From: Mesoterricola sediminis | GTDB lineage: Bacteria; Acidobacteriota; Holophagae; Holophagales; Holophagaceae | Length of the DNA stretch: 64,000 nucleotides | NCBI RefSeq assembly: GCF_030295425.1 | Contig: NZ_AP027081.1 | Coordinates: 558,001 to 622,000 of the forward strand | Reading direction: 5' to 3' | Shown here: positions 1-64,000 of the stretch, in pieces | How positions within the stretch are numbered: position 1 is the stretch's first letter | How the letters are laid out: the number at the start of each line of letters is the position of its first letter | The notes under the pieces: generated by a model | Database searches by the model: none | Told to the model about the DNA's origin: nothing | The model's input: the letters and a program-made list of their open reading frames with translations, nothing else | Made by a program: the position numbers and the translations under genes

Positions 1-857
1 TCAGCCTGGTCCGCCAGTGGGACACCACCCTGGGCCGGACCCGGAACTGGCAGCTGGGCGCCGACGTGTGGTACGGCCGGGACCAGGCCGGGCGGGCCTT
101 CTCCCAGGGCACCAGCGCCTGGGCCCGCATGGACCTCACCACGTTCTGGTCCTTCTGGGGCAGCACCTGGACCAACCTCCCCCTGGAGGATGACCGGGAG
201 CTCCGCACCTGGAGCGATCCCGTCAAGAAGTACCTCCGCCGGCCCCGGAGCAACGGGGTCAACCTGGGCTTCGACACCCCGGGCAACCGCCCGTGGTACG
301 TGCGCATCAGCGCCGACCGGTCCTGGTACCCGGGCGGCCCCACCACGACCACGTCCTGGTCCCAGTCCATCAAGCTGGGCGAGTCCTTCGAGGTGAACAC
401 GGACACGAGCTGGGTCCAGGCCGAGGGCGAGCAGCGCTACCTGGAGACCCAGGGGACGATCCCCGTCGTCGGCCTGCGCCGCATGTCCCAGTTCAACGAG
501 ACGGTGCGCGTGGCCTACGCCTTCAATCCGCGCCTCTCCGTCCAGGTCCTCAGCCAGTGGCTGCTGGCCAACTGGAATTTCCGGGACACCCAGGCCTACG
601 TGGACGACGAGACCCTGGCCCCCGCGGCCCCGGCCGGCGACACGGCCTTCTCGGACCGCCTCTGGAACGAGAACCTCATCGTGCGGTGGGAGTTCAAGGC
701 CGGCTCCACCCTGTTCTTCGTCTACACCCACGGGGTGGCCACCGACGCCCTCGTGAACGACCGGGGCTCGCTGAGCCCGCGCTCGGACATCTCGGTCCTG
801 GGGCGGCTGCCGTCGGACGACGTGTTCCTGGTGAAGCTGAGCTGGCTCTTCCGCTGA
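1..857 (+). CDS. DUF5916-type outer-membrane protein, C-terminal part (partial)
   Basis: The reading frame is open at the left edge (first whole codon at base 3), so only about the last 284 residues are seen. The segment is rich in alternating aromatic and polar residues typical of outer-membrane beta strands. It ends with a pattern that I recognise from DUF5916 proteins: an N-E-N-L-I-V-R-W-E-F stretch, then G-S-T-L-F-F-V-Y, and a final strand ending L-S-W-L-F-R. DUF5916 proteins are large cell-surface proteins, often with an N-terminal carbohydrate-binding family 9-like domain; their function is not established. The TGA stop abuts the stop of the convergent aldehyde dehydrogenase gene. Family assignment rests on C-terminal pattern only. 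Confidence 0.7.
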   Translation, partial: SLVRQWDTTLGRTRNWQLGADVWYGRDQAGRAFSQGTSAWARMDLTTFWSFWGSTWTNLPLEDDRELRTWSDPVKKYLRRPRSNGVNLGFDTPGNRPWYVRISADRSWYPGGPTTTTSWSQSIKLGESFEVNTDTSWVQAEGEQRYLETQGTIPVVGLRRMSQFNETVRVAYAFNPRLSVQVLSQWLLANWNFRDTQAYVDDETLAPAAPAGDTAFSDRLWNENLIVRWEFKAGSTLFFVYTHGVATDALVNDRGSLSPRSDISVLGRLPSDDVFLVKLSWLFR

Positions 858-2270
858 TCAGAGCCAGCGCAGGGTCAGGTCCACCAGGCGCCGCACGAAC
901 CGGGTGTAGGGCGGGTACATGAGCTGGATGGGGGCGAAGCGGGTCCGCTGGCGGAGCACCGCGCGCTCGTTGGAGAAGGCCAGGAAGCCGTGGTGCCCGT
1001 GGGCCTTCCCGAAGCCCGAAGCCCCGACCCCGCCCGCGGGCAGGCCCGGGTGGGCGAAGTGGAGCACGGTGTCCCCCACGCAGGCGCCGCCGGAGGCGGT
1101 GCCGGCCAGGATCGCCTCCGCCCCGGCGCGGGTGCCCGTGAAGACGTAGAGGGCCAGGGGCGGGGGGCCCGTGATCACGCGCTCGCGGGCGGCGGCCATG
1201 GAGGGCACCGGGATCACGGGCAGGATGGGCCCGAAGATCTCCTCCCCCATGAGGGGGGAGTCGGGGGGGACGTCGGCCACGAGGGTCGGGGCGAAGTAGC
1301 GGTCCGCCTCGTCCCAGTCGCCGCCGAGGACGACCCGGCCCGAGGGGGGCGCCAGCAGGGCCCGCAGGCGGTCCAGGTGGGGCCGGGAGATGATCCGCGC
1401 GAAGTCCGGGCTGGCCCGGCGCGCCTCCGGCGTGGCGCCGTAGGCCGTCCGGACCGCCCGGGCCAGGGCCTCCACCAGGGCATCGTGCACGGAGGCGTGG
1501 ACGAACACGTGGTCGGGGGCCACGCAGGTCTGGCCGGCATTGATGAACTTCCCCCACACGATCCGCTTGGCCGCCGTCTCCAGGTCCGCGTCCGCGTCCA
1601 CGAAGACCGGGGACTTGCCGCCCAGCTCCAGGGTGACGGAGGCGAGGTGCCGGGCCGCGGCCTCCATGACGATCCGGCCCACCCGGGGGCTGCCCGTGAA
1701 GAACACGTGGTCGAAGGGCAGGTCCAGCAGGGCCTGGGCGGTCTCCGGCCCGCCCTCCACCAGGTCGACCTCCCCGGGGGGGAAGACCTCGGCCAGGAGG
1801 CCGCGGAGGAAGGCGTTGGTGGCGGGGGTGGCCTCGGAGGGCTTGAGGAGCGCGCAGTTGCCGGCGGCGACGGCGGAGACGAGGGGGCCCAGGGCGAGGA
1901 GGAGGGGGTAGTTCCAGGGGCTGAGGATGAGGACGACCCCCTTGGGCTCCGGGCGCACCTGGGCGGAACTGCCCAGGAAGGACAGGAAGAGGCCGCCGGA
2001 CCGGGGGCGCATCCACCGGCCCAGCCGCTTTACCGCCATCCGGATCTCGGTGAGCACGGGGTAGAGTTCCGTGAGGTCCACCTCCGCGGGGGCCTTGCCG
2101 AAATCGGCGGCGAGGGCGGCATGGGCCTCGGCCCGGCGGGCCATGAGGGCGTCGAGAAGGGCCACGAGCCGGCGGCGCCGCAGGTCCGCGGTGGTGGCCG
2201 CCTGCCGCCAGCGGTGGGCCCGCAGCGCTTCAAAGCGGGCGTGGAGATCCTGGGGGGGCGTCTCGGGCAT
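858..2270 (-). CDS. aldehyde dehydrogenase family protein (class 3 / fatty aldehyde type)
   Basis: A 470-residue NAD(P)-dependent aldehyde dehydrogenase oxidising an aldehyde to the acid. The SPWNYP motif holds N120, FTGSPRVG is near 191-198, the general-base glutamate is E215 in LELGGKSP, and the catalytic cysteine is C249 in NAGQTCVAPD. The C-terminus (FAPIQLMYPPYTRF and a following hydrophobic helix) is typical of class 3 fatty or coniferyl aldehyde dehydrogenases and suggests membrane contact. Start ATG at 2270 was chosen because it begins a normal family N-terminus; the open frame runs much further upstream but that part is low-complexity antisense to the HPt gene. Monocistronic, convergent with the DUF5916 gene and divergent from the HPt gene. 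The substrate cannot be read from sequence. Confidence 0.9.
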   Translation of the reverse strand: MPETPPQDLHARFEALRAHRWRQAATTADLRRRRLVALLDALMARRAEAHAALAADFGKAPAEVDLTELYPVLTEIRMAVKRLGRWMRPRSGGLFLSFLGSSAQVRPEPKGVVLILSPWNYPLLLALGPLVSAVAAGNCALLKPSEATPATNAFLRGLLAEVFPPGEVDLVEGGPETAQALLDLPFDHVFFTGSPRVGRIVMEAAARHLASVTLELGGKSPVFVDADADLETAAKRIVWGKFINAGQTCVAPDHVFVHASVHDALVEALARAVRTAYGATPEARRASPDFARIISRPHLDRLRALLAPPSGRVVLGGDWDEADRYFAPTLVADVPPDSPLMGEEIFGPILPVIPVPSMAAARERVITGPPPLALYVFTGTRAGAEAILAGTASGGACVGDTVLHFAHPGLPAGGVGASGFGKAHGHHGFLAFSNERAVLRQRTRFAPIQLMYPPYTRFVRRLVDLTLRWL

Positions 2271-2500
2271 GGGGGGCTCCGGCGGCCGGTTCCCGCGGGG
2301 AAGGGCACGGGATAAGATAATCGCGCTTTCAGCCGGGCGACAGGCCTGAAGCCCCGCCATGCCTGAGCGCACTTCCGACGCGAAGGGGGAAGCCCTGCAT
2401 CGGCATTGGGGCAAGATGGGGGAGACCCCGGTCCCCATCGGGATCGCCCCGAAGCCATCCTGCCCGCTGCCCTCAGCGTCCAGACCGTTCCAGGAGTTCC
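2271..2500. promoter_or_regulatory. divergent intergenic region between aldehyde dehydrogenase and HPt genes
   Basis: This 230-base gap separates two divergently transcribed genes and so should hold both promoters. An AT-richer patch (GATAAGATAATC near 2311-2322) is the only obvious promoter-like DNA, on the aldehyde dehydrogenase side. I see no convincing -35/-10 pair, riboswitch or operator. A ribosome-binding site AGGAG lies just before the HPt start at 2501. Confidence 0.35.
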
Positions 2501-3019
2501 ATGCACGGCGCCTCTTTCCTCTTCCTCCTCCTGGCGGCGGCCGCCGGTGCGGGCCTGGCGGTGGCCGGTTGGCGTTCCCGCCGGCGCCTGCGGGCCCGGG
2601 AGCCCCATCCCCCGGTCCCCGCGTCGGCGCCCTGCGAGGTTCCGGCGGCCCCCGCGGCCGGGGGTGGCGCGGCCGCCTGGGTCCTGCCGGGGATCCGGAC
2701 GGAACTGGGCCTGGGCTACTGCGCCGGCCGGGAGGACGTCTACCGCCGCATGCTGGAGCGGTTCCGGGACGGGAAGGCCCGGGCGGGCGCGGACCTCCGC
2801 CAGGCCCTGGGCGCGGGGGACCTGGAGACCGCCCAGCGTCTGGTCCATACGCTGAAATCCACGGCCATGACCCTGGGAGCGGAGGCCCTGTCCTGGGCCG
2901 CCCGGGACCTGGAGGAGGCCCTCCTGCGGGGCGGGAGGCCGCCCGAGGCGGCCGTGGCGTGTTTCGAGGCCCGGCTGGAGGTGGTGGTGGAGGGGCTGCG
3001 CAAGGGGCTGGGCGAATAG
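2501..3019 (+). CDS. membrane-anchored HPt (histidine phosphotransfer) domain protein
   Basis: A 172-residue protein with an N-terminal hydrophobic helix (about residues 4-24) followed by basic residues, a proline/alanine-rich linker (about 32-60) and a C-terminal HPt four-helix domain. The phosphoacceptor histidine is H116 in VHTLKSTA, the usual HxxK(S/G) pattern. HPt proteins carry phosphoryl groups between receiver domains. Most stand-alone HPt proteins are soluble, so the membrane anchor is a notable feature. It lies just upstream of the chemotaxis cluster but is separated from it by 315 bases with its own AT-rich promoter DNA, so it is probably a separate unit. Start ATG 2501 has a good AGGAG site. 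Partner receivers are unknown; the double-receiver or hybrid kinases in this genome are candidates. Confidence 0.8.
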   Translation: MHGASFLFLLLAAAAGAGLAVAGWRSRRRLRAREPHPPVPASAPCEVPAAPAAGGGAAAWVLPGIRTELGLGYCAGREDVYRRMLERFRDGKARAGADLRQALGAGDLETAQRLVHTLKSTAMTLGAEALSWAARDLEEALLRGGRPPEAAVACFEARLEVVVEGLRKGLGE

Positions 3020-3334
3020 GAAAAAGCGGCCTGTTTCGAAATTTTAATAACTGGGAAAAACCTAGGAATGACTTGTATGAATGCCAAGTTGGCACTTATG
3101 AGCTTGATTCTGTCGTTCGATCGTATTAATGCCTGTTTTCAAGAATTCAATTAAGAGCCAGCGCTCTGGTTTGCTTCTGTATAAAGGACTTGGAAATGGG
3201 GAAGGGCCGGGGCGGCCGCGCCGGGGAGGGTTCCGGGACGGAGGGGTTTGTATTAGCCTCTTGTTTCAATTGGCAACATATTCATTCCTGATCGTGAATT
3301 TCCTGGCCCCGCGCGGTTCCCCGTTGGAGTTCGC
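3020..3334 (+). promoter_or_regulatory. AT-rich promoter/leader region of chemotaxis block A
   Basis: This 315-base gap is much richer in A+T than the genes around it. It contains an inverted repeat TGCCAAGTTGGCA (3082-3094), a second short one AGAGC-CAGC-GCTCT (3154-3167), a possible TTGATT (3104) with TATTAA (3124) at a short spacing, and TATAAA at 3180-3185. Bases 3017-3066 align with the start of the gap before block B (about 9667-9712): both have two runs of five A's about 30 bases apart around GTTTCG(G)AAATT. A ten-base string GTATTAGCCT at 3250-3259 recurs at 9906-9915. A ribosome-binding site TTGGAG lies at 3324-3329. The exact promoter is not resolved. Confidence 0.5.
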
Positions 3335-4462
3335 TTGATCCACCCTCGGTCCCCCCAGCCCGATGTTCTGAGCCGCTCCGGGCTGCCTGCGCTGGCCTTC
3401 CTGGCGCCCTGGGGGCTGTCGGGATTCCGGTGGCCCGGTGCCTTGGCAGGCGTCCTGGCGGCCGGCTGCACCGTCGCCGCCCGGCGTTTCGCCACCCAGG
3501 CCCCCGCGGCCGGCGCCCCCCCGGCGCCCGTCCCGGAGGCCCCCGCGCCGGCGCCCGGGGCGGCCCCCCTGGCCCAGGTGGCCCAGGCCGTGGTGCCGGT
3601 GTGGGCGGGGCAGACCGCCGAGGCCCGGCAGCAGATGGAGGAGGCCATCCGGGGCCTGGCCTCGCGGTTCGCGGGCATGCACGGGGAGCTGCGCAAGGCC
3701 CTGGACACCTCGGGGCTGGAGAGCAACCGGGAGCTGCAGGGAATCATCGACCGGGGGTCGGAGGCCCTGGCGGGGGTGGTGCGGGACCTGGCGGAGGGGG
3801 CCCGGGCCCGGGCCGTGGTGCTGGAGAAGATCCGGGGGCTGGCGGCGATCACGGAGGAGCTGCGGGCCATGAGCGAGGAGGTGGCCTCCATCGCCAACCA
3901 GACCAACCTGCTGGCCCTGAACGCGGCCATCGAGGCGGCCCACGCCCGGGAGCTGGGGCGGGGCTTCGCGGTGGTGGCCGACGAGGTGCGCAAGCTCTCG
4001 GAGCGCTCGGGCACGACGGGGAACGCGATCACGACCAAGGTGGCGTGGGTGAACCAGTCGCTGCTGGAGACCCTGCGGGAGACGGAGGCCTTCGGGGACC
4101 GGGAGGCGGAGGTGATCCACCGGGCGGAGGCGACCATCCACCGGGTGGTGGAGGACATCCAGGCCGGGGCGACGGACCTGTCGGGTTCGGCGCGGCGGTT
4201 CGAGGAGGCCGGGGAGGACCTGGGCCGGGAGATCTCGGGGACGCTGGTGCACCTGCAGTTCCAGGACCGGGTCTCGCAGATCCTGCAGAGCGTGATCGCG
4301 GACATGGAGAAGTTCGCGGCGGAGGTCGCGGGGGGCGGGGCGCTGGACGCGGCCGCGTGGCTCCGGGACCTGGAGCGCACGTACACGACGCTGGAGCAGC
4401 TCGCCGTGCACCACGGCGAGGGCGCGGGGGCGTCCGACGAATCCGACATCACCTTCTTCTGA
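3335..4462 (+). CDS. short receptor-like chemotaxis protein with CheZ-like tail (block A copy)
   Basis: A 375-residue protein lacking any periplasmic sensor domain. A short hydrophobic N-terminus (about 18-48) may anchor it; a proline/alanine linker follows. The MCP hairpin tip is present at about 186-225 ([15 protein letters not shown], then [17 protein letters not shown]), so it should bind CheA/CheW. Beyond the hairpin, [11 protein letters not shown] contains D311 and Q315, the D-x3-Q spacing of the CheZ phosphatase motif, and the protein ends in acidic/aromatic DESDITFF, reminiscent of the CheY-binding tail of CheZ. The gene precedes cheY by 8 bases. Start is TTG 3335 behind TTGGAG; the paralogue at 13317 gives exactly the same length from its GTG, which supports both non-ATG starts. 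The CheZ-like role is inference. Confidence 0.8.
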
Positions 4463-4470
4463 GTGGAGCC

Positions 4471-4839
4471 ATGGCCAGGACGATCATGATCATCGACGAT
4501 TCCGTGAGCCTGCGGCAGGTGGTGGGCATCGCCCTCGCCGGGGCGGGCTACGAGGTGATCGAGGCCTGCGACGGCCAGGACGCGCTGTCGAAGCTCACGG
4601 GCCAGAAGGTGCACCTGATGGTGTGCGACGTGAACATGCCCAACATGGACGGGATCACGTTCCTGAAGACGGTGCGGACGCTGCCGGCCTACAGATTCAC
4701 GCCGATCATCATGCTGACGACGGAAGCGGGCGAAGAGAAGAAGAAGGAGGGCCAGGCCGCGGGGGCGCGGGCCTGGGTGGTCAAGCCCTTCAAGCCCGAG
4801 CAGCTCCTGATGGCGGTTTCCAAACTCATCCTTCCCTGA
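4471..4839 (+). CDS. cheY: CheY-type single-domain response regulator (block A)
   Basis: A 122-residue stand-alone receiver. The acidic pocket is D9-D10 (IIDDS), the phosphoacceptor is D53 (VCDVNMP), the switch threonine is T83 (LTTEAG) and the conserved lysine is K105 (VVKPF). It should take phosphate from CheA and act as the output protein, at a flagellar motor or another machine such as type IV pili; no motor genes are in the window to decide. It sits 8 bases after the short receptor gene and 9 before the STAS gene, so co-transcribed. It differs from the block C copy at only three positions (R3/K, R75/K, E110/D), so the two CheY proteins are probably interchangeable. Confidence 0.93.
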   Translation: MARTIMIIDDSVSLRQVVGIALAGAGYEVIEACDGQDALSKLTGQKVHLMVCDVNMPNMDGITFLKTVRTLPAYRFTPIIMLTTEAGEEKKKEGQAAGARAWVVKPFKPEQLLMAVSKLILP

Positions 4840-4848
4840 GGTGTTGCC

Positions 4849-5166
4849 ATGCTGACGTTCACGCGGTCAGGTTCCACGCTCAAGCTCGAGGGCGAATTGA
4901 CCATTTTCGAGGCGGCCGAGGCCCGGGCGCGGCTCCGGGAGGAGCTGCGCCAGGCGCCCCTGGAGCTGGACCTGTCCGGGGTGGCGGAGGTGGACACCGC
5001 CGGCATCCAGGTCCTGCTCTGGCTCAAGCGGGAGGGCCAGGCCGCGGGGACCCCCGTGCCCTTCGGGAACCACAGCCCCGCGGTGGTGGAGGTCCTCGAC
5101 CTGCTGCGCCTGGCCGGGGCCTTCGGCGACACCCTCCTCCTCGCCCCCACCCAATCCCCTTCCTGA
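4849..5166 (+). CDS. STAS-domain protein in chemotaxis operon (block A)
   Basis: A 105-residue single STAS domain, the fold of anti-sigma-factor antagonists. The central DLSGVAEVDTAGIQ strand-loop-helix is diagnostic; a threonine (D-T-A-G) occupies the position where SpoIIAA-type proteins are phosphorylated. STAS proteins recur in chemotaxis operons; the small CheS protein of the Sinorhizobium che operon, reported to speed CheY1 dephosphorylation with CheA, is a possible functional parallel, but homology is not shown here. The gene lies tightly between cheY and cheA (9 and 10 bases). Compared with its neighbours it has diverged more from its block C copy (13 of 105 residues), so it may contribute to pathway insulation. 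Confidence 0.85.
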   Translation: MLTFTRSGSTLKLEGELTIFEAAEARARLREELRQAPLELDLSGVAEVDTAGIQVLLWLKREGQAAGTPVPFGNHSPAVVEVLDLLRLAGAFGDTLLLAPTQSPS

Positions 5167-5176
5167 GGACCGCGCC

Positions 5177-7333
5177 ATGGACATGGATCAGGTCAAGCAG
5201 ACGTTCATCACGGAGTGCCAGGAGCTCCTGGCGGCCATGGAGGAGGCCCTCCTGGGCCTCGAGGCGCAGCCGGACCCCGCCGAGTCCATCAACGCCATCT
5301 TCCGGGCGGTGCACACCATCAAGGGGTCGGCGGGCCTCTTCGGCCTGGATCCCATCGTGCGGTTCGCCCACGCGGTCGAGTCGGTCATGGACCGGGTGCG
5401 CGGGGGCCAGCTGGCCCTGGACGGCGACCTGGTGGGGCTCCTCCTGGCCTGCCACGATCACCTCGTGGTCCTCATCCAGGAGGGCACGGACGCCGAAGGG
5501 CAGCTCAGCCCGGAGCTCGGCGCGGAAGGGGACCGGCTTCTGGAGGCCCTGGTGCCCTGGCTGAAGGGGGAGGTGGCGACGGCGGCCATCCGGCCTGAAC
5601 CCACGGGCCATCCGGCCGCGGGCCGCGATCACTGGCACCTGTCGGTGCGCTTCGCCCCCACGGTGCTCCAGACGGGCATGGACCCCCTGTCCTTCGTGCG
5701 GTATCTGGGCACCCTGGGCCGGATGGTGCACATGCACGCCCTCCTGGAGGGGCTCCCCGCCGGGGAGGCCTTCGACCCGGAGCAGTGCTACCTGGGCCTG
5801 GAGATGGACCTGGAGACGGACGCCGACCGGAAGACCCTGGAGGACGTGTTCGAGTTCGTGCGGGAGGAGAGCCAGGTCCGGCTGATCCCGCCCCAGGCCA
5901 AGGTGGAGGCGTACCTGGCCCTGATCCGGGAGCTGCCCGACGAGGAGCACCTGCTGGGCGAGATCCTGGTGGCCGGGGGCTGCATCACCGAGTACGACCT
6001 GGCCGAGGCGCTGCGGGTGCAGCGGGAGGCGGAGGACGGCCGGAAGGTGGGGACGATCCTCGTGCAGGACCAGGACGTGCCGGCCCCCGTGGTGGCGGCG
6101 GCGCTGGAGAAGCAGAAGAAGGCCCAGGACCGCCAGGCCGGGGAGCTGAAGATCGTGAAGGTCTCGGCGGACAAGCTGGACAAGCTCGTGGACCTGGTGG
6201 GAGAGCTGGTGATCGCCGGGGCCAGCGCGCAGACCCGCGCGGCGGGGGCCCGGGACGGATCGCTGCTGGAGTCCCTGACGGTGGTGAACAAGCTCGTGGA
6301 GGAGATCCGGGACAACGCCCTGAGTCTGCGGATGGTGCAGATCGGGGAGACGTTCGCGCGGTTCCGGCGGGTGGTGCGGGACGTGTCGAAGGAGCTGGGC
6401 AAGGCCATCGACCTGGAGGTGCAGGGGGCCGAGACCGAGCTGGACAAGTCGATCGTGGAGAAGCTGGCGGACCCGCTGATGCACATCGTGCGGAACGCCA
6501 TCGACCACGGGATCGAGACGCTGGAGGTGCGTCGGGCGCGGGGGAAGCCGGATACGGGTTCGCTGGCGCTGAACGCGTTCCACGAGTCGGGGAGCATCGT
6601 CATCGAGGTGAGCGACGACGGCGGCGGCCTGGACCGGGCGCGGATCCTGCGGAAGGCCGTGGAGCGCGGGCTGGTGCAGGAGGGCGCGGAGCTGTCGGAC
6701 GCGGAGATCAACGCGATGATCTTCGAGCCGGGGTTCTCCACGGCGGCGGCGGTGACGAACCTGTCGGGCCGGGGCGTGGGCATGGACGTGGTGCGCCGGA
6801 ACATCGACGAGCTGCGGGGCACGGTCGAGGTGGAAAGCTACGAGGGCGCGGGCACGACGATCCGGCTGCGCCTGCCGCTGACCCTGGCCATCATCGACGG
6901 CTTCATGGTGACCGTCGGGGAGGCCACGTACGTGGTGCCCCTGGACATGATCATCGAGTGCCTGGACCTGGGCCCGTTCCTGGAGTCGGAGGAGAACCAC
7001 CTGATCAACCTGCGGGGCGAGGTGCTGCCCTTCCTGCGGCTGCGGGAGGTGCTGGGTTCGCCCGGGGAGCGCCCGGCGCGGGAGCGGGTGGTGGTGGTGC
7101 AGTTCGGGGAGACCCGGGCGGGCATCGTCGTGGACCGGCTGCTGGGAGAGTTCCAGACGGTCATCAAGCCGCTGGGGAGCCTGTTCCAGCACCTGCGGGG
7201 CGTGGGCGGGTCCACGATCCTGGGCTCGGGCAAGGTGGCCCTGGTCCTGGACGTGCCCGAACTGGTCCAGCTCGCCGTGGGCGGGCGCAGTCAGCCCGGC
7301 CGCATCCTCCCGGCCCTCGCCCAGGGCTCCTGA
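5177..7333 (+). CDS. cheA: chemotaxis histidine kinase CheA (block A)
   Basis: A 718-residue CheA. The P1 HPt domain carries H46 (AVHTIKGSAG). A P2-like segment spans about 145-245, from DHWHLSVRFAP. About 259-318 comes an insert with two tandem helical motifs (LGEILV...ITEYDLAEAL and VGTILV...VVAAALEKQ) resembling the MshEN/GspE N-terminal repeat. Then follow the dimerisation helices (DKLDKLVDLVGELVIA), the ATPase with N-box IVRNAIDHGIE, DDGGGLD and GRGVGMDVV, and a C-terminal CheW-like P5 domain. It autophosphorylates at receptor arrays and feeds CheY and CheB. It starts 10 bases after the STAS gene. From about residue 290 to 553 it is identical to CheA of block C, but the P1-P2 linker differs. 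Start ATG 5177 follows GGACC and is conserved in both copies. Confidence 0.94.
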   Translation: MDMDQVKQTFITECQELLAAMEEALLGLEAQPDPAESINAIFRAVHTIKGSAGLFGLDPIVRFAHAVESVMDRVRGGQLALDGDLVGLLLACHDHLVVLIQEGTDAEGQLSPELGAEGDRLLEALVPWLKGEVATAAIRPEPTGHPAAGRDHWHLSVRFAPTVLQTGMDPLSFVRYLGTLGRMVHMHALLEGLPAGEAFDPEQCYLGLEMDLETDADRKTLEDVFEFVREESQVRLIPPQAKVEAYLALIRELPDEEHLLGEILVAGGCITEYDLAEALRVQREAEDGRKVGTILVQDQDVPAPVVAAALEKQKKAQDRQAGELKIVKVSADKLDKLVDLVGELVIAGASAQTRAAGARDGSLLESLTVVNKLVEEIRDNALSLRMVQIGETFARFRRVVRDVSKELGKAIDLEVQGAETELDKSIVEKLADPLMHIVRNAIDHGIETLEVRRARGKPDTGSLALNAFHESGSIVIEVSDDGGGLDRARILRKAVERGLVQEGAELSDAEINAMIFEPGFSTAAAVTNLSGRGVGMDVVRRNIDELRGTVEVESYEGAGTTIRLRLPLTLAIIDGFMVTVGEATYVVPLDMIIECLDLGPFLESEENHLINLRGEVLPFLRLREVLGSPGERPARERVVVVQFGETRAGIVVDRLLGEFQTVIKPLGSLFQHLRGVGGSTILGSGKVALVLDVPELVQLAVGGRSQPGRILPALAQGS

Positions 7334-7457
7334 TCCATCCCCCCCCTGGGGTTCGTTGACGCACGTGCATTCACGCTTTTCTTTCGTTCCCGGATGTCCG
7401 CAACGCGCAGGCTCCGGGCCCCCCTTCCCCCCCTCTCTTCTTGAACGAAGGTGACCC
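7334..7457 (+). other. gap between cheA and the next receptor gene
   Basis: A 124-base non-coding gap rich in pyrimidine runs. TTGACG near 7354 is a possible -35 box, but no good -10 follows. The last bases (CTTGAACGAAGGTGACCCATG) match the leader of the paralogous receptor gene at 18934, so this part was copied with that gene. No clear terminator is visible. Confidence 0.4.
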
Positions 7458-9092
7458 ATGAACTGGTTCAGGCGTCTCAGGCTCGCAGCGCAGCTCCTGC
7501 TGGCCTTCATCTGCGTTTCCATGGTTTCCGTGATCGTCGGCGGCATCGCCCTGGGCGGCGCGGGCAGCATCAACGACCGCGCCGAGCATACCTACGAGGA
7601 CGCCGTGGTGCCCCTCCGGAACATGTCGGGGGCCCTGATCGAGCTGGCCTCCCTGCAGCAGCGCTTCCTCTATGCCGTCATCGCGCGCAGCGAGGAGACC
7701 CGCGCCAAGGAGACCCAGAACATGGGCAAGGCCCAGACCCAGATCCTGGACTGGGCCAAGAAGGAGCGGGCCACGGACATGACGCCGGCGGAGACCGAGG
7801 CCTGGAAGCGCTTCGACGGGGCCTGGCCGGAGTACCTGGCGGTCCTGGAGAAGGGGCTGGCCTTCGCGAAGGCCAAGAAGGACGATGAGGCCCGGCGGGT
7901 GATGGAGGAGGAGGCGCGGCCCCGGTACCTGGCCCTCCGCAAGACCTTCGACGAGATCATCGAGGCCAACCTCGGGGCCGCCGAGAAGGCCACCAAGGCC
8001 AACCAGGCCCTCTACGTGTCCTTCCGGGGCACCACCCTGGCGGTCATCGTCGTGGGCTTCGCCCTGTCCATCGGCCTGGGCCTGCTGGTCACCCGGGTGA
8101 TCCGCGGCCAGGTGGGTGGCGAGCCGAAGGACGCCGCCGACGTGGCCCAGAAGGTGGCCGCCGGCGACCTCACCGTGGAGGTGGACCTGGCCCGGGGCGA
8201 CACGACGAGCATGATGGCCTCCATCCACGCCATGGTCCTCAAGCTCCGCGAGGTGATCGGGCAGGTGCGCGAGAACGCCGAGTCCCTGGTGGGGGCCTCG
8301 GAGCAGCTCAGCTCCACGGCCCAGTCCCTGAGCCAGGGCGCCAGTGAACAGGCCGCCAGCGTGGAGGAGACCAGCGCCTCCATGGAGCAGATGAGCGCGT
8401 CCATCGCCCAGAACAACGAGAACGCCAAGGTCACCGGCGACATCGCGACCCGGACGGCCAAGGAAGCGGGTGAAGGCGGCGAGGCCGTGCGGGCCACCGT
8501 CGGCGCCATGAAGCAGATCGCCCAGAAGATCGCCATCATCGACGACATCGCCTACCAGACCAACCTCCTGGCCCTCAACGCCGCCATCGAGGCGGGCCGG
8601 GCCGGGGAGCACGGCCGCGGCTTCGCCGTGGTGGCCGCCGAGGTCCGCAAGCTGGCCGAGCGCAGCCAGGTGGCGGCCCAGGAAATCGGGGAGGTGGCCA
8701 CCAGCAGCGTCGAACTCGCGGAACGGGCCGGCAAGCTTCTCGATGCCATCGTGCCCTCCATCCAGAAGACCTCGGACCTGGTCATGGAGATCGCCGCCGC
8801 CAGCAGCGAGCAGAACGCGGGGGTCGGCCAGATCAACGGGGCCATCGGGCAGATCAGCCAGGCGGTGGCCCAGAACGCGGCCGCCTCGGAGGAAATGGCC
8901 TCCACGTCCGAGGAAGTGAGCGCCCAGGCCGAAGAACTGCAGTCGGTCATGGCCTTCTTCCACCTGGACCGCGGCCCCGCCCGGACGGCGGCTAAGCGGT
9001 CGGGCGGCGCCCGCGCGGCCGCCAAGCCCGGGCCGGCCCGGGCCCGGGCCGCCCAGGCTGACGTGGACGAGCGCGAATTCACGAACTTCTGA
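7458..9092 (+). CDS. methyl-accepting chemotaxis protein, four-helix-bundle sensor (block A)
   Basis: A 544-residue transmembrane receptor. TM1 is about 11-33, a helical periplasmic sensor of the 4HB_MCP kind spans about 35-189, TM2 is about 190-213, and a HAMP domain (from RGQVGGEP) leads into a long cytoplasmic hairpin. Likely methylation helices include [20 protein letters not shown]; the tip reads [16 protein letters not shown] and [18 protein letters not shown]. After a basic, alanine/proline-rich linker the protein ends DEREFTNF; related endings in two other receptors here suggest a docking peptide for CheR/CheB. It is closest to the receptor at 18934. The cheW gene follows 37 bases later. 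The ligand cannot be predicted. Confidence 0.93.
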
Positions 9093-9129
9093 CGGGACCG
9101 GATCCCCCGGCATGACAAAGGAGGGCGCC

Positions 9130-9672
9130 ATGGGCGCACCCATGCGTTTGGACAAGCGGGTCCGGGGCCAGGCGAACCTGGAAGCCTCGGCCCAGAAGAC
9201 CCAGTACCTGGCCTTCGACCTGAACGGCGAAGCCTTCGCCATGGACATCCGGTGCATCAAGGAAGTCATCCAGTACGGGGCCCTGACGGCGGTCCCCCTG
9301 ATGCCGGACTTCATCCGCGGGGTGATCAACCTGCGGGGCGCCGTGGTGCCCGTGGTGGACCTCTCGGTCCGCTTCGGGCGGACGCCCACGGACGTGGCGC
9401 GGCGCACCTGTGTCGTGATCCTGGAGGTGCCCTCGGAGGGCGGGACGGTGGAGTTGGGCATCCTGGTGGACAACGTCAGCGAGGTCCTGGACATCGCCGA
9501 GGCGGACATCGAGCCCGCCCCCGCCTTCGGCAGCGCCCTGCGCTCCGAATTCATCGCGGGGGTGGGCAAGGTGGGCGGGCGGTTCGTGATCCTTTTGGAC
9601 GTGGCCCATGTCCTCTCCATCGAAGAGATGACGGCCCTGGCCTCCTCCTGCGCGCCGACGGAAATTGGGTAA
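9130..9672 (+). CDS. cheW: coupling protein CheW (block A)
   Basis: A 180-residue CheW that links receptors to CheA. Core motifs are FDLNGEAFAMDI, IQYGALTAVPLMPDFIRGVI and NLRGAVVPVVDLSVRFG. Start ATG 9130 was chosen over the upstream in-frame ATG 9112 because an AAAGGAGG ribosome-binding site lies between them and because the two paralogous cheW genes start at the equivalent codon. The N-terminal extension of about 20 residues before the CheW fold (MRLDKR and on) is shared by all three CheW proteins here. Last gene of block A; an AT-rich gap of 421 bases follows. Confidence 0.93.
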   Translation: MGAPMRLDKRVRGQANLEASAQKTQYLAFDLNGEAFAMDIRCIKEVIQYGALTAVPLMPDFIRGVINLRGAVVPVVDLSVRFGRTPTDVARRTCVVILEVPSEGGTVELGILVDNVSEVLDIAEADIEPAPAFGSALRSEFIAGVGKVGGRFVILLDVAHVLSIEEMTALASSCAPTEIG

Positions 9673-10093
9673 AAATCGGCGTTTCGGAAATTAAACAAAT
9701 AGGCAAAAATCGACGCCGCATGGCGGTGTGGAGGGGTGTATCCGCCGGGATATAAATGCATTTTTACATGTCGGCCTGAGCATTCCGAGGGATGACCGAT
9801 GGTCAGTTGGGGCGACGGGTGGCGGGGACGCCCGATGGGCCGGGGCCCGGGCGGACTCCCGCGGGGCGGGCCGGGTGCCGGGAGGCTTAACAGGGTGGAA
9901 TTTCCGTATTAGCCTTCCCCCATCGTTCTCAGTCGATCCGTTCCGCAGGTGCGACCTGCGTCCCTAGGCCCCAGCTCCCCGGGTTCTGCCCGGTGTTCCT
10001 GACCCGCGTCCCCGGACGCGGGGCGGGGGGCCGTGCGCCGGTCCATGGCCGGTTCCAGACCCGTGCCCGACCCCGTCCCTTCTGGAGGTACCC
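9673..10093 (+). promoter_or_regulatory. 421-base promoter and structured leader before chemotaxis block B
   Basis: The first 100 bases are AT-rich and contain GTTTCGGAAATTAAAC (9681-9696) between two AAAAA tracts, aligned with the start of the block A gap, and a palindrome AAATGCATTT near 9755. The remainder is GC-rich with several hairpins; the clearest is CGCAGGT-GCG-ACCTGCG at 9944-9960. GTATTAGCCT at 9906-9915 repeats the string at 3250. A ribosome-binding site TGGAGG precedes the start at 10094. I checked for a c-di-GMP (GEMM) aptamer because GACCGATGG occurs near 9795, but the rest of that motif is missing. No coding potential is evident. Confidence 0.45.
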
Positions 10094-11704
10094 ATGTCCT
10101 GGTTCAAGTCCCTTCGCCTGGCCACCCAGCTCCTCGTGGGCTTCATCACCGTCGCCTTCCTGGCCGGGGTGGTGGGGGTCATCGGCCTCGTCTACATCCA
10201 GTGGCTGGCCAAGGCCGACGCCTACATGTACGAACGGACGATGGCCCCCATGAAGGACGTGGTGGCCATCGTCAGCAATTTCCAGCTGAAGCGCAACACC
10301 CTCAGCAAGGTGGTGGCCGCCCCGGACCGGGAGAAGCTGGACGCCCTTCTGGAGGCCCTGCCCAGGCTCGACAAGGCCATCCAGGACGCCAGCGCCTCCT
10401 ATGCCCGGGGCTTCGTGAACGCCGAGGACAAGGCCGACTTCGAGCGCCTCATGGCCACCTTCGAGGCCTATGACCGGGAGGTGACCGGGCCCACCATCGC
10501 GGCGAAGCGCGCCAACAAGGTCGCCGACGCCGTGGCCATCTCCTACAGCGCCCGCGTGGTGCAGCTGGGCGGCGAGGTCAATGCGTGCCTGGACAAGCTG
10601 GTCCAGGTGAACCTGGACACGGCCCACCACGTGTCCGAGGCCAATGAAAAGACGGCCACTTCCGCCACCGAAGGGATGGGGGCCGCCATCACCGCCGCCG
10701 TGGTCGTCGCCATCGTCCTGGGCCTGCTGGTGACCCGCCTCATCAAGGGCCAGGTGGGGGGCGAGCCCGCGGAGGCGGCCCTCGTGGCGCAGCGGGTGGC
10801 CGCCGGCGACCTCACCGTGGAAGTGGCGCTGGCGCCGGGCGACACCACGAGCCTGATGGCCTCCATCCACGGGATGGTGGCCAAGCTCCGGGAGGTCATC
10901 GGCCAGGTGCGGGAGACCGCGGGCAGCCTCGTCGGCGCCTCGGAGCAGCTCAGCGCCACGGCCCAGTCCCTGAGCCAGGGCGCCAGTGAACAGGCCGCCA
11001 GCGTGGAGGAGACCAGCGCCTCCATGGAGGAGATGAGCGCCTCCATCGCCCAGAACAACGAGAACGCCAAGGTCACCGGGGACATCGCCACCCGGACTGC
11101 CAAGGAAGCGGTCGAAGGCGGCGAGGCCGTGCGGGCCACGGTGGGCGCCATGAAGCAGATTGCCCAGAAGATCGCCATCATCGATGACATCGCCTACCAG
11201 ACCAACCTCCTGGCCCTCAACGCCGCCATCGAGGCGGGACGGGCCGGGGAGCATGGCCGGGGCTTCGCCGTGGTGGCCGCCGAGGTGCGGAAGCTGGCCG
11301 AGCGCAGCCAGGTGGCGGCCCAGGAGATCGGCGAGGTGGCCACCAGCAGCGTCGAGCTGGCGGAGCGCGCCGGCCAGCTCCTGGACACCATCGTGCCCGC
11401 CATCCAGAAAACGTCGGACCTGGTCCAGGAGATCGCCGCCGCCAGCAGCGAGCAGAACGCGGGGGTCGGCCAGATCAACGGCGCCATCGGGCAGATCAGC
11501 CATGCGGTGGCGCAGAACGCCGCGGCCTCCGAGGAGATGGCCTCCACCTCCGAAGAGGTGAGCGCCCAGGCCGAGGAACTCCAGTCGGCCATGGCCTTCT
11601 TCCACCTGGCCGGCCAGCCCGCCGAGACCCGGAGGACCCGGGCGCGGGTGGCCCCCCGGGCCGCCCACGCCGAGCTGGACGAGCGCTCATTCACGAACTT
11701 CTGA
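10094..11704 (+). CDS. methyl-accepting chemotaxis protein, four-helix-bundle sensor (block B)
   Basis: A 536-residue transmembrane receptor of the second subtype here, starting [14 protein letters not shown]1 is about 10-33, the periplasmic helical sensor about 35-193, TM2 about 194-217, then HAMP and the signalling hairpin with [16 protein letters not shown] at the tip. The cytoplasmic half is nearly the same as in the receptor at 7458, while the sensor half is unrelated to it and instead matches the receptor at 17343, showing domain swapping by recombination among paralogues. It ends DERSFTNF, one of the shared tail peptides. It has its own long leader upstream and a cheW 34 bases downstream, so it heads a two-gene unit. 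Confidence 0.93.
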
Positions 11705-11738
11705 CCGGGTCCGTCCCGGAGCGGGAAAGGAGGGCGCC

Positions 11739-12284
11739 ATGGACGCACCCATGCGTCTGGACAAGCGGAGCCGGAGCCAGGCCGCCCAGGAGGCCTCGGT
11801 CCCGAAGACCCAGTACCTGGCCTTCGACCTGGGCGGCGAGGCCTTCGCGATGGAGATCCGGTTCATCAAGGAGGTGCTCCAGTACGGGGCCCTGACGGCG
11901 GTGCCCCTGATGCCGGCGTTCATCCGGGGGGTGATCAACCTCCGGGGCGCCGTGGTGCCCGTGGTGGACCTCTCGGTGCGCTTCGGGCGCCCCCCCACCG
12001 GGATCGCGCGGCGGACCTGCGTGGTGATCCTGGAGGTGCCCTCTCCGGAGGGGCCGGTGGAACTGGGGGTGATGGTGGACCACGTCAGCGAGGTCCTGGA
12101 CATCCCCGAGACCGACATCGACCCCGCCCCTGGCTTCGGGAGCGCGCTCCGCTCCGAGTTCCTCGCGGGCATCGGGAAGGTGGGGGGCCGGTTCGTCATC
12201 CTCCTGGACGTGGGCCACGTCCTCTCCATCGAGGAGATGGCGGCCCTGGCGGCACCCGGGGCGGAAGCCCCGGCCCTGGCCTGA
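11739..12284 (+). CDS. cheW: coupling protein CheW (block B)
   Basis: A 181-residue CheW, closely similar to the CheW of block A. It has FDLGGEAFAMEI, LPLMPxF-type and NLRGAVVPVVDLSVRFG core strands. ATG 11739 follows AAAGGAGG. It is the second gene of a receptor-cheW pair; a small hairpin CCGGG-TCCGT-CCCGG (11705-11719) lies in the 34-base gap before it. The stop is only 14 bases from the stop of the convergent SHOCT gene. Having three CheW copies with two CheA proteins suggests that arrays may be mixed or that each receptor unit brings its own coupler. Confidence 0.93.
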   Translation: MDAPMRLDKRSRSQAAQEASVPKTQYLAFDLGGEAFAMEIRFIKEVLQYGALTAVPLMPAFIRGVINLRGAVVPVVDLSVRFGRPPTGIARRTCVVILEVPSPEGPVELGVMVDHVSEVLDIPETDIDPAPGFGSALRSEFLAGIGKVGGRFVILLDVGHVLSIEEMAALAAPGAEAPALA

Positions 12285-12298
12285 GGGGGGGCGTGGGT

Positions 12299-13090
12299 TC
12301 AGTTGCCCTGCTGGGCGAATTCCTTGAGCAGGTCGGCCTTCTGCCGGGCGTACTCCGCTTCGGTGATCAGCTCCTGCTCCCTGAACCGCTTGAGGTCCCG
12401 GAGGCGGTCCTCCACCGTCGCCCGGCGGGCCGGACTGGGCGGGGGGGCCGCGGGCGCGGCGGCGGGCTGGACCGCCTTCGGCTGGACGGCGACGGGCGCC
12501 GGGGCCGGCGCGGACCTGGCGTCGGCCTTGGCCAGGGGCAGGGCCAGCCAATCACGGCGGACGACCACGGCGCCGGGGGCGCTGAGGGTGGCGGGGCCCG
12601 CCTTGGCCCGAGACCCGTACTCGAAGTCGGGCATGCGGTTATCCATGTTGTACACATAGATCCAGTCCTGGCGCACCTCGTTCACGATGAGCTGGAGGCG
12701 CCCGTCCTGGACGAAGGCCCGGGCGGTGACGCTGAAGGAGCCCGCGAAGAAGCCCGATTCCCGGTTGCGGGTGGCGAGGATCTGCAGGTCCTCCCCCGGG
12801 CCGGTGGAGGCGAGGGCGTCCGTCATGGCGCGCCCCAGGGCGTCGGCCTCGGCGGGCGCGAAGAGGGGAAGCACGGTGTTGCCGGACTGGAAGCGCACGG
12901 AGGCGAGGACCTGGCCGAGGGCCTCGGGGTCCACCACCGCCGGGTGGGCGCTGGGGGCGGCGCCGGCCTCGGCCGGGGCGCGGCGGACGTAGCTGAAGGA
13001 CCCGAAATCCCAGGTCTTCTTGGGGCCGGCGGCGAGCGCGGGCAGGACGGCCAGGGCGAAGGCCAGGACGGCCGGGGAAGGGATGCGCAC
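12299..13090 (-). CDS. secreted SHOCT-domain protein of unknown function
   Basis: A 263-residue protein with a Sec-type signal peptide (PAVLAFALAVLPALAAG, about residues 6-22), a central domain that I do not recognise (WDFGSFSYVRR, then NEVRQDWIYVYNMDN), an alanine/proline-rich linker and a C-terminal SHOCT helix pair (VEDRLRDLKRFREQ...EAEYARQKADLLKEF). SHOCT is a short C-terminal motif thought to mediate oligomerisation. Start is GTG at 13090, behind a GGAGG site and at the signal peptide; the open frame extends further but with no good start. It lies alone between chemotaxis blocks B and C on the opposite strand, so it is either a passenger of the duplication or an insertion into it. No function can be assigned. 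Confidence 0.65.
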   Translation of the reverse strand: MRIPSPAVLAFALAVLPALAAGPKKTWDFGSFSYVRRAPAEAGAAPSAHPAVVDPEALGQVLASVRFQSGNTVLPLFAPAEADALGRAMTDALASTGPGEDLQILATRNRESGFFAGSFSVTARAFVQDGRLQLIVNEVRQDWIYVYNMDNRMPDFEYGSRAKAGPATLSAPGAVVVRRDWLALPLAKADARSAPAPAPVAVQPKAVQPAAAPAAPPPSPARRATVEDRLRDLKRFREQELITEAEYARQKADLLKEFAQQGN

Positions 13091-13316
13091 GGGGGCCTCC
13101 GGAAGCGGGGGGATGGCTTCCAGCTTACCCCAGCGGGGCGCCGGAGGGTCCGGGCCCGGGGGGATTGCATTTTTCAATACTGCAACACCCACCAAAGATT
13201 GAGTTTGTCGGAAATATTCCGATGAAATGTTCTACGATTGCTTTCCCCTTTCCTGTTTTCAAACCTGTGCCATCGTGGGCACCAGCCTGAAGCCAACCCC
13301 TTCCTGGAGCGTTTCC
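13091..13316. promoter_or_regulatory. divergent promoter region before chemotaxis block C
   Basis: A 226-base gap between the SHOCT gene and block C with an AT-rich stretch at about 13165-13255. It contains an inverted repeat TCGGAA-ATA-TTCCGA at 13208-13222 that closely matches one before purL (30313-30327) and shares its left half with the block B leader. A ribosome-binding site TGGAG precedes the GTG at 13317. The bases 13227-13316 could be read as an N-terminal extension of the next gene, but length conservation with the block A copy argues against it. Confidence 0.5.
13208..13222. promoter_or_regulatory. 15-base inverted repeat, candidate operator
   Basis: The repeat has 6-base arms TCGGAA and TTCCGA around a 3-base centre. 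It lies 95 bases upstream of the block C start codon in the AT-rich part of the gap. The same design (YCGGAA-3-TTCCGR) occurs at 30313-30327. The binding factor is unknown. Confidence 0.4.
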
Positions 13317-14444
13317 GTGATTGCCGTCGCCAAGTCCATCCCGGAGGCCTTGGGCCGCGCAGGCCTGCCGGCCGTCGCCTTCCTGGCGCCCTGGGGGCTC
13401 TCGGGGTTCCGGTGGCCCGGTGCCTTAGCAGGCGTCCTGGCGGCCGGCTGCACCGTCGCCGCCCGGCGTTTCGCCACCCAGGCCCCCGCGGCCGGCGCCC
13501 CCCCGGCGCCCGTCCCGGAGGCCCCCGCGCCGGCGCCCGGGGCGGCCCCCCTGGCCCAGGTGGCCCAGGCCGTGGTGCCGGTGTGGGCGGGGCAGACCGC
13601 CGAGGCCCGGCAGCAGATGGAGGAGGCCATCCGGGGCCTGGCCTCGCGGTTCGCGGGCATGCACGGGGAGCTGCGCAAGGCCCTGGACACCTCGGGGCTG
13701 GAGAGCAACCGGGAGCTGCAGGGAATCATCGACCGGGGGTCGGAGGCCCTGGCGGGGGTGGTGCGGGACCTGGCGGAGGGGGCCCGGGCCCGGGCCGTGG
13801 TGCTGGAGAAGATCCGGGGGCTGGCGGCGATCACGGAGGAGCTGCGGGCCATGAGCGAGGAGGTGGCCTCCATCGCCAACCAGACCAACCTGCTGGCCCT
13901 GAACGCGGCCATCGAGGCGGCCCACGCCCGGGAGCTGGGGCGGGGCTTCGCGGTGGTGGCCGACGAGGTGCGCAAGCTCTCGGAGCGCTCGGGCACGACG
14001 GGCAACGCGATCACGACCAAGGTGGCGTGGGTGAACCAGTCGCTGCTGGAGACCCTGCGGGAGACGGAGGCCTTCGGGGACCGGGAGGCGGAGGTGATCC
14101 GCCGGGCGGAGGCGACCATCCACCGGGTGGTGGAGGACATCCAGGCCGGGGCGACGGACCTTTCGGGTTCGGCGCGGCGGTTCGAGGAGGCCGGGGAGGA
14201 CCTGGGCCGGGAGATCTCGGGGACGCTGGTGCACCTGCAGTTCCAGGACCGGGTCTCGCAGATCCTGCAGAGCGTGATCGCGGACATGGAGAAGTTCGCG
14301 GCGGAGGTCGCGGGGGGCGGGGCGCTGGACGCGGCCGCGTGGCTCCGGGACCTGGAGCGCACCTACACGACGCTGGAGCAGCTCGCCGTGCACCACGGCG
14401 AGGGCGCGGGGGCGTCCGACGAATCCGACATCACCTTCTTCTGA
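13317..14444 (+). CDS. short receptor-like chemotaxis protein with CheZ-like tail (block C copy)
   Basis: A 375-residue near-duplicate of the protein at 3335. After residue 20 the two differ at one position only (H262 versus R). Only the first 20 residues are unrelated in detail ([20 protein letters not shown] here). It has the same hydrophobic N-terminus, MCP hairpin tip, D-x3-Q motif in [11 protein letters not shown], and DESDITFF end. Start GTG 13317 follows TGGAG and yields exactly the length of copy 1; an upstream ATG at 13227 is in frame but would add 30 residues absent from the paralogue. It is 8 bases before cheY. Likely role: cytoplasm-facing member of the array and possible CheY-P phosphatase; the latter is inferred from the motif. 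Confidence 0.8.
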
Positions 14445-14452
14445 GTGGAGCC

Positions 14453-14821
14453 ATGGCCAAGACGATCATGATCATCGACGATTCCGTGAGCCTGCGGCAG
14501 GTGGTGGGCATCGCCCTCGCCGGGGCGGGCTACGAGGTGATCGAGGCCTGCGACGGCCAGGACGCGCTGTCGAAGCTCACGGGCCAGAAGGTGCACCTGA
14601 TGGTGTGCGACGTGAACATGCCCAACATGGACGGCATCACGTTCCTGAAGACGGTGCGGACGCTGCCGGCCTACAAATTCACGCCGATCATCATGCTGAC
14701 GACGGAAGCGGGCGAAGAGAAGAAGAAGGAGGGCCAGGCCGCGGGGGCGCGGGCCTGGGTGGTCAAGCCCTTCAAGCCCGACCAGCTCCTGATGGCGGTT
14801 TCCAAGCTCATCCTTCCCTGA
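14453..14821 (+). CDS. cheY: CheY-type single-domain response regulator (block C)
   Basis: A 122-residue receiver with the same pocket as the block A copy: D9-D10, phosphoacceptor D53, T83 and K105. It differs at three conservative positions (K3, K75, D110). It is 8 bases after the short receptor gene and 9 bases before the STAS gene. With such identity, cross-talk between both CheA kinases and both CheY proteins is expected unless they are expressed at different times. Confidence 0.93.
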   Translation: MAKTIMIIDDSVSLRQVVGIALAGAGYEVIEACDGQDALSKLTGQKVHLMVCDVNMPNMDGITFLKTVRTLPAYKFTPIIMLTTEAGEEKKKEGQAAGARAWVVKPFKPDQLLMAVSKLILP

Positions 14822-14830
14822 GGTGCGGCG

Positions 14831-15148
14831 ATGCTGACATTCATCCGTTCGGGGCCGGTGCTGAAGCTGGAGGGCGAGCTTACGATCTTCGAGGCGGGTG
14901 AGGCCCGGGCGCGGCTCCGGGAGGAGCTGCACCAGGCGCCCCTGGAGCTGGACCTGTCCGGGGTGACGGAGGTGGACACCGCCGGCATCCAGGTCCTGCT
15001 CTGGCTCAAGCGGGAAGGCAAGGCCGCGGGGACCCCCGTGCCCTTCGGGAACCACAGCCCCGCGGTGGTGGAGGTCCTGGACCTGCTCCACCTGACGGGG
15101 GCGTTCGGGGACACCCTCGTCATCGCGCCCACCTCCCACCCTTCCTGA
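14831..15148 (+). CDS. STAS-domain protein in chemotaxis operon (block C)
   Basis: A 105-residue STAS domain with the DLSGVTEVDTAGIQ core; it is the counterpart of the protein at 4849 with 13 substitutions, grouped near the N-terminus and in the last 20 residues. Given that cheY on one side is nearly unchanged between copies, this excess of changes is notable. It sits between cheY (9 bases) and cheA (10 bases). Its role in this cluster type is not established; binding to CheA or to CheY-P turnover is a reasonable guess. Confidence 0.85.
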   Translation: MLTFIRSGPVLKLEGELTIFEAGEARARLREELHQAPLELDLSGVTEVDTAGIQVLLWLKREGKAAGTPVPFGNHSPAVVEVLDLLHLTGAFGDTLVIAPTSHPS

Positions 15149-15158
15149 GGACCGCGCC

Positions 15159-17318
15159 ATGGACATGGATCAGGTCAAGCAGACGTTCATCGCGGAGTGC
15201 CGGGAACTCCTCGAGGCCATGGAGGAGGCCCTCCTGGGCCTCGAGGATCAGGCGGAGCCCGCCGAGTCCATCAACGCCATCTTCCGGGCGGTGCACACCA
15301 TCAAGGGGTCGGCGGGCCTGTTCGGCCTGGATCCCATCGTGCGGTTCGCCCACACGGTGGAGTCGGTCATGGACCGGGTGCGCGGCGGGCAGTTGGCGCT
15401 GGGGGGGGAGCTGGTGGGGCTGTTCCTGGCCTGCCACGATCACCTGGTGGCCCTCATCCAGGGCATCTCGGCCGGGGAGGCGGAACCCGAGGGACTCGCC
15501 GCCGAAGGGGACCGGCTCCTGGAGGCCCTCGTGCCCTGGCTGGAGGGCTCCGTGGCGACCCTGGCCGAACCGGTCCGGCCCGAGGTGGCGGCGCGCCCTG
15601 GCGGCACCCGGGACCACTGGCACCTGTCGGTGCGGTTCGCCCCCACGGTGCTGCAGCTGGGCATGGATCCCCTGTCCTTCGTGCGCTTCCTGGGCACCCT
15701 GGGCCGGATGGTGCACATGCACGCGATCCTGGACGGGCTCCCCGCCGGGGGGGCCTTCGACCCGGAGCAGTGCTACCTGGGCCTGGAGATGGACCTGGAG
15801 ACGGACGCCGACCGGAAGACCCTGGAGGACGTGTTCGAGTTCGTGCGGGAGGAGAGCCGGGTCCGGCTGATCCCGCCCCAGGCCAAGGTGGAGGAATACC
15901 TGGCCCTGATCCGGGAGCTGCCCGACGAGGAGCACCTGCTGGGCGAGATTCTGGTGGCCGGAGGCTGCATCACCGAGTACGACCTGGCCGAGGCGCTGCG
16001 GGTGCAGCGGGAGGAGGAGGACGGCCGGAAGGTGGGGACGATCCTCGTGCAGGACCAGGACGTGCCGGCCCCCGTGGTGGCGGCGGCGCTGGAGAAGCAG
16101 AAGAAGGCCCAGGACCGCCAGGCCGGGGAGCTGAAGATCGTGAAGGTCTCGGCGGACAAGCTGGACAAGCTGGTGGACCTGGTGGGGGAGCTGGTGATCG
16201 CCGGGGCCAGCGCGCAGACCCGCGCGGCGGGGGCCCGGGACGGATCGCTGCTGGAGTCCCTGACGGTGGTGAACAAGCTCGTGGAGGAGATCCGGGACAA
16301 CGCCCTGAGCCTGCGGATGGTGCAGATCGGGGAGACGTTCGCGCGGTTCCGGCGGGTGGTGCGGGACGTGTCGAAGGAGCTGGGCAAGGCCATCGACCTG
16401 GAGGTGCAGGGGGCCGAGACCGAGCTGGACAAGTCGATTGTGGAGAAGCTGGCGGACCCGCTGATGCACATCGTGCGGAACGCCATCGACCACGGGATCG
16501 AGACGCTGGAGGTGCGTCGGGCGCGGGGGAAGCCGGATACGGGTTCGCTGGCGCTGAACGCGTTCCACGAGTCGGGGAGCATCGTCATCGAGGTGAGCGA
16601 CGACGGCGGCGGCCTGGACCGGGCGCGGATCCTGCGGAAGGCCGTGGAGCGCGGGCTGGTGCAGGAGGGCGCGGAGCTGTCGGACGCGGAGATCAACGCG
16701 ATGATCTTCGAGCCGGGGTTCTCCACGGCGGCGGCGGTGACGAACCTGTCGGGCCGGGGCGTGGGCATGGACGTGGTGCGCCGGAACATCGACGAGCTGC
16801 GGGGCACGATCGAGGTGGAGAGCTACGAGGGCGCGGGCACGACGATCCGGCTGCGCCTGCCGCTGACCCTGGCCATCATCGACGGCTTCATGGTGGGGGT
16901 GGGCGACACGACGTACGTGGTGCCCCTGGACATGATCATCGAGTGCCTGGACCTGGGCCCGTTCCTGGAGTCGGAGGAGAACCATCTGATCAACCTGCGG
17001 GGCGAGGTGCTGCCCTTCCTGCGGCTGCGGGAGGTGCTGGGTTCGCCCGGGGAGCGCCCGGCGCGGGAGCGGGTGGTGGTGGTGCAGTTCGGGGAGACCC
17101 GGGCGGGCATCGTCGTGGACCGGCTGCTGGGCGAATTCCAGACCGTCATCAAGCCGCTGGGGAGCCTGTTCCAGCACCTGCGGGGCGTGGGCGGGTCCAC
17201 GATCCTGGGCTCGGGCAGGGTGGCCCTGGTCCTGGACGTGCCCCAGCTGGTCCAGCTCGCCTCCGAATCGCGCGCGCACCCGGGCCGGGACCTGCCGGCC
17301 CTCTCCACCAACCGCTGA
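15159..17318 (+). CDS. cheA: chemotaxis histidine kinase CheA (block C)
   Basis: A 719-residue CheA with the same domain order as the block A copy: P1 with H46, P2-like segment, the two-motif MshEN-like insert, dimerisation helices, ATPase (IVRNAIDHGIE, DDGGGLD, GRGVGMDVV) and P5. From about residue 290 to 553 the two proteins are identical, and the DNA is nearly so. Differences cluster at about residues 12-22, 80-150 (the P1-P2 linker, one residue longer here), at RGTIEV and GVGDTTYV in the ATPase/P5 border, and at the extreme C-terminus. This kinase is in the operon that carries cheR, cheB and cheD, so it is the better candidate for the adapting pathway. The receptor gene follows 24 bases later. 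Confidence 0.94.
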   Translation: MDMDQVKQTFIAECRELLEAMEEALLGLEDQAEPAESINAIFRAVHTIKGSAGLFGLDPIVRFAHTVESVMDRVRGGQLALGGELVGLFLACHDHLVALIQGISAGEAEPEGLAAEGDRLLEALVPWLEGSVATLAEPVRPEVAARPGGTRDHWHLSVRFAPTVLQLGMDPLSFVRFLGTLGRMVHMHAILDGLPAGGAFDPEQCYLGLEMDLETDADRKTLEDVFEFVREESRVRLIPPQAKVEEYLALIRELPDEEHLLGEILVAGGCITEYDLAEALRVQREEEDGRKVGTILVQDQDVPAPVVAAALEKQKKAQDRQAGELKIVKVSADKLDKLVDLVGELVIAGASAQTRAAGARDGSLLESLTVVNKLVEEIRDNALSLRMVQIGETFARFRRVVRDVSKELGKAIDLEVQGAETELDKSIVEKLADPLMHIVRNAIDHGIETLEVRRARGKPDTGSLALNAFHESGSIVIEVSDDGGGLDRARILRKAVERGLVQEGAELSDAEINAMIFEPGFSTAAAVTNLSGRGVGMDVVRRNIDELRGTIEVESYEGAGTTIRLRLPLTLAIIDGFMVGVGDTTYVVPLDMIIECLDLGPFLESEENHLINLRGEVLPFLRLREVLGSPGERPARERVVVVQFGETRAGIVVDRLLGEFQTVIKPLGSLFQHLRGVGGSTILGSGRVALVLDVPQLVQLASESRAHPGRDLPALSTNR

Positions 17319-17342
17319 TCCTTCTCCATCCCGGAGGTCCGC

Positions 17343-18920
17343 ATGTCCTGGTTCAAGTCCCTCCGTCTGGCCACCCAGCTGCTCATCGGGTTCATCACCA
17401 TCGCCGTCCTGGCGGGGGTGGTCGGGCTCATCGGCGTGGTCTACCTCGACCGCCTCGCCAAGGCCGACGCCTTCATGTACGAGAAGTCGATGGCCCCCAT
17501 GAAGGACGTCGTGGCGATCGTCAGCAACTTCCAGCTGAAGCGCAACACCCTCAGCAAGCTCATCGCCGCGCCGGACAAGGCGAAGCTGGACGCGCTCCTG
17601 GAGGCCCTTCCGACCCTGGACAAGAAGATCAAGGACGCCAGCGCGTCCTATTCGAAGACCTATGTGAACGACGAGGACAAGACCAATTTCGAGCGGCTGC
17701 TGGGCCTGTTCGACACCTATGACGCCGAGGTGGCCCGGCCGATGATCGAGGCCCGGAAGGCCAACAAGCTCGCGGACGCCGTCGCGGTCTCGTACAGCGC
17801 GCGGGTGGTCCAGATCGGGGGCGAGGTCAACACCTGCCTGGAAAAGCTCGTTCAGGTCAACGTGGACGCCGCCCATCGCATCTCCGACGACAACCAGGCG
17901 ACAGCCGCCTCCGCCATCCAGCGCATGGGCATCGCCATCGTCGTCGCCATGGCCGGCGCCATCCTGCTCGGCCTCCTCGTGACCCGGCTCATCAAGGGCC
18001 AGGTCGGCGGCGAACCCAGGGAAGCGGCCCTGGTGGCGCAGCGGGTGGCCTCCGGCGACCTCACCGTGGAGGTGGTGCTCGCCCGGGGCGACAGCACGAG
18101 CATGATGGCCGCCATCCACGGGATGGTGGGCAAGCTGCGGGAGATCATCAGCCAAGTGCGCGACAACGCGGGCAGCCTCGTCGGCGCGTCCGAGCAGCTC
18201 AGCTCCACGGCCCAGTCCCTGAGCCAGGGGGCCAGTGAACAGGCTGCGAGCGTGGAGGAGACCAGCGCCTCCATGGAAGAAATGAGCGCCTCCATCGCCC
18301 AGAACAATGAGAACGCCAAAGTGACCGGGGACCTGGCCTCCCGGACGGCCCTGGAGGCCCAGGAAGGCGGCAAGGCGGTGCGCCAGACGGTGGACGCCAT
18401 GCACCAGATCGCCCAGAAGATCGCCATCATCGATGACATCGCCTACCAGACCAACCTCCTGGCCCTCAACGCCGCCATCGAGGCGGGCCGGGCCGGGGAG
18501 CACGGGCGCGGCTTCGCCGTGGTCGCGGCCGAGGTGCGGAAACTGGCCGAACGGAGCCAGGTGGCGGCCGAGGAGATCAGCCGCCTGGCCTCCGGCAGTG
18601 TGGACCTGGCTGAGCAGGCCGGGACGCTGCTGGACACCATCGTGCCGTCCATCCAGAAGACCTCCGACCTGGTGATGGAGATCGCCGCCGCCAGCGGCGA
18701 GCAGAACGCGGGCGTCGGCCAGATCAACGGGGCCATCGGCCAGATCAGCCAGGCCGTGGCCCAGAACGCCGCCGCCTCCGAGGAACTGGCCTCGACGGCC
18801 GAGGAGGTCAGCGCCCAGGCTATGGAACTTCGCTCCACCATGGATTTCTTCAGCCTAGAAGCCGGGCGGGCCCCGCGTGGAGCCGCCCGGAGGTCCCACG
18901 CCCACCCCACCCATTCTTGA
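17343..18920 (+). CDS. methyl-accepting chemotaxis protein lacking the tail peptide (block C, first)
   Basis: A 525-residue receptor of the [12 protein letters not shown] subtype, homologous over its full sensor to the receptor at 10094. TM1 is about 10-33, the sensor about 35-193, TM2 about 194-216, then HAMP and signalling hairpin ([16 protein letters not shown]). Unlike the three other transmembrane receptors, it does not end in DER-F-x-x-F; its last 20 codons end HAHPTHS and run into DNA that matches the leader of the receptor at 7458. No cheW follows; the next receptor gene begins 13 bases later. This looks like a deletion between two receptor units that removed the tail and a cheW gene. 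Ribosome-binding site CGGAGG precedes ATG 17343. Confidence 0.9.
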
Positions 18921-18933
18921 AGGCAGGTGACCC

Positions 18934-20571
18934 ATGAACTGGTACAGGCGCCTTCGGCTTGCCGCGCAACTGCTGCTCGCCTTCGTCCTCGTCTCCTTCG
19001 TCTCCGTGATCATCGGGACCATCGCCCTCGGCGGGGCCTCCAGGATCAATGACCGGGCCAAGGAGAGCTACACCAACGCCGTCGTGCCCCTCCGGTACAT
19101 GTCGGGCTGCGTCGTGCAGACGGCGGCCCTCCAGATGCGCTTCCTGTACGCCCTGACGGCCCGCACCGAGGAGGCCCGCGACAAGGAGATCGCAGGCATG
19201 GACACCGCCCGGGCCACGGTCCTCGAGTGGGTCAAGAAGGAGCGCAGCACCCAGATGTCCCAGGAGGAGCTGGACGGCTGGAAGCAGTTCGACGCGGCCT
19301 GGCCCGAGTACGTGGCCCTCCAGAACAAGGCCCTGGGCCTCGTCAAGGCCAAGAAGGAGGACGAGGCGCGGCGGATCATGCTGGAGGAAGTGCGGCCGAA
19401 GTACGTCAGCATCCGCAGCGCCTTCGAGGCCATCACCGAGGCCAACCTCAAGGTGGCCGACAGCGACACCAAGGCCAACGAGACCCTGTTCCGCTCGTTC
19501 CGCGGGACCACGATCCTCCTCAACGTCCTGGGCTTCCTGGGCTCCATCGGGCTGGGCCTCCTGGTCACCCGGGTCATCCGGCGCCAGGTGGGCGGCGAAC
19601 CGAAGGATGCCGCCGAAGTGGCCCAGAAGGTGGCCTCCGGCGACCTCACCGTGGAGGTGGAGGTGGCGCGCGACGACACCACGAGCATGATGGCCTCCAT
19701 CCGGGACATGGTCCTCAAGTTGCGGGAGGTGATCGGCCAGGTGCGGGACAACGCCGGGACCCTCGTGGGCGCCTCGGAGCAGCTCAGCTCCACCGCCCAG
19801 TCCCTGAGCCAGGGGGCCAGCGAACAGGCTGCCAGCGTGGAGGAGACCAGCGCCTCCATGGAGGAAATGAGCGCCTCCATCGCCCAGAACAACGAGAACG
19901 CCAAGGTCACCGGCGACATCGCCACCCGCACCTCCCGGGAGACCGTCGAGGGCGGCGAGGCCGTGCGCGAGACGGTGGGCGCCATGAAGCAGATCGCCCA
20001 GAAGATCGCCATCATCGACGACATCGCCTACCAGACGAACCTCCTGGCCCTCAACGCCGCCATCGAGGCGGGCCGGGCCGGCGAGCACGGCAAGGGCTTC
20101 GCCGTGGTGGCCGCCGAGGTCCGCAAGCTGGCCGAGCGCAGCCAGGTGGCGGCGGAGGAGATCAGCCGGCTGGCCGAGGGCAGCGTGGACCTGGCCGAAC
20201 GTGCCGGCAAGCTGCTCGACACCATCGTCCCCTCCATCCAGAAGACGTCGGACCTCGTCATGGAGATCGCCGCGGCCAGCAGCGAGCAGAACGCGGGCGT
20301 CGGCCAGATCAACGGCGCCATCGGGCAGATCAGCCAGGCGGTGGCCCAGAACGCGGCCGCCTCGGAGGAACTGGCCTCCACGTCCGAGGAAGTGAGCGCC
20401 CAGGCCATGGAACTGCAGAGCACGGTTGATTTCTTCCGCCTGGATACCCAGCGGAGCAGCGCGTCGGCCCCCCGGCGCAAGGCGACGCCGCCGGCCCAGG
20501 CCCCCCGGAAGGCGGCCGCCCCGGCGCCCCGGGTTGACGAGATGGATGAGCGGGATTTCGCCCGCTTCTGA
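18934..20571 (+). CDS. methyl-accepting chemotaxis protein, four-helix-bundle sensor (block C, second)
   Basis: A 545-residue receptor of the MNW(F/Y)RRLRLAAQ subtype, homologous throughout to the receptor at 7458. TM1 is about 11-33, the helical periplasmic sensor about 35-189, TM2 about 190-214, then HAMP (RRQVGGEP) and the hairpin. It differs from the 7458 and 10094 receptors after the tip, reading [15 protein letters not shown], which it shares with the receptor at 17343. A long basic linker (about 505-530) ends in [11 protein letters not shown] 18934 follows AGGTGA. The gap to cheW is 60 bases and holds a strong hairpin. Confidence 0.93.
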
Positions 20572-20580
20572 AGCGCCCCG

Positions 20581-20600
20581 GGGGCGCCTCCGGGCGCCCC
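20581..20600 (+). other. strong hairpin between receptor and cheW genes
   Basis: GGGGCGCC-TCCG-GGCGCCCC gives 8 perfect base pairs with a 4-base loop, 9 bases after the receptor stop. No T-run follows, so it is not a classical terminator. It could stabilise the upstream mRNA end or reduce read-through, lowering cheW-cheR-cheB-cheD relative to the receptors. Confidence 0.5.
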
Positions 20601-20631
20601 ATCCCGTGTGAGAATGTGGAGGGAGGATGCC

Positions 20632-21177
20632 ATGGCCGAAGCCATGCGGCTGGACAAGCGGAACAGGGCCCAGGCGAACCGGGTCCAGGCGGAGCAGAAG
20701 GCCCAGTACCTCGCCTTCAACCTGGGCGGCGAGGCCTTCGCCATGGAGATCCGGTCCATCAAGGAGGTGATCCAGTACGGGACCCTCACCGAGGTGCCCC
20801 TGATGCCGGAGTTCATCCGGGGGGTGATCAACCTGCGGGGCGCCGTCGTGCCGGTGATCGACCTGTCCGTGCGGTTCAACCGGCCCCCCACCGAGGTGGC
20901 GCGGCGCACCTGCGTGGTGATCCTGGAGGTGCCCTGCCAGGGGGATGTGGTGGAGCTGGGGGTGATCGTGGACCACGTCAGCGAGGTGCTGGACATCGGC
21001 CCCTCCGAGATCGAGCCCGCTCCCGCCTTCGGCAGCTCCCTCCGATCCGATTTCATCGCGGGGGTGGGGAAGGTGGGCGGCAAGTTCGTCATCATCCTGG
21101 ATGTGGCCCACGTGCTCTCCATCGATGAAATGGCCGCCCTCGCCGCCGGAACGGGCGGGGAGGGACCCGCCGCGTGA
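20632..21177 (+). CDS. cheW: coupling protein CheW (block C)
   Basis: A 181-residue CheW with FNLGGEAFAMEI, IQYGTLTEVPLMPEFIRG and NLRGAVVPVIDLSVRFN core motifs. It is somewhat more divergent than the other two CheW proteins, for example RFN in place of RFG. Start ATG 20632 follows GGAGGGAGGA; an in-frame ATG 24 bases upstream would place that site inside the gene, so it was not used. The stop overlaps the cheR start (GTGA, 21174-21177), which implies translational coupling with the adaptation genes. Confidence 0.93.
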   Translation: MAEAMRLDKRNRAQANRVQAEQKAQYLAFNLGGEAFAMEIRSIKEVIQYGTLTEVPLMPEFIRGVINLRGAVVPVIDLSVRFNRPPTEVARRTCVVILEVPCQGDVVELGVIVDHVSEVLDIGPSEIEPAPAFGSSLRSDFIAGVGKVGGKFVIILDVAHVLSIDEMAALAAGTGGEGPAA

Positions 21178-22013
21178 GCCGCCCCCTGCCGCTCCCGGGG
21201 CTGACGCAGCCCGCCCCGGCCATCACGGACGCGGAGTTCGCGCGGTTCCGCGCGATGGTGAAGGACCTGACGGGCATCAACCTGTCCGACCAGAAGAAGG
21301 CCCTGGTGACGGGGCGGCTCGGCAGCCGCCTCCGCCACCGGGGCGCCGCCACGTTCGGGGACTACTACAAGCTGATCCGGGACCCGTCCGAGACGCAGGA
21401 ACTGCAGACCGCCATCGACCTCCTGACCACCAACGAGACGTATTTCTTCCGGGAGCCCGAGCACTTCGAGATCCTGGCCAACCACATCCGGTCGCTCCGG
21501 CCGGTGCCGCTCCCCTTCCGGGTCTGGAGCGCCGCGAGCTCGAGCGGGGAGGAGGCGTACAGCCTGGCCATGGTCCTGGCCGACACCCTGGGCAGCGGCG
21601 AGTGGTCGGTCCTGGGGACCGACATCAGCACCCGGGTGCTGGAGCGGGCCCGCCGGGCCCTCTATCCCATGGAGCGGGCCACCGGGATCCCCCAGGCCCA
21701 CCTCCGGGCCCACTGCCTCAAGGGCCAGGGCCAGCACGAGGGGATGCTCCTGGTGAGCAAGGCCCTGCGGGCCAAGGTCTCCTTCGCCCAGGCCAACCTC
21801 ATGAAGACCCTGCCGAAGCTGGGCCCCTTCGATGTCGCCTTCCTTCGGAACGTGCTCATCTACTTCGAACCAGCCGAGAAACTCAAGGCGGTGGAGACGG
21901 TCGCGGCCCAGATCAAGCCCGGGGGCCTCCTCTTCGTCGGCCACTCCGAGAGCCTCACGGGCCTCGATCACGGGCTCAAGCCCCTTCGTCCGACGGTGTA
22001 CCGTGTCCCCTGA
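21174..22013 (+). CDS. cheR: chemotaxis receptor methyltransferase CheR
   Basis: A 279-residue enzyme that transfers methyl groups from S-adenosylmethionine to receptor glutamates. The N-terminal helical domain has [17 protein letters not shown] and [12 protein letters not shown]; the SAM domain has [23 protein letters not shown] and [13 protein letters not shown], ending VGHSESL. All are normal CheR signatures. The start is GTG 21174, overlapping the cheW stop by four bases; no separate ribosome-binding site is needed. It is the only CheR in the window, so it should serve receptors from all blocks. The next gene, cheB, overlaps its 3' end by 11 bases. Confidence 0.94.
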
Positions 22014-23064
22014 ATCCGCCCCCGTCAAGGTGTTCATCGTCGACGACTCCGCGGTCGTCAGGCAGGCCCTGTCCGAGATCCTCGGCAAGGACCGGGGCAT
22101 CCGCGTGATCGGCCACGCCATGGATCCGCTCTTCGCCCTGGAGCGGATGGAGAAGGACTGGCCCGACGTGATCGTGCTGGACGTGGAGATGCCGCGCATG
22201 GACGGCATCACCTTCCTGCGGAAGATCATGGCCGAGCGCCCCACCCCCGTGATCATCTGCTCCTCCCTGACGGGGAAGGGGGCCGAGACGACCCTCCAGG
22301 CCATGGCGGCCGGGGCCTTCGCCATATTCACCAAGCCGACCCTGGGCGTGAAGTCCTTCCTGGAGGACGCCTCCAACGACCTGACCCAGGCGGTCCGCGC
22401 CGCGAGGGCGGCCCGCGCGGCCAAGCTCATCCGGCCCGCGCCGCCCAAGCTCGGCGCGGACGCGGTCCTGGCCGCGGCCTCCGGGTCCGAGGCGATGGCC
22501 GTCACGACGGACCGGTTCACGGCGATCGGGACCTCCACCGGGGGGACCCAGGCCCTGGAATACGTCCTCGCCGCCCTGCCCCGGACCTGCCCCGGCATCG
22601 TCGTCGTCCAGCACATGCCCGAGAAGTTCACGGCGGCCTTCGCCCAGCGCCTGGACCGGATCTGCGAGATCGAAGTGAAGGAGGCGGTGACCGGGGACCG
22701 GGTGCTGCCCGGCCGGGCCATCATCGCCCCCGGCGGCCGCCACCTCGTGGTCCGCAGGAGCGGGGCCCAGTACCAGGTCGAGGTGGTCTCCGCGCCGCCC
22801 GTGAACCGGCACTGCCCCTCCGTGGACGTGCTCTTCCGCTCCGTGGCCAAGTTCGCGGGCCGCAATGCCCGGGGCGTCATCATGACCGGCATGGGCGACG
22901 ACGGGGCCCGCGGCCTCCTGGAGATGCGCCAGGCCGGGGCCCAGACCTTCGCCCAGGACGAGGAGAGCTGCGTGGTCTTCGGCATGCCCAAGGAGGCCAT
23001 CCGCATGGGCGCCGCCGACCGGGTCGTGTCCCTCTCCCAGATCCCCGAACTCATTGCTCGCTGA
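22003..23064 (+). CDS. cheB: receptor methylesterase/deamidase response regulator CheB
   Basis: A 353-residue protein that removes receptor methyl groups when phosphorylated. The receiver has FIVDDSA (D14, D15) and phosphoacceptor D60 in [10 protein letters not shown]; a short alanine-rich linker joins the catalytic domain. The catalytic triad is S in GTSTGG (about 178), H in QHMPEKF (about 203) and D in MGDDGARG (about 298). Start GTG 22003 overlaps the end of cheR by 11 bases; other in-frame GTG codons a little downstream (for example before FIVDDS) would trim the receiver strand. The next gene starts 8 bases after the stop. Substrate receptors are presumably those with DER-F-x-x-F tails. 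Confidence 0.93.
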
Positions 23065-23071
23065 GGCTTTC

Positions 23072-24301
23072 ATGGACGCACGCGAACGGGTCCTCATCAT
23101 CGACGACGACGGGGACCTGCGGGCCGCCCTGGCGGAGTACCTGCGGGGCATGGGCCTGGACGTCCTCGAGGCCGCCGATGGCGAATCGGGCCTGGAGGCG
23201 GTGCGCGCCCACGCCCCGGCCCTCGTCCTGCTGGACCTGACGATGCCGGGGATGGACGGCTACGTGGTCTGCCGCGCCATCCGGGCGATGCCGGGCGCGG
23301 AGCGCACCGCGGTGGTCGTCATCACGGGGCTCGCGGGCACCGACCTCGCCCTGCGGGCCTTCGACAGCGGGGCCGTGGACTTCATCACCAAGCCCTTCCA
23401 CCTCCAGGAGGTGAGGGCCCGGGTCCGGACCCACCTGGAAGCCCGGCGGCGGGGCGTCGCCCTCGAGGAGAAGGGCCTGAGCCTGGAGAAGGCCTTCTCG
23501 GAGGCGGCGGCCATGAACCGCAGCCTCCTGACCCTCAACGACAAGCTCCGGAAGTCGGAGGCGCTGAAGGACCGGTTCCTCTCCCTCATGCGCAACGAGA
23601 TCAACAACCCGCTCAACGACATCATCGGCCTGGCCGACCGCATCCTGGACCCGGCCCTGGATCCGGCCCGGGGCCGGGAGCTGGCGCGCCTGGTGCGCAT
23701 GGAGGCGACCCGGCTGGACTTCCAGATCCGCAACGTCTTCTGCGCCGCGGAACTGGAGGCCGGGCAGGCCCGGCCCACCGTGTCCCGCGTGGACGTGGCC
23801 TCCGTGGCCCGGGACGTGGCCGATTCGTGCTCCCGCGCGGCCGGCTCCCAGCACCCGGAGGTGCGGGTCTCCGCGGAGGAGGCGCACTTCGACACCGACG
23901 GCGGCATGGTCCACCTGATCCTCGCGGACCTGGTGGCCAATGCCGCCCTCCGCTCGGGGCCGGCGGGGCAGGTGGAGGTCTCCGTCGCCGTGACCGGGGG
24001 CCAGCTCCGGATCCGGGTGGCGGATTCGGGTCCGGCCCTGGAGGAGCAGGCCCGCCAGGACCTCTTCCGGGGCTTCGGGGGCGGGGACGGGAGCGGCCTC
24101 GCCGCGCCGGGCCTCGGCCTGATCCTGCCCGTCGTGAAGGCGCTCGCGGACCTCCTGGACGGCTCCGTGTCCGCGGAGAACCTGCCCGGCGGCGGCGCGG
24201 CCTTCGAGGTGCGGCTCCCCCCCGGGACCTTCCTGGACCACATGGACGCCGAATCCATGGACGGCAACCTCCTCATCTTCGACGATCCCCAGGCGTTCTG
24301 A
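23072..24301 (+). CDS. receiver domain fused to a histidine-less kinase-like module
   Basis: A 409-residue protein between cheB and cheD. The N-terminal receiver is intact: DDD at 11-13, phosphoacceptor D55 (LLDLTMP), T and K (FITKPF) in place. A coiled linker leads to a HisKA-like helix, but where kinases have S-H-E-(I/L)-R-x-P this reads R-N-E-I-N-N-P: N175 replaces the phosphoacceptor histidine. The ATPase part is also eroded: the N-box reads LVANAAL and the G1 box DSGPAL lacks its last glycine, while a GLGL remains. It is therefore a receiver-driven signalling protein unlikely to phosphorylate itself, perhaps a scaffold or regulator of CheA or CheB. Start ATG 23072 keeps an 8-base gap after cheB; its stop overlaps the cheD start by one base. 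Confidence 0.85.
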   Translation: MDARERVLIIDDDGDLRAALAEYLRGMGLDVLEAADGESGLEAVRAHAPALVLLDLTMPGMDGYVVCRAIRAMPGAERTAVVVITGLAGTDLALRAFDSGAVDFITKPFHLQEVRARVRTHLEARRRGVALEEKGLSLEKAFSEAAAMNRSLLTLNDKLRKSEALKDRFLSLMRNEINNPLNDIIGLADRILDPALDPARGRELARLVRMEATRLDFQIRNVFCAAELEAGQARPTVSRVDVASVARDVADSCSRAAGSQHPEVRVSAEEAHFDTDGGMVHLILADLVANAALRSGPAGQVEVSVAVTGGQLRIRVADSGPALEEQARQDLFRGFGGGDGSGLAAPGLGLILPVVKALADLLDGSVSAENLPGGGAAFEVRLPPGTFLDHMDAESMDGNLLIFDDPQAF

Positions 24302-24819
24302 TGGCCGGTCCGACCTCTGGAGGGCCTCCCGGCCACTACCTCTACCCGTGCATGCTCTTCGCCCACCGCGAGGAGCACCTGGTCACGACCGTCCTCGGCT
24401 CCTGCGTGGCGGTGTGCCTCGTGGATCCGCGGATGGGGGCGGGGGGGATGAACCACTACATGCTGGCCCTCTGGAACGGCGACGGCCTCGCCACCCCCAA
24501 GTACGGCAGCGTGGCCATCCCGGGCCTGGTCCGGCGCATGCTGGACATGGGCTGCGCCCGGGAGCGCCTGGTGGCCAAGGTCTTCGGGGGGGCCAACGTG
24601 ATCGGCGACGGGAACGGGGTCTTCACGGTGGGCTACCGGAACATCGAGGTGGCCACGGCCCTGCTGGCGGAAGAGGGCATCCCCATCACCGCCCGGGATG
24701 TGGGCGGGGATTTCGGCCGGAAGCTGATCCTCAACACCCGCACGGGCTCCGTCCTGGTCTCCCGGCTCAAGCGCGCCGACGGGGGCCCCGTGGCCCTCCC
24801 CGACGGCCGGCCCCGGTAG
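24301..24819 (+). CDS. cheD: receptor glutamine deamidase CheD
   Basis: A 172-residue CheD, which deamidates receptor glutamines and in some bacteria works with CheC. The catalytic cysteine is C35 in LGSCVAVCL and the histidine H52 in GGMNHYML; the following KVFGGANVIG and RDVGGDFGRKL motifs are typical. ATG 24301 shares its first base with the preceding stop (TGATG). It is the last gene of block C; no CheC or CheX gene is present in the window, so CheY-P removal must come from elsewhere, possibly the short CheZ-like receptors. Confidence 0.93.
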   Translation: MAGPTSGGPPGHYLYPCMLFAHREEHLVTTVLGSCVAVCLVDPRMGAGGMNHYMLALWNGDGLATPKYGSVAIPGLVRRMLDMGCARERLVAKVFGGANVIGDGNGVFTVGYRNIEVATALLAEEGIPITARDVGGDFGRKLILNTRTGSVLVSRLKRADGGPVALPDGRPR

Positions 24820-24836
24820 GCGGGTAGAATCCAGGC

Positions 24837-27800
24837 ATGGACGGACAGACCGAGTGGATCCGGCTCCGGGGCGCGGCGGAGCACAACCTCCAGGACGTGG
24901 ACGTGCGCGTCCCCCGCGGGCGCCTCACCGTGGTGACGGGCGTCTCCGGCTCCGGGAAGTCCTCCCTGGCCTTCGGCACGCTCTTCCGGGAGGGGCAGCG
25001 GCGCTTCCTGGAGACGCTGCCGTCCTTCAGCCGCCAGTTCATGGGGCGCCTGTCCCGGCCCGCCTTCGCCAGCCTGGAGGGGATCGGGCCCGCCGTGGCC
25101 TCGGGCCAGCGCGCGGGGCTCGCCAACCCCCGGTCCACGGTGGGCACCCTCACGGAGGTCTGGGACCTGCTGCGCCTCCTCTTCGCGCGGCTGGGGGAGA
25201 CGCCCGACGGGACCCGCCTGTCCCGGGGGGCCTTCTCCTTCAACGGGGAAGGGGCCTGCCCCCGCTGCGCCGGCCTGGGGGTGGAGGACGCGCTGGACCC
25301 GGACCTCCTGGTGAAGGACCCGGCCCTCTCGCTGCGCCAGGGCGCGCTCCACGTGAGCACGCCCAACGGCTACCTCATGTACTCCCAGGTCACCCTGGAC
25401 GTCCTGGACCAGGTGCTCCGGGCCCACGGCGGCTCCGTGGACATCCCCTGGGGGGACCTGGCCGGGGAGGCCCGGACCGTGGTCCTGGAGGGGTCCACCC
25501 GCCTGAAGGTGCCCTACGGCAAGCATCCCCTGGAATCCCGCCTCAAGTGGACGGGGATCACCGCCCGCCCCCGCCAGGAGGGCCACTACCGGGGGCTCCT
25601 CCCGGTCATGGAGGAGATCCTCCGGGGCAAGCGCAACGATTCGATCCTGCGCTACGTGCGGACCACGGCCTGCTCCGCCTGCGGGGGGCTGCGCCTCGCC
25701 CCGGCGCCCCTGGCCGCGCGCTGGCGGGGCCGCGGCATCGCCGAGCTGGCCGCGCTCACCGCGGAGGACCTGGGCCGCTTCCTGGCGGACCTGCCGGCGG
25801 GGCCGGACGCGCCGGTGCTGGAGCCCATCCGGCGGGACCTGGCCGCCCGGACCGCCCTCCTGGAGGAGCTGGGCCTGGGCTACCTGACCTTCGACCGCGC
25901 CGCCCCCACCCTCTCCCCCGGCGAGGCCCAGCGCCTGCGCCTGCTGGGCCTGGCCCTGGGCGAGCTGCGGGGCCTCCTGGTGGTCCTGGACGAGCCCTCC
26001 GCGGGGCTCCACCCCGCGGACGCGCACCGCCTCCTGGGGGTGCTGCGGCGCCTGCGGGACCAGGGCCAGACCGTCGTGGTGGTGGAGCACGACGGGCTCA
26101 TCGTGCGGGGGGCGGACTGGATCATCGACCTGGGCCCCGGCCCCGGGGCGGCGGGAGGGCGGGTGCTGCACTGCGGACCGCCGGAGGCCCTCCTGGGGCC
26201 CGGGGAACCCACGCCCACCCGGGCCTGGCTGGCGGCGCCCGAGGCGCCCCCCCGCAAGGTCCGGGCGGGGCGGCGGCTGGCCTTCGGGGACCTGCGCCGC
26301 CACAACCTGCAGGGCGTGGCGGTGGAGCTGGTGGAGGGCGGCCTCAACGTCGTCACCGGCGTCTCCGGCGCCGGGAAGACCTCCCTCCTGGACGAGCTGG
26401 CCGGGCGCCTCGGCTCCCGGGGCCTCCTGAAGGTGGACGCGGCCCCCATCGGGCGCACCCCGCGGTCCAACCCCGCCACCTACACCGGCGCCTTCGACCT
26501 GGTGCGCAACCTCTTCGCGGGGACCCCGGAGGCGAAGGCCCGGGGCCTGGGCAAGGGCCACTTCACCTTCAACACGCCCGGGGGCCGGTGCGAGGCCTGC
26601 GAGGGGGCCGGGGCGGTGGAGGTGGGCATGAAGCACCTCGGGGCCGTGCTGGTGCCGTGCGAGGCCTGCGGGGGGCGGCGCTTCCACCCGGAGGTGCTGG
26701 AGGTGGCCTGGCGGGGCCGCTCCGTCGCGGACGTGCTGGACGCCAGCGTGGACGAGGCCCTGGACCTCTTCGCGGACCAGCCCCGCCTGGCGCGCATCCT
26801 CCGGGCCCTGGCCGACTGCGGCCTGGGCCACCTGGCCCTGGGCCAGCCCGCGCCCACCCTCTCCGGGGGCGAGGCCCAGCGGGTGAAGCTCGCGGCGGAG
26901 CTGGCCCGCGCGGGGAAGGGGACCTCCTTCATCGTGCTGGACGAGCCCACCACGGGCCTCCACGGGGCCGACGTCCAGGTGCTCCTGGACGCCTGGGACC
27001 GCCTCCTGGCCGAAGGGCACACCCTCCTGGCCGCCGACAACGATCCCGCCGTCATCCGCCGGGCCGACCACGTCGTCGACCTGGGGCCGGGCAGCGGCCC
27101 CCGGGGCGGACGGGTGGTGGTCGCCGGTCCCCCGGACGCGGTGGCCGCTTGCCCCGCCTCCCGCACCGGCGAGGCCCTGCGGGGGCTGGACGTGCCCCCT
27201 CCCGCGCCGCCCCCGGCGGGGCCCGAGCCCCCCCTCGTCCTGGAGGGCGTGGCCACCCACAACCTCCAGGGCGTGGACGCGGCCTTCCCCGCCACGGGCC
27301 TCACCGTGGTCACCGGGCCGTCCGGGTCCGGCAAGTCCAGCCTCGTGTTCGACACCCTCCTGGCCGAATGCCGGAACCGGTTCACGGACCTGGTCTCCCC
27401 CTGGGCCCGGCGGCTGCTGGCCCGGCCCGGCGGAGCCGTCTTCGCCCGGGCCCGGGACCTCCGGGCCGCGGTGGCCGTGTCCCAGGCCCAGGGCCGGCGC
27501 AACCCCCGGTCCCGGGTGGGCACGGTGGCGGAGCTGGACGAGCGGCTCCGCATGCTCTTCGCCCGGGCCTCGGGGACGGGCCTGCCCGCCTCCGCTTTCT
27601 CCCCCAACACGGAGCGGGGGGCCTGCCGCCACTGCCGGGGCCTGGGCTTCATCCAGACCTGCGACCCCGAGCGCCTCGTCACCCACCCCGACCGGCCCCT
27701 GGGGAGCGGCGCCCTGGCGGGCACCCGTTTCGGGGCCTACCTGGAGGAGCCGGATGGCCGGTTCATGGCCACCCTCGCCGCCGCCGCCCGGGAGCTGGGC

Positions 27801-29573
27801 CTCGCCGTGGACCTCCCCTGGCGGGACCTGGCGCCCGGGGCCCGGGACCTGGCCCTGCGGGGCGGCGGCGACCGCACCTTCCAGGTGGACTGGGCCTACC
27901 GGCGCGGGGCGCGGGAGGGCGTCCACCGCCTGGAGACCCCCTGGGAGGGCTTCGCGGCCCTCGTGGACGCGGAGTACGAGCGCGTCCACGCCGAGGGCAA
28001 GGGCGCGTCCCTGGAGGCCCTGATGGCGGACCTCCCCTGTCCGGCCTGCGCCGGGTCCCGCCTGGGCCCCGAGGGGGCCGCGGCCCAGGTCCAGGGCCGG
28101 CGGTTGCCGGAGGTGCTGGGCTGGCCCGTGTCGCGCCTGGCGGCGTGGCTGGAGGGGCTCCCTCCGGAGGGCCCCGCGGGGCTGCTGGCCGCCGACCTCC
28201 TGCCGCGCCTGCGGGCCCTGGAGGCGGCCGGCCTGGGCCACCTGGCCCCGGACCGGGAGATGGCCACCCTCTCGGGCGGCGAGGCCCAGCGGCTGCGCCT
28301 GGCCTCGGCCCTCCACGCCGGACTCTGGGGCGTGGTCTACGTGCTGGACGAGCCCACCCGGGGCCTGCACCCCGCGGACACGGCCCGTCTGCTCGACGTC
28401 CTCCGGCCCCTGGCGGCCCGCAACGCCGTGGTCGTGGTGGAGCACGACCCGGCCGTCATCGCGGCGGCCGGCACCCGCATCCACCTGGGCCCCGGCGCCG
28501 GCGCGGCGGGGGGCCGCCGGGTGGCGCCCGGTCCCGGCGCGCCGCCCCCCGCGCGGACGCCGCGTCCCGGCGGGCCCGCCGTCCGGGTGCGGGGCGCCCG
28601 GCTCAACACCCTGAAGGCCGTGGACGCGACCTTCCCCTCCGGCTGCATCGTCGCCGTGACGGGCGTCAGCGGCAGCGGCAAGTCCTCCCTGGTGCGGGGC
28701 GTCCTGGGGGCCTCCCTGGAAGCGGCCCTCCGGGGCCGGGGCCCCGTCGGCTGCGAGGCCCTGGAGCAGGACCTGCCCCTGGCCCGGGTGCGCGTCCTGG
28801 ACCAGCTGGGCGCGGGCCCCGGCGCCCTGGCCACGGTGGCCACCGCCGCCGGCATCGCGGACCCCCTCCGCAAGGCCCTGGCCGCCACCCCCGAGGCCCG
28901 GGCCCTCAAGCTCACCGCCCGGGCCTTCTCCACCGCCGCCCCCGGGGGGCGCTGCGAGGCCTGCGAGGGCCGCGGCCACCTGACCGTGCCCATGGACCTC
29001 CTGCCCGACGTGGAAGTGGGCTGCGAGGCCTGCGGCGGCCTGGGGTTCCAGGGGCCCGTCCTCACCTGCCGCCTGGGTGGGTGGACGATCGTCGAGTGGC
29101 TGGCGGCCACCGTGGACGCGGCCCTGGCCGCCGCGCCTCCGGCCGGCCTGCGGGCCCCCCTGGCCGCCCTGGCCGGCGCGGGGCTCGGCTACCTGCGCCT
29201 CGGGCAGGCCGCGGGCACCCTGTCCGGCGGGGAATGGCAGCGGCTCCGCCTGGCCGAGCTCCTCGCGGACGCGGACCCCCGGCCCGCTGCCCTCCTCCTG
29301 GATGAGCCGGGCCGGGGCCTGGGCCGCGCGGAACTCGCGCCCCTGGTGGCCTCCCTGGATCGCCTGGCGGCCCAGGGCCACCTGGTGGTCCTGGTGGAGC
29401 ATCACCTGGACCTCATCCGCGCCGCCGACTGGGTCCTGGACCTGGGCCCCGGCGGGGGGCCGGAGGGCGGAACCCTGGTCTTCACCGGCACCCCCGCCCA
29501 GCTCGCCGCGGCCCCCACCCCCACGGGCGCCGCCCTCCGGGCCCACGCGGCGGCCGCCGCCCCCCAGGATTGA
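24837..29573 (+). CDS. double-length UvrA-like protein with four ABC ATPase modules
   Basis: A 1578-residue protein, against about 940 for ordinary UvrA. It is two fused UvrA-like halves (about 1-790 and 800-1578). Four Walker A motifs are seen: near K41 (GVSGSGKSS), 513 (GVSGAGKTS), 834 (GPSGSGKSS) and 1281 (GVSGSGKSS). Four signature motifs follow: LSPGEAQRL, LSGGEAQRV, LSGGEAQRL, LSGGEWQRL. Zinc-binding CxxC pairs are kept (CPRCAGLG, CEACEGAG, CRHCRGLG, CEACEGRG). The segment after NPRSTVGT...LLFARLG goes straight to FSFNGEGACPRC, so the UvrB-binding domain of canonical UvrA is missing. This matches what is known as class III UvrA, whose role (damage tolerance or antibiotic resistance) is not settled. 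A TAGAAT near 24825 may be its -10; it starts 18 bases after cheD. Confidence 0.9.
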   Translation: MDGQTEWIRLRGAAEHNLQDVDVRVPRGRLTVVTGVSGSGKSSLAFGTLFREGQRRFLETLPSFSRQFMGRLSRPAFASLEGIGPAVASGQRAGLANPRSTVGTLTEVWDLLRLLFARLGETPDGTRLSRGAFSFNGEGACPRCAGLGVEDALDPDLLVKDPALSLRQGALHVSTPNGYLMYSQVTLDVLDQVLRAHGGSVDIPWGDLAGEARTVVLEGSTRLKVPYGKHPLESRLKWTGITARPRQEGHYRGLLPVMEEILRGKRNDSILRYVRTTACSACGGLRLAPAPLAARWRGRGIAELAALTAEDLGRFLADLPAGPDAPVLEPIRRDLAARTALLEELGLGYLTFDRAAPTLSPGEAQRLRLLGLALGELRGLLVVLDEPSAGLHPADAHRLLGVLRRLRDQGQTVVVVEHDGLIVRGADWIIDLGPGPGAAGGRVLHCGPPEALLGPGEPTPTRAWLAAPEAPPRKVRAGRRLAFGDLRRHNLQGVAVELVEGGLNVVTGVSGAGKTSLLDELAGRLGSRGLLKVDAAPIGRTPRSNPATYTGAFDLVRNLFAGTPEAKARGLGKGHFTFNTPGGRCEACEGAGAVEVGMKHLGAVLVPCEACGGRRFHPEVLEVAWRGRSVADVLDASVDEALDLFADQPRLARILRALADCGLGHLALGQPAPTLSGGEAQRVKLAAELARAGKGTSFIVLDEPTTGLHGADVQVLLDAWDRLLAEGHTLLAADNDPAVIRRADHVVDLGPGSGPRGGRVVVAGPPDAVAACPASRTGEALRGLDVPPPAPPPAGPEPPLVLEGVATHNLQGVDAAFPATGLTVVTGPSGSGKSSLVFDTLLAECRNRFTDLVSPWARRLLARPGGAVFARARDLRAAVAVSQAQGRRNPRSRVGTVAELDERLRMLFARASGTGLPASAFSPNTERGACRHCRGLGFIQTCDPERLVTHPDRPLGSGALAGTRFGAYLEEPDGRFMATLAAAARELGLAVDLPWRDLAPGARDLALRGGGDRTFQVDWAYRRGAREGVHRLETPWEGFAALVDAEYERVHAEGKGASLEALMADLPCPACAGSRLGPEGAAAQVQGRRLPEVLGWPVSRLAAWLEGLPPEGPAGLLAADLLPRLRALEAAGLGHLAPDREMATLSGGEAQRLRLASALHAGLWGVVYVLDEPTRGLHPADTARLLDVLRPLAARNAVVVVEHDPAVIAAAGTRIHLGPGAGAAGGRRVAPGPGAPPPARTPRPGGPAVRVRGARLNTLKAVDATFPSGCIVAVTGVSGSGKSSLVRGVLGASLEAALRGRGPVGCEALEQDLPLARVRVLDQLGAGPGALATVATAAGIADPLRKALAATPEARALKLTARAFSTAAPGGRCEACEGRGHLTVPMDLLPDVEVGCEACGGLGFQGPVLTCRLGGWTIVEWLAATVDAALAAAPPAGLRAPLAALAGAGLGYLRLGQAAGTLSGGEWQRLRLAELLADADPRPAALLLDEPGRGLGRAELAPLVASLDRLAAQGHLVVLVEHHLDLIRAADWVLDLGPGGGPEGGTLVFTGTPAQLAAAPTPTGAALRAHAAAAAPQD

Positions 29574-29632
29574 CCCCCCGGCCCGGGTCGCAGGCCAGCG
29601 ATGTCGGCCGAGGAAAAGCTGAAGGCAGGTTC

Positions 29633-29654
29633 GCCTCCAACCCTTGGGTGAGGC
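29633..29654. terminator. possible bidirectional terminator between uvrA-like and acyltransferase genes
   Basis: GCCTC, bulge CA, ACCC, loop TT, GGGT, GAGGC can fold into a 9-pair hairpin with a two-base bulge, in the 111-base gap between two convergent genes. There is no T-run on either side. The rest of the gap shows nothing recognisable. Confidence 0.35.
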
Positions 29655-29684
29655 CGCCCGAATGGCTGCGAAGGGCCTACCGCG

Positions 29685-30284
29685 TCAGCGGGGTTCCGGG
29701 GCCTCGGCGCCGGCGAGGGGTCCGCTTCCGGGGGCCAGGGTCCGGATGACCCGGCAGGGGTTGCCGGCGGCCAGGACCCCGGCGGGCAGGTCCCGGGTGA
29801 CGACGCTGCCGGCCCCGATGACGGTGCGGGCGCCGATGGTCACGCCGGGGCAGATCACGGTGCCGCCGCCCACCCACACGTCGTCGCCGATCGTCACGGG
29901 CCGTCCGAATTCCCGGCCAGATGCCCGGGCCTCCGGGTCCAGGGGGTGGGTGGCGGTGTAGATCTGCACGGCGGGGCCGATCAGGACCCGGGAGCCGAGG
30001 GTCACGGGGCACACGTCCAGGACCACGCAGTTGAAGTTGAAGTACACGTCGTCGCCCAGGCGGAGGTGGGCGCCGTAGTCGCAGAAGAAGGGCGGTTCCA
30101 CGAAGAGCCGGGCCCCCGCGTGGGGGATCAGCTCCCGGAGGCAGGCCGCGGCCTCGTCCGGTTGTTCGTAAGCCAGGCTGGCATAGGCCCGGGTCAGGCG
30201 CCGGGCCCGGGCCCGGGCCTGGACGAGGGCGGGGTCCAGGGGATCGTAGGGCTCGCCGCGCAGCATCCGTTCCTGTTCCGTCAT
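29685..30284 (-). CDS. maltose/nodulation-type O-acetyltransferase (left-handed beta helix)
   Basis: A 199-residue acetyl-CoA-dependent O-acetyltransferase of the maltose acetyltransferase/galactoside acetyltransferase (LacA, NodL) family. The N-terminal cap MTEQERMLRGEPYDPLDP is diagnostic. Hexapeptide repeats follow, with VYFNFNCVVLDVCPV, IGPAVQIYTATHPLD (catalytic histidine in THP), IGDDVWVGGGTVICPGV and ending GNPCRVIR. Start ATG 30284 follows GGGAGG and begins the family cap; the frame is open further upstream. Single gene, divergent from purL. The true acceptor is usually uncertain in this family. Confidence 0.9.
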   Translation of the reverse strand: MTEQERMLRGEPYDPLDPALVQARARARRLTRAYASLAYEQPDEAAACLRELIPHAGARLFVEPPFFCDYGAHLRLGDDVYFNFNCVVLDVCPVTLGSRVLIGPAVQIYTATHPLDPEARASGREFGRPVTIGDDVWVGGGTVICPGVTIGARTVIGAGSVVTRDLPAGVLAAGNPCRVIRTLAPGSGPLAGAEAPEPR

Positions 30285-30427
30285 GGCGCCTCCCGGCCAG
30301 GCCCCACTGTGGCCGGAAAATTTCCGGGATGGGGAAAAAATCAAGCCCAAGGCAGGCCTTCCTCCCCTTGGTATCCTTGAAGCACAGGGCCGCGCCAGGG
30401 CGGCCGTTCTTTTTCAGGGAAGACCGC
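30285..30427. promoter_or_regulatory. divergent promoter region of acyltransferase gene and purL
   Basis: A 143-base gap. It holds a perfect inverted repeat CCGGAAA-A-TTTCCGG (30313-30327), then a run of six A's. TATCCT at 30372-30377 is a candidate -10 for purL but with a poor -35. GGGA before ATG 30428 is the likely ribosome-binding site. I see no purine riboswitch fold. Confidence 0.45.
30313..30327. promoter_or_regulatory. 15-base inverted repeat before purL, candidate operator
   Basis: Arms CCGGAAA and TTTCCGG around one base; equivalently CCGGAA-3-TTCCGG, the same design as the repeat before chemotaxis block C (13208-13222). It lies 101 bases before the purL start. A purine regulator or a general promoter factor are both possible. 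Confidence 0.4.
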
Positions 30428-33400
30428 ATGGCCGCCATCCGACGCCTGTTCGTGGAGAAGAAGCCCGGGTTCGATGTGGAGGCGGGACACCTCCTCCGCG
30501 TGCTCCGGGAGCACCTGGGCCTGACCGGCCTTGAGGCCCTCCGGGTCGCCGTGCGCTACGACGTGGAGGGCCTCTCGGACGCGGACCTGGACGCGGCGCG
30601 CTGGACGGTGTTCGCCGAACCCCCCGTGGACGCGGTCCACGAGGGCGGCCTGCCCCTGGGGCCCGGGGAGACGGCCCTGGCGGTGGAGTACCTGCCGGGC
30701 CAGTACGACCAGCGGGCCGACAGCGCCGCCCAGTGCCTGCAGCTCCTCACCCACGGGGCCCGCCCCGCCGTGGCCACGGCCCGGGTCTACGTGCTCCGGG
30801 GCGCCCTGGCCCCCGGGGACCTGGACCGGGTCCGGACCTACCTGGTGAACCCCGTGGACAGCCGGGAGGCCTCCGCCGCCCTGCCCACCACGCTCCGTCC
30901 CGCCCTGCCGCCCCCGGCCGAGGTGGACACGGTGCTGGGCTTCATCCACGGCGACCCCGACTTCCTCCTGGCCCTCCACGGCAGCATGGGGCTGGCCATG
31001 ACCCCCGCCGACCTCGCCCACACCCAGGCCCACTTCCGGGACGTGGAGGGGCGGGAACCCACCGAGACCGAGCTGCGCATCCTGGACACCTACTGGTCCG
31101 ACCATTGCCGCCACACCACCTTCCTCACCCGCATCACCGAGGTGGCGGTGGAGGAGGGCCCCCTGGCGCGGCCCATCGCGCGGGCCCTGGGCGACTACCG
31201 GGCCCTCCGGGCGCGGGTCTTCGGGGAGAAGGCCGGGGACAGGCCCGAATGCCTCATGGACATGGCCCTCCTGCCCGCCCGGGCCCTGCGCCAGGCCGGC
31301 AAGCTGGACGACCAGGAGGTCTCCAGCGAGATCAACGCCTGCTCCCTCCATGTGGACATCGAGCGCCCCGGGGCGCCGGGGGGCACGGAGCCCTGGCTCC
31401 TCATGTTCAAGAACGAGACCCACAACCATCCCACCGAAATCGAGCCCTTCGGCGGAGCCGCCACCTGCCTGGGCGGCGCCATCCGGGATCCCCTCTCGGG
31501 GCGCTCGTACGTGTACCAGTCCATGCGGGTGACCGGGTCCGGCGACCCGCGCACGCCCCTGGACCAGACGCTGCCGGGCAAGCTGCCCCAGCGGCGGATC
31601 ACCCAGGAGGCCGCCAACGGCTTCGCCTCGTACGGCAACCAGATCGGCCTGTGCACGGGCCAGGTGACCGAATACTACGACCCCGGCTACGTGGCCAAGC
31701 GCATGGAGATCGGCGCCGTGGTCGCCGCCGCCCCCCGCGCCCTGGTGCGCCGGGAGGAGCCGGCGCCGGGCGACGTGATCATCCTCGTGGGCGGGCGCAC
31801 CGGGCGCGACGGCATCGGCGGCGCCACCGGCAGCTCCAAGGCCCACACCGAGGACTCCATCGAGACCTGCGGCGCCGAGGTCCAGAAGGGCGATCCCCCC
31901 ATGGAGCGCAAGCTGCAGCGGCTCTTCCGGGACCCGGCCTTCTGCCGCCTCGTCAAGAAGTGCAACGACTTCGGGGCCGGCGGCGTGGCCGTGGCCATCG
32001 GGGAGCTCGCCGACGGCATCCGGGTGGACCTGGACGCCGTCCCCCGCAAGTACGAGGGCCTGAACGGGACGGAGCTGGCCATCGCCGAGAGCCAGGAGCG
32101 CATGGCCGTGGTCGTCGCCGCGGAGGACGCCGCCGAGGCGGTGCGCCTCGCCTCCCGGGAGAACCTGGAGGCCACCCCGGTGGCCGTGGTCACCCCCGAG
32201 CCGCGCCTGGTCCTGACCTGGCGCGGCCGCACCATCGCCGACCTGGACCGGCGCTTCCTCGACACCAACGGCGCCGCCCAGTTCGCCCGGGTCGACATCC
32301 CCGCCCCCGATCCGGCCGCCGCGCCCTTCGCGGCCCGGCCCGTGGCGGACCTGGAGGCCCGGTGGCTGGAGGCCCTCTCGGACCTGAACGCCTGCAGCCA
32401 GCGCGGCCTGGTGGAGAAGTTCGACAGCACCATCGGCGCCGCCTCCGTGCTGGCGCCCTTCGGCGGGCGCACCCGCCGCACCCCTTCCGAGGCCATGGTG
32501 GCCACCTTCCCCGTGGAGGACGGCGAGACCCGCTCCGCCAGCGCCATGAGCCACGGGTTCCTGCCCGGCGTGAGCCGGTGGAGCCCCTTCCACGGGGCCG
32601 TGTGGGCCCACGTGCAGGCCGCGGCGCGCCTGGCGGCGACCGGCGCGGACCACCGCCGGGCCCGCTTCACCCTGCAGGAGTACTTCGGCCGGCCAGGGGA
32701 CGATCCCCGGCGCTGGGGCCCGCCCTGCGCCGCCCTCCTGGGCGCCCTGGAGGCCGAGATGGCCCTGGGGGCCCCGGCCATCGGCGGCAAGGATTCCATG
32801 TCGGGCACCTTCAAGGACCTGGACGTGCCGCCCACCCTCGTGGCCTTCGCCGTCGGCGTCGTCCGCGCCGACCAGGTGGCCTCCGCCGAGCTGAAAGGGC
32901 CGGGGCACGCCGTCGTCCTGGTGGACCTGCCCCGCAGCGCGGAATGCCTGCCGGACTGGGACGCCCTGGACAAGACCTACGCCCGCGTCGCGGCCCTCGT
33001 CCGGGAGGGCCGGGCCCTGGCGGTCCGGACCGTGGGCATGGACGGCGTCGCGCCGGCCCTCTCCGTCATGGCCTTCGGCAACGCCGTGGGCGTGGAGCTG
33101 GAGGACCGGGAAGCCGCCCACTGGTTCGCGCCCCACCCCGGCGCCTTCGTCCTGGAGATGGCCGGCGACCCCGAGGCGGACCTGGAAGGCCTGGCCTGGG
33201 TGCGCCTGGGCACCACCCTGGAGGCGCCGGAGATCCGGGGCCGCGGCCTCCGCCTCAGCCTTGCCCGGGCCCTGGAGGCCTGGGAGGCCCCCCTGGAGCC
33301 CATCTTCCCCACGCGCGTCAAGGAGACCCCGGAGCCCCTGGCCCCCTTCGCCCCCCGCGCCAACCCGCGCGCCGCGCAGGCGCCCGCCCTGGGCCTGGCC

Positions 33401-34195
33401 CGGCCCCGGGTGGCCATCACGGCCTTCCCCGGCAGCAACTGCGAGTACGACACGGCGCGGGTCTTCGCGAAGGCCGGGGCCGAGGTGGAGACCGTCGTCT
33501 TCCGCAACCTGGATCCCGCGGCCGTGGACGAATCCCTGGAGGCCATGGCCAGGGCCATCGACGGCGCCCAGATCCTCATGATCCCGGGCGGCTTCTCCGC
33601 CGGGGACGAGCCGGACGGCAGCGGCAAGTTCATCGCCGCCGCCTACCGCAACCCCCGGGTCCGGGACGCCGTGCACCGCCTCCTGCAGGCGCGGGACGGC
33701 CTCGTCCTGGGCATCTGCAACGGCTTCCAGGCCCTGATCAAGCTCGGCCTGGTGCCCTACGGGGAGATCCGGGAGCAGGCCCCCGGCAGCCCCACCCTCA
33801 CCTTCAACAACCTCCGCTACGCGAGCCGCTTCGCCCGGACCCGCATCGTCTGCGCCGACAGCCCCTGGCTGCGCGGGGTCCAGGCGGGCGACATCCACAC
33901 CGTGGCCATCGCCCACGGCGAGGGCCGCATCGCCGGGCCCGCCGCGACCCTCCAGGCCCTCCTCGACGCGGGCCAGGTGGCCACCCAGTACGTGGACGAG
34001 GCCGGGCGGCCCTCCCTGGACTCGGAGTGGAACCCCAACGGCAGCGCCCTGGCCATCGAGGCCCTCACGAGCCCCGACGGCCGCGTCCTGGGCAAGATGG
34101 CCCACCCGGAGCGCTACGCCCCGGAGCTGTGGCGGAACGTGCCCGGCGAGAAGGACATGGGCATCTTCCGGGCCGGGGTCGCCTACTTCCGCTGA
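30428..34195 (+). CDS. purL: phosphoribosylformylglycinamidine synthase, single-chain long form
   Basis: A 1255-residue FGAM synthase, converting FGAR, glutamine and ATP to FGAM in de novo purine synthesis. The N-terminus (RRLFVEKKPGFDVEA) looks like the clostridial-type long PurL. Motifs: TYWSDHCRHTTFL in the PurS-like/linker to AIRS region, FKNETHNHPTEIEPFGGA for ATP, GGKDSMSG in the second synthase half, and the glutaminase domain with GICNGFQ (catalytic cysteine near 1096) and the HGEGR and HPER regions. One chain carries what Bacillus splits into PurS, PurL and PurQ. Start ATG 30428 follows AGGGAAG; the frame is open further but upstream holds promoter DNA. The 3' end overlaps the convergent transporter gene by 13 bases. 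Confidence 0.95.
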   Translation: MAAIRRLFVEKKPGFDVEAGHLLRVLREHLGLTGLEALRVAVRYDVEGLSDADLDAARWTVFAEPPVDAVHEGGLPLGPGETALAVEYLPGQYDQRADSAAQCLQLLTHGARPAVATARVYVLRGALAPGDLDRVRTYLVNPVDSREASAALPTTLRPALPPPAEVDTVLGFIHGDPDFLLALHGSMGLAMTPADLAHTQAHFRDVEGREPTETELRILDTYWSDHCRHTTFLTRITEVAVEEGPLARPIARALGDYRALRARVFGEKAGDRPECLMDMALLPARALRQAGKLDDQEVSSEINACSLHVDIERPGAPGGTEPWLLMFKNETHNHPTEIEPFGGAATCLGGAIRDPLSGRSYVYQSMRVTGSGDPRTPLDQTLPGKLPQRRITQEAANGFASYGNQIGLCTGQVTEYYDPGYVAKRMEIGAVVAAAPRALVRREEPAPGDVIILVGGRTGRDGIGGATGSSKAHTEDSIETCGAEVQKGDPPMERKLQRLFRDPAFCRLVKKCNDFGAGGVAVAIGELADGIRVDLDAVPRKYEGLNGTELAIAESQERMAVVVAAEDAAEAVRLASRENLEATPVAVVTPEPRLVLTWRGRTIADLDRRFLDTNGAAQFARVDIPAPDPAAAPFAARPVADLEARWLEALSDLNACSQRGLVEKFDSTIGAASVLAPFGGRTRRTPSEAMVATFPVEDGETRSASAMSHGFLPGVSRWSPFHGAVWAHVQAAARLAATGADHRRARFTLQEYFGRPGDDPRRWGPPCAALLGALEAEMALGAPAIGGKDSMSGTFKDLDVPPTLVAFAVGVVRADQVASAELKGPGHAVVLVDLPRSAECLPDWDALDKTYARVAALVREGRALAVRTVGMDGVAPALSVMAFGNAVGVELEDREAAHWFAPHPGAFVLEMAGDPEADLEGLAWVRLGTTLEAPEIRGRGLRLSLARALEAWEAPLEPIFPTRVKETPEPLAPFAPRANPRAAQAPALGLARPRVAITAFPGSNCEYDTARVFAKAGAEVETVVFRNLDPAAVDESLEAMARAIDGAQILMIPGGFSAGDEPDGSGKFIAAAYRNPRVRDAVHRLLQARDGLVLGICNGFQALIKLGLVPYGEIREQAPGSPTLTFNNLRYASRFARTRIVCADSPWLRGVQAGDIHTVAIAHGEGRIAGPAATLQALLDAGQVATQYVDEAGRPSLDSEWNPNGSALAIEALTSPDGRVLGKMAHPERYAPELWRNVPGEKDMGIFRAGVAYFR

Positions 34196-35034
34196 GCCCC
34201 CGGCCGGGTCCGCCCGGCCAGGAGCAGGGCCCCGGCGATGAGGGAACCGCCGGCGGCCAGGCGTAGCCAGGCGACCCGCTCCCCGAAGACCAGGGCCGCG
34301 GCCAGGATCGCCAGGGGGATCTTGGCGTTGTTGAACACCGCCAGGGTGCCCACGTTCGTACGGCGCGCCCCGGCGTTGAAGAGGAAGAAGCCCAGCCCCG
34401 AGGCGGCCAGGCCCAGGTAGGCCAGGATGGCCACCTGCGCCGGGGTGGGCCGCGGGACGGCGCCGAGGCCGGGGAGGGCCAGGGCCAGGGTCACGAGGGC
34501 GGCGCCCGCGTAGAGGAGGCCCATGAGCTCCCGATCCGGCCGGCCGAGATCCCGGGCGAGGCGCCGGTACCCCACCTGGCCCAGGGCGAAGCAGGCGTTG
34601 GAGGCCTGGATGAGGAGGAAGCCCACGAGGATGCCGTGGTCCCGCACCTTGGCGCCCAGGCACACCGCCGTGCCCGCCGCCGCCAGGGCCGCCACCCCCA
34701 GGACCCGCCAGGACCAGGTCCGGTCCAGGGCGTCCCCGGCCAGGGCCACGAGCAGGGGCGTGAACACCGTGAACAGGGCCGCCTCGCTGCCCTGGAGGTA
34801 GCGGAAACCGGCCGTGTAGAACACGTACATCAGCCCGAACTGGACGGCGCCGAGCCCCGCCAGGGCCGCCCCCGCGCGCAGGCCGAGGCCCCGGGGCCGG
34901 GCCAGGGGCAGGAAGACCGCCAGGGCCAGGAGGCTGCGCACCGCCGCCACGAAGGCGGGCCCCAGCGGGGCGACCCGGGGCATCAGGCCGAAGGAGAGGG
35001 CCCAAAGGAGGGAGGCGGCGAGCAGGTAGGCCAT
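34183..35034 (-). CDS. DMT superfamily (EamA) transporter
   Basis: A 283-residue inner-membrane protein with about ten hydrophobic helices in two EamA halves (about 1-130 and 140-275). Typical positions include FGLMYVFYTAGFRYL at the end of the first half and AALVFGERVAWLRLAAGGSLIAGALLL at the end of the second. EamA proteins export or import small metabolites such as amino acids or purines; no substrate can be read. Its last codons overlap the end of purL on the other strand by 13 bases. Monocistronic; the start ATG 35034 is at the beginning of the first helix. The upstream gap (35035-35222) is shared with the divergent sensor kinase. Confidence 0.85.
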   Translation of the reverse strand: MAYLLAASLLWALSFGLMPRVAPLGPAFVAAVRSLLALAVFLPLARPRGLGLRAGAALAGLGAVQFGLMYVFYTAGFRYLQGSEAALFTVFTPLLVALAGDALDRTWSWRVLGVAALAAAGTAVCLGAKVRDHGILVGFLLIQASNACFALGQVGYRRLARDLGRPDRELMGLLYAGAALVTLALALPGLGAVPRPTPAQVAILAYLGLAASGLGFFLFNAGARRTNVGTLAVFNNAKIPLAILAAALVFGERVAWLRLAAGGSLIAGALLLAGRTRPGAQRK

Positions 35035-35222
35035 GCTTCACTCTACCGCCCGGGTCCTCCCTTTTCCGCGGCGCCTCCGCGTCCGCCTTCCCCTGGAGGA
35101 CCCCGGCGCGCCGCAAAACCGAGAGAAAGGGCGGGCGCACGCTGGGACCCGGGGAGGCCGCGGAGAAGGGCTTTTTATTCCGGACCTGCCTATACTGGGG
35201 CCAACCTCCAGCACCCAGGACC
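35035..35222. promoter_or_regulatory. divergent promoter region before the heme-type sensor kinase
   Basis: A 188-base gap. TATACT at 35191-35196 is a good -10 match for the kinase gene, about 25 bases before its ATG; a T-rich patch (CTTTTTATT, 35171-35179) lies upstream but with non-ideal spacing for a -35. On the other side nothing clear is seen for the transporter gene. No riboswitch or repeat was recognised. Confidence 0.45.
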
Positions 35223-37061
35223 ATGGCCGGCTCCCCACCCCAGGAACGCCCCTTCGCCCGCGCAGCCCTGCGGCTGGGGCTCGTCTGGACGTTTCTCCTG
35301 GCCGTCAACGTGGCCCTGCTGATCCTGTTCTGGCGGCGGGAGCAGGTGGCGACGGCGGTGAGCGAGGCCCGGCACTCCTTCCAGAAGGACCTGCTCTACC
35401 GGCAGTGGGTCTCGGATCTCGGGGGGATCTACGTCCCCGCCGACCGGGTGGAGCCCAACCCGCTGCTGGCGGAGGTGCCGGACCGGGACCTCGTCGCCGG
35501 GGGGCGCCGTCTCACCCTCGTCAACCCCGCCTACATGACCCGCCTGGTGCACGAGCTGGGCCGGAGCGCCTTCGGCCTCAAGGGCCACATCACGAGCCTT
35601 CGGCCCCTGCGGAGCGCCAACGCCCCCGACCCCTGGGAGGCCTGGGCCCTGGCCGAGCTGGACCGGGGCCGGCGGGAGGTGGTCGGCGTCGCCCCCCTGG
35701 ACGGGAAGCCCCACGTGCGGCTCCTGGGGGCCATGGTGACCCAGCCCAGCTGCCTGAAGTGCCACGGGGGCCAGGGCTACCGGGTCGGGGAGGTGCGGGG
35801 CGGCATCTGCGTGAGCGTGCCCATCGAGCCGCTCTGGACCTTCCTGCGGCAGCCCATCCACCTCGCGACCCTCGCCGGGGCCGTCGGGGTGTGGCTGGTG
35901 GGCCTGACGGGGCTCTTCCTCCTGGCCCGGCGGGAGGCGGCCCGGGAGCGCCAGGTCCGGCAGATGATGGTGCGCCTGGAGGAGGTGCAGCGCCTGGACA
36001 GCCTGGGCATCCTGGCGGGGGGCATCGCCCACGACATCAACAACGTCCTGGGTGCCATCCTGAGCCTTTCCAGCGCCTTCGAGACGCTGCACCCCCCCGA
36101 CGGGCCCCTGGGCAAGGCCCTGGCGACGATCACCCAGGCCTGCCTCCGGGGCCGCACCGTGGTCCAGGGCCTCCTGGCCTTCGCCCGCAAGCAGGCCCCG
36201 GAGGTGGGGCTCCTGGACCTCAACGCGCTGGTCCACGAGGTGCGCGGCCTCCTGGAGCACACCACCCTGGCCCGCATCACCGTGGCCCTGGACCTGGCCC
36301 CCGGCGGGGCCCCGGTGCGCGGGGACGCCGGCGCCCTCACCCACGTGATCATGAACCTGTGCGTCAACGCCCTGGACGCCATGCCGGGCGGCGGGACCCT
36401 CACCCTGCGCACCCGGAGCGGCGAGGACGGCGCGCGCCTGGAGGTGGAGGACACGGGCACCGGCATGGCCCCGGAGGTGCTCCGGCGCGCCCGGGAGCCG
36501 TTCTTCACCACCAAGCCCATGGGGAAGGGCACGGGGCTCGGGCTCGCCATCGCCTTCGGCACCCTGCGGAGCCATGGGGGGACCCTCGAGCTCCGGAGCG
36601 CCCCGGGCAAGGGCACCACGGTGACCCTCCTGTTCCCGCCGCCCGGGGGGGGCGACGACGCGGCGGCGGCCCCGGCCGCCCCGGCTCCGGCCGCGGGCCG
36701 GCGCATCCTGCTCGTGGACGACGACGAGCTGGTGCGGGCCAGCGTGCCGGTCCTCCTGCAGCGCCTGGGCCACACGGCGGAGACGGCCGCGGGCGGGGAG
36801 GAGGCCCTCGCGCGCCTCGCGCGGCCCCCCCTGCCGGACGTCGTGATCCTGGACATGCGCATGCCCGGCCTGGACGGCCCGGCCACCCTGGCCCGGATCC
36901 GGGCGGACCACCCCGGCCTCCCCGTGGTGCTGACCACCGGCTACGCGGATCCCGAGGCGATGGGGCTGGCGGCGTCCATGGGGGCCGGTTCCTTCCTGAA
37001 GAAGCCCTTTTCCACCGAGGAACTCCGGGCCAGCATCGACCTGGCGGCAGGGGGGCGCTGA
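35223..37061 (+). CDS. hybrid sensor histidine kinase with Tll0287-like heme-c domain
   Basis: A 612-residue membrane kinase. TM1 is about 17-37. The extracytoplasmic part (40-200) matches the Tll0287-like/DUF3365 domain and contains C177-L-K-C180-H181, a c-type heme-binding CxxCH. TM2 is about 218-240. A coiled linker leads to HisKA with H270 (GGIAHDINN), the ATPase (VIMNLCVNALDAMPGG, EDTGTGM, FFTTKPMGKGTGLGL) and a C-terminal receiver with DDD and phosphoacceptor D544 (ILDMRMPG). The heme suggests sensing of redox state or a gas ligand. No separate regulator gene is adjacent, so the output partner is elsewhere. The ribosome-binding site is weak (CAGGACC). The family of the sensor is known; its signal is inference. 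Confidence 0.88.
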   Translation: MAGSPPQERPFARAALRLGLVWTFLLAVNVALLILFWRREQVATAVSEARHSFQKDLLYRQWVSDLGGIYVPADRVEPNPLLAEVPDRDLVAGGRRLTLVNPAYMTRLVHELGRSAFGLKGHITSLRPLRSANAPDPWEAWALAELDRGRREVVGVAPLDGKPHVRLLGAMVTQPSCLKCHGGQGYRVGEVRGGICVSVPIEPLWTFLRQPIHLATLAGAVGVWLVGLTGLFLLARREAARERQVRQMMVRLEEVQRLDSLGILAGGIAHDINNVLGAILSLSSAFETLHPPDGPLGKALATITQACLRGRTVVQGLLAFARKQAPEVGLLDLNALVHEVRGLLEHTTLARITVALDLAPGGAPVRGDAGALTHVIMNLCVNALDAMPGGGTLTLRTRSGEDGARLEVEDTGTGMAPEVLRRAREPFFTTKPMGKGTGLGLAIAFGTLRSHGGTLELRSAPGKGTTVTLLFPPPGGGDDAAAAPAAPAPAAGRRILLVDDDELVRASVPVLLQRLGHTAETAAGGEEALARLARPPLPDVVILDMRMPGLDGPATLARIRADHPGLPVVLTTGYADPEAMGLAASMGAGSFLKKPFSTEELRASIDLAAGGR

Positions 37062-37067
37062 CCCCGG

Positions 37068-37085
37068 CCGGCGGACCTCCGCCGG
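37068..37085 (+). terminator. hairpin after the sensor kinase gene
   Basis: CCGGCGGA-CC-TCCGCCGG forms 8 perfect pairs 7 bases after the kinase stop. It is followed by AAATT, not a T-run, so termination is uncertain. The 69-base gap then leads to the helicase gene; a CCGGAAATTCGG string at 37082-37093 resembles the repeats found before purL and che block C. Confidence 0.4.
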
Positions 37086-37130
37086 AAATTCGGAGGCGAC
37101 CCGGAGCCCGGTCCGCGATAGTCTGATCAG

Positions 37131-41198
<4,068 letters not shown>

Positions 41199-41268
41199 CG
41201 CGGACCGGGAGGCTTCGCCCCTCGCGCAGCACCCCGGCCTGGGATCGCTCGGGTCGGGATCGGGCGGG

Positions 41269-43032
41269 TCAGGTTTCCAGCCAGACCCCCGCGTAGGCGC
41301 CGAGGGAGACGCCCGCGGGGGTCAGGCTGACCCGGTTCACGGAGGTCACGGGGCGGAAGCCCCGCAGGTCCAGGGGCACGTAGCGGGCGCGGGGGGAGAG
41401 GTTCACCAGCACGAGCAGGGTGCCGCCGGAGCCCCCGTAGCGGGCCAGGAAGAGCTCCCGGTCGGGGCCGCCGATGCGCTCGGGGTAGTGGTCGAAGAAG
41501 GAGGACGCGGCCTCCCGGGCGCCCAGGACGCTGGCCAGGAAGTCCACCATGTCCCCGGCGTGGTCCGCGTGGTAGTCCCGGGGCCGGAGCACCCCCCGGT
41601 TGATGTTGCGGGTGTCCTTGCGCCGCTCCCGGGGCAGGGCGAGGAGGCGGCGGTTGGGGAAGGCGATCTCGTCGCCGTAGATGACCATGGGGGCCCCGGG
41701 CAGGGAGGCCAGGAGGAAGTAGGCCATGGAGAAGCGGGCCTTGTTGGCCCCGAGGAGGGAGAGGGTGCGGCCCGAGACCGAGTGCCCCTGCCGGAAGGGT
41801 TTGCCGAACCGGAGGAGGTTGCGGAGCAGGTCGTGGACCTGGCCCGGGTGCAGGTGGGCCAGGCTCAGCTCGTCGTGGTTGCGGAGGAAGTTGAGCCACT
41901 GGGCGCCGGGGGGGATGTCCCGGTCCTGCTCCAGGAGGTTCCACAGGTAGTAGGGGTCGTGCTTGGTGAGGCTGATCCAGAGGTTGGCGCAGAGGTGGAA
42001 GTTGTAGGCGAAGTGGGCGCCGGCGGCGGCGTCCTCCCCGAAGTAGGTCTTCACGGTCGCCAGGTCCTCGAAGCTCTCGGCCACGAGGATGGCGTTGGGG
42101 TGGGCCGCCTCCGCGAGGGTCCGGAAGGCCTGGACCAGGCGGTGGGTGGCGGGATCCGGCCGGTTGATGCGCTTGTAGGCGGGCTTGCCCACGAAGGGGA
42201 TGGCGTCGAGGCGGAAGTGGAAGCCCAGGCTGGCCCAGTGGAGGAGGACCTTCGCCATCTCCAGGAAGACCTCCGGGTTGGCCCAGTTCAAGTCCAGCTC
42301 CTCCGGGTAGTAGGTGTGGTAGTACCAGTGGCCGTCCAGGCCCAGGCGCCAGTGGGGCACCAGGCCGGTGAGCTCGGGGAAGGCGATCTCCACCTCCACG
42401 GCGCGGCCGTCCACCTCGTACTCCGCGTACCAGGTGGCGTCCCGCTCCACCTTCCGCAGGAAGCGGGGCGGGTGGGCCGAGTGGATGAAGAAGTCCCGGC
42501 ACCGGGGGCAGCCCGCCTGGGCGTGCCGGAACCAGGTGCAGGCCTCCGACACGTGGTTGAGCACCGCGTCCACCATGATCTGGATGCCCTGGGCGTGGGC
42601 CGCGTCCCGGAAGGCGAGCAGGTCCTCCAGGGTGCCCAGTTCGGGCCGGATGCGGTAGTAGTCGCTGATGTCGTATCCCATGTCCCGCCGGGGCGAGGCC
42701 CAGAAGGGCAGCACGTGCATGGCGTTGCAGTGGAGCTTGTGGACGACGGGCAGGTGGGCGATGAGGTTCCGGAAGGGCGGCAGGGCCGGGTCGTAGGTGA
42801 CGCCCTCGGGGTAGACGGCGTAGAGGCGCATGTGCCGGTGCCAGTCGGGCGGGGTGCCCGTCCAGGGACGGAGGCCCGTGAGGCGGACGTGGGCGTCCAG
42901 GGCCACTTCCAGCTCGCCCGCGGCCTCGGGGTAGAGGGCCCGGAGGTGCGGCCGGAGGGTCTCTCCCAGGGAGGCGAGGGTGGCGTTCGGCAAGGTGGGT
43001 GTGCCATGGTCGAGCATGAAGGGCCCTTTCAT
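41269..43032 (-). CDS. GH13 alpha-amylase-family enzyme (trehalose synthase-like)
   Basis: A 587-residue glycoside hydrolase family 13 protein. Region I is DAVLNHVS (about 155-162), the nucleophile is D276 (FHFRLDAIPF), the acid/base E319 (LVAESFED) and the third carboxylate D387 (LRNHDELS). GYDISDYYRIRPELGTLED-type wording and DLNWANPEV resemble trehalose synthase and related alpha-glucosyl isomerases, but the product is not certain. No signal peptide, so cytoplasmic; it likely acts on storage or compatible sugars. A CPRCRD insert near 175 is unusual. Start ATG 43032 (behind GAGGA) was preferred; ATG 43056 and ATG 43017 (behind AAAGGG) are in-frame alternatives. Single gene with no carbohydrate neighbours. 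Confidence 0.85.
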   Translation of the reverse strand: MKGPFMLDHGTPTLPNATLASLGETLRPHLRALYPEAAGELEVALDAHVRLTGLRPWTGTPPDWHRHMRLYAVYPEGVTYDPALPPFRNLIAHLPVVHKLHCNAMHVLPFWASPRRDMGYDISDYYRIRPELGTLEDLLAFRDAAHAQGIQIMVDAVLNHVSEACTWFRHAQAGCPRCRDFFIHSAHPPRFLRKVERDATWYAEYEVDGRAVEVEIAFPELTGLVPHWRLGLDGHWYYHTYYPEELDLNWANPEVFLEMAKVLLHWASLGFHFRLDAIPFVGKPAYKRINRPDPATHRLVQAFRTLAEAAHPNAILVAESFEDLATVKTYFGEDAAAGAHFAYNFHLCANLWISLTKHDPYYLWNLLEQDRDIPPGAQWLNFLRNHDELSLAHLHPGQVHDLLRNLLRFGKPFRQGHSVSGRTLSLLGANKARFSMAYFLLASLPGAPMVIYGDEIAFPNRRLLALPRERRKDTRNINRGVLRPRDYHADHAGDMVDFLASVLGAREAASSFFDHYPERIGGPDRELFLARYGGSGGTLLVLVNLSPRARYVPLDLRGFRPVTSVNRVSLTPAGVSLGAYAGVWLET

Positions 43033-43150
43033 CCGTCCTCGCGGGCGCCTGGACATCGCAGGCCTCCCGGGTTGTCGAGGTTCCCTTCTTGGATGCTCCG
43101 CCCGCCCCTCGCACCCCGCCCAGGATGATTCCGGACCGCCGGAAGGTTCC

Positions 43151-43999
43151 CTACCGCCGGTGGCCGAGGACCGTGCCGTAGGCCACGCCGCCCACGGCCA
43201 GGAGGATTCCGGCCAGCCCCCAGGCGCGGATGGGCTCGCCCAGCACCGGGAGGGCGAAGAGGTAGGTGGCCACCGGCGTCAGCTGCAGCCAGACGGCAGC
43301 CTCCGGGACGCTCAGGGCGCCGTAGGCCTCGGCCATGAGGACCTGGGCCGCCAGGGCGCAGAGGCTCATGGCCAGGCCCAGGGCCCAGGCCAGGGGCGCG
43401 CGGGGCCAGGGGTCCAGGGCGAAGGGCAGGACGACCGGGATTCCCACCAGGCTGAACCAGAAGAAGATCGTCGTGGCATTGCTGCGGGGGCGGGCGGCCC
43501 GGATGGCGTTGGCCGACAGGGCCGCGAAGAGGGCGGCGCCGAAGGCCGCGCCCTCCCCCTTCCCGAGGCTGATCGCCAGCCGGCCCTGGCCCAGCACGAG
43601 CCCCACGCCCACGGTGGCGAGGGCCAGGGCGAGGGCCAGGTGGACGGTGGGCCGCTCCCGGAAGAAGGCGAGGGCGAAGAGGGTGGCGAGGACCGGGAAG
43701 AGGTTGTAGATGATGCCGGCCTCGCCGGCGGGGATGCGGGCGAGGGCCTCGAAGTAGAGGACGACCACGAGGCCGCCGCTCAGGCCGCGCAGGACCAGGA
43801 GCCGGCGGTCACCGGGGGTATGGAGGGCGGGCCGGATCCAAAAGGCGATCAAGCAAAGGACGACGCCCACCGCGAAGCGGAGCACCGAGAGGTGGCCCGC
43901 GGTGAAGCCCATGTCCGGCCGGCTCAGGCGGCGCGCCAGCACGGCCATCAGGCCGAATGCGGCCGCGGAGCCGAGGAGGGCCAGGCGGGCCCGGATCAT
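43151..43999 (-). CDS. DMT superfamily (EamA) transporter coupled to kdpE
   Basis: A 282-residue membrane protein with ten predicted helices in two EamA halves. Motifs include FEALARIPAGEAGIIYNLFPVLATLFA in the first half and EAAVWLQLTPVATYLFALPVLGEPIRAWG at the end of the second, the usual EamA pattern. Start ATG 43999 overlaps the kdpE stop by four bases (ATGA), so it is the last gene of the kdp operon by position and probably translated through coupling. Whether it has a link with potassium or osmotic stress is unknown; export of an osmolyte or amino acid would be a guess. A weak hairpin TTCCGG-ACCG-CCGGAA lies after it at 43129-43144. Confidence 0.85.
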   Translation of the reverse strand: MIRARLALLGSAAAFGLMAVLARRLSRPDMGFTAGHLSVLRFAVGVVLCLIAFWIRPALHTPGDRRLLVLRGLSGGLVVVLYFEALARIPAGEAGIIYNLFPVLATLFALAFFRERPTVHLALALALATVGVGLVLGQGRLAISLGKGEGAAFGAALFAALSANAIRAARPRSNATTIFFWFSLVGIPVVLPFALDPWPRAPLAWALGLAMSLCALAAQVLMAEAYGALSVPEAAVWLQLTPVATYLFALPVLGEPIRAWGLAGILLAVGGVAYGTVLGHRR

Positions 44000-44688
44000 C
44001 CCTCCACCAGGCGGTAGCCGACCCCCAGTTCGGTCTGGAGGTGGCGGGGCCGGGCCGGGTCCGCCTCCAGCTTGTGGCGGAGCTGGTTCATGTAGACCCG
44101 CAGGTAGTGGTGCTGCTGGGCGCTCCCGGGCCCCCACACCTCCTTGAGGAGCTGGTTGTGGGTGAGCACCTTGCCGGCGTTGCGGGCGAGGACGACGAGC
44201 AGTTTGTACTCGTTGGGGGTCAGGTGGACCTTTTCGCCCGCCCGGGTCACCGTGCGGGTCTCCAGGTCCAGGGCCACCTCCCCGAAGGCGTAGCGGACCG
44301 GCGCCGGCGCGGTCCCGGGCCGGTTCCGCAGGGCCACCCGGATGCGCGCGATGAGCTCCCGGGTGCCGAAGGGCTTGGTGAGGTAGTCGTTGGCGCCGGC
44401 CTCCAGGGCGGCGACCTTGTCGTCCTCCTTGCCCCGGGCGCTGACGACGATGATGGGGATGTCCGTCCAGCCGCGGAGGGCGGCCACCACGTCCAGGCCG
44501 TCCCGGTCCGGGAGGCCCAGGTCCAGGAGGACGGCGTCCGGGCGGTGGCTGAGGGCCAGGCGCTCGCCCTCCCCCGCCGTGGCGGCCGTCAGCACCCGGT
44601 AGCCGTGGGAGGTGAGGGCCGGCCCCAGGAAGCGCAGGAGCTGCGGCTCGTCGTCCACCACGAGGATCAGGTCGCCTTCAGGCCCCAT
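43996..44688 (-). CDS. kdpE: response regulator KdpE
   Basis: A 230-residue OmpR-family regulator of the kdp operon. The receiver has VDDE at 11-14, phosphoacceptor D56 (LLDLGLP), S in VVSARG and K in LTKPFG; the winged-helix DNA-binding domain runs from about 130, with LTPNEYKLLVVLARNAGKVLT and the wing RVYMNQLRHKLE. It overlaps kdpD by 11 bases upstream and the transporter gene by four bases downstream. OmpR-type regulators bind direct repeats spaced by one helical turn; such an array lies upstream of kdpF. Confidence 0.94.
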   Translation of the reverse strand: MGPEGDLILVVDDEPQLLRFLGPALTSHGYRVLTAATAGEGERLALSHRPDAVLLDLGLPDRDGLDVVAALRGWTDIPIIVVSARGKEDDKVAALEAGANDYLTKPFGTRELIARIRVALRNRPGTAPAPVRYAFGEVALDLETRTVTRAGEKVHLTPNEYKLLVVLARNAGKVLTHNQLLKEVWGPGSAQQHHYLRVYMNQLRHKLEADPARPRHLQTELGVGYRLVEG

Positions 44689-47380
44689 CGGTCTCCTCCT
44701 CCACGGGCGGCGCCGGGGGTTCGGCGCCGTAGGGCAGGTGGACGACGAACTGGGCGCCGCCCTGCGGGCGGTTGCCCACCTGGATGTGCCCGCCGTGGGC
44801 GCGCACGATGGCCTGGCAGATGGCGAGGCCCAGGCCCGCGCCAGGCCCCGACGCCTGCCCCGGCACCCGGAACAGCTTCTCGAAGATCCGCTCGTGGTAG
44901 GCCTCCGGGATGCCCGGCCCCCGGTCGCCCACCACCAGGGCCGCGGCCCGGGCGGTCTGGTGGACCTTGATCTCCACGGGCCCGTCGGGGGCGGAGTGGC
45001 GCAGGGCGTTCTCCACGAGGTTGATGAGCACCTGCTCCAGAAGGACCGAATCGCCGTGGAGGAGGATGCCCGGGCGGTCCAGGTCCACCCGGATGTCCCG
45101 GCCCTCGGTCTGGCGCTGCAGGCGGGCCAGGGCGCTGCCCACCAGCTCCTCCGCGGGCAGCCATTCCCGGTTCAGCTGGACCGTGCCCGATTCCAGCCGG
45201 GTCAGGTCCAGCAGGTTCGTCACGAGGCGATGGAGGCGCCAGGCCTCGTCCTGGATGGCCCCCAGGAGGGACCGGCGCTCGGGCTCGGTGAGGACGCCGG
45301 GGTCCTCCAGCAGGGTGGTCGCGCTGCCGGTGATGCCGGCCAGGGGGGTGCGGAGGTCGTGGCTGATGGAGGACAGGAGGGTGCTGCGCAGCTCCTCCCG
45401 CTCGGCCCGCACCCGGGTGGCGGCCGCCTCGGTGAGGTACGAGGCCCGCTCCAGGGCCAGGGCCGTCTGGTTGGCGAAGCTCTCCAGGAGGTGGCGGTGG
45501 TCCGGTTCCTGCCACAGGGGCCCGCCCTCGCGGGCCAGGGCCATGACGCCGAGCACCCCGCGGCTGCCCTTGAGGGGCAGGAAGAGGGCCCGGGAGGCCG
45601 GCAGGACTTCGGTGCCCTGGCCCGCGGCCTGGCCGTGATCGAAGGCCCACTGGGCGATGCTGGCCGCGGGGTCCCCCTCGGCGGGGCGCGCGCCGTCGGC
45701 GGGGGCCAGGGCGCCGGAAGGACCGGGCAGGTAGAAGGTCACCTGGGTCTGGAACTGGGCCTCCACGGCGCGCACGGCCGACGCCAGGGTGTCGGTGGTG
45801 TCCCCGGCCCGCACCAGGGCCTCCCCCAGGCGGTAGAGGGCGAGGGTCCGCAGCTCCCGCTGCTGGGCACGGATCGCCTGCTGGCGGAGCCGTTCGGTGA
45901 GGTCGCCGATGACGAAGCCCATGCCCAGCATGATGAAGAAGGTGCCCATGTGGCGGATGTCCCGGACGGCGAAGGTGAACCGGGGCGGGATGAAGAAGAA
46001 GTCGAAGGCGACCACGGACAGGAGGGAGGCCGCCAGGGCTGCCGAACGGCCGTGGCGGATGGCGGCCACCAGGATGGGCACCGTGAAGATCATGACGATG
46101 TCCGCCAGCTCGATGCGCCCGAAGACGGCCAGGCCGATCAGGGTGGCCACGGTCACGTAGCCCGCGCAGAGGGCGAGGGTCGCGCCGCCGGGCCACCAGG
46201 GGGCGGGGGGCCGGCGGAACCGGACCGGCGTCTCCCGGGCGGCCACGGGGATGACGTGGAGGTGGATGGAGCCCAGGCTGCGGGCGAGCTCCGGCAGGAG
46301 GCCGCCCCGGAGGCGCTCCCACCACGCGGGCCGGCTGGCCTGGCCGATGAGGAGCTGGGTGACGTTGCGGCTCCGGGCCAGGGCCACCAGGTCCTCGGCC
46401 AGGGTGCCGTGGCCGGGCATGGCGATGCCCTCGCCGCCGAGGCGCTCCACGAGCCGCAGGTGGGATTCGAGCCGCTCCCGGTCCTCGGGCTTGAGGGGGT
46501 TGCCGGCGTCCACGTAGACCGCCATCCAGGGCGCGCCCAGGGCGTCGGCGATGCGCCGCGCCTCCCGGACCAGGGCCTCGCCGGAAGGGCGGGGGGTGAT
46601 GGCCACCATGAGGCGCTGCCCCGCGGCCCAGGTGTCCTGGATGCCCTTGGATTCGCGGTAGCGGCGCATGTCCGCGTCCACGAGGTCCGCCGTGCGGCGC
46701 AGGGCCAGCTCCCGGAGCGCGAGGAGGTTGCCCCGGCGGAAGAAGCGCTGCACGGCGTGGCGGGCCTGGTCGGGCACGTAGACCTTGCCCTCCTGGAGGC
46801 GCCCCTGCAGCTCCTCCACCGTGATGTCCACCAGCTCGATCTCGTCGGCCCGCTCCAGCACCGTGTCCGGCACCCGCTCCTGGACGATGACGCCCGTGAT
46901 CTGGGCCACCACCTCCCGCAGGCTCTCCAGGTGCTGGACGTTGACGGTGGTGTGCACGTCGATGCCGGCGTCCAGCAGCTCCAGCACGTCCTGCCAGCGC
47001 TTGGCGTGGCGGGACCAGGGGGTGTTGGTGTGGGCCAGCTCGTCCACGAGGACGAGCCCGGGCCGGCGCGCCAGGGCGCCGTCCAGGTCGAACTCCTCCA
47101 GGATGATCCCCCGGTGCGCGCCGGGGCGCCGGGGCAGGACCTCCAGGCCCTCCAGCAGGGCCTCGGTGTCGGCGCGCCGGTGGGTCTCCACCACGCCGAC
47201 CACCACGTCGACCCCCTCGGCCTTCCGGGCGCGGGCGTCCTGGAGCATGGCGAAGGTCTTGCCGACGCCGGGGGCCGCACCGAAGAAGATCTTGAGCCGG
47301 GCCCGGCCCGCGCGCGCCTCCTGCTCCTCCACGCGGCGGAGGAGCTCCTCGGGGTCGGGGCGTTCCGGCAGGGCTTCCAT
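44678..47380 (-). CDS. kdpD: potassium-responsive sensor kinase KdpD
   Basis: A 900-residue membrane kinase. The N-terminal KdpD domain has Walker A GAAPGVGKT (34-42) and VDELAHTNTPWSRH; a Usp-like domain follows (about 240-370), then four closely spaced transmembrane helices (DUF4118, about 400-500), a GAF domain, HisKA with H674 (SSISHDLRTPL) and an ATPase (INLVENALRHS, GDRGPGIP, GPGAGLGLAI). It senses low potassium or turgor and controls KdpE. The order kdpC-kdpD-kdpE is tight: 6 bases after kdpC and an 11-base overlap with kdpE. All catalytic motifs look intact. Confidence 0.95.
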   Translation of the reverse strand: MEALPERPDPEELLRRVEEQEARAGRARLKIFFGAAPGVGKTFAMLQDARARKAEGVDVVVGVVETHRRADTEALLEGLEVLPRRPGAHRGIILEEFDLDGALARRPGLVLVDELAHTNTPWSRHAKRWQDVLELLDAGIDVHTTVNVQHLESLREVVAQITGVIVQERVPDTVLERADEIELVDITVEELQGRLQEGKVYVPDQARHAVQRFFRRGNLLALRELALRRTADLVDADMRRYRESKGIQDTWAAGQRLMVAITPRPSGEALVREARRIADALGAPWMAVYVDAGNPLKPEDRERLESHLRLVERLGGEGIAMPGHGTLAEDLVALARSRNVTQLLIGQASRPAWWERLRGGLLPELARSLGSIHLHVIPVAARETPVRFRRPPAPWWPGGATLALCAGYVTVATLIGLAVFGRIELADIVMIFTVPILVAAIRHGRSAALAASLLSVVAFDFFFIPPRFTFAVRDIRHMGTFFIMLGMGFVIGDLTERLRQQAIRAQQRELRTLALYRLGEALVRAGDTTDTLASAVRAVEAQFQTQVTFYLPGPSGALAPADGARPAEGDPAASIAQWAFDHGQAAGQGTEVLPASRALFLPLKGSRGVLGVMALAREGGPLWQEPDHRHLLESFANQTALALERASYLTEAAATRVRAEREELRSTLLSSISHDLRTPLAGITGSATTLLEDPGVLTEPERRSLLGAIQDEAWRLHRLVTNLLDLTRLESGTVQLNREWLPAEELVGSALARLQRQTEGRDIRVDLDRPGILLHGDSVLLEQVLINLVENALRHSAPDGPVEIKVHQTARAAALVVGDRGPGIPEAYHERIFEKLFRVPGQASGPGAGLGLAICQAIVRAHGGHIQVGNRPQGGAQFVVHLPYGAEPPAPPVEEETDGA

Positions 47381-47386
47381 CGATCC

Positions 47387-47950
47387 CTAGGGTAGCCGGG
47401 TCGGGGCGCCCATGGCGTCCAGGGCGAGGTTCAGGTCCAGGACGTTCACCACGGGCCGGCCCAGGAGGGGCCGGAAGGCCCGGGCCTCGGCGAGGCGGGT
47501 CACGGCCCCAGGGTCCAGGCCCCGGGCCCGGGCCACGCGCGGCGCCTGCCAGCGCGCGGCCTCCAGGGAGATGTGGGGGTCCAGGCCGCTGCCGCTGGCG
47601 GTCACCAGGTCCTGGGGCACGGGGCCCGCGCCGGGGTCGGAGGCCTGGAGGACCCGGAGGCGGGCCGCCACGGCCTCGGCCAGGGCCGGGCCGGACAGGG
47701 TGGACCCGCCGCTGGCCTGCGCATTGGCGGGGAAGCCGGAGGTGGGGCTGGGGCGGCTCCAGAACCACCGGGGATCCTCCGTGGCCTGGGCGATGAGGCG
47801 GCTGCCCCGGACGCGCCCGTCCACCCGGATGGGGCTCCCCGCCGCCTGGCGGGGGAAGAGGGCCCGGGCCAGGCCCGTGGCGGCGAGGGGGTACAGCACG
47901 CCCGTGGCGAGGGTCAGGGCGGCGAAGGCGGTCAGCAGGGGTCGGAGCAC
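47387..47950 (-). CDS. kdpC: potassium-transporting ATPase subunit KdpC
   Basis: A 187-residue subunit with one N-terminal transmembrane helix (about 5-28) and a periplasmic/cytoplasmic-facing soluble domain. Typical motifs are GSRLIAQ, RWFWSRPS, NAQASGGSTLS, ASGSGLDPHIS and NVLDLNLALD. KdpC stabilises the KdpFABC complex and helps nucleotide binding by KdpB. It lies 12 bases after kdpB and 6 before kdpD. Confidence 0.95.
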   Translation of the reverse strand: MLRPLLTAFAALTLATGVLYPLAATGLARALFPRQAAGSPIRVDGRVRGSRLIAQATEDPRWFWSRPSPTSGFPANAQASGGSTLSGPALAEAVAARLRVLQASDPGAGPVPQDLVTASGSGLDPHISLEAARWQAPRVARARGLDPGAVTRLAEARAFRPLLGRPVVNVLDLNLALDAMGAPTRLP

Positions 47951-47962
47951 GGGGGCCTCCCT

Positions 47963-50029
47963 TCAGACGAGGTGGAGCGCGGTGACGGCCAGGTCCAGCG
48001 CCTTGATCCCCACGAAGGGGACCGCGAGCCCGCCCAGGCCGTAGACCAGGAGGTTCCGGCGCAGCAGCTCCGCCGCGGGCAGGGTCCGGAAGGCCACGCC
48101 CCGCAGGGCGAGGGGGATGAGGGCCACGATGATGAGGGCGTTGAAGATCACCGCCGACAGCACCGCGCTCTCCGGGCTGTGCAGGCGCATGACGTCCAGG
48201 GCCCGGAGCTGGGGGTAGGTGAGGAGGAAGGCCGCCGGGAGGATGGCGAAGTACTTGGCCACGTCGTTGGCGATGCTGAACGTGGTGAGGGAGCCGCGGG
48301 TCATGAGCATCTGCTTGCCGATCCGGACGATCTCGATGAGCTTCGTGGGGTTGGAATCCAGGTCCACCATGTTCCCGGCCTCCTTCGCGGCCTGGGTGCC
48401 CGTGTTCATGGCCACGGCCACGTCGGCCTGGGCCAGGGCGGGGGCGTCGTTGGTGCCGTCCCCGGTCATGGCGACGAGCCGGCCTCCGGCCTGGTAGTCG
48501 CGGATCAGGCGCAGCTTCCGCTCCGGCGTGGCCTGGGCGAGGAAGTCGTCCACCCCGGCCTCGGCGGCGATGGCCGCGGCGGTGAGGGGGTTGTCGCCGG
48601 TGACCATGACGGTCTTGATGCCCATGCGGCGGAGCTCGGCGAAGCGCTCCCGGATGCCGCCCTTCACGATGTCCTTGAGCTGGATGACCCCCAGGGCCCG
48701 GCCGCCCTCGGCGACGACGAGGGGCGTGCCCCCCTCCCGGGCCACGGCGTCCGCGGCCTCCCGCACCTCGGGGGGGAAGGTCCCGCCCTCGGCCTGGATC
48801 CAGGCCGCGACGGCCTCGGTGGCCCCCTTGCGGATGCGGCGGCCCTCCAGGTCCACCCCGCTCATGCGCGTCTGGGCGGTGAAGGGCACGAAGGTCATGT
48901 GCAGGCCCTGGAGGTCCCGCTCCCGGAGGCCGCAGGCCTCCTTGGCGAGGACGACGACGCTGCGGCCCTCGGGGGTCTCGTCCGGCAGGGAGGCCAGCTG
49001 GGCGGCCTCGGCCAGGGCGTCCTGGTCCACCCCGGGGGCCGGGAGGAAGGCGACCGCCTCCCGGTTGCCCAGGGTGATGGTCCCCGTCTTGTCCAGGAGG
49101 AGCACGTCCACGTCCCCGGCGGCCTCCACGGCCCGGCCCGAGGTGGCGATGACGTTGGCCCGGATCATGCGGTCCATGCCCGCGATGCCGATGGCGCTGA
49201 GGAGGCCGCCGATGGTGGTGGGGATGAGGCACACCAGGAGCGAGACCAGGACGGTGAGCTGGATGGGGGAGCCGCTGCCGGCGGCCCGGACGGCGTGCTG
49301 GCTGAAGGGCAGGAGGGTCGCCACCGCCAGGAGGAAGACCAGGGTGAGGGCGGCCAGGAGGATGTCCAGGGCGATCTCATTGGGGGTCTTGCGGCGCTTG
49401 GCGCCCTCCACCATGGCGATCATGCGGTCCAGAAAGCTATCGCCCGAGCGGTGGGTGACCCGCACCACGATCCAGTCGGACAGCACCTCGGTCCCGCCCG
49501 TGACCGCGGAGCGGTCGCCGCCGCTCTCGCGGATGACGGGGGCGCTCTCGCCGGTGACGGCGGCCTCGTTCACGCTGGCGATGCCCTCCACCACCTCCCC
49601 GTCCAGGGGGATGGTGTCGCCGGCCTCCACCAGCACCAGGTCGCCCACGTCCAGGGCGGCGCTGTCGGCGGGGGTCCAGTCCCTGCGGCCGGCCTTGGCC
49701 AGCTTCTTGGCGGTGACCTGGCGGCGGCTGGCGCGGAGGGCGTCGGCCTGGGCCTTGCCCCGCCCTTCGGCGAGGGCCTCGGCGGCGTTGGCGAAGTAGA
49801 GGGTGAACCAGAGCCACAGGGCGATCTGGAGGATGAAGCCCGGCCGGGCCTCGCCGTGGCCGCCCAGGCTGTGCAGCCATAGGAGGCTCACGAACACGCT
49901 GCACACCCACACCACGCACATGACGGGGTTGCGGATCTGGTGCCGCGGGTCGAGCTTCCGGAAGGCGTCGAGGAGGGCCCGGCGGAGGAGGGGGCCCCGC
50001 AGGAGGTCGGGGGAAGTGCGTTCACTCAT
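47963..50029 (-). CDS. kdpB: potassium-transporting P-type ATPase subunit KdpB
   Basis: A 688-residue P-type ATPase that drives high-affinity potassium uptake through KdpA. The phosphorylated aspartate is D313 in [17 protein letters not shown] (AAVTGESAP), the KGAxE nucleotide-binding loop (RKGATEAV) and MVTGDN with [15 protein letters not shown] are all present. Seven or so transmembrane helices are visible. Start ATG 50029 overlaps the kdpA stop by four bases (ATGA), implying coupling. Confidence 0.96.
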
Positions 50030-51750
50030 GGGATCACCTGCCGGATCTGGGCGAGATGTTCGGCCAGCGGTCCCACCGCCAGGGCCGGAAGGAAGGTGAG
50101 GGCGCCCACGAGCAGCACGATGGCCACCAGGAGGCCCGCGAAGAAGGGGCTGTGGGTGGGCAGGGTGCCGGGCCCGGGGGGCGTGCGCTTCTTGGCGGCG
50201 AGGGCCCCCGCGAGGGCGAGGACGGCCGCGATGGGCGCGAATCGTCCGATGGCCATGGCCAGCGCGAGGCCCAGGTCGAGGAAGGGCACGTCCGCGGTGA
50301 GGCCGTTGAAGGCGCTGCCGTTGTTGGCAGCCGCGCTCGTCCACGCGTAGAGGACCTGGCTGAACCCGTGGGGTCCGGACGCGCTGATCCAGCGCATCAC
50401 ATCCGGGTGGAGGACGGTGGCCGCGGCGCCCGCGAGGATCACCGCGGAGGGGATGAGCACGACGAGGGAGGCCATCTTCATCTCGAAGGCCTCCACCTTC
50501 TTGCCCAGGTACTCCGGGGTCCGGCCCACCATGAGGCCCGAAACGAAGACCGCGATCACCACGAAGACGAGCATGCCGTAGACCCCCGACCCGACGCCGC
50601 CGAAGGCCACCTCGCCGATCTGCATCAGCACCATCTGGGCCAGCCCCGAGAGGGGGGCCATGGCGTCGTGCTGGGCGTTGACGGACCCGTTGCTGGCGGC
50701 GGTGGTGGCGGTGGACCACAGCGCCGAGGTCTCGACGCCGAAGCGGGCCTCCTTGCCCTCGAGGTTCCCCGCGGCGCGGACGATGCCGGGCTGGAGGAGG
50801 GGGGCGGGGGTGCGCGCCTCGGCCCAGCCCGCCAGGAAGGTGGGCATGAGCAGCAGCAGGGTCATGGCCGCGAAGACGGCCCGGCCCTGGCGGCGGTCCC
50901 GCACCATCTTGCCGAAGGTGAAGCAGCAGGCCGCGGGGAGGACCAGGATCGCCAGGATCTGGGCCAGGTTCGCCAGGGCCGTGGGGTTCTCGAAGGGGTG
51001 CATGGCGTTGGCCCCGAAGAAGCCGCCGCCGTTCGTTCCCAGCATCTTGATGGCGATCTGGGAGGCCGCGGGGCCCAGGGGGATGATCTGCTCGGCGGGG
51101 GCCCCCGGGGGCGGCGGGGCGACCCAGGCCGCGTGCAGGGCCGGGGCCCAGGTCTGGACCACGCCCTGGCCGGCGAGGAACACCGCGAAGAGCAGGGCGA
51201 GGGGGAGCAGGACGTAGAGGGTGGTCCGCACGAGGTCCACCCAGAAGCTGCCCAGGTTCGTGGACCGGCGGCGCCGGATCCCCCGGGCCACCGCCGCCAT
51301 CACCGCGATCCCCGTGGCCGCGGAGAGGAAGTTCTGGACCGTGAGCCCCAGGGCCTGGGCCAGCGGGCCCAGGGCGGCTTCGCCCGCGTAGGCCTGCCAG
51401 TTGGTGTTGGTGACGAAGCTGACCGCGGTGTTGATGGCCAGGGGCCAGGCCATCCCGCGGAAGCCCGCGCCGAGGGGCAGGTGGCCCTGGAGGCGGAGCA
51501 GGGCCAGGAGGAAGGCGAAGCCCAGGGCGTTGAAGGCCAGGAGGGCGCCCAGGTACTGCTTCCAGTCCATGCGGTCCCCGGCCGTGAGGCCCATGGCCCG
51601 GTACAGCCCGCGCTCCAGGGGGCCCAGGATCCGGTCCAGGGGGACACGCTCGCCCTCCAGGACGTTCCCCAGGTACTCGCCCAGGGGCGGACCCAGGAGC
51701 AGGAGGAGGACCACCAGCCCGCCGACGAGGAGGAGGAAGACCGGACTCAT
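50026..51750 (-). CDS. kdpA: potassium-binding/translocating subunit KdpA
   Basis: A 574-residue channel-like subunit with about ten transmembrane helices, related to the SKT potassium channels. Selectivity-filter region [18 protein letters not shown] (about 109-126), [20 protein letters not shown] and other KdpA signatures are intact. It overlaps kdpF by four bases at the start (ATGA, 51747-51750) and kdpB by four at the end. Confidence 0.95.
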
Positions 51751-51839
51751 TGGAAACGCTCCGGCAGGAGCAGGGCGGCCACCAGATAGGCAGCCAAGCC
51801 AAGGGCCAGCACGCCGGCCAGGAACCTCAAGGCGGTCAT
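51747..51839 (-). CDS. kdpF: KdpF, 30-residue membrane peptide of the Kdp pump
   Basis: A 30-codon gene read as [30 protein letters not shown] and stop. It is one hydrophobic helix with the (P/A)ERF-type end usual for KdpF, which stabilises the KdpABC complex. A GGAGG site lies 6 bases before ATG 51839, and its TGA overlaps the kdpA ATG (51747-51750). Position, length and sequence all fit; it completes kdpFABCDE in the canonical order. Confidence 0.85.
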
Positions 51840-51875
51840 GGGATACCTCCCAGGTCCCAGGGTCGGCCCAGGGCC

Positions 51876-51927
51876 GTCAAGGTGGCGTCAAGATGGGGGG
51901 GCCGGGCGTCAAGACGGCATCAAGATG
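51876..51927. promoter_or_regulatory. phased direct-repeat array upstream of kdpF, candidate KdpE operator
   Basis: Four copies of (G/A)TCAAG(A/G)(T/C)G start at 51876, 51887, 51908 and 51919, spacing 11, 21 and 11 bases, so all lie on one face of the helix as two pairs. On the kdp strand each reads C(A/G)(T/C)CTTGA(C/T). OmpR-family regulators bind paired direct repeats of this spacing. The array ends 37 bases before the kdpF start. Confidence 0.55.
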
Positions 51928-51946
51928 CCGGCCGCCACTGTGATAC

Positions 51947-51963
51947 ATTTTGATTATCAAAAT
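51947..51963. promoter_or_regulatory. Fur/PerR-like palindrome before ahpC
   Basis: ATTTTGAT-T-ATCAAAAT is a perfect 17-base inverted repeat in the only AT-rich DNA of this area, 88 bases before the ahpC start. Its TGATTATCA core is the same as the centre of the classical Fur box, and PerR sites are similar. A candidate -10 TATATT lies at 51980-51985. A peroxide- or iron-sensing Fur-family repressor is the natural candidate; the repeat could also affect kdp on the other strand. Confidence 0.5.
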
Positions 51964-52050
51964 CACAGAATTTTTGAATTATATTTTATCGAATGCGCCG
52001 CCTACCTTGGAGAAGTCCCGCGACGGGACCCCGACCTCCAAGGAGACGCC

Positions 52051-52617
52051 ATGCAGACCCTCATCAATTCCCAGCTGCCCGAATTCGCGGTCCAGGCCTA
52101 CCACAAGGACGCCTTCAAGCCCGTCACCCACAAGGACCTCCTCGGCAAGTGGTCCATCCTCTTCTTCTACCCGGCCGACTTCACCTTCGTCTGCCCCACC
52201 GAGCTGGGCGACATGGCCGATCTCTACAGCGAGTTCCAGAAGCTGGGCGTCGAGGTCTACTCGGTGAGCACCGACACCCATTTCGTCCACAAGGCCTGGC
52301 ATGACGCCTCCGAGACCATCCGCAAGATCAACTACCCGATGCTGGCGGATCCCACCGGCACCCTGACCCGCGCCTTCGGCGTCCACATCGAGGAAGAGGG
52401 CCTGGCCTACCGCGGCACCTTCGTCGTTTCCCCCGAGGGCAAGATCAAGCTCGCCGAGATCCACGACAACGGCATCGGCCGCAACGCCGCCGAGCTGCTC
52501 CGCAAGGTCCAGGCCGCCCAGTTCGTGGCCAGCCACCCCAACGAAGTCTGCCCCGCCAAGTGGAAGCCGGGTGAAGCCACCCTGAAGCCCGGCCTCGACC
52601 TCGTCGGCAAGATCTGA
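52051..52617 (+). CDS. ahpC: alkyl hydroperoxide reductase peroxiredoxin AhpC
   Basis: A 188-residue typical 2-Cys peroxiredoxin that reduces hydrogen peroxide and organic peroxides. The peroxidatic cysteine is C48 (FTFVCPTE) and the resolving cysteine C167 (NEVCPAKW). The AhpC/Prx1 motif LFFYPADFTF and the end KPGEATLKPGLDLVGKI are classic. Start ATG 52051 follows AAGGAGA; longer in-frame extensions upstream would run through the palindrome and are rejected. ahpF, its reductase, follows after 32 bases. Expected control is by the upstream palindrome and by the OxyR encoded downstream. Confidence 0.96.
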   Translation: MQTLINSQLPEFAVQAYHKDAFKPVTHKDLLGKWSILFFYPADFTFVCPTELGDMADLYSEFQKLGVEVYSVSTDTHFVHKAWHDASETIRKINYPMLADPTGTLTRAFGVHIEEEGLAYRGTFVVSPEGKIKLAEIHDNGIGRNAAELLRKVQAAQFVASHPNEVCPAKWKPGEATLKPGLDLVGKI

Positions 52618-52649
52618 TCCCTCCCCGCGACGCGCACCCAGGAGACCCC

Positions 52650-54191
52650 ATGCTCGACCAGGACATCCGACAGCAGCTCACCACCCTCTTCGCCTCCCTG
52701 GAGCACACCCTCCAGCTGAGGATCGGGGCGGGCGACCACCCCAAGGGGGCCGAGCTCCGCGAGATGCTGGCCGACGTGGCCGCCTGCGGCCCGCGCATCC
52801 AGGTGGAGGAGGGGGAGCCCGGCGATCCGGTCCGCTTCGAGGTGCTGCGCGAGGGCGTGCCCACGGGCATCGCCTTCCGCGGCGTCCCGGGCGGCCACGA
52901 GTTCAGCTCGCTGATCCTGGCGCTGCTGAACGCCGACGGCAAGGGCCGGCTCCCCGACGCGGGCATCCAGGCCCGGGTCCGCGCCCTGCGCGGCCCGGTC
53001 CGCCTCCGCACCTACATCTCCCTGTCCTGCACCAACTGCCCCGACGTGGTTCAGGCCCTCAACCTCATGGCCACCCTGCACCCGGACGTCAGCCACGAGC
53101 TGGTGGACGGAGGCCTGGCCGAGGACGAGATCCAGCGCCTGGGGGTGCAGGCCGTGCCCAGCGTGTTCGCCGGCGACACCCTGCTCCACGTGGGCAAGGC
53201 CTCGTTCGGGGAGCTCCTCGAGAAGCTGGAGGCCCACTTCGGCACCGACGCGGCCGCGGCAGGGACGGGCGAGGCCCGCGACTTCGACGTGGTCGTCCTG
53301 GGCGGCGGCCCCGCCGGGGCCTCGGCGGCCATCTACAGCGCCCGCAAGGGCCTGCGCACGGCCCTGGTGGCCCAGAAGGTGGGCGGCCAGGTCCTCGACA
53401 CCCTGGGCATCGAGAACCTCATCTCCGTGCCCCGCACCGAGGGGCCCCGGCTGGCGGCGGACCTGTCCCGCCACCTGGCGTCCTATCCGGTCGAGATCCT
53501 GGAGCACCGGCGGGCCGAGGCCGTGACCGACGGCCCCGTCAAGGAGGTGCGCCTCCAGGGCGGCGAGGTGCTGCGCGCCCCGGCCGTCATCGTGGCCACC
53601 GGCGCCCAGTGGCGCGAGCTGGGCGTGCCCGGCGAGAAGGACTACATCGGCCGCGGCGTGGCCTTCTGCCCCCACTGCGACGGCCCCTTCTACAAGGGGC
53701 GCCCCGTGGCCGTGGTGGGCGGCGGCAACTCCGGCGTGGAGGCCGCCATCGACCTGGCCGGCATCTGCAGCCACGTCACCCTGGTGGAGTTCGCCCCGGA
53801 GCTCAAGGCCGACAACGTGCTGGTGGAGCGGCTCAAGAGCCTCCCCAACGTGGACATCGTGCTCCACGCCCGCACCCAGGAGGTGGTGGGCGACGGCGCC
53901 GGCGTCACCGGCCTGCGCGTCGAGGACCGCGGGACCGGCGAAAGCCGCCTCATCGGCCTGGAGGGGGTCTTCGTCCAGATCGGCCTCGCCCCCAACAGCG
54001 GCGTGGTGAAGGGCCTCGTCGAGACGGCCCGCTCCGGCGAGATCGTCATCGACCCCCACTGCCGCACCAGCGTCCCCGGCATCTACGCCGCGGGCGACGT
54101 CAGCACCGTGCCCTTCAAGCAGATCGTCATCGCCATGGGCGAGGGCGCCAAGGCCGCCCTGACGGCCTTCGAGGACCGGCTGCGCAGCTAG
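52650..54191 (+). CDS. ahpF: alkyl hydroperoxide reductase flavoprotein AhpF
   Basis: A 513-residue FAD enzyme that passes electrons from NAD(P)H to AhpC. The N-terminal double-thioredoxin domain has C127-T-N-C130; the thioredoxin-reductase-like part has FAD motif GGGPAG (218-223), redox pair C340-P-H-C343, an NAD(P) motif GGGNSG and the terminal GIYAAGDVS. The last codon TAG at 54189-54191 is made of the TA target site of an insertion sequence and its first base G; the DNA right of the element also begins with G, so the stop would be TAG without it too. The protein is therefore intact. Operon with ahpC. Confidence 0.95.
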   Translation: MLDQDIRQQLTTLFASLEHTLQLRIGAGDHPKGAELREMLADVAACGPRIQVEEGEPGDPVRFEVLREGVPTGIAFRGVPGGHEFSSLILALLNADGKGRLPDAGIQARVRALRGPVRLRTYISLSCTNCPDVVQALNLMATLHPDVSHELVDGGLAEDEIQRLGVQAVPSVFAGDTLLHVGKASFGELLEKLEAHFGTDAAAAGTGEARDFDVVVLGGGPAGASAAIYSARKGLRTALVAQKVGGQVLDTLGIENLISVPRTEGPRLAADLSRHLASYPVEILEHRRAEAVTDGPVKEVRLQGGEVLRAPAVIVATGAQWRELGVPGEKDYIGRGVAFCPHCDGPFYKGRPVAVVGGGNSGVEAAIDLAGICSHVTLVEFAPELKADNVLVERLKSLPNVDIVLHARTQEVVGDGAGVTGLRVEDRGTGESRLIGLEGVFVQIGLAPNSGVVKGLVETARSGEIVIDPHCRTSVPGIYAAGDVSTVPFKQIVIAMGEGAKAALTAFEDRLRS

Positions 54192-55211
54192 GCTGTGTTC
54201 GGAATCTATAGATTAGATAAATAGTTAACTTGTACTCATACGTAAAGGCTCGTACACCACGAATTTTCCTGGGGTAACGATGCCGAGAAGTTTCCTGACC
54301 GATGCCATGTGGGCAAAGCTTGAACCGCTCCTTCCGCCAGAGCGTGGAGGGATGGGGCGATCCCGTCACCCCAACCGTCCCATGGTGGAGGCGATCCTGT
54401 GGAGGCACAGGACTGGGGCGCCGTGGAGGGACCTGCCGGAGGAATTTGGACCTTGGACAAGCGTGTACACGCGATTTGAGGCCTGGACCAAGCGCGGCGT
54501 GTGGCAAAGGATCCTGGAGTTCCTGCGCAAGGAAGCCGACCTGGAGTGGGTCATGCTGGATGGCACCATCCTTCGCGCTCATCAACCTTCAGCAGGCAAA
54601 AGGGGGGGCTCTGGAACCAGGCGCTCGGACGATCTCGGGGTGGATGCTCGACCAAGATCCATTTGATCTGCGATGCCCACGGTAATCCTTTGGATTTCCT
54701 GGTCACTCCGGGGCAAGCCCATGAAAGCCGGTCTGCTGAAGGATTGCTGTGCGGTTGGCAGGCAGAGTACGTGTTCGGAGATCGGGCCTACGATGGGAAC
54801 CCGGTAAGGAAGGCGATCGAGGCCATGGGTGCGACAGCCGTCATCCCACCTCATCCCCGGCGCAAGAATCCGGCGGCCTGGGACTCACACCTATACAAGG
54901 CCCGCCATGCCATCGAGCATGGGTTCGCCAAGCTCAAACAGTTCAGGGCGCTGGCCACCAGGTTCGACAAAACGGCGCGAAGTTTCTCAGCCCAGGTGGC
55001 TTTGGCCTGCATCGTGATCTGGCTGAGGCTATGAGCGGAGGGTGACAAGCGTTCCGGATCCTCATTGATCCTCCGCGCCTCCGCGTTCCAATAGGATGCT
55101 GCGAATGCGCGGCGCCATCAGGCACTGCAGCACAGACTCACTATTCCAGCTCCCCCATGCTCCGGCACGGATGGGTATTAGCCATTACTATCCTGGATTA
55201 CGAACACACCC
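54191..55211 (+). mobile_element. IS5-family (IS427-like) insertion sequence, 1021 bases
   Basis: The inverted ends are GGCTGTGTTCGGAATC (54191-54206) and, read inward from the right, GGGTGTGTTCGTAATC (55211-55196), matching at 14 of 16 positions. Both ends are flanked by TA (54189-54190 and 55212-55213), the target duplication typical for the group. Inside is a transposase in two frames. The 177 bases between the transposase stop and the right end have no gene that I can see and are longer than usual for IS427-like elements. Base composition is lower in GC than in neighbours. It splits ahpCF from oxyR. Confidence 0.75.
54280..55034 (+). CDS. IS5-family DDE transposase, expressed by -1 frameshift
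   Basis: Two overlapping frames make up one transposase. The first (ATG 54280 to stop 54666) has the N-terminal DUF4096-like part (TDAMWAKLEPLLPPE, ILWRHRTGAPWRDLPEEFG) and the first D (WVMLDGTILRAHQ). The second, in the -1 frame, has STKIHLICDAHG, the second D (FGDRAYDG) and the E (AIEHGFAKLKQFR). They meet at AAAAGGGGGGG (54598-54608), a good slippery string, so programmed -1 frameshifting is the likely means of making about 250 residues; a simple inactivating mutation is the alternative. No DDE residue is missing. Confidence 0.8.
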
Positions 55212-55363
55212 TAGGCAACAGCGTCCGCAAAACGGCCTGAAGTCCATCCGAGGGGAGCGGCCGCTGCACGTCCATCGGAGGCCTCGCCTCCTGGGGCGCC
55301 GGGCGTATCCAAGGGACTTGGCGGACGCGGCCCGGGAGGCTCCTACCCGGAAGGAGGGCGTCG
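55212..55363 (+). promoter_or_regulatory. gap between the insertion sequence and oxyR
   Basis: These 152 bases are the original DNA downstream of ahpF. A small hairpin GGAGGC-CTC-GCCTCC at 55277-55291 may be the end of the ahpCF transcript or part of the oxyR leader. A strong ribosome-binding site AAGGAGG (55351-55357) precedes ATG 55364. No clear promoter is seen; the insertion sequence could now drive or block oxyR transcription. Confidence 0.35.
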
Positions 55364-56317
55364 ATGTCAGACTCGTGGGGCGGGCCCTTGAACATGCCTT
55401 CCCCCCTCCCCCTCAGTCTCCGGCAGCTCCAGTACGTCGTCGCGGTGGCGGACACGCGCCACTTCCGGCGGGCGGCGGAGCTCTGCGCGGTCGCCCAACC
55501 CGCCCTCAGCACCCAGATCGCCGCCCTGGAGGAGGCCCTGGGGGTGCGGATCTTCGACCGGGGACGGCGCGGCGTGGTGGTCACCCCGGCCGGGGAGCCC
55601 CTGGTGGCCCGGGCCCGGGCCATCCTGACGGCGGCCGAGTCCCTCGTGGAGGAGGCCCGCCGCCACCAGGACCCCCTCGCGGGCACGCTCCGCCTGGGCA
55701 TCATCCCCACCTTCGCGCCCTACCTGCTGCCGGAGATGGCGGCCCGGCTCCGCCGGGCCTTCCCCGCCCTCCTGCCCCAGTGGACGGAGGCCCACACGCC
55801 CACCCTCGTCGCGGACCTGCAGGAGGGCCGCCTGGACGCGGCGCTCCTGGCCCTGGAGGCGGACCTGGAGGACCTGGAGTGGCTGCCCCTGGGCGAGGAC
55901 CCCTTCCTCCTCGCCGTGCCCCGCGCCCATCCCCTGGCCCGGGGCCGCGCCCCGGTGGGCCTGGACCGGCTGGAGGGGGAGCGCCTCCTCTTGCTGGAGG
56001 ATGGCCACTGCCTGCGGGACCAGGCCCTGTCCGCCTGCGCCAACGCCCGGGTGGAGGAGCTGGGCTACCGCGCCACCAGCCTGCCCACCCTCGTGCAGAT
56101 GGTGGCCAGCGGCATGGGCATCACCCTGCTGCCCCGCACCGCGGTGGCCACCGAGGTGGGCCGGGCCCCCGTGCGGGTCCGCCCCCTGGCGGCCCCGGTC
56201 CCCTTCCGCACGGTGGTGCTCGCCTGGCGCCGGGGCAGCTTCCTCAAGGCCGCCGCCCCCGCGCTGGCGGAGGTGCTGGGCCCCGGGGTCGCGGCCGTCC
56301 TGGAGGGCGCGCCCTGA
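55364..56317 (+). CDS. oxyR: LysR-family peroxide regulator OxyR
   Basis: A 317-residue LysR-type regulator. The helix-turn-helix lies at about 28-60 (HFRRAAELCAVAQPALSTQIAALEEALG). The effector domain has the OxyR signature LLLEDGHCLRDQA with C216 and C225, nine residues apart exactly as C199 and C208 of Escherichia coli OxyR, and RATSLPTLVQMVASGMGITLLP. Disulfide formation between them by peroxide would activate ahpCF and other genes. Start ATG 55364 has a strong AAGGAGG site; the family N-terminus proper begins a few residues later (MPSPLPLSLRQLQ from 55394). Its position downstream of ahpCF supports the assignment. The MFS gene starts 67 bases after its stop. Confidence 0.92.
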   Translation: MSDSWGGPLNMPSPLPLSLRQLQYVVAVADTRHFRRAAELCAVAQPALSTQIAALEEALGVRIFDRGRRGVVVTPAGEPLVARARAILTAAESLVEEARRHQDPLAGTLRLGIIPTFAPYLLPEMAARLRRAFPALLPQWTEAHTPTLVADLQEGRLDAALLALEADLEDLEWLPLGEDPFLLAVPRAHPLARGRAPVGLDRLEGERLLLLEDGHCLRDQALSACANARVEELGYRATSLPTLVQMVASGMGITLLPRTAVATEVGRAPVRVRPLAAPVPFRTVVLAWRRGSFLKAAAPALAEVLGPGVAAVLEGAP

Positions 56318-56384
56318 CGGGCGAAGGAGCTCCCCGTGCTATCCTGCCCCGCCGGAGCCCCTCCGGCCGAGCACGGGATCTTCC

Positions 56385-57602
56385 ATGACGGATCTGGATC
56401 GGGACGGCCGCCTTCTCTTCCTCACCCGCGCCCTGCGCATGGCCGCCTACGGCTTCCTGTCGGTGGTGCTCGTGCTGCACCTGGCGGCGCTGGGCTTCGG
56501 GCAGGGCCGCATCGGCCTGCTCCTGACCCTGACCCTGGCGGGGGACACCCTCATCTCCCTGCTGCTGACGACCCGGGCGGACCGCTGGGGCCGGCGGCGC
56601 ACCCTCGCCGGCGGGGCCCTCCTCATGGCCGGGGCCGGCGCGGCCTTCGCCCTCAGCGGGGATTTCTGGGTGCTCCTGGCCGCCGCCACCCTGGGGGTGC
56701 TCAGCCCCTCGGGGAACGAGGTGGGGCCCTTCCTGGCCATCGAACAGGCCTCCCTGGCCCAGGTCCTGCCGGGCCAGCGGCGCACCGCCGTCTTCGCCTG
56801 GTACAACCTGGCGGGCAGTTTCGCCACGGCCCTGGGGGCCCTCGCCGGCGGCTGGACGGCCCAGTTCCTCCAGGCGGGGGGCATGGCCCCGGTGGCCAGC
56901 TACCGGGTCCTGATCCTGGCCTACGGCGCCTGCGGTCTCCTGCTGGCGGGCCTGTTCCGGCGGGTCTCCCCGGCGGTGGAGGCCCCCCCGGCCGAGGTCC
57001 CCCGGGGTGGCCTGGGGCTGGGGCGGTCCCGGGGCACCGTCCTCCGCCTCTCGGCCCTCTTCTCCCTGGACGCCTTCGCCGGGGGCTTCGTCATCCAGAG
57101 CCTCGTGGCCTGGTGGTTCCACGCCCGCTTCGGCGTGCCGCCGGGGGTGCTCGGGTCCATCTTCTTCGGGGCCAACCTGCTGGCCGGGATCTCGGCCCTG
57201 CTCGCCGCCCGCATCGCGGACCGCATCGGGCTCCTCAACACGATGGTGTGCACCCACATCCCCTCCAACGTGCTCCTCATCCTGGTGCCGCTCATGCCCA
57301 CCCTCCCCCTGGCCGTGGCGGTCCTGCTGCTCCGGTTCTCCATCTCCCAGATGGACGTGCCGACCCGCCAGTCCTACACCATGGCGGTGGTGGACCCGGC
57401 GGAGCGCTCCGCGGCCGCGGGCGTCACGGGCATCGCCCGGACCACGGGGGCCTCCGTCGCCCCCGTCCTGGCGGGGCAGCTCATGGCCAGCCCGGCCCTG
57501 GGCGGCTTCGCCTTCATCCTGTCGGGCTCCCTCAAGATCGTGTACGACCTCCTCCTGTGGCGGAGCTTCCGCAGGTCCCAGGAGGGCGGTTCCGGGCGGT
57601 AG
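56385..57602 (+). CDS. major facilitator superfamily transporter
   Basis: A 405-residue membrane protein with about twelve hydrophobic helices. The MFS loop between helices 2 and 3 is present as RADRWGRRRTLAGG, and its repeat in the second half as ARIADRIGLLNTMV. Helix-5-region PSGNEVGPFLAIEQA and DVPTRQSYTMAVVDPAERSAAAG resemble uncharacterised MFS proteins rather than a known drug pump. Substrate unknown. It follows oxyR by 67 bases on the same strand and precedes the serine hydrolase by 25 bases, so it may be in a shared transcript. Start ATG 56385 begins the first cytoplasmic segment; the ribosome-binding site is weak. Confidence 0.88.
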   Translation: MTDLDRDGRLLFLTRALRMAAYGFLSVVLVLHLAALGFGQGRIGLLLTLTLAGDTLISLLLTTRADRWGRRRTLAGGALLMAGAGAAFALSGDFWVLLAAATLGVLSPSGNEVGPFLAIEQASLAQVLPGQRRTAVFAWYNLAGSFATALGALAGGWTAQFLQAGGMAPVASYRVLILAYGACGLLLAGLFRRVSPAVEAPPAEVPRGGLGLGRSRGTVLRLSALFSLDAFAGGFVIQSLVAWWFHARFGVPPGVLGSIFFGANLLAGISALLAARIADRIGLLNTMVCTHIPSNVLLILVPLMPTLPLAVAVLLLRFSISQMDVPTRQSYTMAVVDPAERSAAAGVTGIARTTGASVAPVLAGQLMASPALGGFAFILSGSLKIVYDLLLWRSFRRSQEGGSGR

Positions 57603-57627
57603 ACTGGGGCAACCCCCCGGAGTCCCC

Positions 57628-59712
57628 ATGCGCACCCTTCCCGCCGCCCTCCTCCTGGCCGTGCCGGCCCTGCTCTGCGCCCAGGGGGCCGATCCCGCGG
57701 GACGCTGGGAAGGGGCCATCGAGATCCCCGGGTCCCCCCTCCAGGTCCAGCTCGAGCTCGCGCAGGCGGCGGGCGCCTGGACCGGGCGCCTCTCCATCCC
57801 CCAGCAGGGCGCCAAGGACCTGGCCGTGGACCGCCTCCAGGTGGGGGGCGGGAAGGTGGCCTTCATCCTGCCGGGGATCCCCGGGGAGCCCGCCTTCCGG
57901 GGCGAGCTGGCCGCGGGTGGCCTCCAGGGCCAGTTCTCCCAGGGCGGACGGACCTTCCCCTTCCGCCTGGCGCGGGCCGGGGCCGCCGCCGACGCCGCGC
58001 GCAGGGTCCTGGAGGGGCTCGACGCGGAGATCGAGCGCATCCGGGCCGACTGGAAGGTGCCGGGGCTGTCGGTGGCCGTGGTCAAGGGCGGCGAGGTGGT
58101 GCTCGCCAAGGGCTACGGCCTGCGGGACACCGCCCGGAAGCTGCCGATGACCGCGGACACCCTGCTGGCCATCGGCTCCGTCACCAAGAGCTTCACCACC
58201 GCCGTGATGGCCTCCCTCGTGGACGAGGGCAGGCTGTCGTGGGAAAGCCCGGTCCGCACGTGGATCCCCTGGTTCCGCCTCCAGGATCCCGTCGCCACGG
58301 ACCGCATGACGCCCCTGGACCTGGTCACCCACCGCAGCGGCATGCCCCGGCACGACATGCTCTGGTACAACGCGTCCGCGAGCCGCGAGGACATGGTGCG
58401 CCGCCTGCGCCACCTGGAGCCCAACAAGGACTTCCGGACGGACTTCCAGTACAACAACGCCATGTTCCTCACCGCCGGCTACCTCACGGAGGTGGTGTCC
58501 GGGGCCGCCTGGGAGGAGAACGTCCGCGCGCGGGTCTTCCGCCCCCTGGGCATGGACCGGGCCAACTTCTCCGTGGCCGACTCCCGCAAGGACGCCGACT
58601 TCTCCGAGCCCTACGAGGAGGAGAAGGACGGTTCCATCCGCCTGGTGCCCATGCGCAACATCACCAACGTCGGCCCCGCGGGCGCCATCAACGCCTCCGC
58701 CCGGGAGATGGCCGCCTGGCTCAAGCTGCACCTGGGCGACGGCCGCGTCGGGGGCCGCCAGGTCCTGAGCCCGGCCAGCCTGACCTTCCTGCACACCCCC
58801 CGCATGCTCACGGGGGCCCCCCAGACCCAGCCCGAGGTGGTCCCCGGCGGCTACGCCCCGGGCTGGTTCACGGACGTCTACCGGGGCCACCTGCGGGTCT
58901 ACCACGGCGGCAACATCGACGGCTTCTCGGCCATGGCCATGCTCCTGCCCTCCGACGGCCTGGGCATCGTGGTCCTGGCCAACCTCGGCGGCACCGCGGC
59001 CCGGGACCTCCTCCCCCGCGTGATCATCGACCGGCTCCTGGGCCTGGAGGCCCGCGACTGGAGCGGCGAGGGCCTGGCCCAGAAGCGCGAGGCCCTGGCC
59101 AAGGCCCGGGAGGGCGAGGCGCGGAAGCGCATGGCCCGGAAGCCCGGCACCGCGCCCAGCCATCCCCTGGCCGACTACGCCGGGACCTACGAGCACCCCG
59201 GCTACGGGACCGCCACCGTGACCCTCGAGGGCGGCCGCCTCGTCCTGGCCTGCAACGGCATCCGCACCCCCTTCGAGCACTGGCACTACGACGTCTTCAA
59301 CGGCCTCAAGGCCGAGGATCCGGTCTTCGAGGACCAGAAGCTCCAGTTCCTCACGGGCCTGGACGGCGACATCGACGCCCTGGCCATGGGGCTGGAGCCC
59401 GCGGTGGCCCCCATCCGCTTCGTCCGGAAGGCGGAGGCGCGCCTCTCCGATCCCGCCTTCCTGGCGCGCTTCGAGGGCACGTACGTGCTGGGCAGCCAGA
59501 CCGAGGCCCGCGTCTTCCTGCGGGGCCAGGTGCTCTCCCTGGACGTGAAGGGCCAGGCCACCCGCGAGCTGGAGCCCCTGCGGGGCACCCGCTTCGCCAT
59601 CAAGGGCCTGCCGTCCTTCTTCGTGCAGTTCACCCTGCCCGGGGCGGGGCCCGCCACCGAGGTCCAGTTCGACCAGCCCAACGGGATCTTCACCGCGCCG
59701 CGGAAGCCGTAG
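57628..59712 (+). CDS. secreted serine hydrolase, class C beta-lactamase/DD-peptidase fold
   Basis: A 694-residue protein with a signal peptide (about 1-18). Residues 20-118 form an extra N-terminal beta-rich domain. The hydrolase domain (about 130-470) has S184-x-x-K187 (GSVTKSF), a Y-N-N triad element (FQYNNAMF) and the third motif HGG (VYHGGNIDGF). A C-terminal DUF3471-like module follows (from about 510, HPLADYAGTYEHPGYGTATV). This family includes Pab87-like peptidases and esterases; beta-lactam hydrolysis is not implied. It should act in the periplasm or outside. ATG 57628 is preceded by CGGAG. A pair of hairpins lies directly after the stop. Confidence 0.88.
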   Translation: MRTLPAALLLAVPALLCAQGADPAGRWEGAIEIPGSPLQVQLELAQAAGAWTGRLSIPQQGAKDLAVDRLQVGGGKVAFILPGIPGEPAFRGELAAGGLQGQFSQGGRTFPFRLARAGAAADAARRVLEGLDAEIERIRADWKVPGLSVAVVKGGEVVLAKGYGLRDTARKLPMTADTLLAIGSVTKSFTTAVMASLVDEGRLSWESPVRTWIPWFRLQDPVATDRMTPLDLVTHRSGMPRHDMLWYNASASREDMVRRLRHLEPNKDFRTDFQYNNAMFLTAGYLTEVVSGAAWEENVRARVFRPLGMDRANFSVADSRKDADFSEPYEEEKDGSIRLVPMRNITNVGPAGAINASAREMAAWLKLHLGDGRVGGRQVLSPASLTFLHTPRMLTGAPQTQPEVVPGGYAPGWFTDVYRGHLRVYHGGNIDGFSAMAMLLPSDGLGIVVLANLGGTAARDLLPRVIIDRLLGLEARDWSGEGLAQKREALAKAREGEARKRMARKPGTAPSHPLADYAGTYEHPGYGTATVTLEGGRLVLACNGIRTPFEHWHYDVFNGLKAEDPVFEDQKLQFLTGLDGDIDALAMGLEPAVAPIRFVRKAEARLSDPAFLARFEGTYVLGSQTEARVFLRGQVLSLDVKGQATRELEPLRGTRFAIKGLPSFFVQFTLPGAGPATEVQFDQPNGIFTAPRKP

Positions 59713-59743
59713 GGGGAGGTCCCTCCCCGCGCGGAACCCGCGC
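59713..59743. terminator. two tandem hairpins between convergent genes
   Basis: GGGGAGG-TC-CCTCCCC (59713-59728) starts at the base after the hydrolase stop, and GCGCGG-AAC-CCGCGC (59729-59743) follows at once. They lie in the 61-base gap between the hydrolase and the convergent glycosyltransferase gene. No T-run is present, but GC-rich hairpins alone are common at gene ends here. Confidence 0.5.
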
Positions 59744-59773
59744 ACCGCGCCTTCGCGGAACGCGGCGGCGGGC

Positions 59774-60997
59774 TCAGCCCGCCTCGGCCACCCAGCGCCG
59801 GAAGGCGGGCAACGTGACGCCGGGCGAGAACCGCGCCTGGCAGGCCTCGTGGGCCCGCCAGCGCAGGCGCTCCGCCTCGCCGTCGGGCAACCGGAAGGCG
59901 GCGACGAGGGCTTCGGCCAGGGCCACCGGGGAATGGGGGGCCACGCACCACCCGAACTCGCCTCCGGCCAGGATCTCCCAGGGGCCGCCGTGGTCCGGCC
60001 CCACGAGCAGCATGCCCGCCGCGGCCGCCTCCGGGAAGACCAGGCCGAAGGGCTCGTCCCAGGGCAGGAAGGCGAACACATCGCAGGCCCTCCGCAGGTC
60101 GGCGAGGCGGTCGGCGGGCAGGAAACCATGGAAGGTGACCCGGTCCCGGAGGCCCAGCTCCAGGGCCAGCGCCTCCAGGGCCGCCCGCTGGGATCCGTCC
60201 CCCACCACGTGGAGGCGGGGCATGGGTCCCAGGCGCGCGAGGGCCAGGCGGAAGCCCCGGAGCACCGTCTCCACGTTCTTCAACAGCTCCAGGCGGGTCT
60301 GGACCATCACCTGGAGGCCGGTGCGGTCGATGCCCGGCAGATGGGGCGCCGGCGCCAGCCCCACGGCGGGGTAGAGGACCTCGGCCTGGCGACCACCGTA
60401 GGCCGACGAGACGCTCGTTCGGGTGTAGGCGCTGTTGGCGGCGATGGCGCCCAGGGCGGCGACACCCTCCTGGTCGAAGCCCAGGCGCCGGGCCCAGAAG
60501 GGACCGCCGCGCGCGTCGCGCCCCAGGTCCCGCCGCAGGGCGCGGATCAGCGGCTGCTGGGCGGCGAGGAGGCCGGCCCGCGAGGCCTCCAGCAGCCGGC
60601 GGTTGGTTTGCCGGGGGTAGAGGCCCCGGGGCGGCTCGTGGCAGTACCAGAGCTTCCGGGCCGGGGTGTCCAGCGCGCCCAGGAGGGCCGGGGCCGGAGG
60701 GTTGTGGGCCAGCACCACGTCGGGCGCCAGGCGCCGGAGGGTGGCCTCCACCCGCCCCGCCAGCCTGGCCAACCGGGCCCGCCGGTCCAGCAGGAAGGGG
60801 AAGTCCGTCCAGTGCCGCCGGGGGACCTGGTGGAAGGGGAGGCCGTCCAGGGCGGGGCCCCAGGTGGCCGCGTCGACCTCCAGGGCGACGAGGTGGACGT
60901 CGACGCCCGCCGTCCGCAGGTCCCGGGCCTGGGCCAGGGCGAGGGCCTCGGCCCCGCCCCACGTCTTGAATCCCCGGTGCAGGATGACTGCCCGCAT
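59774..60997 (-). CDS. GT4-type glycosyltransferase
   Basis: A 407-residue GT-B fold glycosyltransferase. The N-terminal acceptor lobe has HRGFKTWGGAEALALAQARDL (split here as HRGFKTWGGAEA and on), and the C-terminal donor lobe has LLKNVETVLRGF, LHVVGDGSQRAAL, VTFHGFLP and the E-x7-E motif in EPFGLVFPEAAAAG. It probably adds a sugar from a nucleotide donor during cell-surface polysaccharide or lipopolysaccharide assembly. Start ATG 60997 follows GGGAGGTG. It is divergent from a flippase-like gene, and the pair suggests a small polysaccharide locus. Donor and acceptor are unknown. Confidence 0.88.
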   Translation of the reverse strand: MRAVILHRGFKTWGGAEALALAQARDLRTAGVDVHLVALEVDAATWGPALDGLPFHQVPRRHWTDFPFLLDRRARLARLAGRVEATLRRLAPDVVLAHNPPAPALLGALDTPARKLWYCHEPPRGLYPRQTNRRLLEASRAGLLAAQQPLIRALRRDLGRDARGGPFWARRLGFDQEGVAALGAIAANSAYTRTSVSSAYGGRQAEVLYPAVGLAPAPHLPGIDRTGLQVMVQTRLELLKNVETVLRGFRLALARLGPMPRLHVVGDGSQRAALEALALELGLRDRVTFHGFLPADRLADLRRACDVFAFLPWDEPFGLVFPEAAAAGMLLVGPDHGGPWEILAGGEFGWCVAPHSPVALAEALVAAFRLPDGEAERLRWRAHEACQARFSPGVTLPAFRRWVAEAG

Positions 60998-61146
60998 GCG
61001 CACCTCCCTCGCGGGACAGGGGTGCGGCGAGGCCCCGGGGGGCTCCGGGCGCCGCCCAAGCGCGCGCCGGCCCCGGCGAACGGCGGATCCGCGGGGGCCG
61101 GCGCCGGGCAAGCATAGTAACATGAGGGTTTGGTCCGGAGGTTCCC
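60998..61146. promoter_or_regulatory. divergent promoter region of glycosyltransferase and flippase-like genes
   Basis: A 149-base gap. The only AT-rich patch is AGCATAGTAACATG (61111-61124), with CATAGT as a candidate -10 for the rightward gene. GGAGG at 61137-61141 is the ribosome-binding site for a CTG start at 61147. An ATG at 61122 is out of frame with the flippase-like gene. Confidence 0.4.
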
Positions 61147-62427
61147 CTGCGCATCCGCAGCATTCTCGCCTTCTGGCTGCCCCTGGCGGCCACCTGGCTC
61201 ATGATGTCCGTCGAGGGACCCTACCTGTCGGCCGTGGTGGCCCGGCTGGGCGCCCCGGTGATCAACCTGGCCGCCTTCGGCCTCGCCTTCAGCCTCGCGT
61301 GGCTGGCCGAGTCGCCCATCATCATGCTCCTGTCCGCCTCCACCGCCCTGGCCCAGGACCGGCCCAGCTTCCTGGCCCTGCGCCGCTTCGCGGGCCTGCT
61401 CAACGCGGGCGTGACGGCCCTCCTGGTGCTCATCGTCCTGCCGCCGGTGTTCGCCTTCCTCGCCCTGCGGGTCATGGGCCTGCCCGAGGCGGTGGCCGGC
61501 CTGGCCCACGGCGCCACCCTGCTCCTCCTTCCCTGGCCGGCGGCCATCGGCATCCGCCGGTTCTACCAGGGGCTCCTGGTGCGGCGCGGCCATACGGGCC
61601 GGGTGGCCTCGGGGACCCTGGTGCGCCTGGCAGCCATGTCCGTGACCGCCGCCGCCCTGGCCGCCTTCACCCGCCTGCCCGGGGCCTGGATCGGGGCCCT
61701 GGCCCTCAGCGCCGGCGTGGTGGGGGAGGCCGCGGCCGCCCGGTACATGGCCCGTCATGCGGTGCGGGACCTGCTGGCCGCCGCCGGCGGCGCGGAGCCC
61801 CCCCTGGGGGAACTCGCCCGCTTCTACTTCCCCCTGGCCCTCACCTCCATGCTGTCCATGTCGGTGGGGCCCATCCTCATCCTGTTCATGGGCCGGGGGG
61901 CGGATCCCGTTCCCTGTCTGGCCGCGTGGCCCGTGGTCCAGGCCTTCAATTTCTTCTTCCGGAGCGGTGGCGTGGCCTTCCAGGAGGTGGGCGTGGCCCT
62001 TAAGGCGCCCGGGGGCGGGCCCTCGCCCCAGGTGCGGCGCGCGGCGGGCCTGCTGGCCTGCGCCGCCACGGGGCTCCTGGCCCTCCTCGCCTTCACGCCC
62101 CTGGCCCGGGTGTGGTTCCTGCGGATCCTGGGCCTGGAGCCCGCCCTGCTGCCCTTCGTGCTCGTTCCCACCCGCCTGCTCCTGGCCTACCCGGCCCTGG
62201 AATACGCGCTGAGCTGGCAGCGGGCCCGGTTCATCCTCGCCCGCCGGACCCGGCCCATCACCGAGGCCACCGCCCTGGAGATCGCCGGCCTGGCCCTGGC
62301 CATGTCCGTCCTGGTGCTGGGCTTCGGCTGGCGCGGCACCCTGGCGGCGGCCCTGGCCCTGACCCTGGGCCGGCTCCTGGCCTGCGCGCACCTTCGCCTG
62401 CGCCGTCCCCTCGCCGAGGTCGCCTGA
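61147..62427 (+). CDS. polysaccharide/MATE-like membrane flippase, probable CTG start
   Basis: A 426-residue protein with about twelve hydrophobic helices, resembling polytopic exporters of the MOP (MATE/Wzx-like) superfamily. The first ATG in frame (61201) would cut off a hydrophobic helix (ILAFWLPLAATWLMM) that looks like its first transmembrane segment. In frame upstream there is no ATG, GTG or TTG before a stop at 61123, but CTG at 61147 lies 5 bases after GGAGG. A CTG start is therefore proposed. It is divergent from the GT4 glycosyltransferase, so export of a lipid-linked sugar is a reasonable guess. Superfamily assignment is by overall pattern only. Confidence 0.7.
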   Translation: MRIRSILAFWLPLAATWLMMSVEGPYLSAVVARLGAPVINLAAFGLAFSLAWLAESPIIMLLSASTALAQDRPSFLALRRFAGLLNAGVTALLVLIVLPPVFAFLALRVMGLPEAVAGLAHGATLLLLPWPAAIGIRRFYQGLLVRRGHTGRVASGTLVRLAAMSVTAAALAAFTRLPGAWIGALALSAGVVGEAAAARYMARHAVRDLLAAAGGAEPPLGELARFYFPLALTSMLSMSVGPILILFMGRGADPVPCLAAWPVVQAFNFFFRSGGVAFQEVGVALKAPGGGPSPQVRRAAGLLACAATGLLALLAFTPLARVWFLRILGLEPALLPFVLVPTRLLLAYPALEYALSWQRARFILARRTRPITEATALEIAGLALAMSVLVLGFGWRGTLAAALALTLGRLLACAHLRLRRPLAEVA

Positions 62428-62464
62428 CCCGAAGGCGGCCTCAGCCGGGTCGGCCCTTCATGGT

Positions 62465-62503
62465 TTTCCCCGGCCCCGCGGCGGGCCGCGGGAACCGGGG
62501 AAA
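62465..62503. terminator. long bidirectional terminator hairpin
   Basis: TTTCCCCGG and CCGGGGAAA (9 pairs) enclose CCCGCGGC-GG-GCCGCGGG (8 pairs), separated by a one-versus-two-base internal loop. The hairpin lies midway between the convergent flippase-like and efflux genes. The T's at one foot and A's at the other give a partial U-tract on each strand, so it can end transcripts from both sides. Confidence 0.65.
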
Positions 62504-62521
62504 GGTCGGGGACCTGGGCCG

Positions 62522-63895
62522 TCAGATCTGGCCGGCCAGGGCCTTGTACAGGGCCACCTGGTTCACCTTGGCGGCGAGGCGGGTGGCGACGAGGCCCTGC
62601 TGGGCCGCATAGAGCGACCGCTGGGCGACGAGCACGTTCAGGTAGCCGTCCAGCCCCGCTTTGTAGCGGAGGTCGGAGAGCTCGTAGGCCTTCTGGAGGG
62701 CCGTGACCAGGGCCTGCTGGGCGTCCACCTGCTCCACGAGGGCGGCTCGGCGGGCGAGGCCGTCGGCCACATCCCGGAAGCCGGCCTGGATGGCACCTTC
62801 ATACTGGGCCAGGGCCATGTCCCGCCCGGCCTTGGCTGCGTCCACCCCGGCGATCAGGGAGCCGCCGGCGAAGATGGGGCTCACGATCTGGGGCGCGAAG
62901 CTCCAGGTGCGGGTGCCCGACCCGAAGAGGTCGGAGACGGAGGGGCTGAGGGTGCCGATGCCCGCCGTGAGGCTCACCCGGGGGAAGAAGGCGGCCCGGG
63001 CCGCGCCGATGTTGGCGTTGGCGGCCATGAGCTGGTATTCCGCGGCGCGGATGTCGGGCCGGCGGAGCAGGACCTGGGAGGGCAGGCCCGCGGGCACGTC
63101 CTTGAAGTCGCCGGCGGCGTCCAGCCCCTGGGGCAGCAGGTCCTGGGGGACCTTGCCGCCGGCCAGGAGTTCGAGGGCATTGCCGTCGGCGGCCACCTGA
63201 CCCTTCAAGCGGGCCAGGTCGGCCCGGGCGGCTTCCACCTGGCTTTCCGCCTGGCGCAGGTCCAGGTCGGAGGCCAGGCCCGCCGCGTTGCGCGCCTTGA
63301 TCATGTCGAAGGTGCCCTTCTGGGTCTCCCAGGTGCCCTGGGCCAGGCGCAGGTTCTCCTGGTCGGCGGCCAGGGTCAGCCAGGCCTGGGCCGTGGCGGA
63401 CACCAGGGAAAGCCGGGCGGCTTCCCGGGCCTGCTCGGTGGCCAGGAACTGGGCGAGGGCCTGGTCCTTGAGGCTGCGGAGGCGGCCGAAGAAGTCGATC
63501 TCCCAGGAGAGGATGCCGAACTGGACGCTGTCCTGCTCGACGTACTTCGCCGTGCCGTTGTTCAGCTTCTCCGGCAGACGGTACTTGTCCCCGCTGGCCA
63601 TGACGCCGGCGCTGGGCCACACGGCCCCGCGCTGGATGCGGTAGGCCGCCTGGACCCGCTCCACGTTGAAGCTGGCGGCGCGCAGGTCCCGGTTGTTGGC
63701 CAGGGCCTGGCGGATGACGCCCTGGAGGCCGGGGGCGGTGAAGAAGGAGGTCCAGGGCACCTCGGGCGTCTCGGCGGCGGCCCCCGCGCCGGGGAAGGCG
63801 GCGGGGACGGGCGCGGCGGGACGGGTGTAGCGGGGGGCCAGGTTGCAGCCCACGAGGAGCAGGCCCAGGAGGGGAAGGAGGGGTGTCGCGCGCAT
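62522..63895 (-). CDS. RND efflux outer-membrane lipoprotein, NodT/OprM family
   Basis: A 457-residue TolC-like channel. A lipoprotein signal peptide ends with C17 (LLLVGCNLAP), the usual start of NodT-type proteins (P-x-Y-x-R-P follows). The two OEP repeats are visible: WEIDFFGRLRSLKDQALAQ and LGLASDLD-type turns in the first half, RRPDIRAAEYQLMAANANIGAARAAFFP in the second, ending with the coiled LRYKAGLDGYLNVLVAQRSLY. It forms the exit duct of a tripartite pump. The gene starts one base after the stop of an RND permease gene, so they form one operon read leftwards. Confidence 0.93.
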   Translation of the reverse strand: MRATPLLPLLGLLLVGCNLAPRYTRPAAPVPAAFPGAGAAAETPEVPWTSFFTAPGLQGVIRQALANNRDLRAASFNVERVQAAYRIQRGAVWPSAGVMASGDKYRLPEKLNNGTAKYVEQDSVQFGILSWEIDFFGRLRSLKDQALAQFLATEQAREAARLSLVSATAQAWLTLAADQENLRLAQGTWETQKGTFDMIKARNAAGLASDLDLRQAESQVEAARADLARLKGQVAADGNALELLAGGKVPQDLLPQGLDAAGDFKDVPAGLPSQVLLRRPDIRAAEYQLMAANANIGAARAAFFPRVSLTAGIGTLSPSVSDLFGSGTRTWSFAPQIVSPIFAGGSLIAGVDAAKAGRDMALAQYEGAIQAGFRDVADGLARRAALVEQVDAQQALVTALQKAYELSDLRYKAGLDGYLNVLVAQRSLYAAQQGLVATRLAAKVNQVALYKALAGQI

Positions 63896-63896
63896 G

Positions 63897-64000
63897 TCAG
63901 GCCTCCTCCGCCGCCGGCGCCTGCTTCTTCCTTCCGAAGAACTGCACGACCAGCACGTAGAACAGGGGGATGAAGAAGATCGCCAGGAAGGTGGCGGTGA
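63897..64000 (-). CDS. RND efflux permease, C-terminal end (partial)
   Basis: Only the last 34 codons are in the window, the gene running off the right edge. They read TATFLAIFFIPLFYVLVVQFF followed by a basic and acidic tail (GRKKQAPAAEEA). This is the last transmembrane helix of HAE1-type RND pumps. The TGA at 63897-63899 is one base from the ATG of the channel gene, so they are co-transcribed. The adaptor gene would lie further right. Confidence 0.8.
   Translation of the reverse strand, partial: TATFLAIFFIPLFYVLVVQFFGRKKQAPAAEEA

What the first reader, a model, noticed from the sequence alone, without database searches (positions are those of the whole stretch)
4256..4462. Receptor-like protein with a CheZ-like phosphatase motif and tail, encoded directly before cheY
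After a normal MCP hairpin, the 375-residue protein has [11 protein letters not shown], with D311 and Q315 spaced as the catalytic D143 and Q147 of CheZ, and ends in acidic/aromatic DESDITFF, like the CheY-binding CheZ tail. There is no sensor domain, no CheZ, CheC or CheX gene here, and the gene is 8 bases from cheY in both copies. It may be an array-bound CheY-P phosphatase made from a receptor scaffold.
Basis: partly seen in the sequence, partly recalled or inferred. Interest (0 to 1): 0.66.

Follow-up and report, generated by a model that had tools for sequence, protein, structure and literature searches.

The report
CheZ-like phosphatase module inside chemoreceptor
A poorly understood class of bacterial "chemoreceptors" carries, in its stem, the same two-residue catalytic motif as the CheZ phosphatase that switches off the chemotaxis messenger CheY, so it is probably the missing off-switch of its signalling system rather than an ordinary sensor; the activity itself is not yet tested.

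Summary
Window 3335-4462 encodes a membrane-anchored protein with an MCP hairpin, then [11 protein letters not shown] (D311, Q315), and a DESDITFF end, 8 bp before cheY. A near-identical second copy lies at 13227-14444. It is no one-off. It belongs to the McpA-like (CttP/PA0180, VCA1088) receptors of F7 chemosensory systems, whose strikingly conserved C-terminus was published as of "unclear" function. In 75 aligned relatives Q-F-Q-D-R-x-x-Q is invariant, and all 80 loci fetched have cheY next door. The site is more conserved than the receptor tip: Herbaspirillum has lost the tip and keeps site, tail and cheY. Five hairpin-free proteins are the stem module alone. A CheZ-only profile aligns F-Q-D-x3-Q in register in 74 of 75, and shuffling 22 residues abolishes the signal. 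D and Q lie on the helix's polar face, as in CheZ.

Best reading: a CheZ-type response-regulator phosphatase module, with the MCP hairpin inserted in its hairpin, acting on the adjacent CheY (0.6). It fails the CheZ family cut-off, so it works like CheZ but is not filed as CheZ. "Array-bound" is unsupported. Catalysis is untested.

The parts
3335..4462 (+). McpA-like protein, copy 1 (375 aa; TTG start inferred from a GGAG 5 nt upstream)
   Evidence: MCPsignal 78.3 bits
3380..3484 (+). hydrophobic N-terminal anchor (about residues 16-50), probably a short membrane hairpin
   Evidence: sequence; McpA-like receptors are reported to have a predicted TM region (PMC7184735)
3569..3712 (+). stem helix N (residues 79-126) with conserved P88 (70/75) and W90 (74/75), expected opposite the D-x3-Q
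3734..4186 (+). MCP signalling hairpin (about residues 134-284), inserted between the two stem helices
   Evidence: MCPsignal 162-281; model helix breaks at 127-129 and 284-286; absent in hairpin-free relatives
4193..4333 (+). stem helix C (residues 287-333) carrying the CheZ-like site
4253..4285 (+). [11 protein letters not shown], residues 307-317; D311 = 4265-4267, Q315 = 4277-4279
4358..4411 (+). conserved W342...Y350-T-T-x-E354-Q...H359 segment, two short helices with the highest model confidence (block means 92 and 89)
4439..4459 (+). acidic-aromatic C-terminal tail ESDITFF; F374 74/75, F375 75/75
4471..4839 (+). CheY, copy 1: probable substrate
   Evidence: Response_reg 92.4 bits
4849..5166 (+). 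STAS-domain protein (anti-sigma-factor-antagonist type)
5177..7333 (+). CheA (Hpt, dimerisation, ATPase, CheW domains)
13227..14444 (+). McpA-like protein, copy 2 (open frame 405 aa, start uncertain); D = 14247-14249, Q = 14259-14261
   Evidence: 98% identical to copy 1
14453..14821 (+). CheY, copy 2
14831..15148 (+). STAS-domain protein, copy 2
15159..17318 (+). CheA, copy 2

Best explanation
The gene encodes an McpA-like F7 protein whose stem is a CheZ-type response-regulator phosphatase module. SHOWN by sequence: a membrane anchor; a stem made of helix N (79-126) and helix C (287-333); an MCP hairpin between them; and an invariant F-Q-D-R-x-x-Q on helix C with the catalytic spacing of CheZ and on the polar face. 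A conserved W/YTT/EQ/H segment and an acidic-aromatic tail follow, the last F lying 60 residues after Q315 (67 in E. coli CheZ). The gene is linked to its own cheY. INFERRED: two subunits form a four-helix stem. The tail captures phosphorylated CheY, D311 contacts the CheY active-site lysine, and the Q315 amide positions water for hydrolysis of the aspartyl phosphate, as in CheZ. This would supply the F7 pathway with the CheY-P off-switch it otherwise lacks. The MCP hairpin would place or regulate the phosphatase at receptor clusters, but is dispensable for the module.
For: (1) Invariant Q308-F309-Q310-D311-R312...Q315 in 75/75. (2) A profile from 12 proteobacterial CheZ gives the family a median 11.4 bits, 72/75 at or above 5 bits, motif in register in 74/75. 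Shuffling the 22-residue motif window leaves 0/75; motif-free MCPs give 0/13. PF04344 itself hits 45/75 at E<=1, best 2.9e-5, and rang on McpA-like genes in whole-genome scans. (3) HHalign puts FQD on FQD (P 0.0025-0.008) against 0.21-0.26 for control MCPs. (4) The genome's own CheZ reads LQFQDITRQ. (5) cheY directly downstream in 80/80 loci against 0/13 control MCPs. (6) Natural separation: 9 Herbaspirillum relatives lost the receptor tip but keep site, tail and cheY-STAS-cheA, a derived loss. Five hairpin-free proteins match the stem profiles. (7) D and Q lie on the polar face, 129 and 169 degrees from the hydrophobic axis; Holophagaceae CheZ 135 and 175. (8) Cognate CheYs all have N at 59 and E at 89 where read (80/80, 79/79), as in E. 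coli CheY. (9) Stage 1-2 F7 clusters have cheY but no cheZ (PMC7184735).
Against: The CheZ similarity is local (about 22 residues); no member reaches the CheZ gathering score and the window protein itself has no CheZ hit at E<=1. Coiled-coil bias makes helical profiles weakly cross-match (Apolipoprotein 24/75). The hairpin-free proteins score low with the home-made CheZ profiles. The tail only loosely resembles the CheZ tail. R312 replaces the CheZ leucine. The monomer model gives no coordinates or inter-domain errors, so dimer geometry and CheY docking could not be judged. Every McpA-positive genome checked also has a true CheZ, so the cell is not without a phosphatase. Genes such as L188 sit next to cheB, not cheY. 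P. aeruginosa CttP is reported as a trichloroethylene receptor (via PMC7534058).
Confidence: 0.6

Rival explanations
1. CheY-binding scaffold without catalysis. The stem and tail hold CheY (or CheY-P) near the membrane or CheA, and D-x3-Q is part of the docking surface.
For: cheY adjacency 80/80; conserved tail and W/YTT segment, which CheZ lacks and which could be the real partner-binding part.
Against: Docking alone does not predict strict retention of both the acid and the amide at the CheZ spacing on the solvent face, with R312 and Q310 also fixed.
Confidence: 0.15
2. Ordinary receptor whose conserved C-terminus is an adaptation-enzyme tether (CheR, CheB or CheD), D-x3-Q being structural.
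For: Other MCPs in the window end in EFTNF, SFTNF or DFARF, matching the CheR pentapeptide pattern; ITFF is superficially similar.
Against: McpA-like tails do not match x-[HFYW]-x2-[HFYW], and P. aeruginosa McpA bound none of four CheRs (PMC7184735 citing Garcia-Fontana 2014). A tether does not explain the D-x3-Q, nor its survival where the receptor tip or whole hairpin is gone.
Confidence: 0.08
3. Structural role only: the motif is a packing feature of the stem four-helix bundle, and its likeness to CheZ is coincidence.
For: P88 and W90 on the facing helix are also nearly invariant, and the profile signal is short.
Against: D, Q and R are polar and on the polar face; invariance exceeds that of the receptor tip; cheY linkage is unexplained.
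Confidence: 0.1
4. A CheZ-type phosphatase acting mainly on another response regulator (CheB, or the flagellar CheY of another pathway).
For: L162/L164/L188 lie before cheB; McpA was reported to associate with F6 arrays (PMC7184735 citing its ref. 29); hairpin-free forms are not in che clusters.
Against: Immediate cheY neighbour in all 80 genome-contig loci and both window copies.
Confidence: 0.07

Closest known systems
McpA-like receptors of F7 chemosensory systems (P. aeruginosa CttP/McpA/PA0180; V. cholerae VCA1088), PMC7184735, PMC7534058
   Same: Cluster content (cheY, STAS, cheA, pentapeptide-bearing MCPs); membrane anchor; no sensor domain; no pentapeptide; highly conserved C-terminus of the [DE][IV]TFF kind (the paper says valine at position 2 of the last five). 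L186 shows the published stage-1 order cheR-cheD-cheB-mcpA-STAS-phosphatase.
   Different: The published work describes them as receptors of unclear role. I found no statement of a CheZ-like site in the passages read, nor in the searches made. PA0180 and VCA1088 sequences were not retrieved here; identity rests on named Pseudomonas relatives, synteny and tail.
CheZ (PF04344; E. coli D143/Q147, motif AxxFQ-DxxxQ, PMC7750401)
   Same: F-Q-D-x-x-x-Q in register; helix phase; tail 60 residues (CheZ 67) after the Q; two-helix hairpin stem expected to dimerise.
   Different: MCP hairpin inserted at the hairpin turn; membrane anchor; invariant R after D; W/YTT/EQ/H segment; below the CheZ cut-off.
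HisKA_3 kinases such as NarX (DxxxQ phosphatase motif on the DHp helix, PMC3510030)
   Same: D-x3-Q on a helical-bundle helix.
   Different: No phospho-accepting histidine, no ATPase domain.
Methyl-accepting chemotaxis proteins (PF00015)
   Same: MCP signalling hairpin.
   Different: No sensor or HAMP domain; stem with D-x3-Q; the tip is dispensable in Herbaspirillum.

Membership tests
McpA-like F7 receptor | MCP signalling domain | tested here: met
   78.3 bits against cut-off 34.6
McpA-like F7 receptor | beside an F7-type cluster (cheY, STAS, cheA, MCP with pentapeptide, cheW, cheR) | tested here: met
   CheA class F7 itself was not scored
McpA-like F7 receptor | no CheR pentapeptide but highly conserved C-terminus | tested here: met
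   tail ESDITFF; conservation; compared with PMC7184735
McpA-like F7 receptor | sequence clusters directly with PA0180 or VCA1088 | not tested
   neither sequence was available by name; P. citronellolis (L124) and P. alcaligenes (L094) relatives were
CheZ (PF04344) | score over the curated cut-off (30.7 bits) | tested here: not met
   window protein no hit at E<=1; best relative 24.5 bits
CheZ (PF04344) | catalytic D-x3-Q preceded by FQ | tested here: met
   75/75, in register with CheZ 74/75
CheZ (PF04344) | C-terminal CheY-binding peptide | tested here: inconclusive
   conserved acidic-aromatic tail, but a different sequence from VDDLLxSLGF
CheZ (PF04344) | dimeric four-helix bundle | tested here: inconclusive
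   monomer model only, no coordinates given; CheZ not among the rows shown
CheZ (PF04344) | CheY-P phosphatase activity | not testable with these tools
   needs biochemistry
Methyl-accepting chemotaxis protein (functional receptor) | sensor or HAMP input domain | tested here: not met
   no such Pfam or NCBIfam domain

The most novel reading that the evidence does not exclude
A widespread class of proteins annotated as chemoreceptors is really a family of CheY-P phosphatases. A CheZ-like hairpin stem carries an inserted MCP hairpin that couples it to receptor arrays, so that signals could set the rate of messenger destruction rather than only the rate of kinase firing; hairpin-free members are stand-alone CheZ-like phosphatases.
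Probability: 0.35. Interest if true: 0.86.

Novelty: new variant of a known kind. Interest (0 to 1): 0.73.

Why it matters
F7 chemosensory systems, the ancestors of the E. coli chemotaxis system, carry a cheY but no cheZ in their early forms, and include an McpA-like "receptor" that the F7 array does not need and whose conserved C-terminus was published as of unclear role. A CheZ-type active site there would explain all three facts at once, predict the substrate, and turn an open question into a simple assay. It would also mean that many genes annotated as chemoreceptors are not mainly sensors, and that a receptor-shaped protein could control signal termination.

Tried and rejected
Pfam and PDB sequence search with the last 95 residues alone gave nothing useful (RecA and peptidase hits are repeat or composition noise). 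Foldseek and VIA searches with the monomer model returned generic helical bundles, designed proteins, BAR domains and MCP hairpins; CheZ was not among the rows shown, which proves nothing. A read-through McpA-CheY chain (L078, stop read as W, a natural in-frame neighbour) was modelled to look for docking; CheY folded well, but pTM was 0.58 and neither coordinates nor PAE were returned, so docking cannot be judged. Considered and rejected: CheR pentapeptide (pattern not matched; literature negative); chance motif (0 of 18 other MCPs in the genome); complete lack of CheZ in the genome (wrong). The first control set for the CheZ profile had only 5 MCPs; it was widened to 13, still small. The MAFFT alignment of a hairpin-free protein misplaced its N-terminal TM segment; the separate stem profiles were used instead. 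Literature was searched only in open-access PMC; a subscription paper or the supplementary figures of PMC7184735 could already note the CheZ likeness.

Full report
OBSERVATION. The frame 3335-4462 (+) gives 375 residues from a TTG start behind GGAG. L307-L317 is [11 protein letters not shown], with D311 at 4265-4267 and Q315 at 4277-4279. The protein ends DESDITFF, and cheY begins 8 bp after the stop. Copy 2 (frame 13227-14444) has the same site and tail and the same 8-bp gap. The McpA-CheY-STAS-CheA block is a tandem duplication, 95.5% identical over 3.9 kb. Pfam finds only MCPsignal. Two points need correction: the protein has a hydrophobic N-terminal anchor, and the genome does have CheZ (G000:C1:1771705-1772262) and CheX (about 1.541 Mb), outside the window.

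WHAT FAMILY. Orthologues occur in 13 of 61 genomes of the family sampled, the window's own genome included; one of the 13 is the divergent form L046. Loci with names put this family at Holophagaceae/Geothrix of the Acidobacteriota. Across 396 genomes of the phylum, the only other hits are two divergent ones. A scan of named genomes returned at least 524 relatives; apart from Holophagaceae, the 80 kept are beta- and gammaproteobacteria such as Pseudomonas, Aeromonas, Herbaspirillum, Thauera, Thiobacillus and Cellvibrio. In the tree the Holophagaceae form one clade (100/100) next to gammaproteobacteria (98/85), consistent with one transfer. All 80 fetched loci have cheY as the next gene, followed in the loci inspected by STAS and CheA. 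This matches the McpA-like receptors of F7 systems (CttP/PA0180, VCA1088; PMC7184735, PMC7534058). That work reports that McpA-like receptors have a TM region, lack the CheR pentapeptide (valine in position 2 of the last five residues, as in the SSVTFF tail of L089), are not needed for the F7 array, and have a strikingly conserved C-terminus of "unclear" role. It also reports that stage 1-2 F7 clusters have cheY but no cheZ. L186 shows exactly the published stage-1 gene order. PA0180 and VCA1088 themselves were not retrieved, so this identification is strong but indirect.

THE SITE. In 75 aligned relatives, Q308, F309, Q310, D311, R312, Q315, W342, E354 and F375 are invariant; W90, Y350 and F374 are 74/75; P88 is 70/75 on the facing stem helix. 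The distance from hairpin tip to motif is the same, 116 residues, in every intact-hairpin relative where it was measured (counted as 115 with another pattern). More divergent members keep D-x3-Q: LQFEDITTQ...EVELF (L186), LQFQDLCSQ...VELF (L187), LQFQDRVAQ...EIEFF before cheB (L188), and two other Acidobacteriota members with QFQDRV.Q...[IV]ELF.

COMPARISON WITH CheZ. CheZ hydrolyses CheY-P with D143 and Q147 on a four-helix bundle; its motif is AxxFQ-DxxxQ (PMC7750401, PMC3510030). The genome's own CheZ reads LQFQDITRQ. A profile built from 12 proteobacterial CheZ gives the McpA-like set a median of 11.4 bits, 72/75 at or above 5 bits, with FQD-x3-Q in register in 74/75. Shuffling the 22 residues around the motif leaves 0/75 above 5 bits. 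Thirteen motif-free MCPs give 0/13, and none of them is followed by cheY. PF04344 itself matches 45/75 at E<=1, best 2.9e-5, and rang on McpA-like genes during unbiased genome scans. NCBIfam's CheZ model is the top hit of a hairpin-free relative (E 0.0046, far below its cut-off). HHalign gives P 0.0025-0.008 with FQD on FQD, against 0.21-0.26 for control MCPs. With D and Q themselves left out of the moment, they lie 129 and 169 degrees from the hydrophobic axis, against 135 and 175 in Holophagaceae CheZ and 178 and -142 in proteobacterial CheZ. So the site is CheZ-like and solvent-facing, but the similarity is local. Common descent with CheZ is not shown, and the family cut-off is not met.

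THE MODULE IS SEPARABLE FROM THE RECEPTOR. Nine Herbaspirillum relatives have lost the hairpin tip that contacts CheA/CheW: [29 protein letters not shown] is replaced by a few residues. They keep the site, a [QS]VDFF tail and the operon cheY-STAS-cheA. The loss is derived: they nest within intact-tip Chitinibacteraceae relatives (97/86). Five further proteins of about 182-235 aa (L181, L182, L183, L184, L185) have no MCP hairpin at all, yet match the C-stem profile (E 4e-13 to 2e-7) and the N-stem profile (E 1.6e-4 to 4e-3), in that order, among 87 proteins. The AlphaFold model of the window protein (pLDDT 80) breaks its helices at residues 127-129 and 284-286, the same stem/hairpin borders, and models the W342-H359 segment with the highest confidence (block means 92 and 89). 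The simplest anatomy is a two-helix stem with a CheZ-like site, into which a receptor hairpin is inserted.

MECHANISM (inferred). Two subunits pair into a four-helix stem. The acidic-aromatic tail, 60 residues beyond Q315 (67 in E. coli CheZ), captures CheY-P. D311 contacts the active-site lysine and Q315 orients the attacking water. The cognate CheYs have N at position 59 (80/80) and E at position 89 (79/79), and K109 wherever it was read (61), as in E. coli CheY. The result would be a dedicated off-switch for the F7 CheY, tethered to the membrane and possibly governed by the hairpin. No step of catalysis or docking has been shown. The fused McpA-CheY model could not be judged because coordinates and inter-domain errors were not available.

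KNOWN OR NEW. The protein family is known; its function is published as unclear. I found no report of a CheZ-like site in it within open-access PMC. D-x3-Q phosphatases are known (CheZ, HisKA_3). Hence: a new variant of a known kind, with the phosphatase activity still to be tested.

Noticed in passing
window 3.2-7.3 kb and 13.2-17.3 kb: Recent tandem duplication of the McpA-CheY-STAS-CheA block (95.5% nt identity over 3.9 kb); the two CheYs differ only slightly, so two nearly parallel pathways run side by side.
   Followed up: partly
window 5177-7333, residues 260-313: CheA carries a stretch close to the MshEN/c-di-GMP-binding motif model (NF053729, 35.9 bits against cut-off 38) between Hpt and dimerisation domain, where P2 would be expected; a possible c-di-GMP input to the kinase.
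   Followed up: no
window 7458-9092, 10094-11704, 18934-20571: The other cluster MCPs end in EFTNF, SFTNF and DFARF, matching the CheR-type pentapeptide pattern, unlike the McpA-like protein.
   Followed up: partly
L046 (G058) 415-2565: One open frame holding a STAS-like stretch, an MCP hairpin, LQFEDLVHQ and a CheY domain: a possible natural fusion of the putative phosphatase with its substrate (the assembly contains N there, so a frameshift is not excluded).
   Followed up: no
L183 6306-6980 (-), L184 6192-6899 (-), L185 5592-6140 (-): Small stand-alone proteins with FQFYDRLxQRLxH and tails DDIELF / HDIELF, no MCP hairpin and no che genes in the stretches fetched: possible stand-alone phosphatases of unknown target.
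   Followed up: partly
L181 5643-6347, L182 5658-6362: Membrane-anchored, hairpin-free relatives between purHD and other housekeeping genes; a third genome (G508) has an in-frame stop in its copy.
   Followed up: partly
L031 5565-6560 (-): The genome's CheZ has an N-terminal HAMP-like stretch (26.7 bits, just over cut-off) before the CheZ domain.
   Followed up: no

Follow-up and report, generated by a model that had tools for sequence, protein, structure and literature searches.

Kinases under receiver control, kinases without the histidine and a CheD that is controlled by phosphorylation are already known singly. LvrB of Leptospira (PDB 8vc9) has the domain order receiver-DHp-CA and is described as autophosphorylating on H161 and phosphorylating LvrC; once its receiver is phosphorylated, its signalling helices are reported to come together as a coiled coil and the catalytic domains to be freed (PMC13269768). 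DivL of Caulobacter (PDB 4q20) carries Tyr550 in place of the acceptor, and its His-less kinase core is described as inactive both as a kinase and as a phosphatase and as reused to sense the phospho-receiver DivK~P (PMC4211667). Another Caulobacter protein, CCNA_03265, is reported to keep the receiver Asp, to have a kinase part without histidine and to affect motility (PMC11481889). Such proteins are rare: in the survey described in PMC12632262, HisKA domains without His made up 0.9% (722 of 76,471).

For CheD, the described precedent is the CheC/CheD/CheY~P system of Bacillus subtilis, where a CheD partner is proposed to read the phosphorylation of the pathway. There CheC is reported to bind CheD with a more than seven-fold higher affinity when CheY~P is present, and CheY~P was proposed to draw CheD off the receptors (PMC3513319).

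Here we analyse a gene, named pK, from the window, i.e., the whole 64,000-nucleotide stretch of Mesoterricola sediminis DNA under study, which belongs to a genome of 4.52 Mb in a single contig. A preliminary description had presented its product as a pseudokinase gated by a receiver and encoded in an adaptation operon, and anatomy, conservation and phylogeny support this well. The novelty that it also suggested holds in part: LvrB and DivL are precedents for receiver control and for the missing histidine, while the linkage to CheD in a co-inherited two-gene module is new. The accessible texts on DivL (PMC4211667) and CCNA_03265 (PMC11481889) report no link to CheD or cheD, and DivL differs further in its N-terminal PAS domains and its role in cell-fate control. 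Our search of open-licence papers returned nothing relevant on a pseudokinase linked to CheD or encoded in a che operon. PMC13064192 describes the genomes of a related soil genus.

Genomic organisation of the locus

The local gene order is cheA, two receptors, cheW, cheR, cheB, pK and cheD (Table 1). The cheA of this run was recognised from its translated ORF and from a copy that is almost identical to it, and the cheB start was taken from the translated frame, at a putative start codon. Since only 7 bases separate the cheB stop from the pK start, and the pK stop and the cheD start codon share one base (TGATG), pK is probably co-translated with the neighbouring genes. A scan for promoters and terminators gave no signal beyond chance.

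Table 1. Features of the adaptation gene run and of pK (positions in the window)
Feature	Position	Strand	Basis
cheW, start of the local adaptation gene run	20608-21177	+	Pfam CheW, 127.9 bits
cheR, methyltransferase	21174-22013	+	Pfam CheR, 174.2 bits
cheB, methylesterase with receiver	22027-23064	+	Pfam CheB_methylest, 224 bits; Response_reg, 80.6 bits
pK, receiver-controlled pseudo-histidine kinase, 409 aa	23072-24301	+	ORF, Pfam, sequence
pK receiver domain, residues 7-119	23090-23428	+	Pfam Response_reg, 93.4 bits
pK one long helix, residues 111-191	23402-23644	+	AlphaFold model
pK HisKA-like DHp helices, residues 166-232	23567-23767	+	Pfam HisKA, sub-threshold
pK N175 codon AAC, at the phosphoacceptor-histidine position	23594-23596	+	sequence
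pK N179, the +4 position on which HisKA kinases depend for phosphatase activity	23606-23608	+	sequence; as described in PMC3510030
pK HATPase_c, residues 279-384	23906-24223	+	Pfam, 60.4 bits (cut-off 26.4)
pK C-terminal tail, residues 397-409, DGNLLIFDDPQAF	24260-24298	+	conserved, predicted disordered
cheD	24301-24819	+	Pfam CheD, 96.4 bits

A block of about 3.9 kb (MCP-like protein, CheY and CheA) is doubled in the window in direct orientation with 95.5% identity (3369-7276 and 13351-17261), and cheW likewise occurs in two copies (11739-12284 and 20608-21177); cheR, cheB, pK and cheD are seen solely behind the second copy of the 3.9-kb duplication. A UvrA-like protein of 1578 aa (24837-29573) begins 17 bases past cheD. 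It contains several UvrA stretches, is of double length and partially matches the 1809-aa NCBIfam model PRK00635; a similar UvrA-like start also lies downstream of cheD in the locus L139.

The C-terminal pentapeptide of receptors tethers CheR and CheB, and the pattern xFxxF resembles that pentapeptide. Three receptors of the window, ending at 9092, 11704 and 20571, terminate in EFTNF, SFTNF and DFARF, respectively; the receptor ending at 18920 is without xFxxF.

Structure of the pK protein

The protein consists of a receiver, a signalling helix, HisKA-like helices, a HATPase domain and a short C-terminal tail. The receiver is intact, as previously claimed on the strength of D55, with D11, D12, D55 and K107 all found. 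In the predicted structure (ColabFold, 20 sequences; mean pLDDT 80.9, pTM 0.56), the long helix links receiver alpha5 via the signalling helix to DHp helix 1. pK thus has the anatomy of the LvrB type, in which a helix connects DHp-CA with an N-terminal receiver whose Asp can be phosphorylated, and that of a DivL-type pseudo-histidine kinase, with the kinase core retained and the acceptor histidine replaced. In a Foldseek search with the model, LvrB was the top hit across the whole protein, followed by DivL, which matched the core. The overall TM-score with LvrB is low (about 0.3), perhaps owing to a different domain placement, and the DHp-CA fold of DivL gives a TM of 0.82 by target length with 29% identity.

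The segment 23582-23620 encodes residues 171-183, in which N175 stands in place of the histidine, as the preliminary description had read it, and is followed by E176, I177, N178, N179 and P180. A substitute histidine nearby, named there as grounds for abandoning the idea, was looked for in residues 152-240, which contain zero histidines; there is therefore no shifted acceptor on those helices, and autokinase activity is not expected. The Pfam HisKA match (residues 166-223) scores 23.0 bits, below the cut-off of 26.9, which the pK of one relative (G064) passes with 35.7 bits. The pK motif NEINNP aligns position by position with the HEIKNP described for HisKA kinases of the CrdS/NtrB type, including the +4 N; pK differs from these kinases in lacking the acceptor histidine and in having an N-terminal receiver in place of other sensors. 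E176 and N179 make up an E/DxxT/N phosphatase motif adjoining the acceptor position, and for a CheC/CheX domain no Pfam match was found in pK up to E 10.

The ATPase boxes had been called eroded, which is correct for the window copy and does not extend to the family. Three positions are altered in the window pK (N286D, G322A and G351I; N290, D318, G320, G349 and L350 are retained), and the same positions are intact in the other seven members, which show NLxxNA, DxGxG or DxGxx (first Gly and the second Gly or an equivalent; DNGIGL in G086) and GxGLGL. The erosion is private to the window copy and no family trait. Together with a HATPase_c score below those of three scanned relatives (85.6, 87.4 and 97.8 bits), these changes indicate that ATP binding may be weak in the window pK and retained in its relatives.

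Mean pairwise identity across the family is 0.60 in the DHp, 0.55 in the tail, 0.50 in the receiver, 0.46 in the linker and 0.44 in the HATPase domain. Although the histidine is lost, no other domain is as well conserved as the DHp, and in a dead kinase this makes it most likely, to judge from the sequences, that the DHp helices still serve as a docking site for a receiver or some other partner. The tail follows the consensus [ND]-hydrophobic-hydrophobic-[IF]F[DE]xPxx[FL]-end and is conserved through the last residue. In the ColabFold model, pLDDT is below 50 for residues 335-348 (the ATP-lid region) and 388-409; such a low value in a tail of 0.55 identity suggests a peptide that may fold on a partner.

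We considered whether the tail is a shared receptor tether and rejected this reading: F-D-x-P-x-x-F-stop occurs once in the window genome, at pK alone (with 1 control hit), and three receptors of the window end in the differing xFxxF. Receptor-like CheD recognition sites follow the pattern [AS]xx[QE][QE]xx[AS], which was found in 0/8 pK proteins scanned.

Distribution and phylogeny

A profile built from 8 sequences found 8 members in 77 genomes of the family, scoring 616-682 bits with the next match at 242.5 (up to 23 candidates scored per genome), and 5 members in 396 genomes of the phylum, scoring 616-677 bits with the next match at 268 (4 candidates scored per genome); the profile sets the family clearly apart. 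Among the genomes searched, the 8 orthologues occur in Holophagaceae only; absence beyond this family is weakly tested because an exact-peptide search from one sequence overlooked three known members (G014, G064 and G086). The frames are open over the full length in 8/8 genomes, with 37-50% protein identity to the window pK, and D55 is invariant.

The acceptor site is N in six of the eight members (G000, G001, G002, G004, G005 and G086), G in G014 and H in G064 (MRHEINNP). The adjacent E (E176) is retained in 6/8 members, and the +4 N (N179) in 7/8, with D in G086. Further losses are seen in the G014 copy (L133:5028-8663), where H->G is accompanied by adjacent E->V and receiver K107->R. All 54 related non-family receiver-kinases inspected (55 aligned rows) retain the histidine, which was read directly in 52 of the 55 rows and located by eye as the H-box in the misaligned rows L010, L013 and L152. 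With N in six independent genomes and His in all 54 relatives, N175 is neither a sequencing error nor due to chance.

When 24 receiver-kinases from outside were included in the tree, the family came out as a single clade (100/100). Within it, one branch joins G014 and G064 (97/89), and the other holds the six members with N (100/99). The window pK has a long branch, and its row was flagged for unusual composition. As every outside sequence has His, the simplest history has two losses, H->N once and H->G in G014; the histidine was thus lost at least twice.

Association with CheD

pK lies directly upstream of cheD in 8/8 genomes. The six N-bearing copies share the order cheR-cheB-pK-cheD, so the neighbourhood noted in the preliminary description recurs in 6/8, and G014 and G064 fall outside it. 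In G064, the pK-cheD pair is flanked on both sides by a gene for a receiver-bearing histidine kinase and lies 6 kb away from a cheR-cheD-cheB group; in G014, it adjoins oppositely oriented CheY-like, CheC and kinase genes, and neither cheB nor cheA was detected beside it. CheA or CheB, earlier proposed as the regulated partner, gains no specific support, and the association surviving across genomes is that with CheD.

The eight pK-linked CheDs form a single clade (95/92; 97% of 200 bootstrap trees). None of the 37 other CheDs in the tree (0/37) has pK as a neighbour; in most cases they adjoin either cheR and cheB or cheA together with a receiver and a GAF-like gene. This tree holds 45 distinct sequences from 49 listed matches, with identical ends merged and not every place included, and the Desulfonema row L052 was removed beforehand. 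In G003, of the same genus, neither a pK nor a CheD match was found. pK and its CheD thus stay paired even where the pair has been relocated; of all clues to function, this is the strongest.

Discussion

In these soil-type bacteria, the constant adjacency to cheD suggests that pK is now a phosphorylation-sensing partner of CheD and not a kinase. We tentatively favour, at somewhat less than even chances, the explanation that it is a receiver-controlled pseudo-histidine kinase and the dedicated partner of one CheD lineage, which would sense CheA-derived phosphorylation and control CheD. The phosphorylation would be read by pK's own receiver, and a receiver of the CheY or CheB type docked on the DHp helices may be a second reader. 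The phospho-state would be relayed along the long signalling helix, and the changed conformation would expose or hide a surface that binds CheD, for which the conserved C-terminal tail is a candidate. pK would in this way set the amount of CheD free for the chemoreceptors, comparable to the role of CheC with CheY~P in Bacillus subtilis, although CheC has another fold (Pfam CheC/CheX). CheA as the phosphate source, the physical binding of CheD, the role of the tail and the direction of the effect are steps that we infer.

The observations behind this explanation are the absent acceptor His, the intact receiver, the conserved DHp and tail, the strict co-inheritance with one CheD clade and, in the predicted structure, the long receiver-to-DHp helix. 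It is favoured because the histidine is lost across the clade (N, G or H at the site) and never in the 54 relatives; because pK adjoins cheD everywhere, always in one CheD clade and beside none of the others, with G003 lacking both; because the best conserved domain is the DHp, as expected for a retained docking surface; because the conserved tail of low pLDDT suggests a peptide folding on a partner; and because the LvrB, DivL and CheC/CheD precedents fit. Against it, gene adjacency in sequence data is no proof of contact, the receptor-type CheD recognition pattern is absent from 8/8 pK proteins, K107 is R in G014, and there are 8 members only, from a single bacterial family. Furthermore, one CheX, with a weak CheC match at the same place, is encoded elsewhere in the window genome, far from pK, so that this genome does not lack a CheC-like protein or phosphatase, and the CheC gene near the G014 pair means that pK is no simple CheC substitute in that genome. 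Replacement of CheC or CheX by pK, in this simple form, was rejected on these two observations.

An extended form of the CheD-partner explanation appears doubtful as a whole: an adaptation switch of a new make, in which CheD would be under a receiver-gated pseudo-histidine kinase, not CheC, CheA phosphate would be sensed twice (by pK's own receiver and by a phospho-receiver on the dead DHp), CheD would be caught or freed via the C-terminal tail, and the loss of the histidine would have accompanied the move from a stand-alone pair to the position between cheB and cheD.

The main rival, which we consider unlikely, is a histidine-free phosphatase: the DHp would remove the phosphate from a receiver, be it CheY~P, CheB~P or some other one, pK's own receiver would be the switch, and the CheD link would couple adaptation to signal termination. 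Residues for kinase activity have been lost (His in 7/8, the adjacent E in 2/8) and the phosphatase-only +4 N kept in 7/8, which is the pattern that such a phosphatase would show, and an NtrB H139N protein reportedly retains phosphatase activity. In CrdS, the histidine is described as dispensable for most phosphatase activity and the +4 N as essential, the E adjacent to His mattering for the kinase only (PMC3510030); the authors of the LvrB study propose that its symmetric state is phosphatase-active (PMC13269768). However, G086 has D at +4, a CheX is already present elsewhere in the window genome, PleC H610A is described as having lost phosphatase as well, and DivL is described as neither kinase nor phosphatase (PMC4211667). 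The survey remarks that missing histidines are not commoner where they are least needed for phosphatase activity (PMC12632262). The three altered ATP-box positions of the window pK also speak against a phosphatase, an objection limited by the report that the DHp of NtrB or EnvZ alone retains some phosphatase activity (PMC3510030).

The same ATP boxes bear on a pairing in which pK would form a heterodimer with an active kinase or serve it as an in-trans ATPase, its own histidine being unneeded. Their integrity in 7/8 members, the place of the G064 pK between two other receiver-bearing histidine kinase genes and the pseudokinase-kinase heterodimers described for ChrS/HrrS (PMC9491836) are consistent with pairing, but the boxes are damaged in the window pK, 6/8 copies lie in che clusters, and the kinase seen nearby in the window is CheA, which has no HisKA match; we regard pairing as improbable. 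The long branch and the extra ATP-box losses of the window pK might instead mark a decaying relic carried along with cheD. This reading was already disfavoured and is very improbable in view of the full-length frames (8/8, at 37-50% identity), the DHp as the best conserved domain, the invariant D55 and a tail conserved to its end. That pK is a conventional, active kinase whose acceptor histidine has shifted has hardly any likelihood at all, since residues 152-240 of the window pK are without histidine, even though G064 retains one in MRHEINNP.

To our knowledge, few His-less HisKA domains have an assigned job, and pK brings a named likely partner, CheD. Its family separates kinase from phosphatase residues precisely, and the G064 relative with its histidine provides a natural before-and-after comparison. 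If pK controls CheD, chemotaxis adaptation would possess a second phosphorylation-dependent CheD switch besides CheC.

Candidates for a divergent pK beside CheD in G060, G062, G063 and G066 were rejected, because a lone receiver (4/4) and a separate gene with GAF-like matches (checked against Pfam in L127 alone) were found there. In L127:3722-5055, and likewise in L126, L128 and L129, another CheD lineage lies between the weak-GAF gene and cheA, with the lone receiver upstream, and this is possibly another CheD-partner arrangement. A tandem pair of cheD genes is located between cheR and cheB in L132:4824-5833 (G017).
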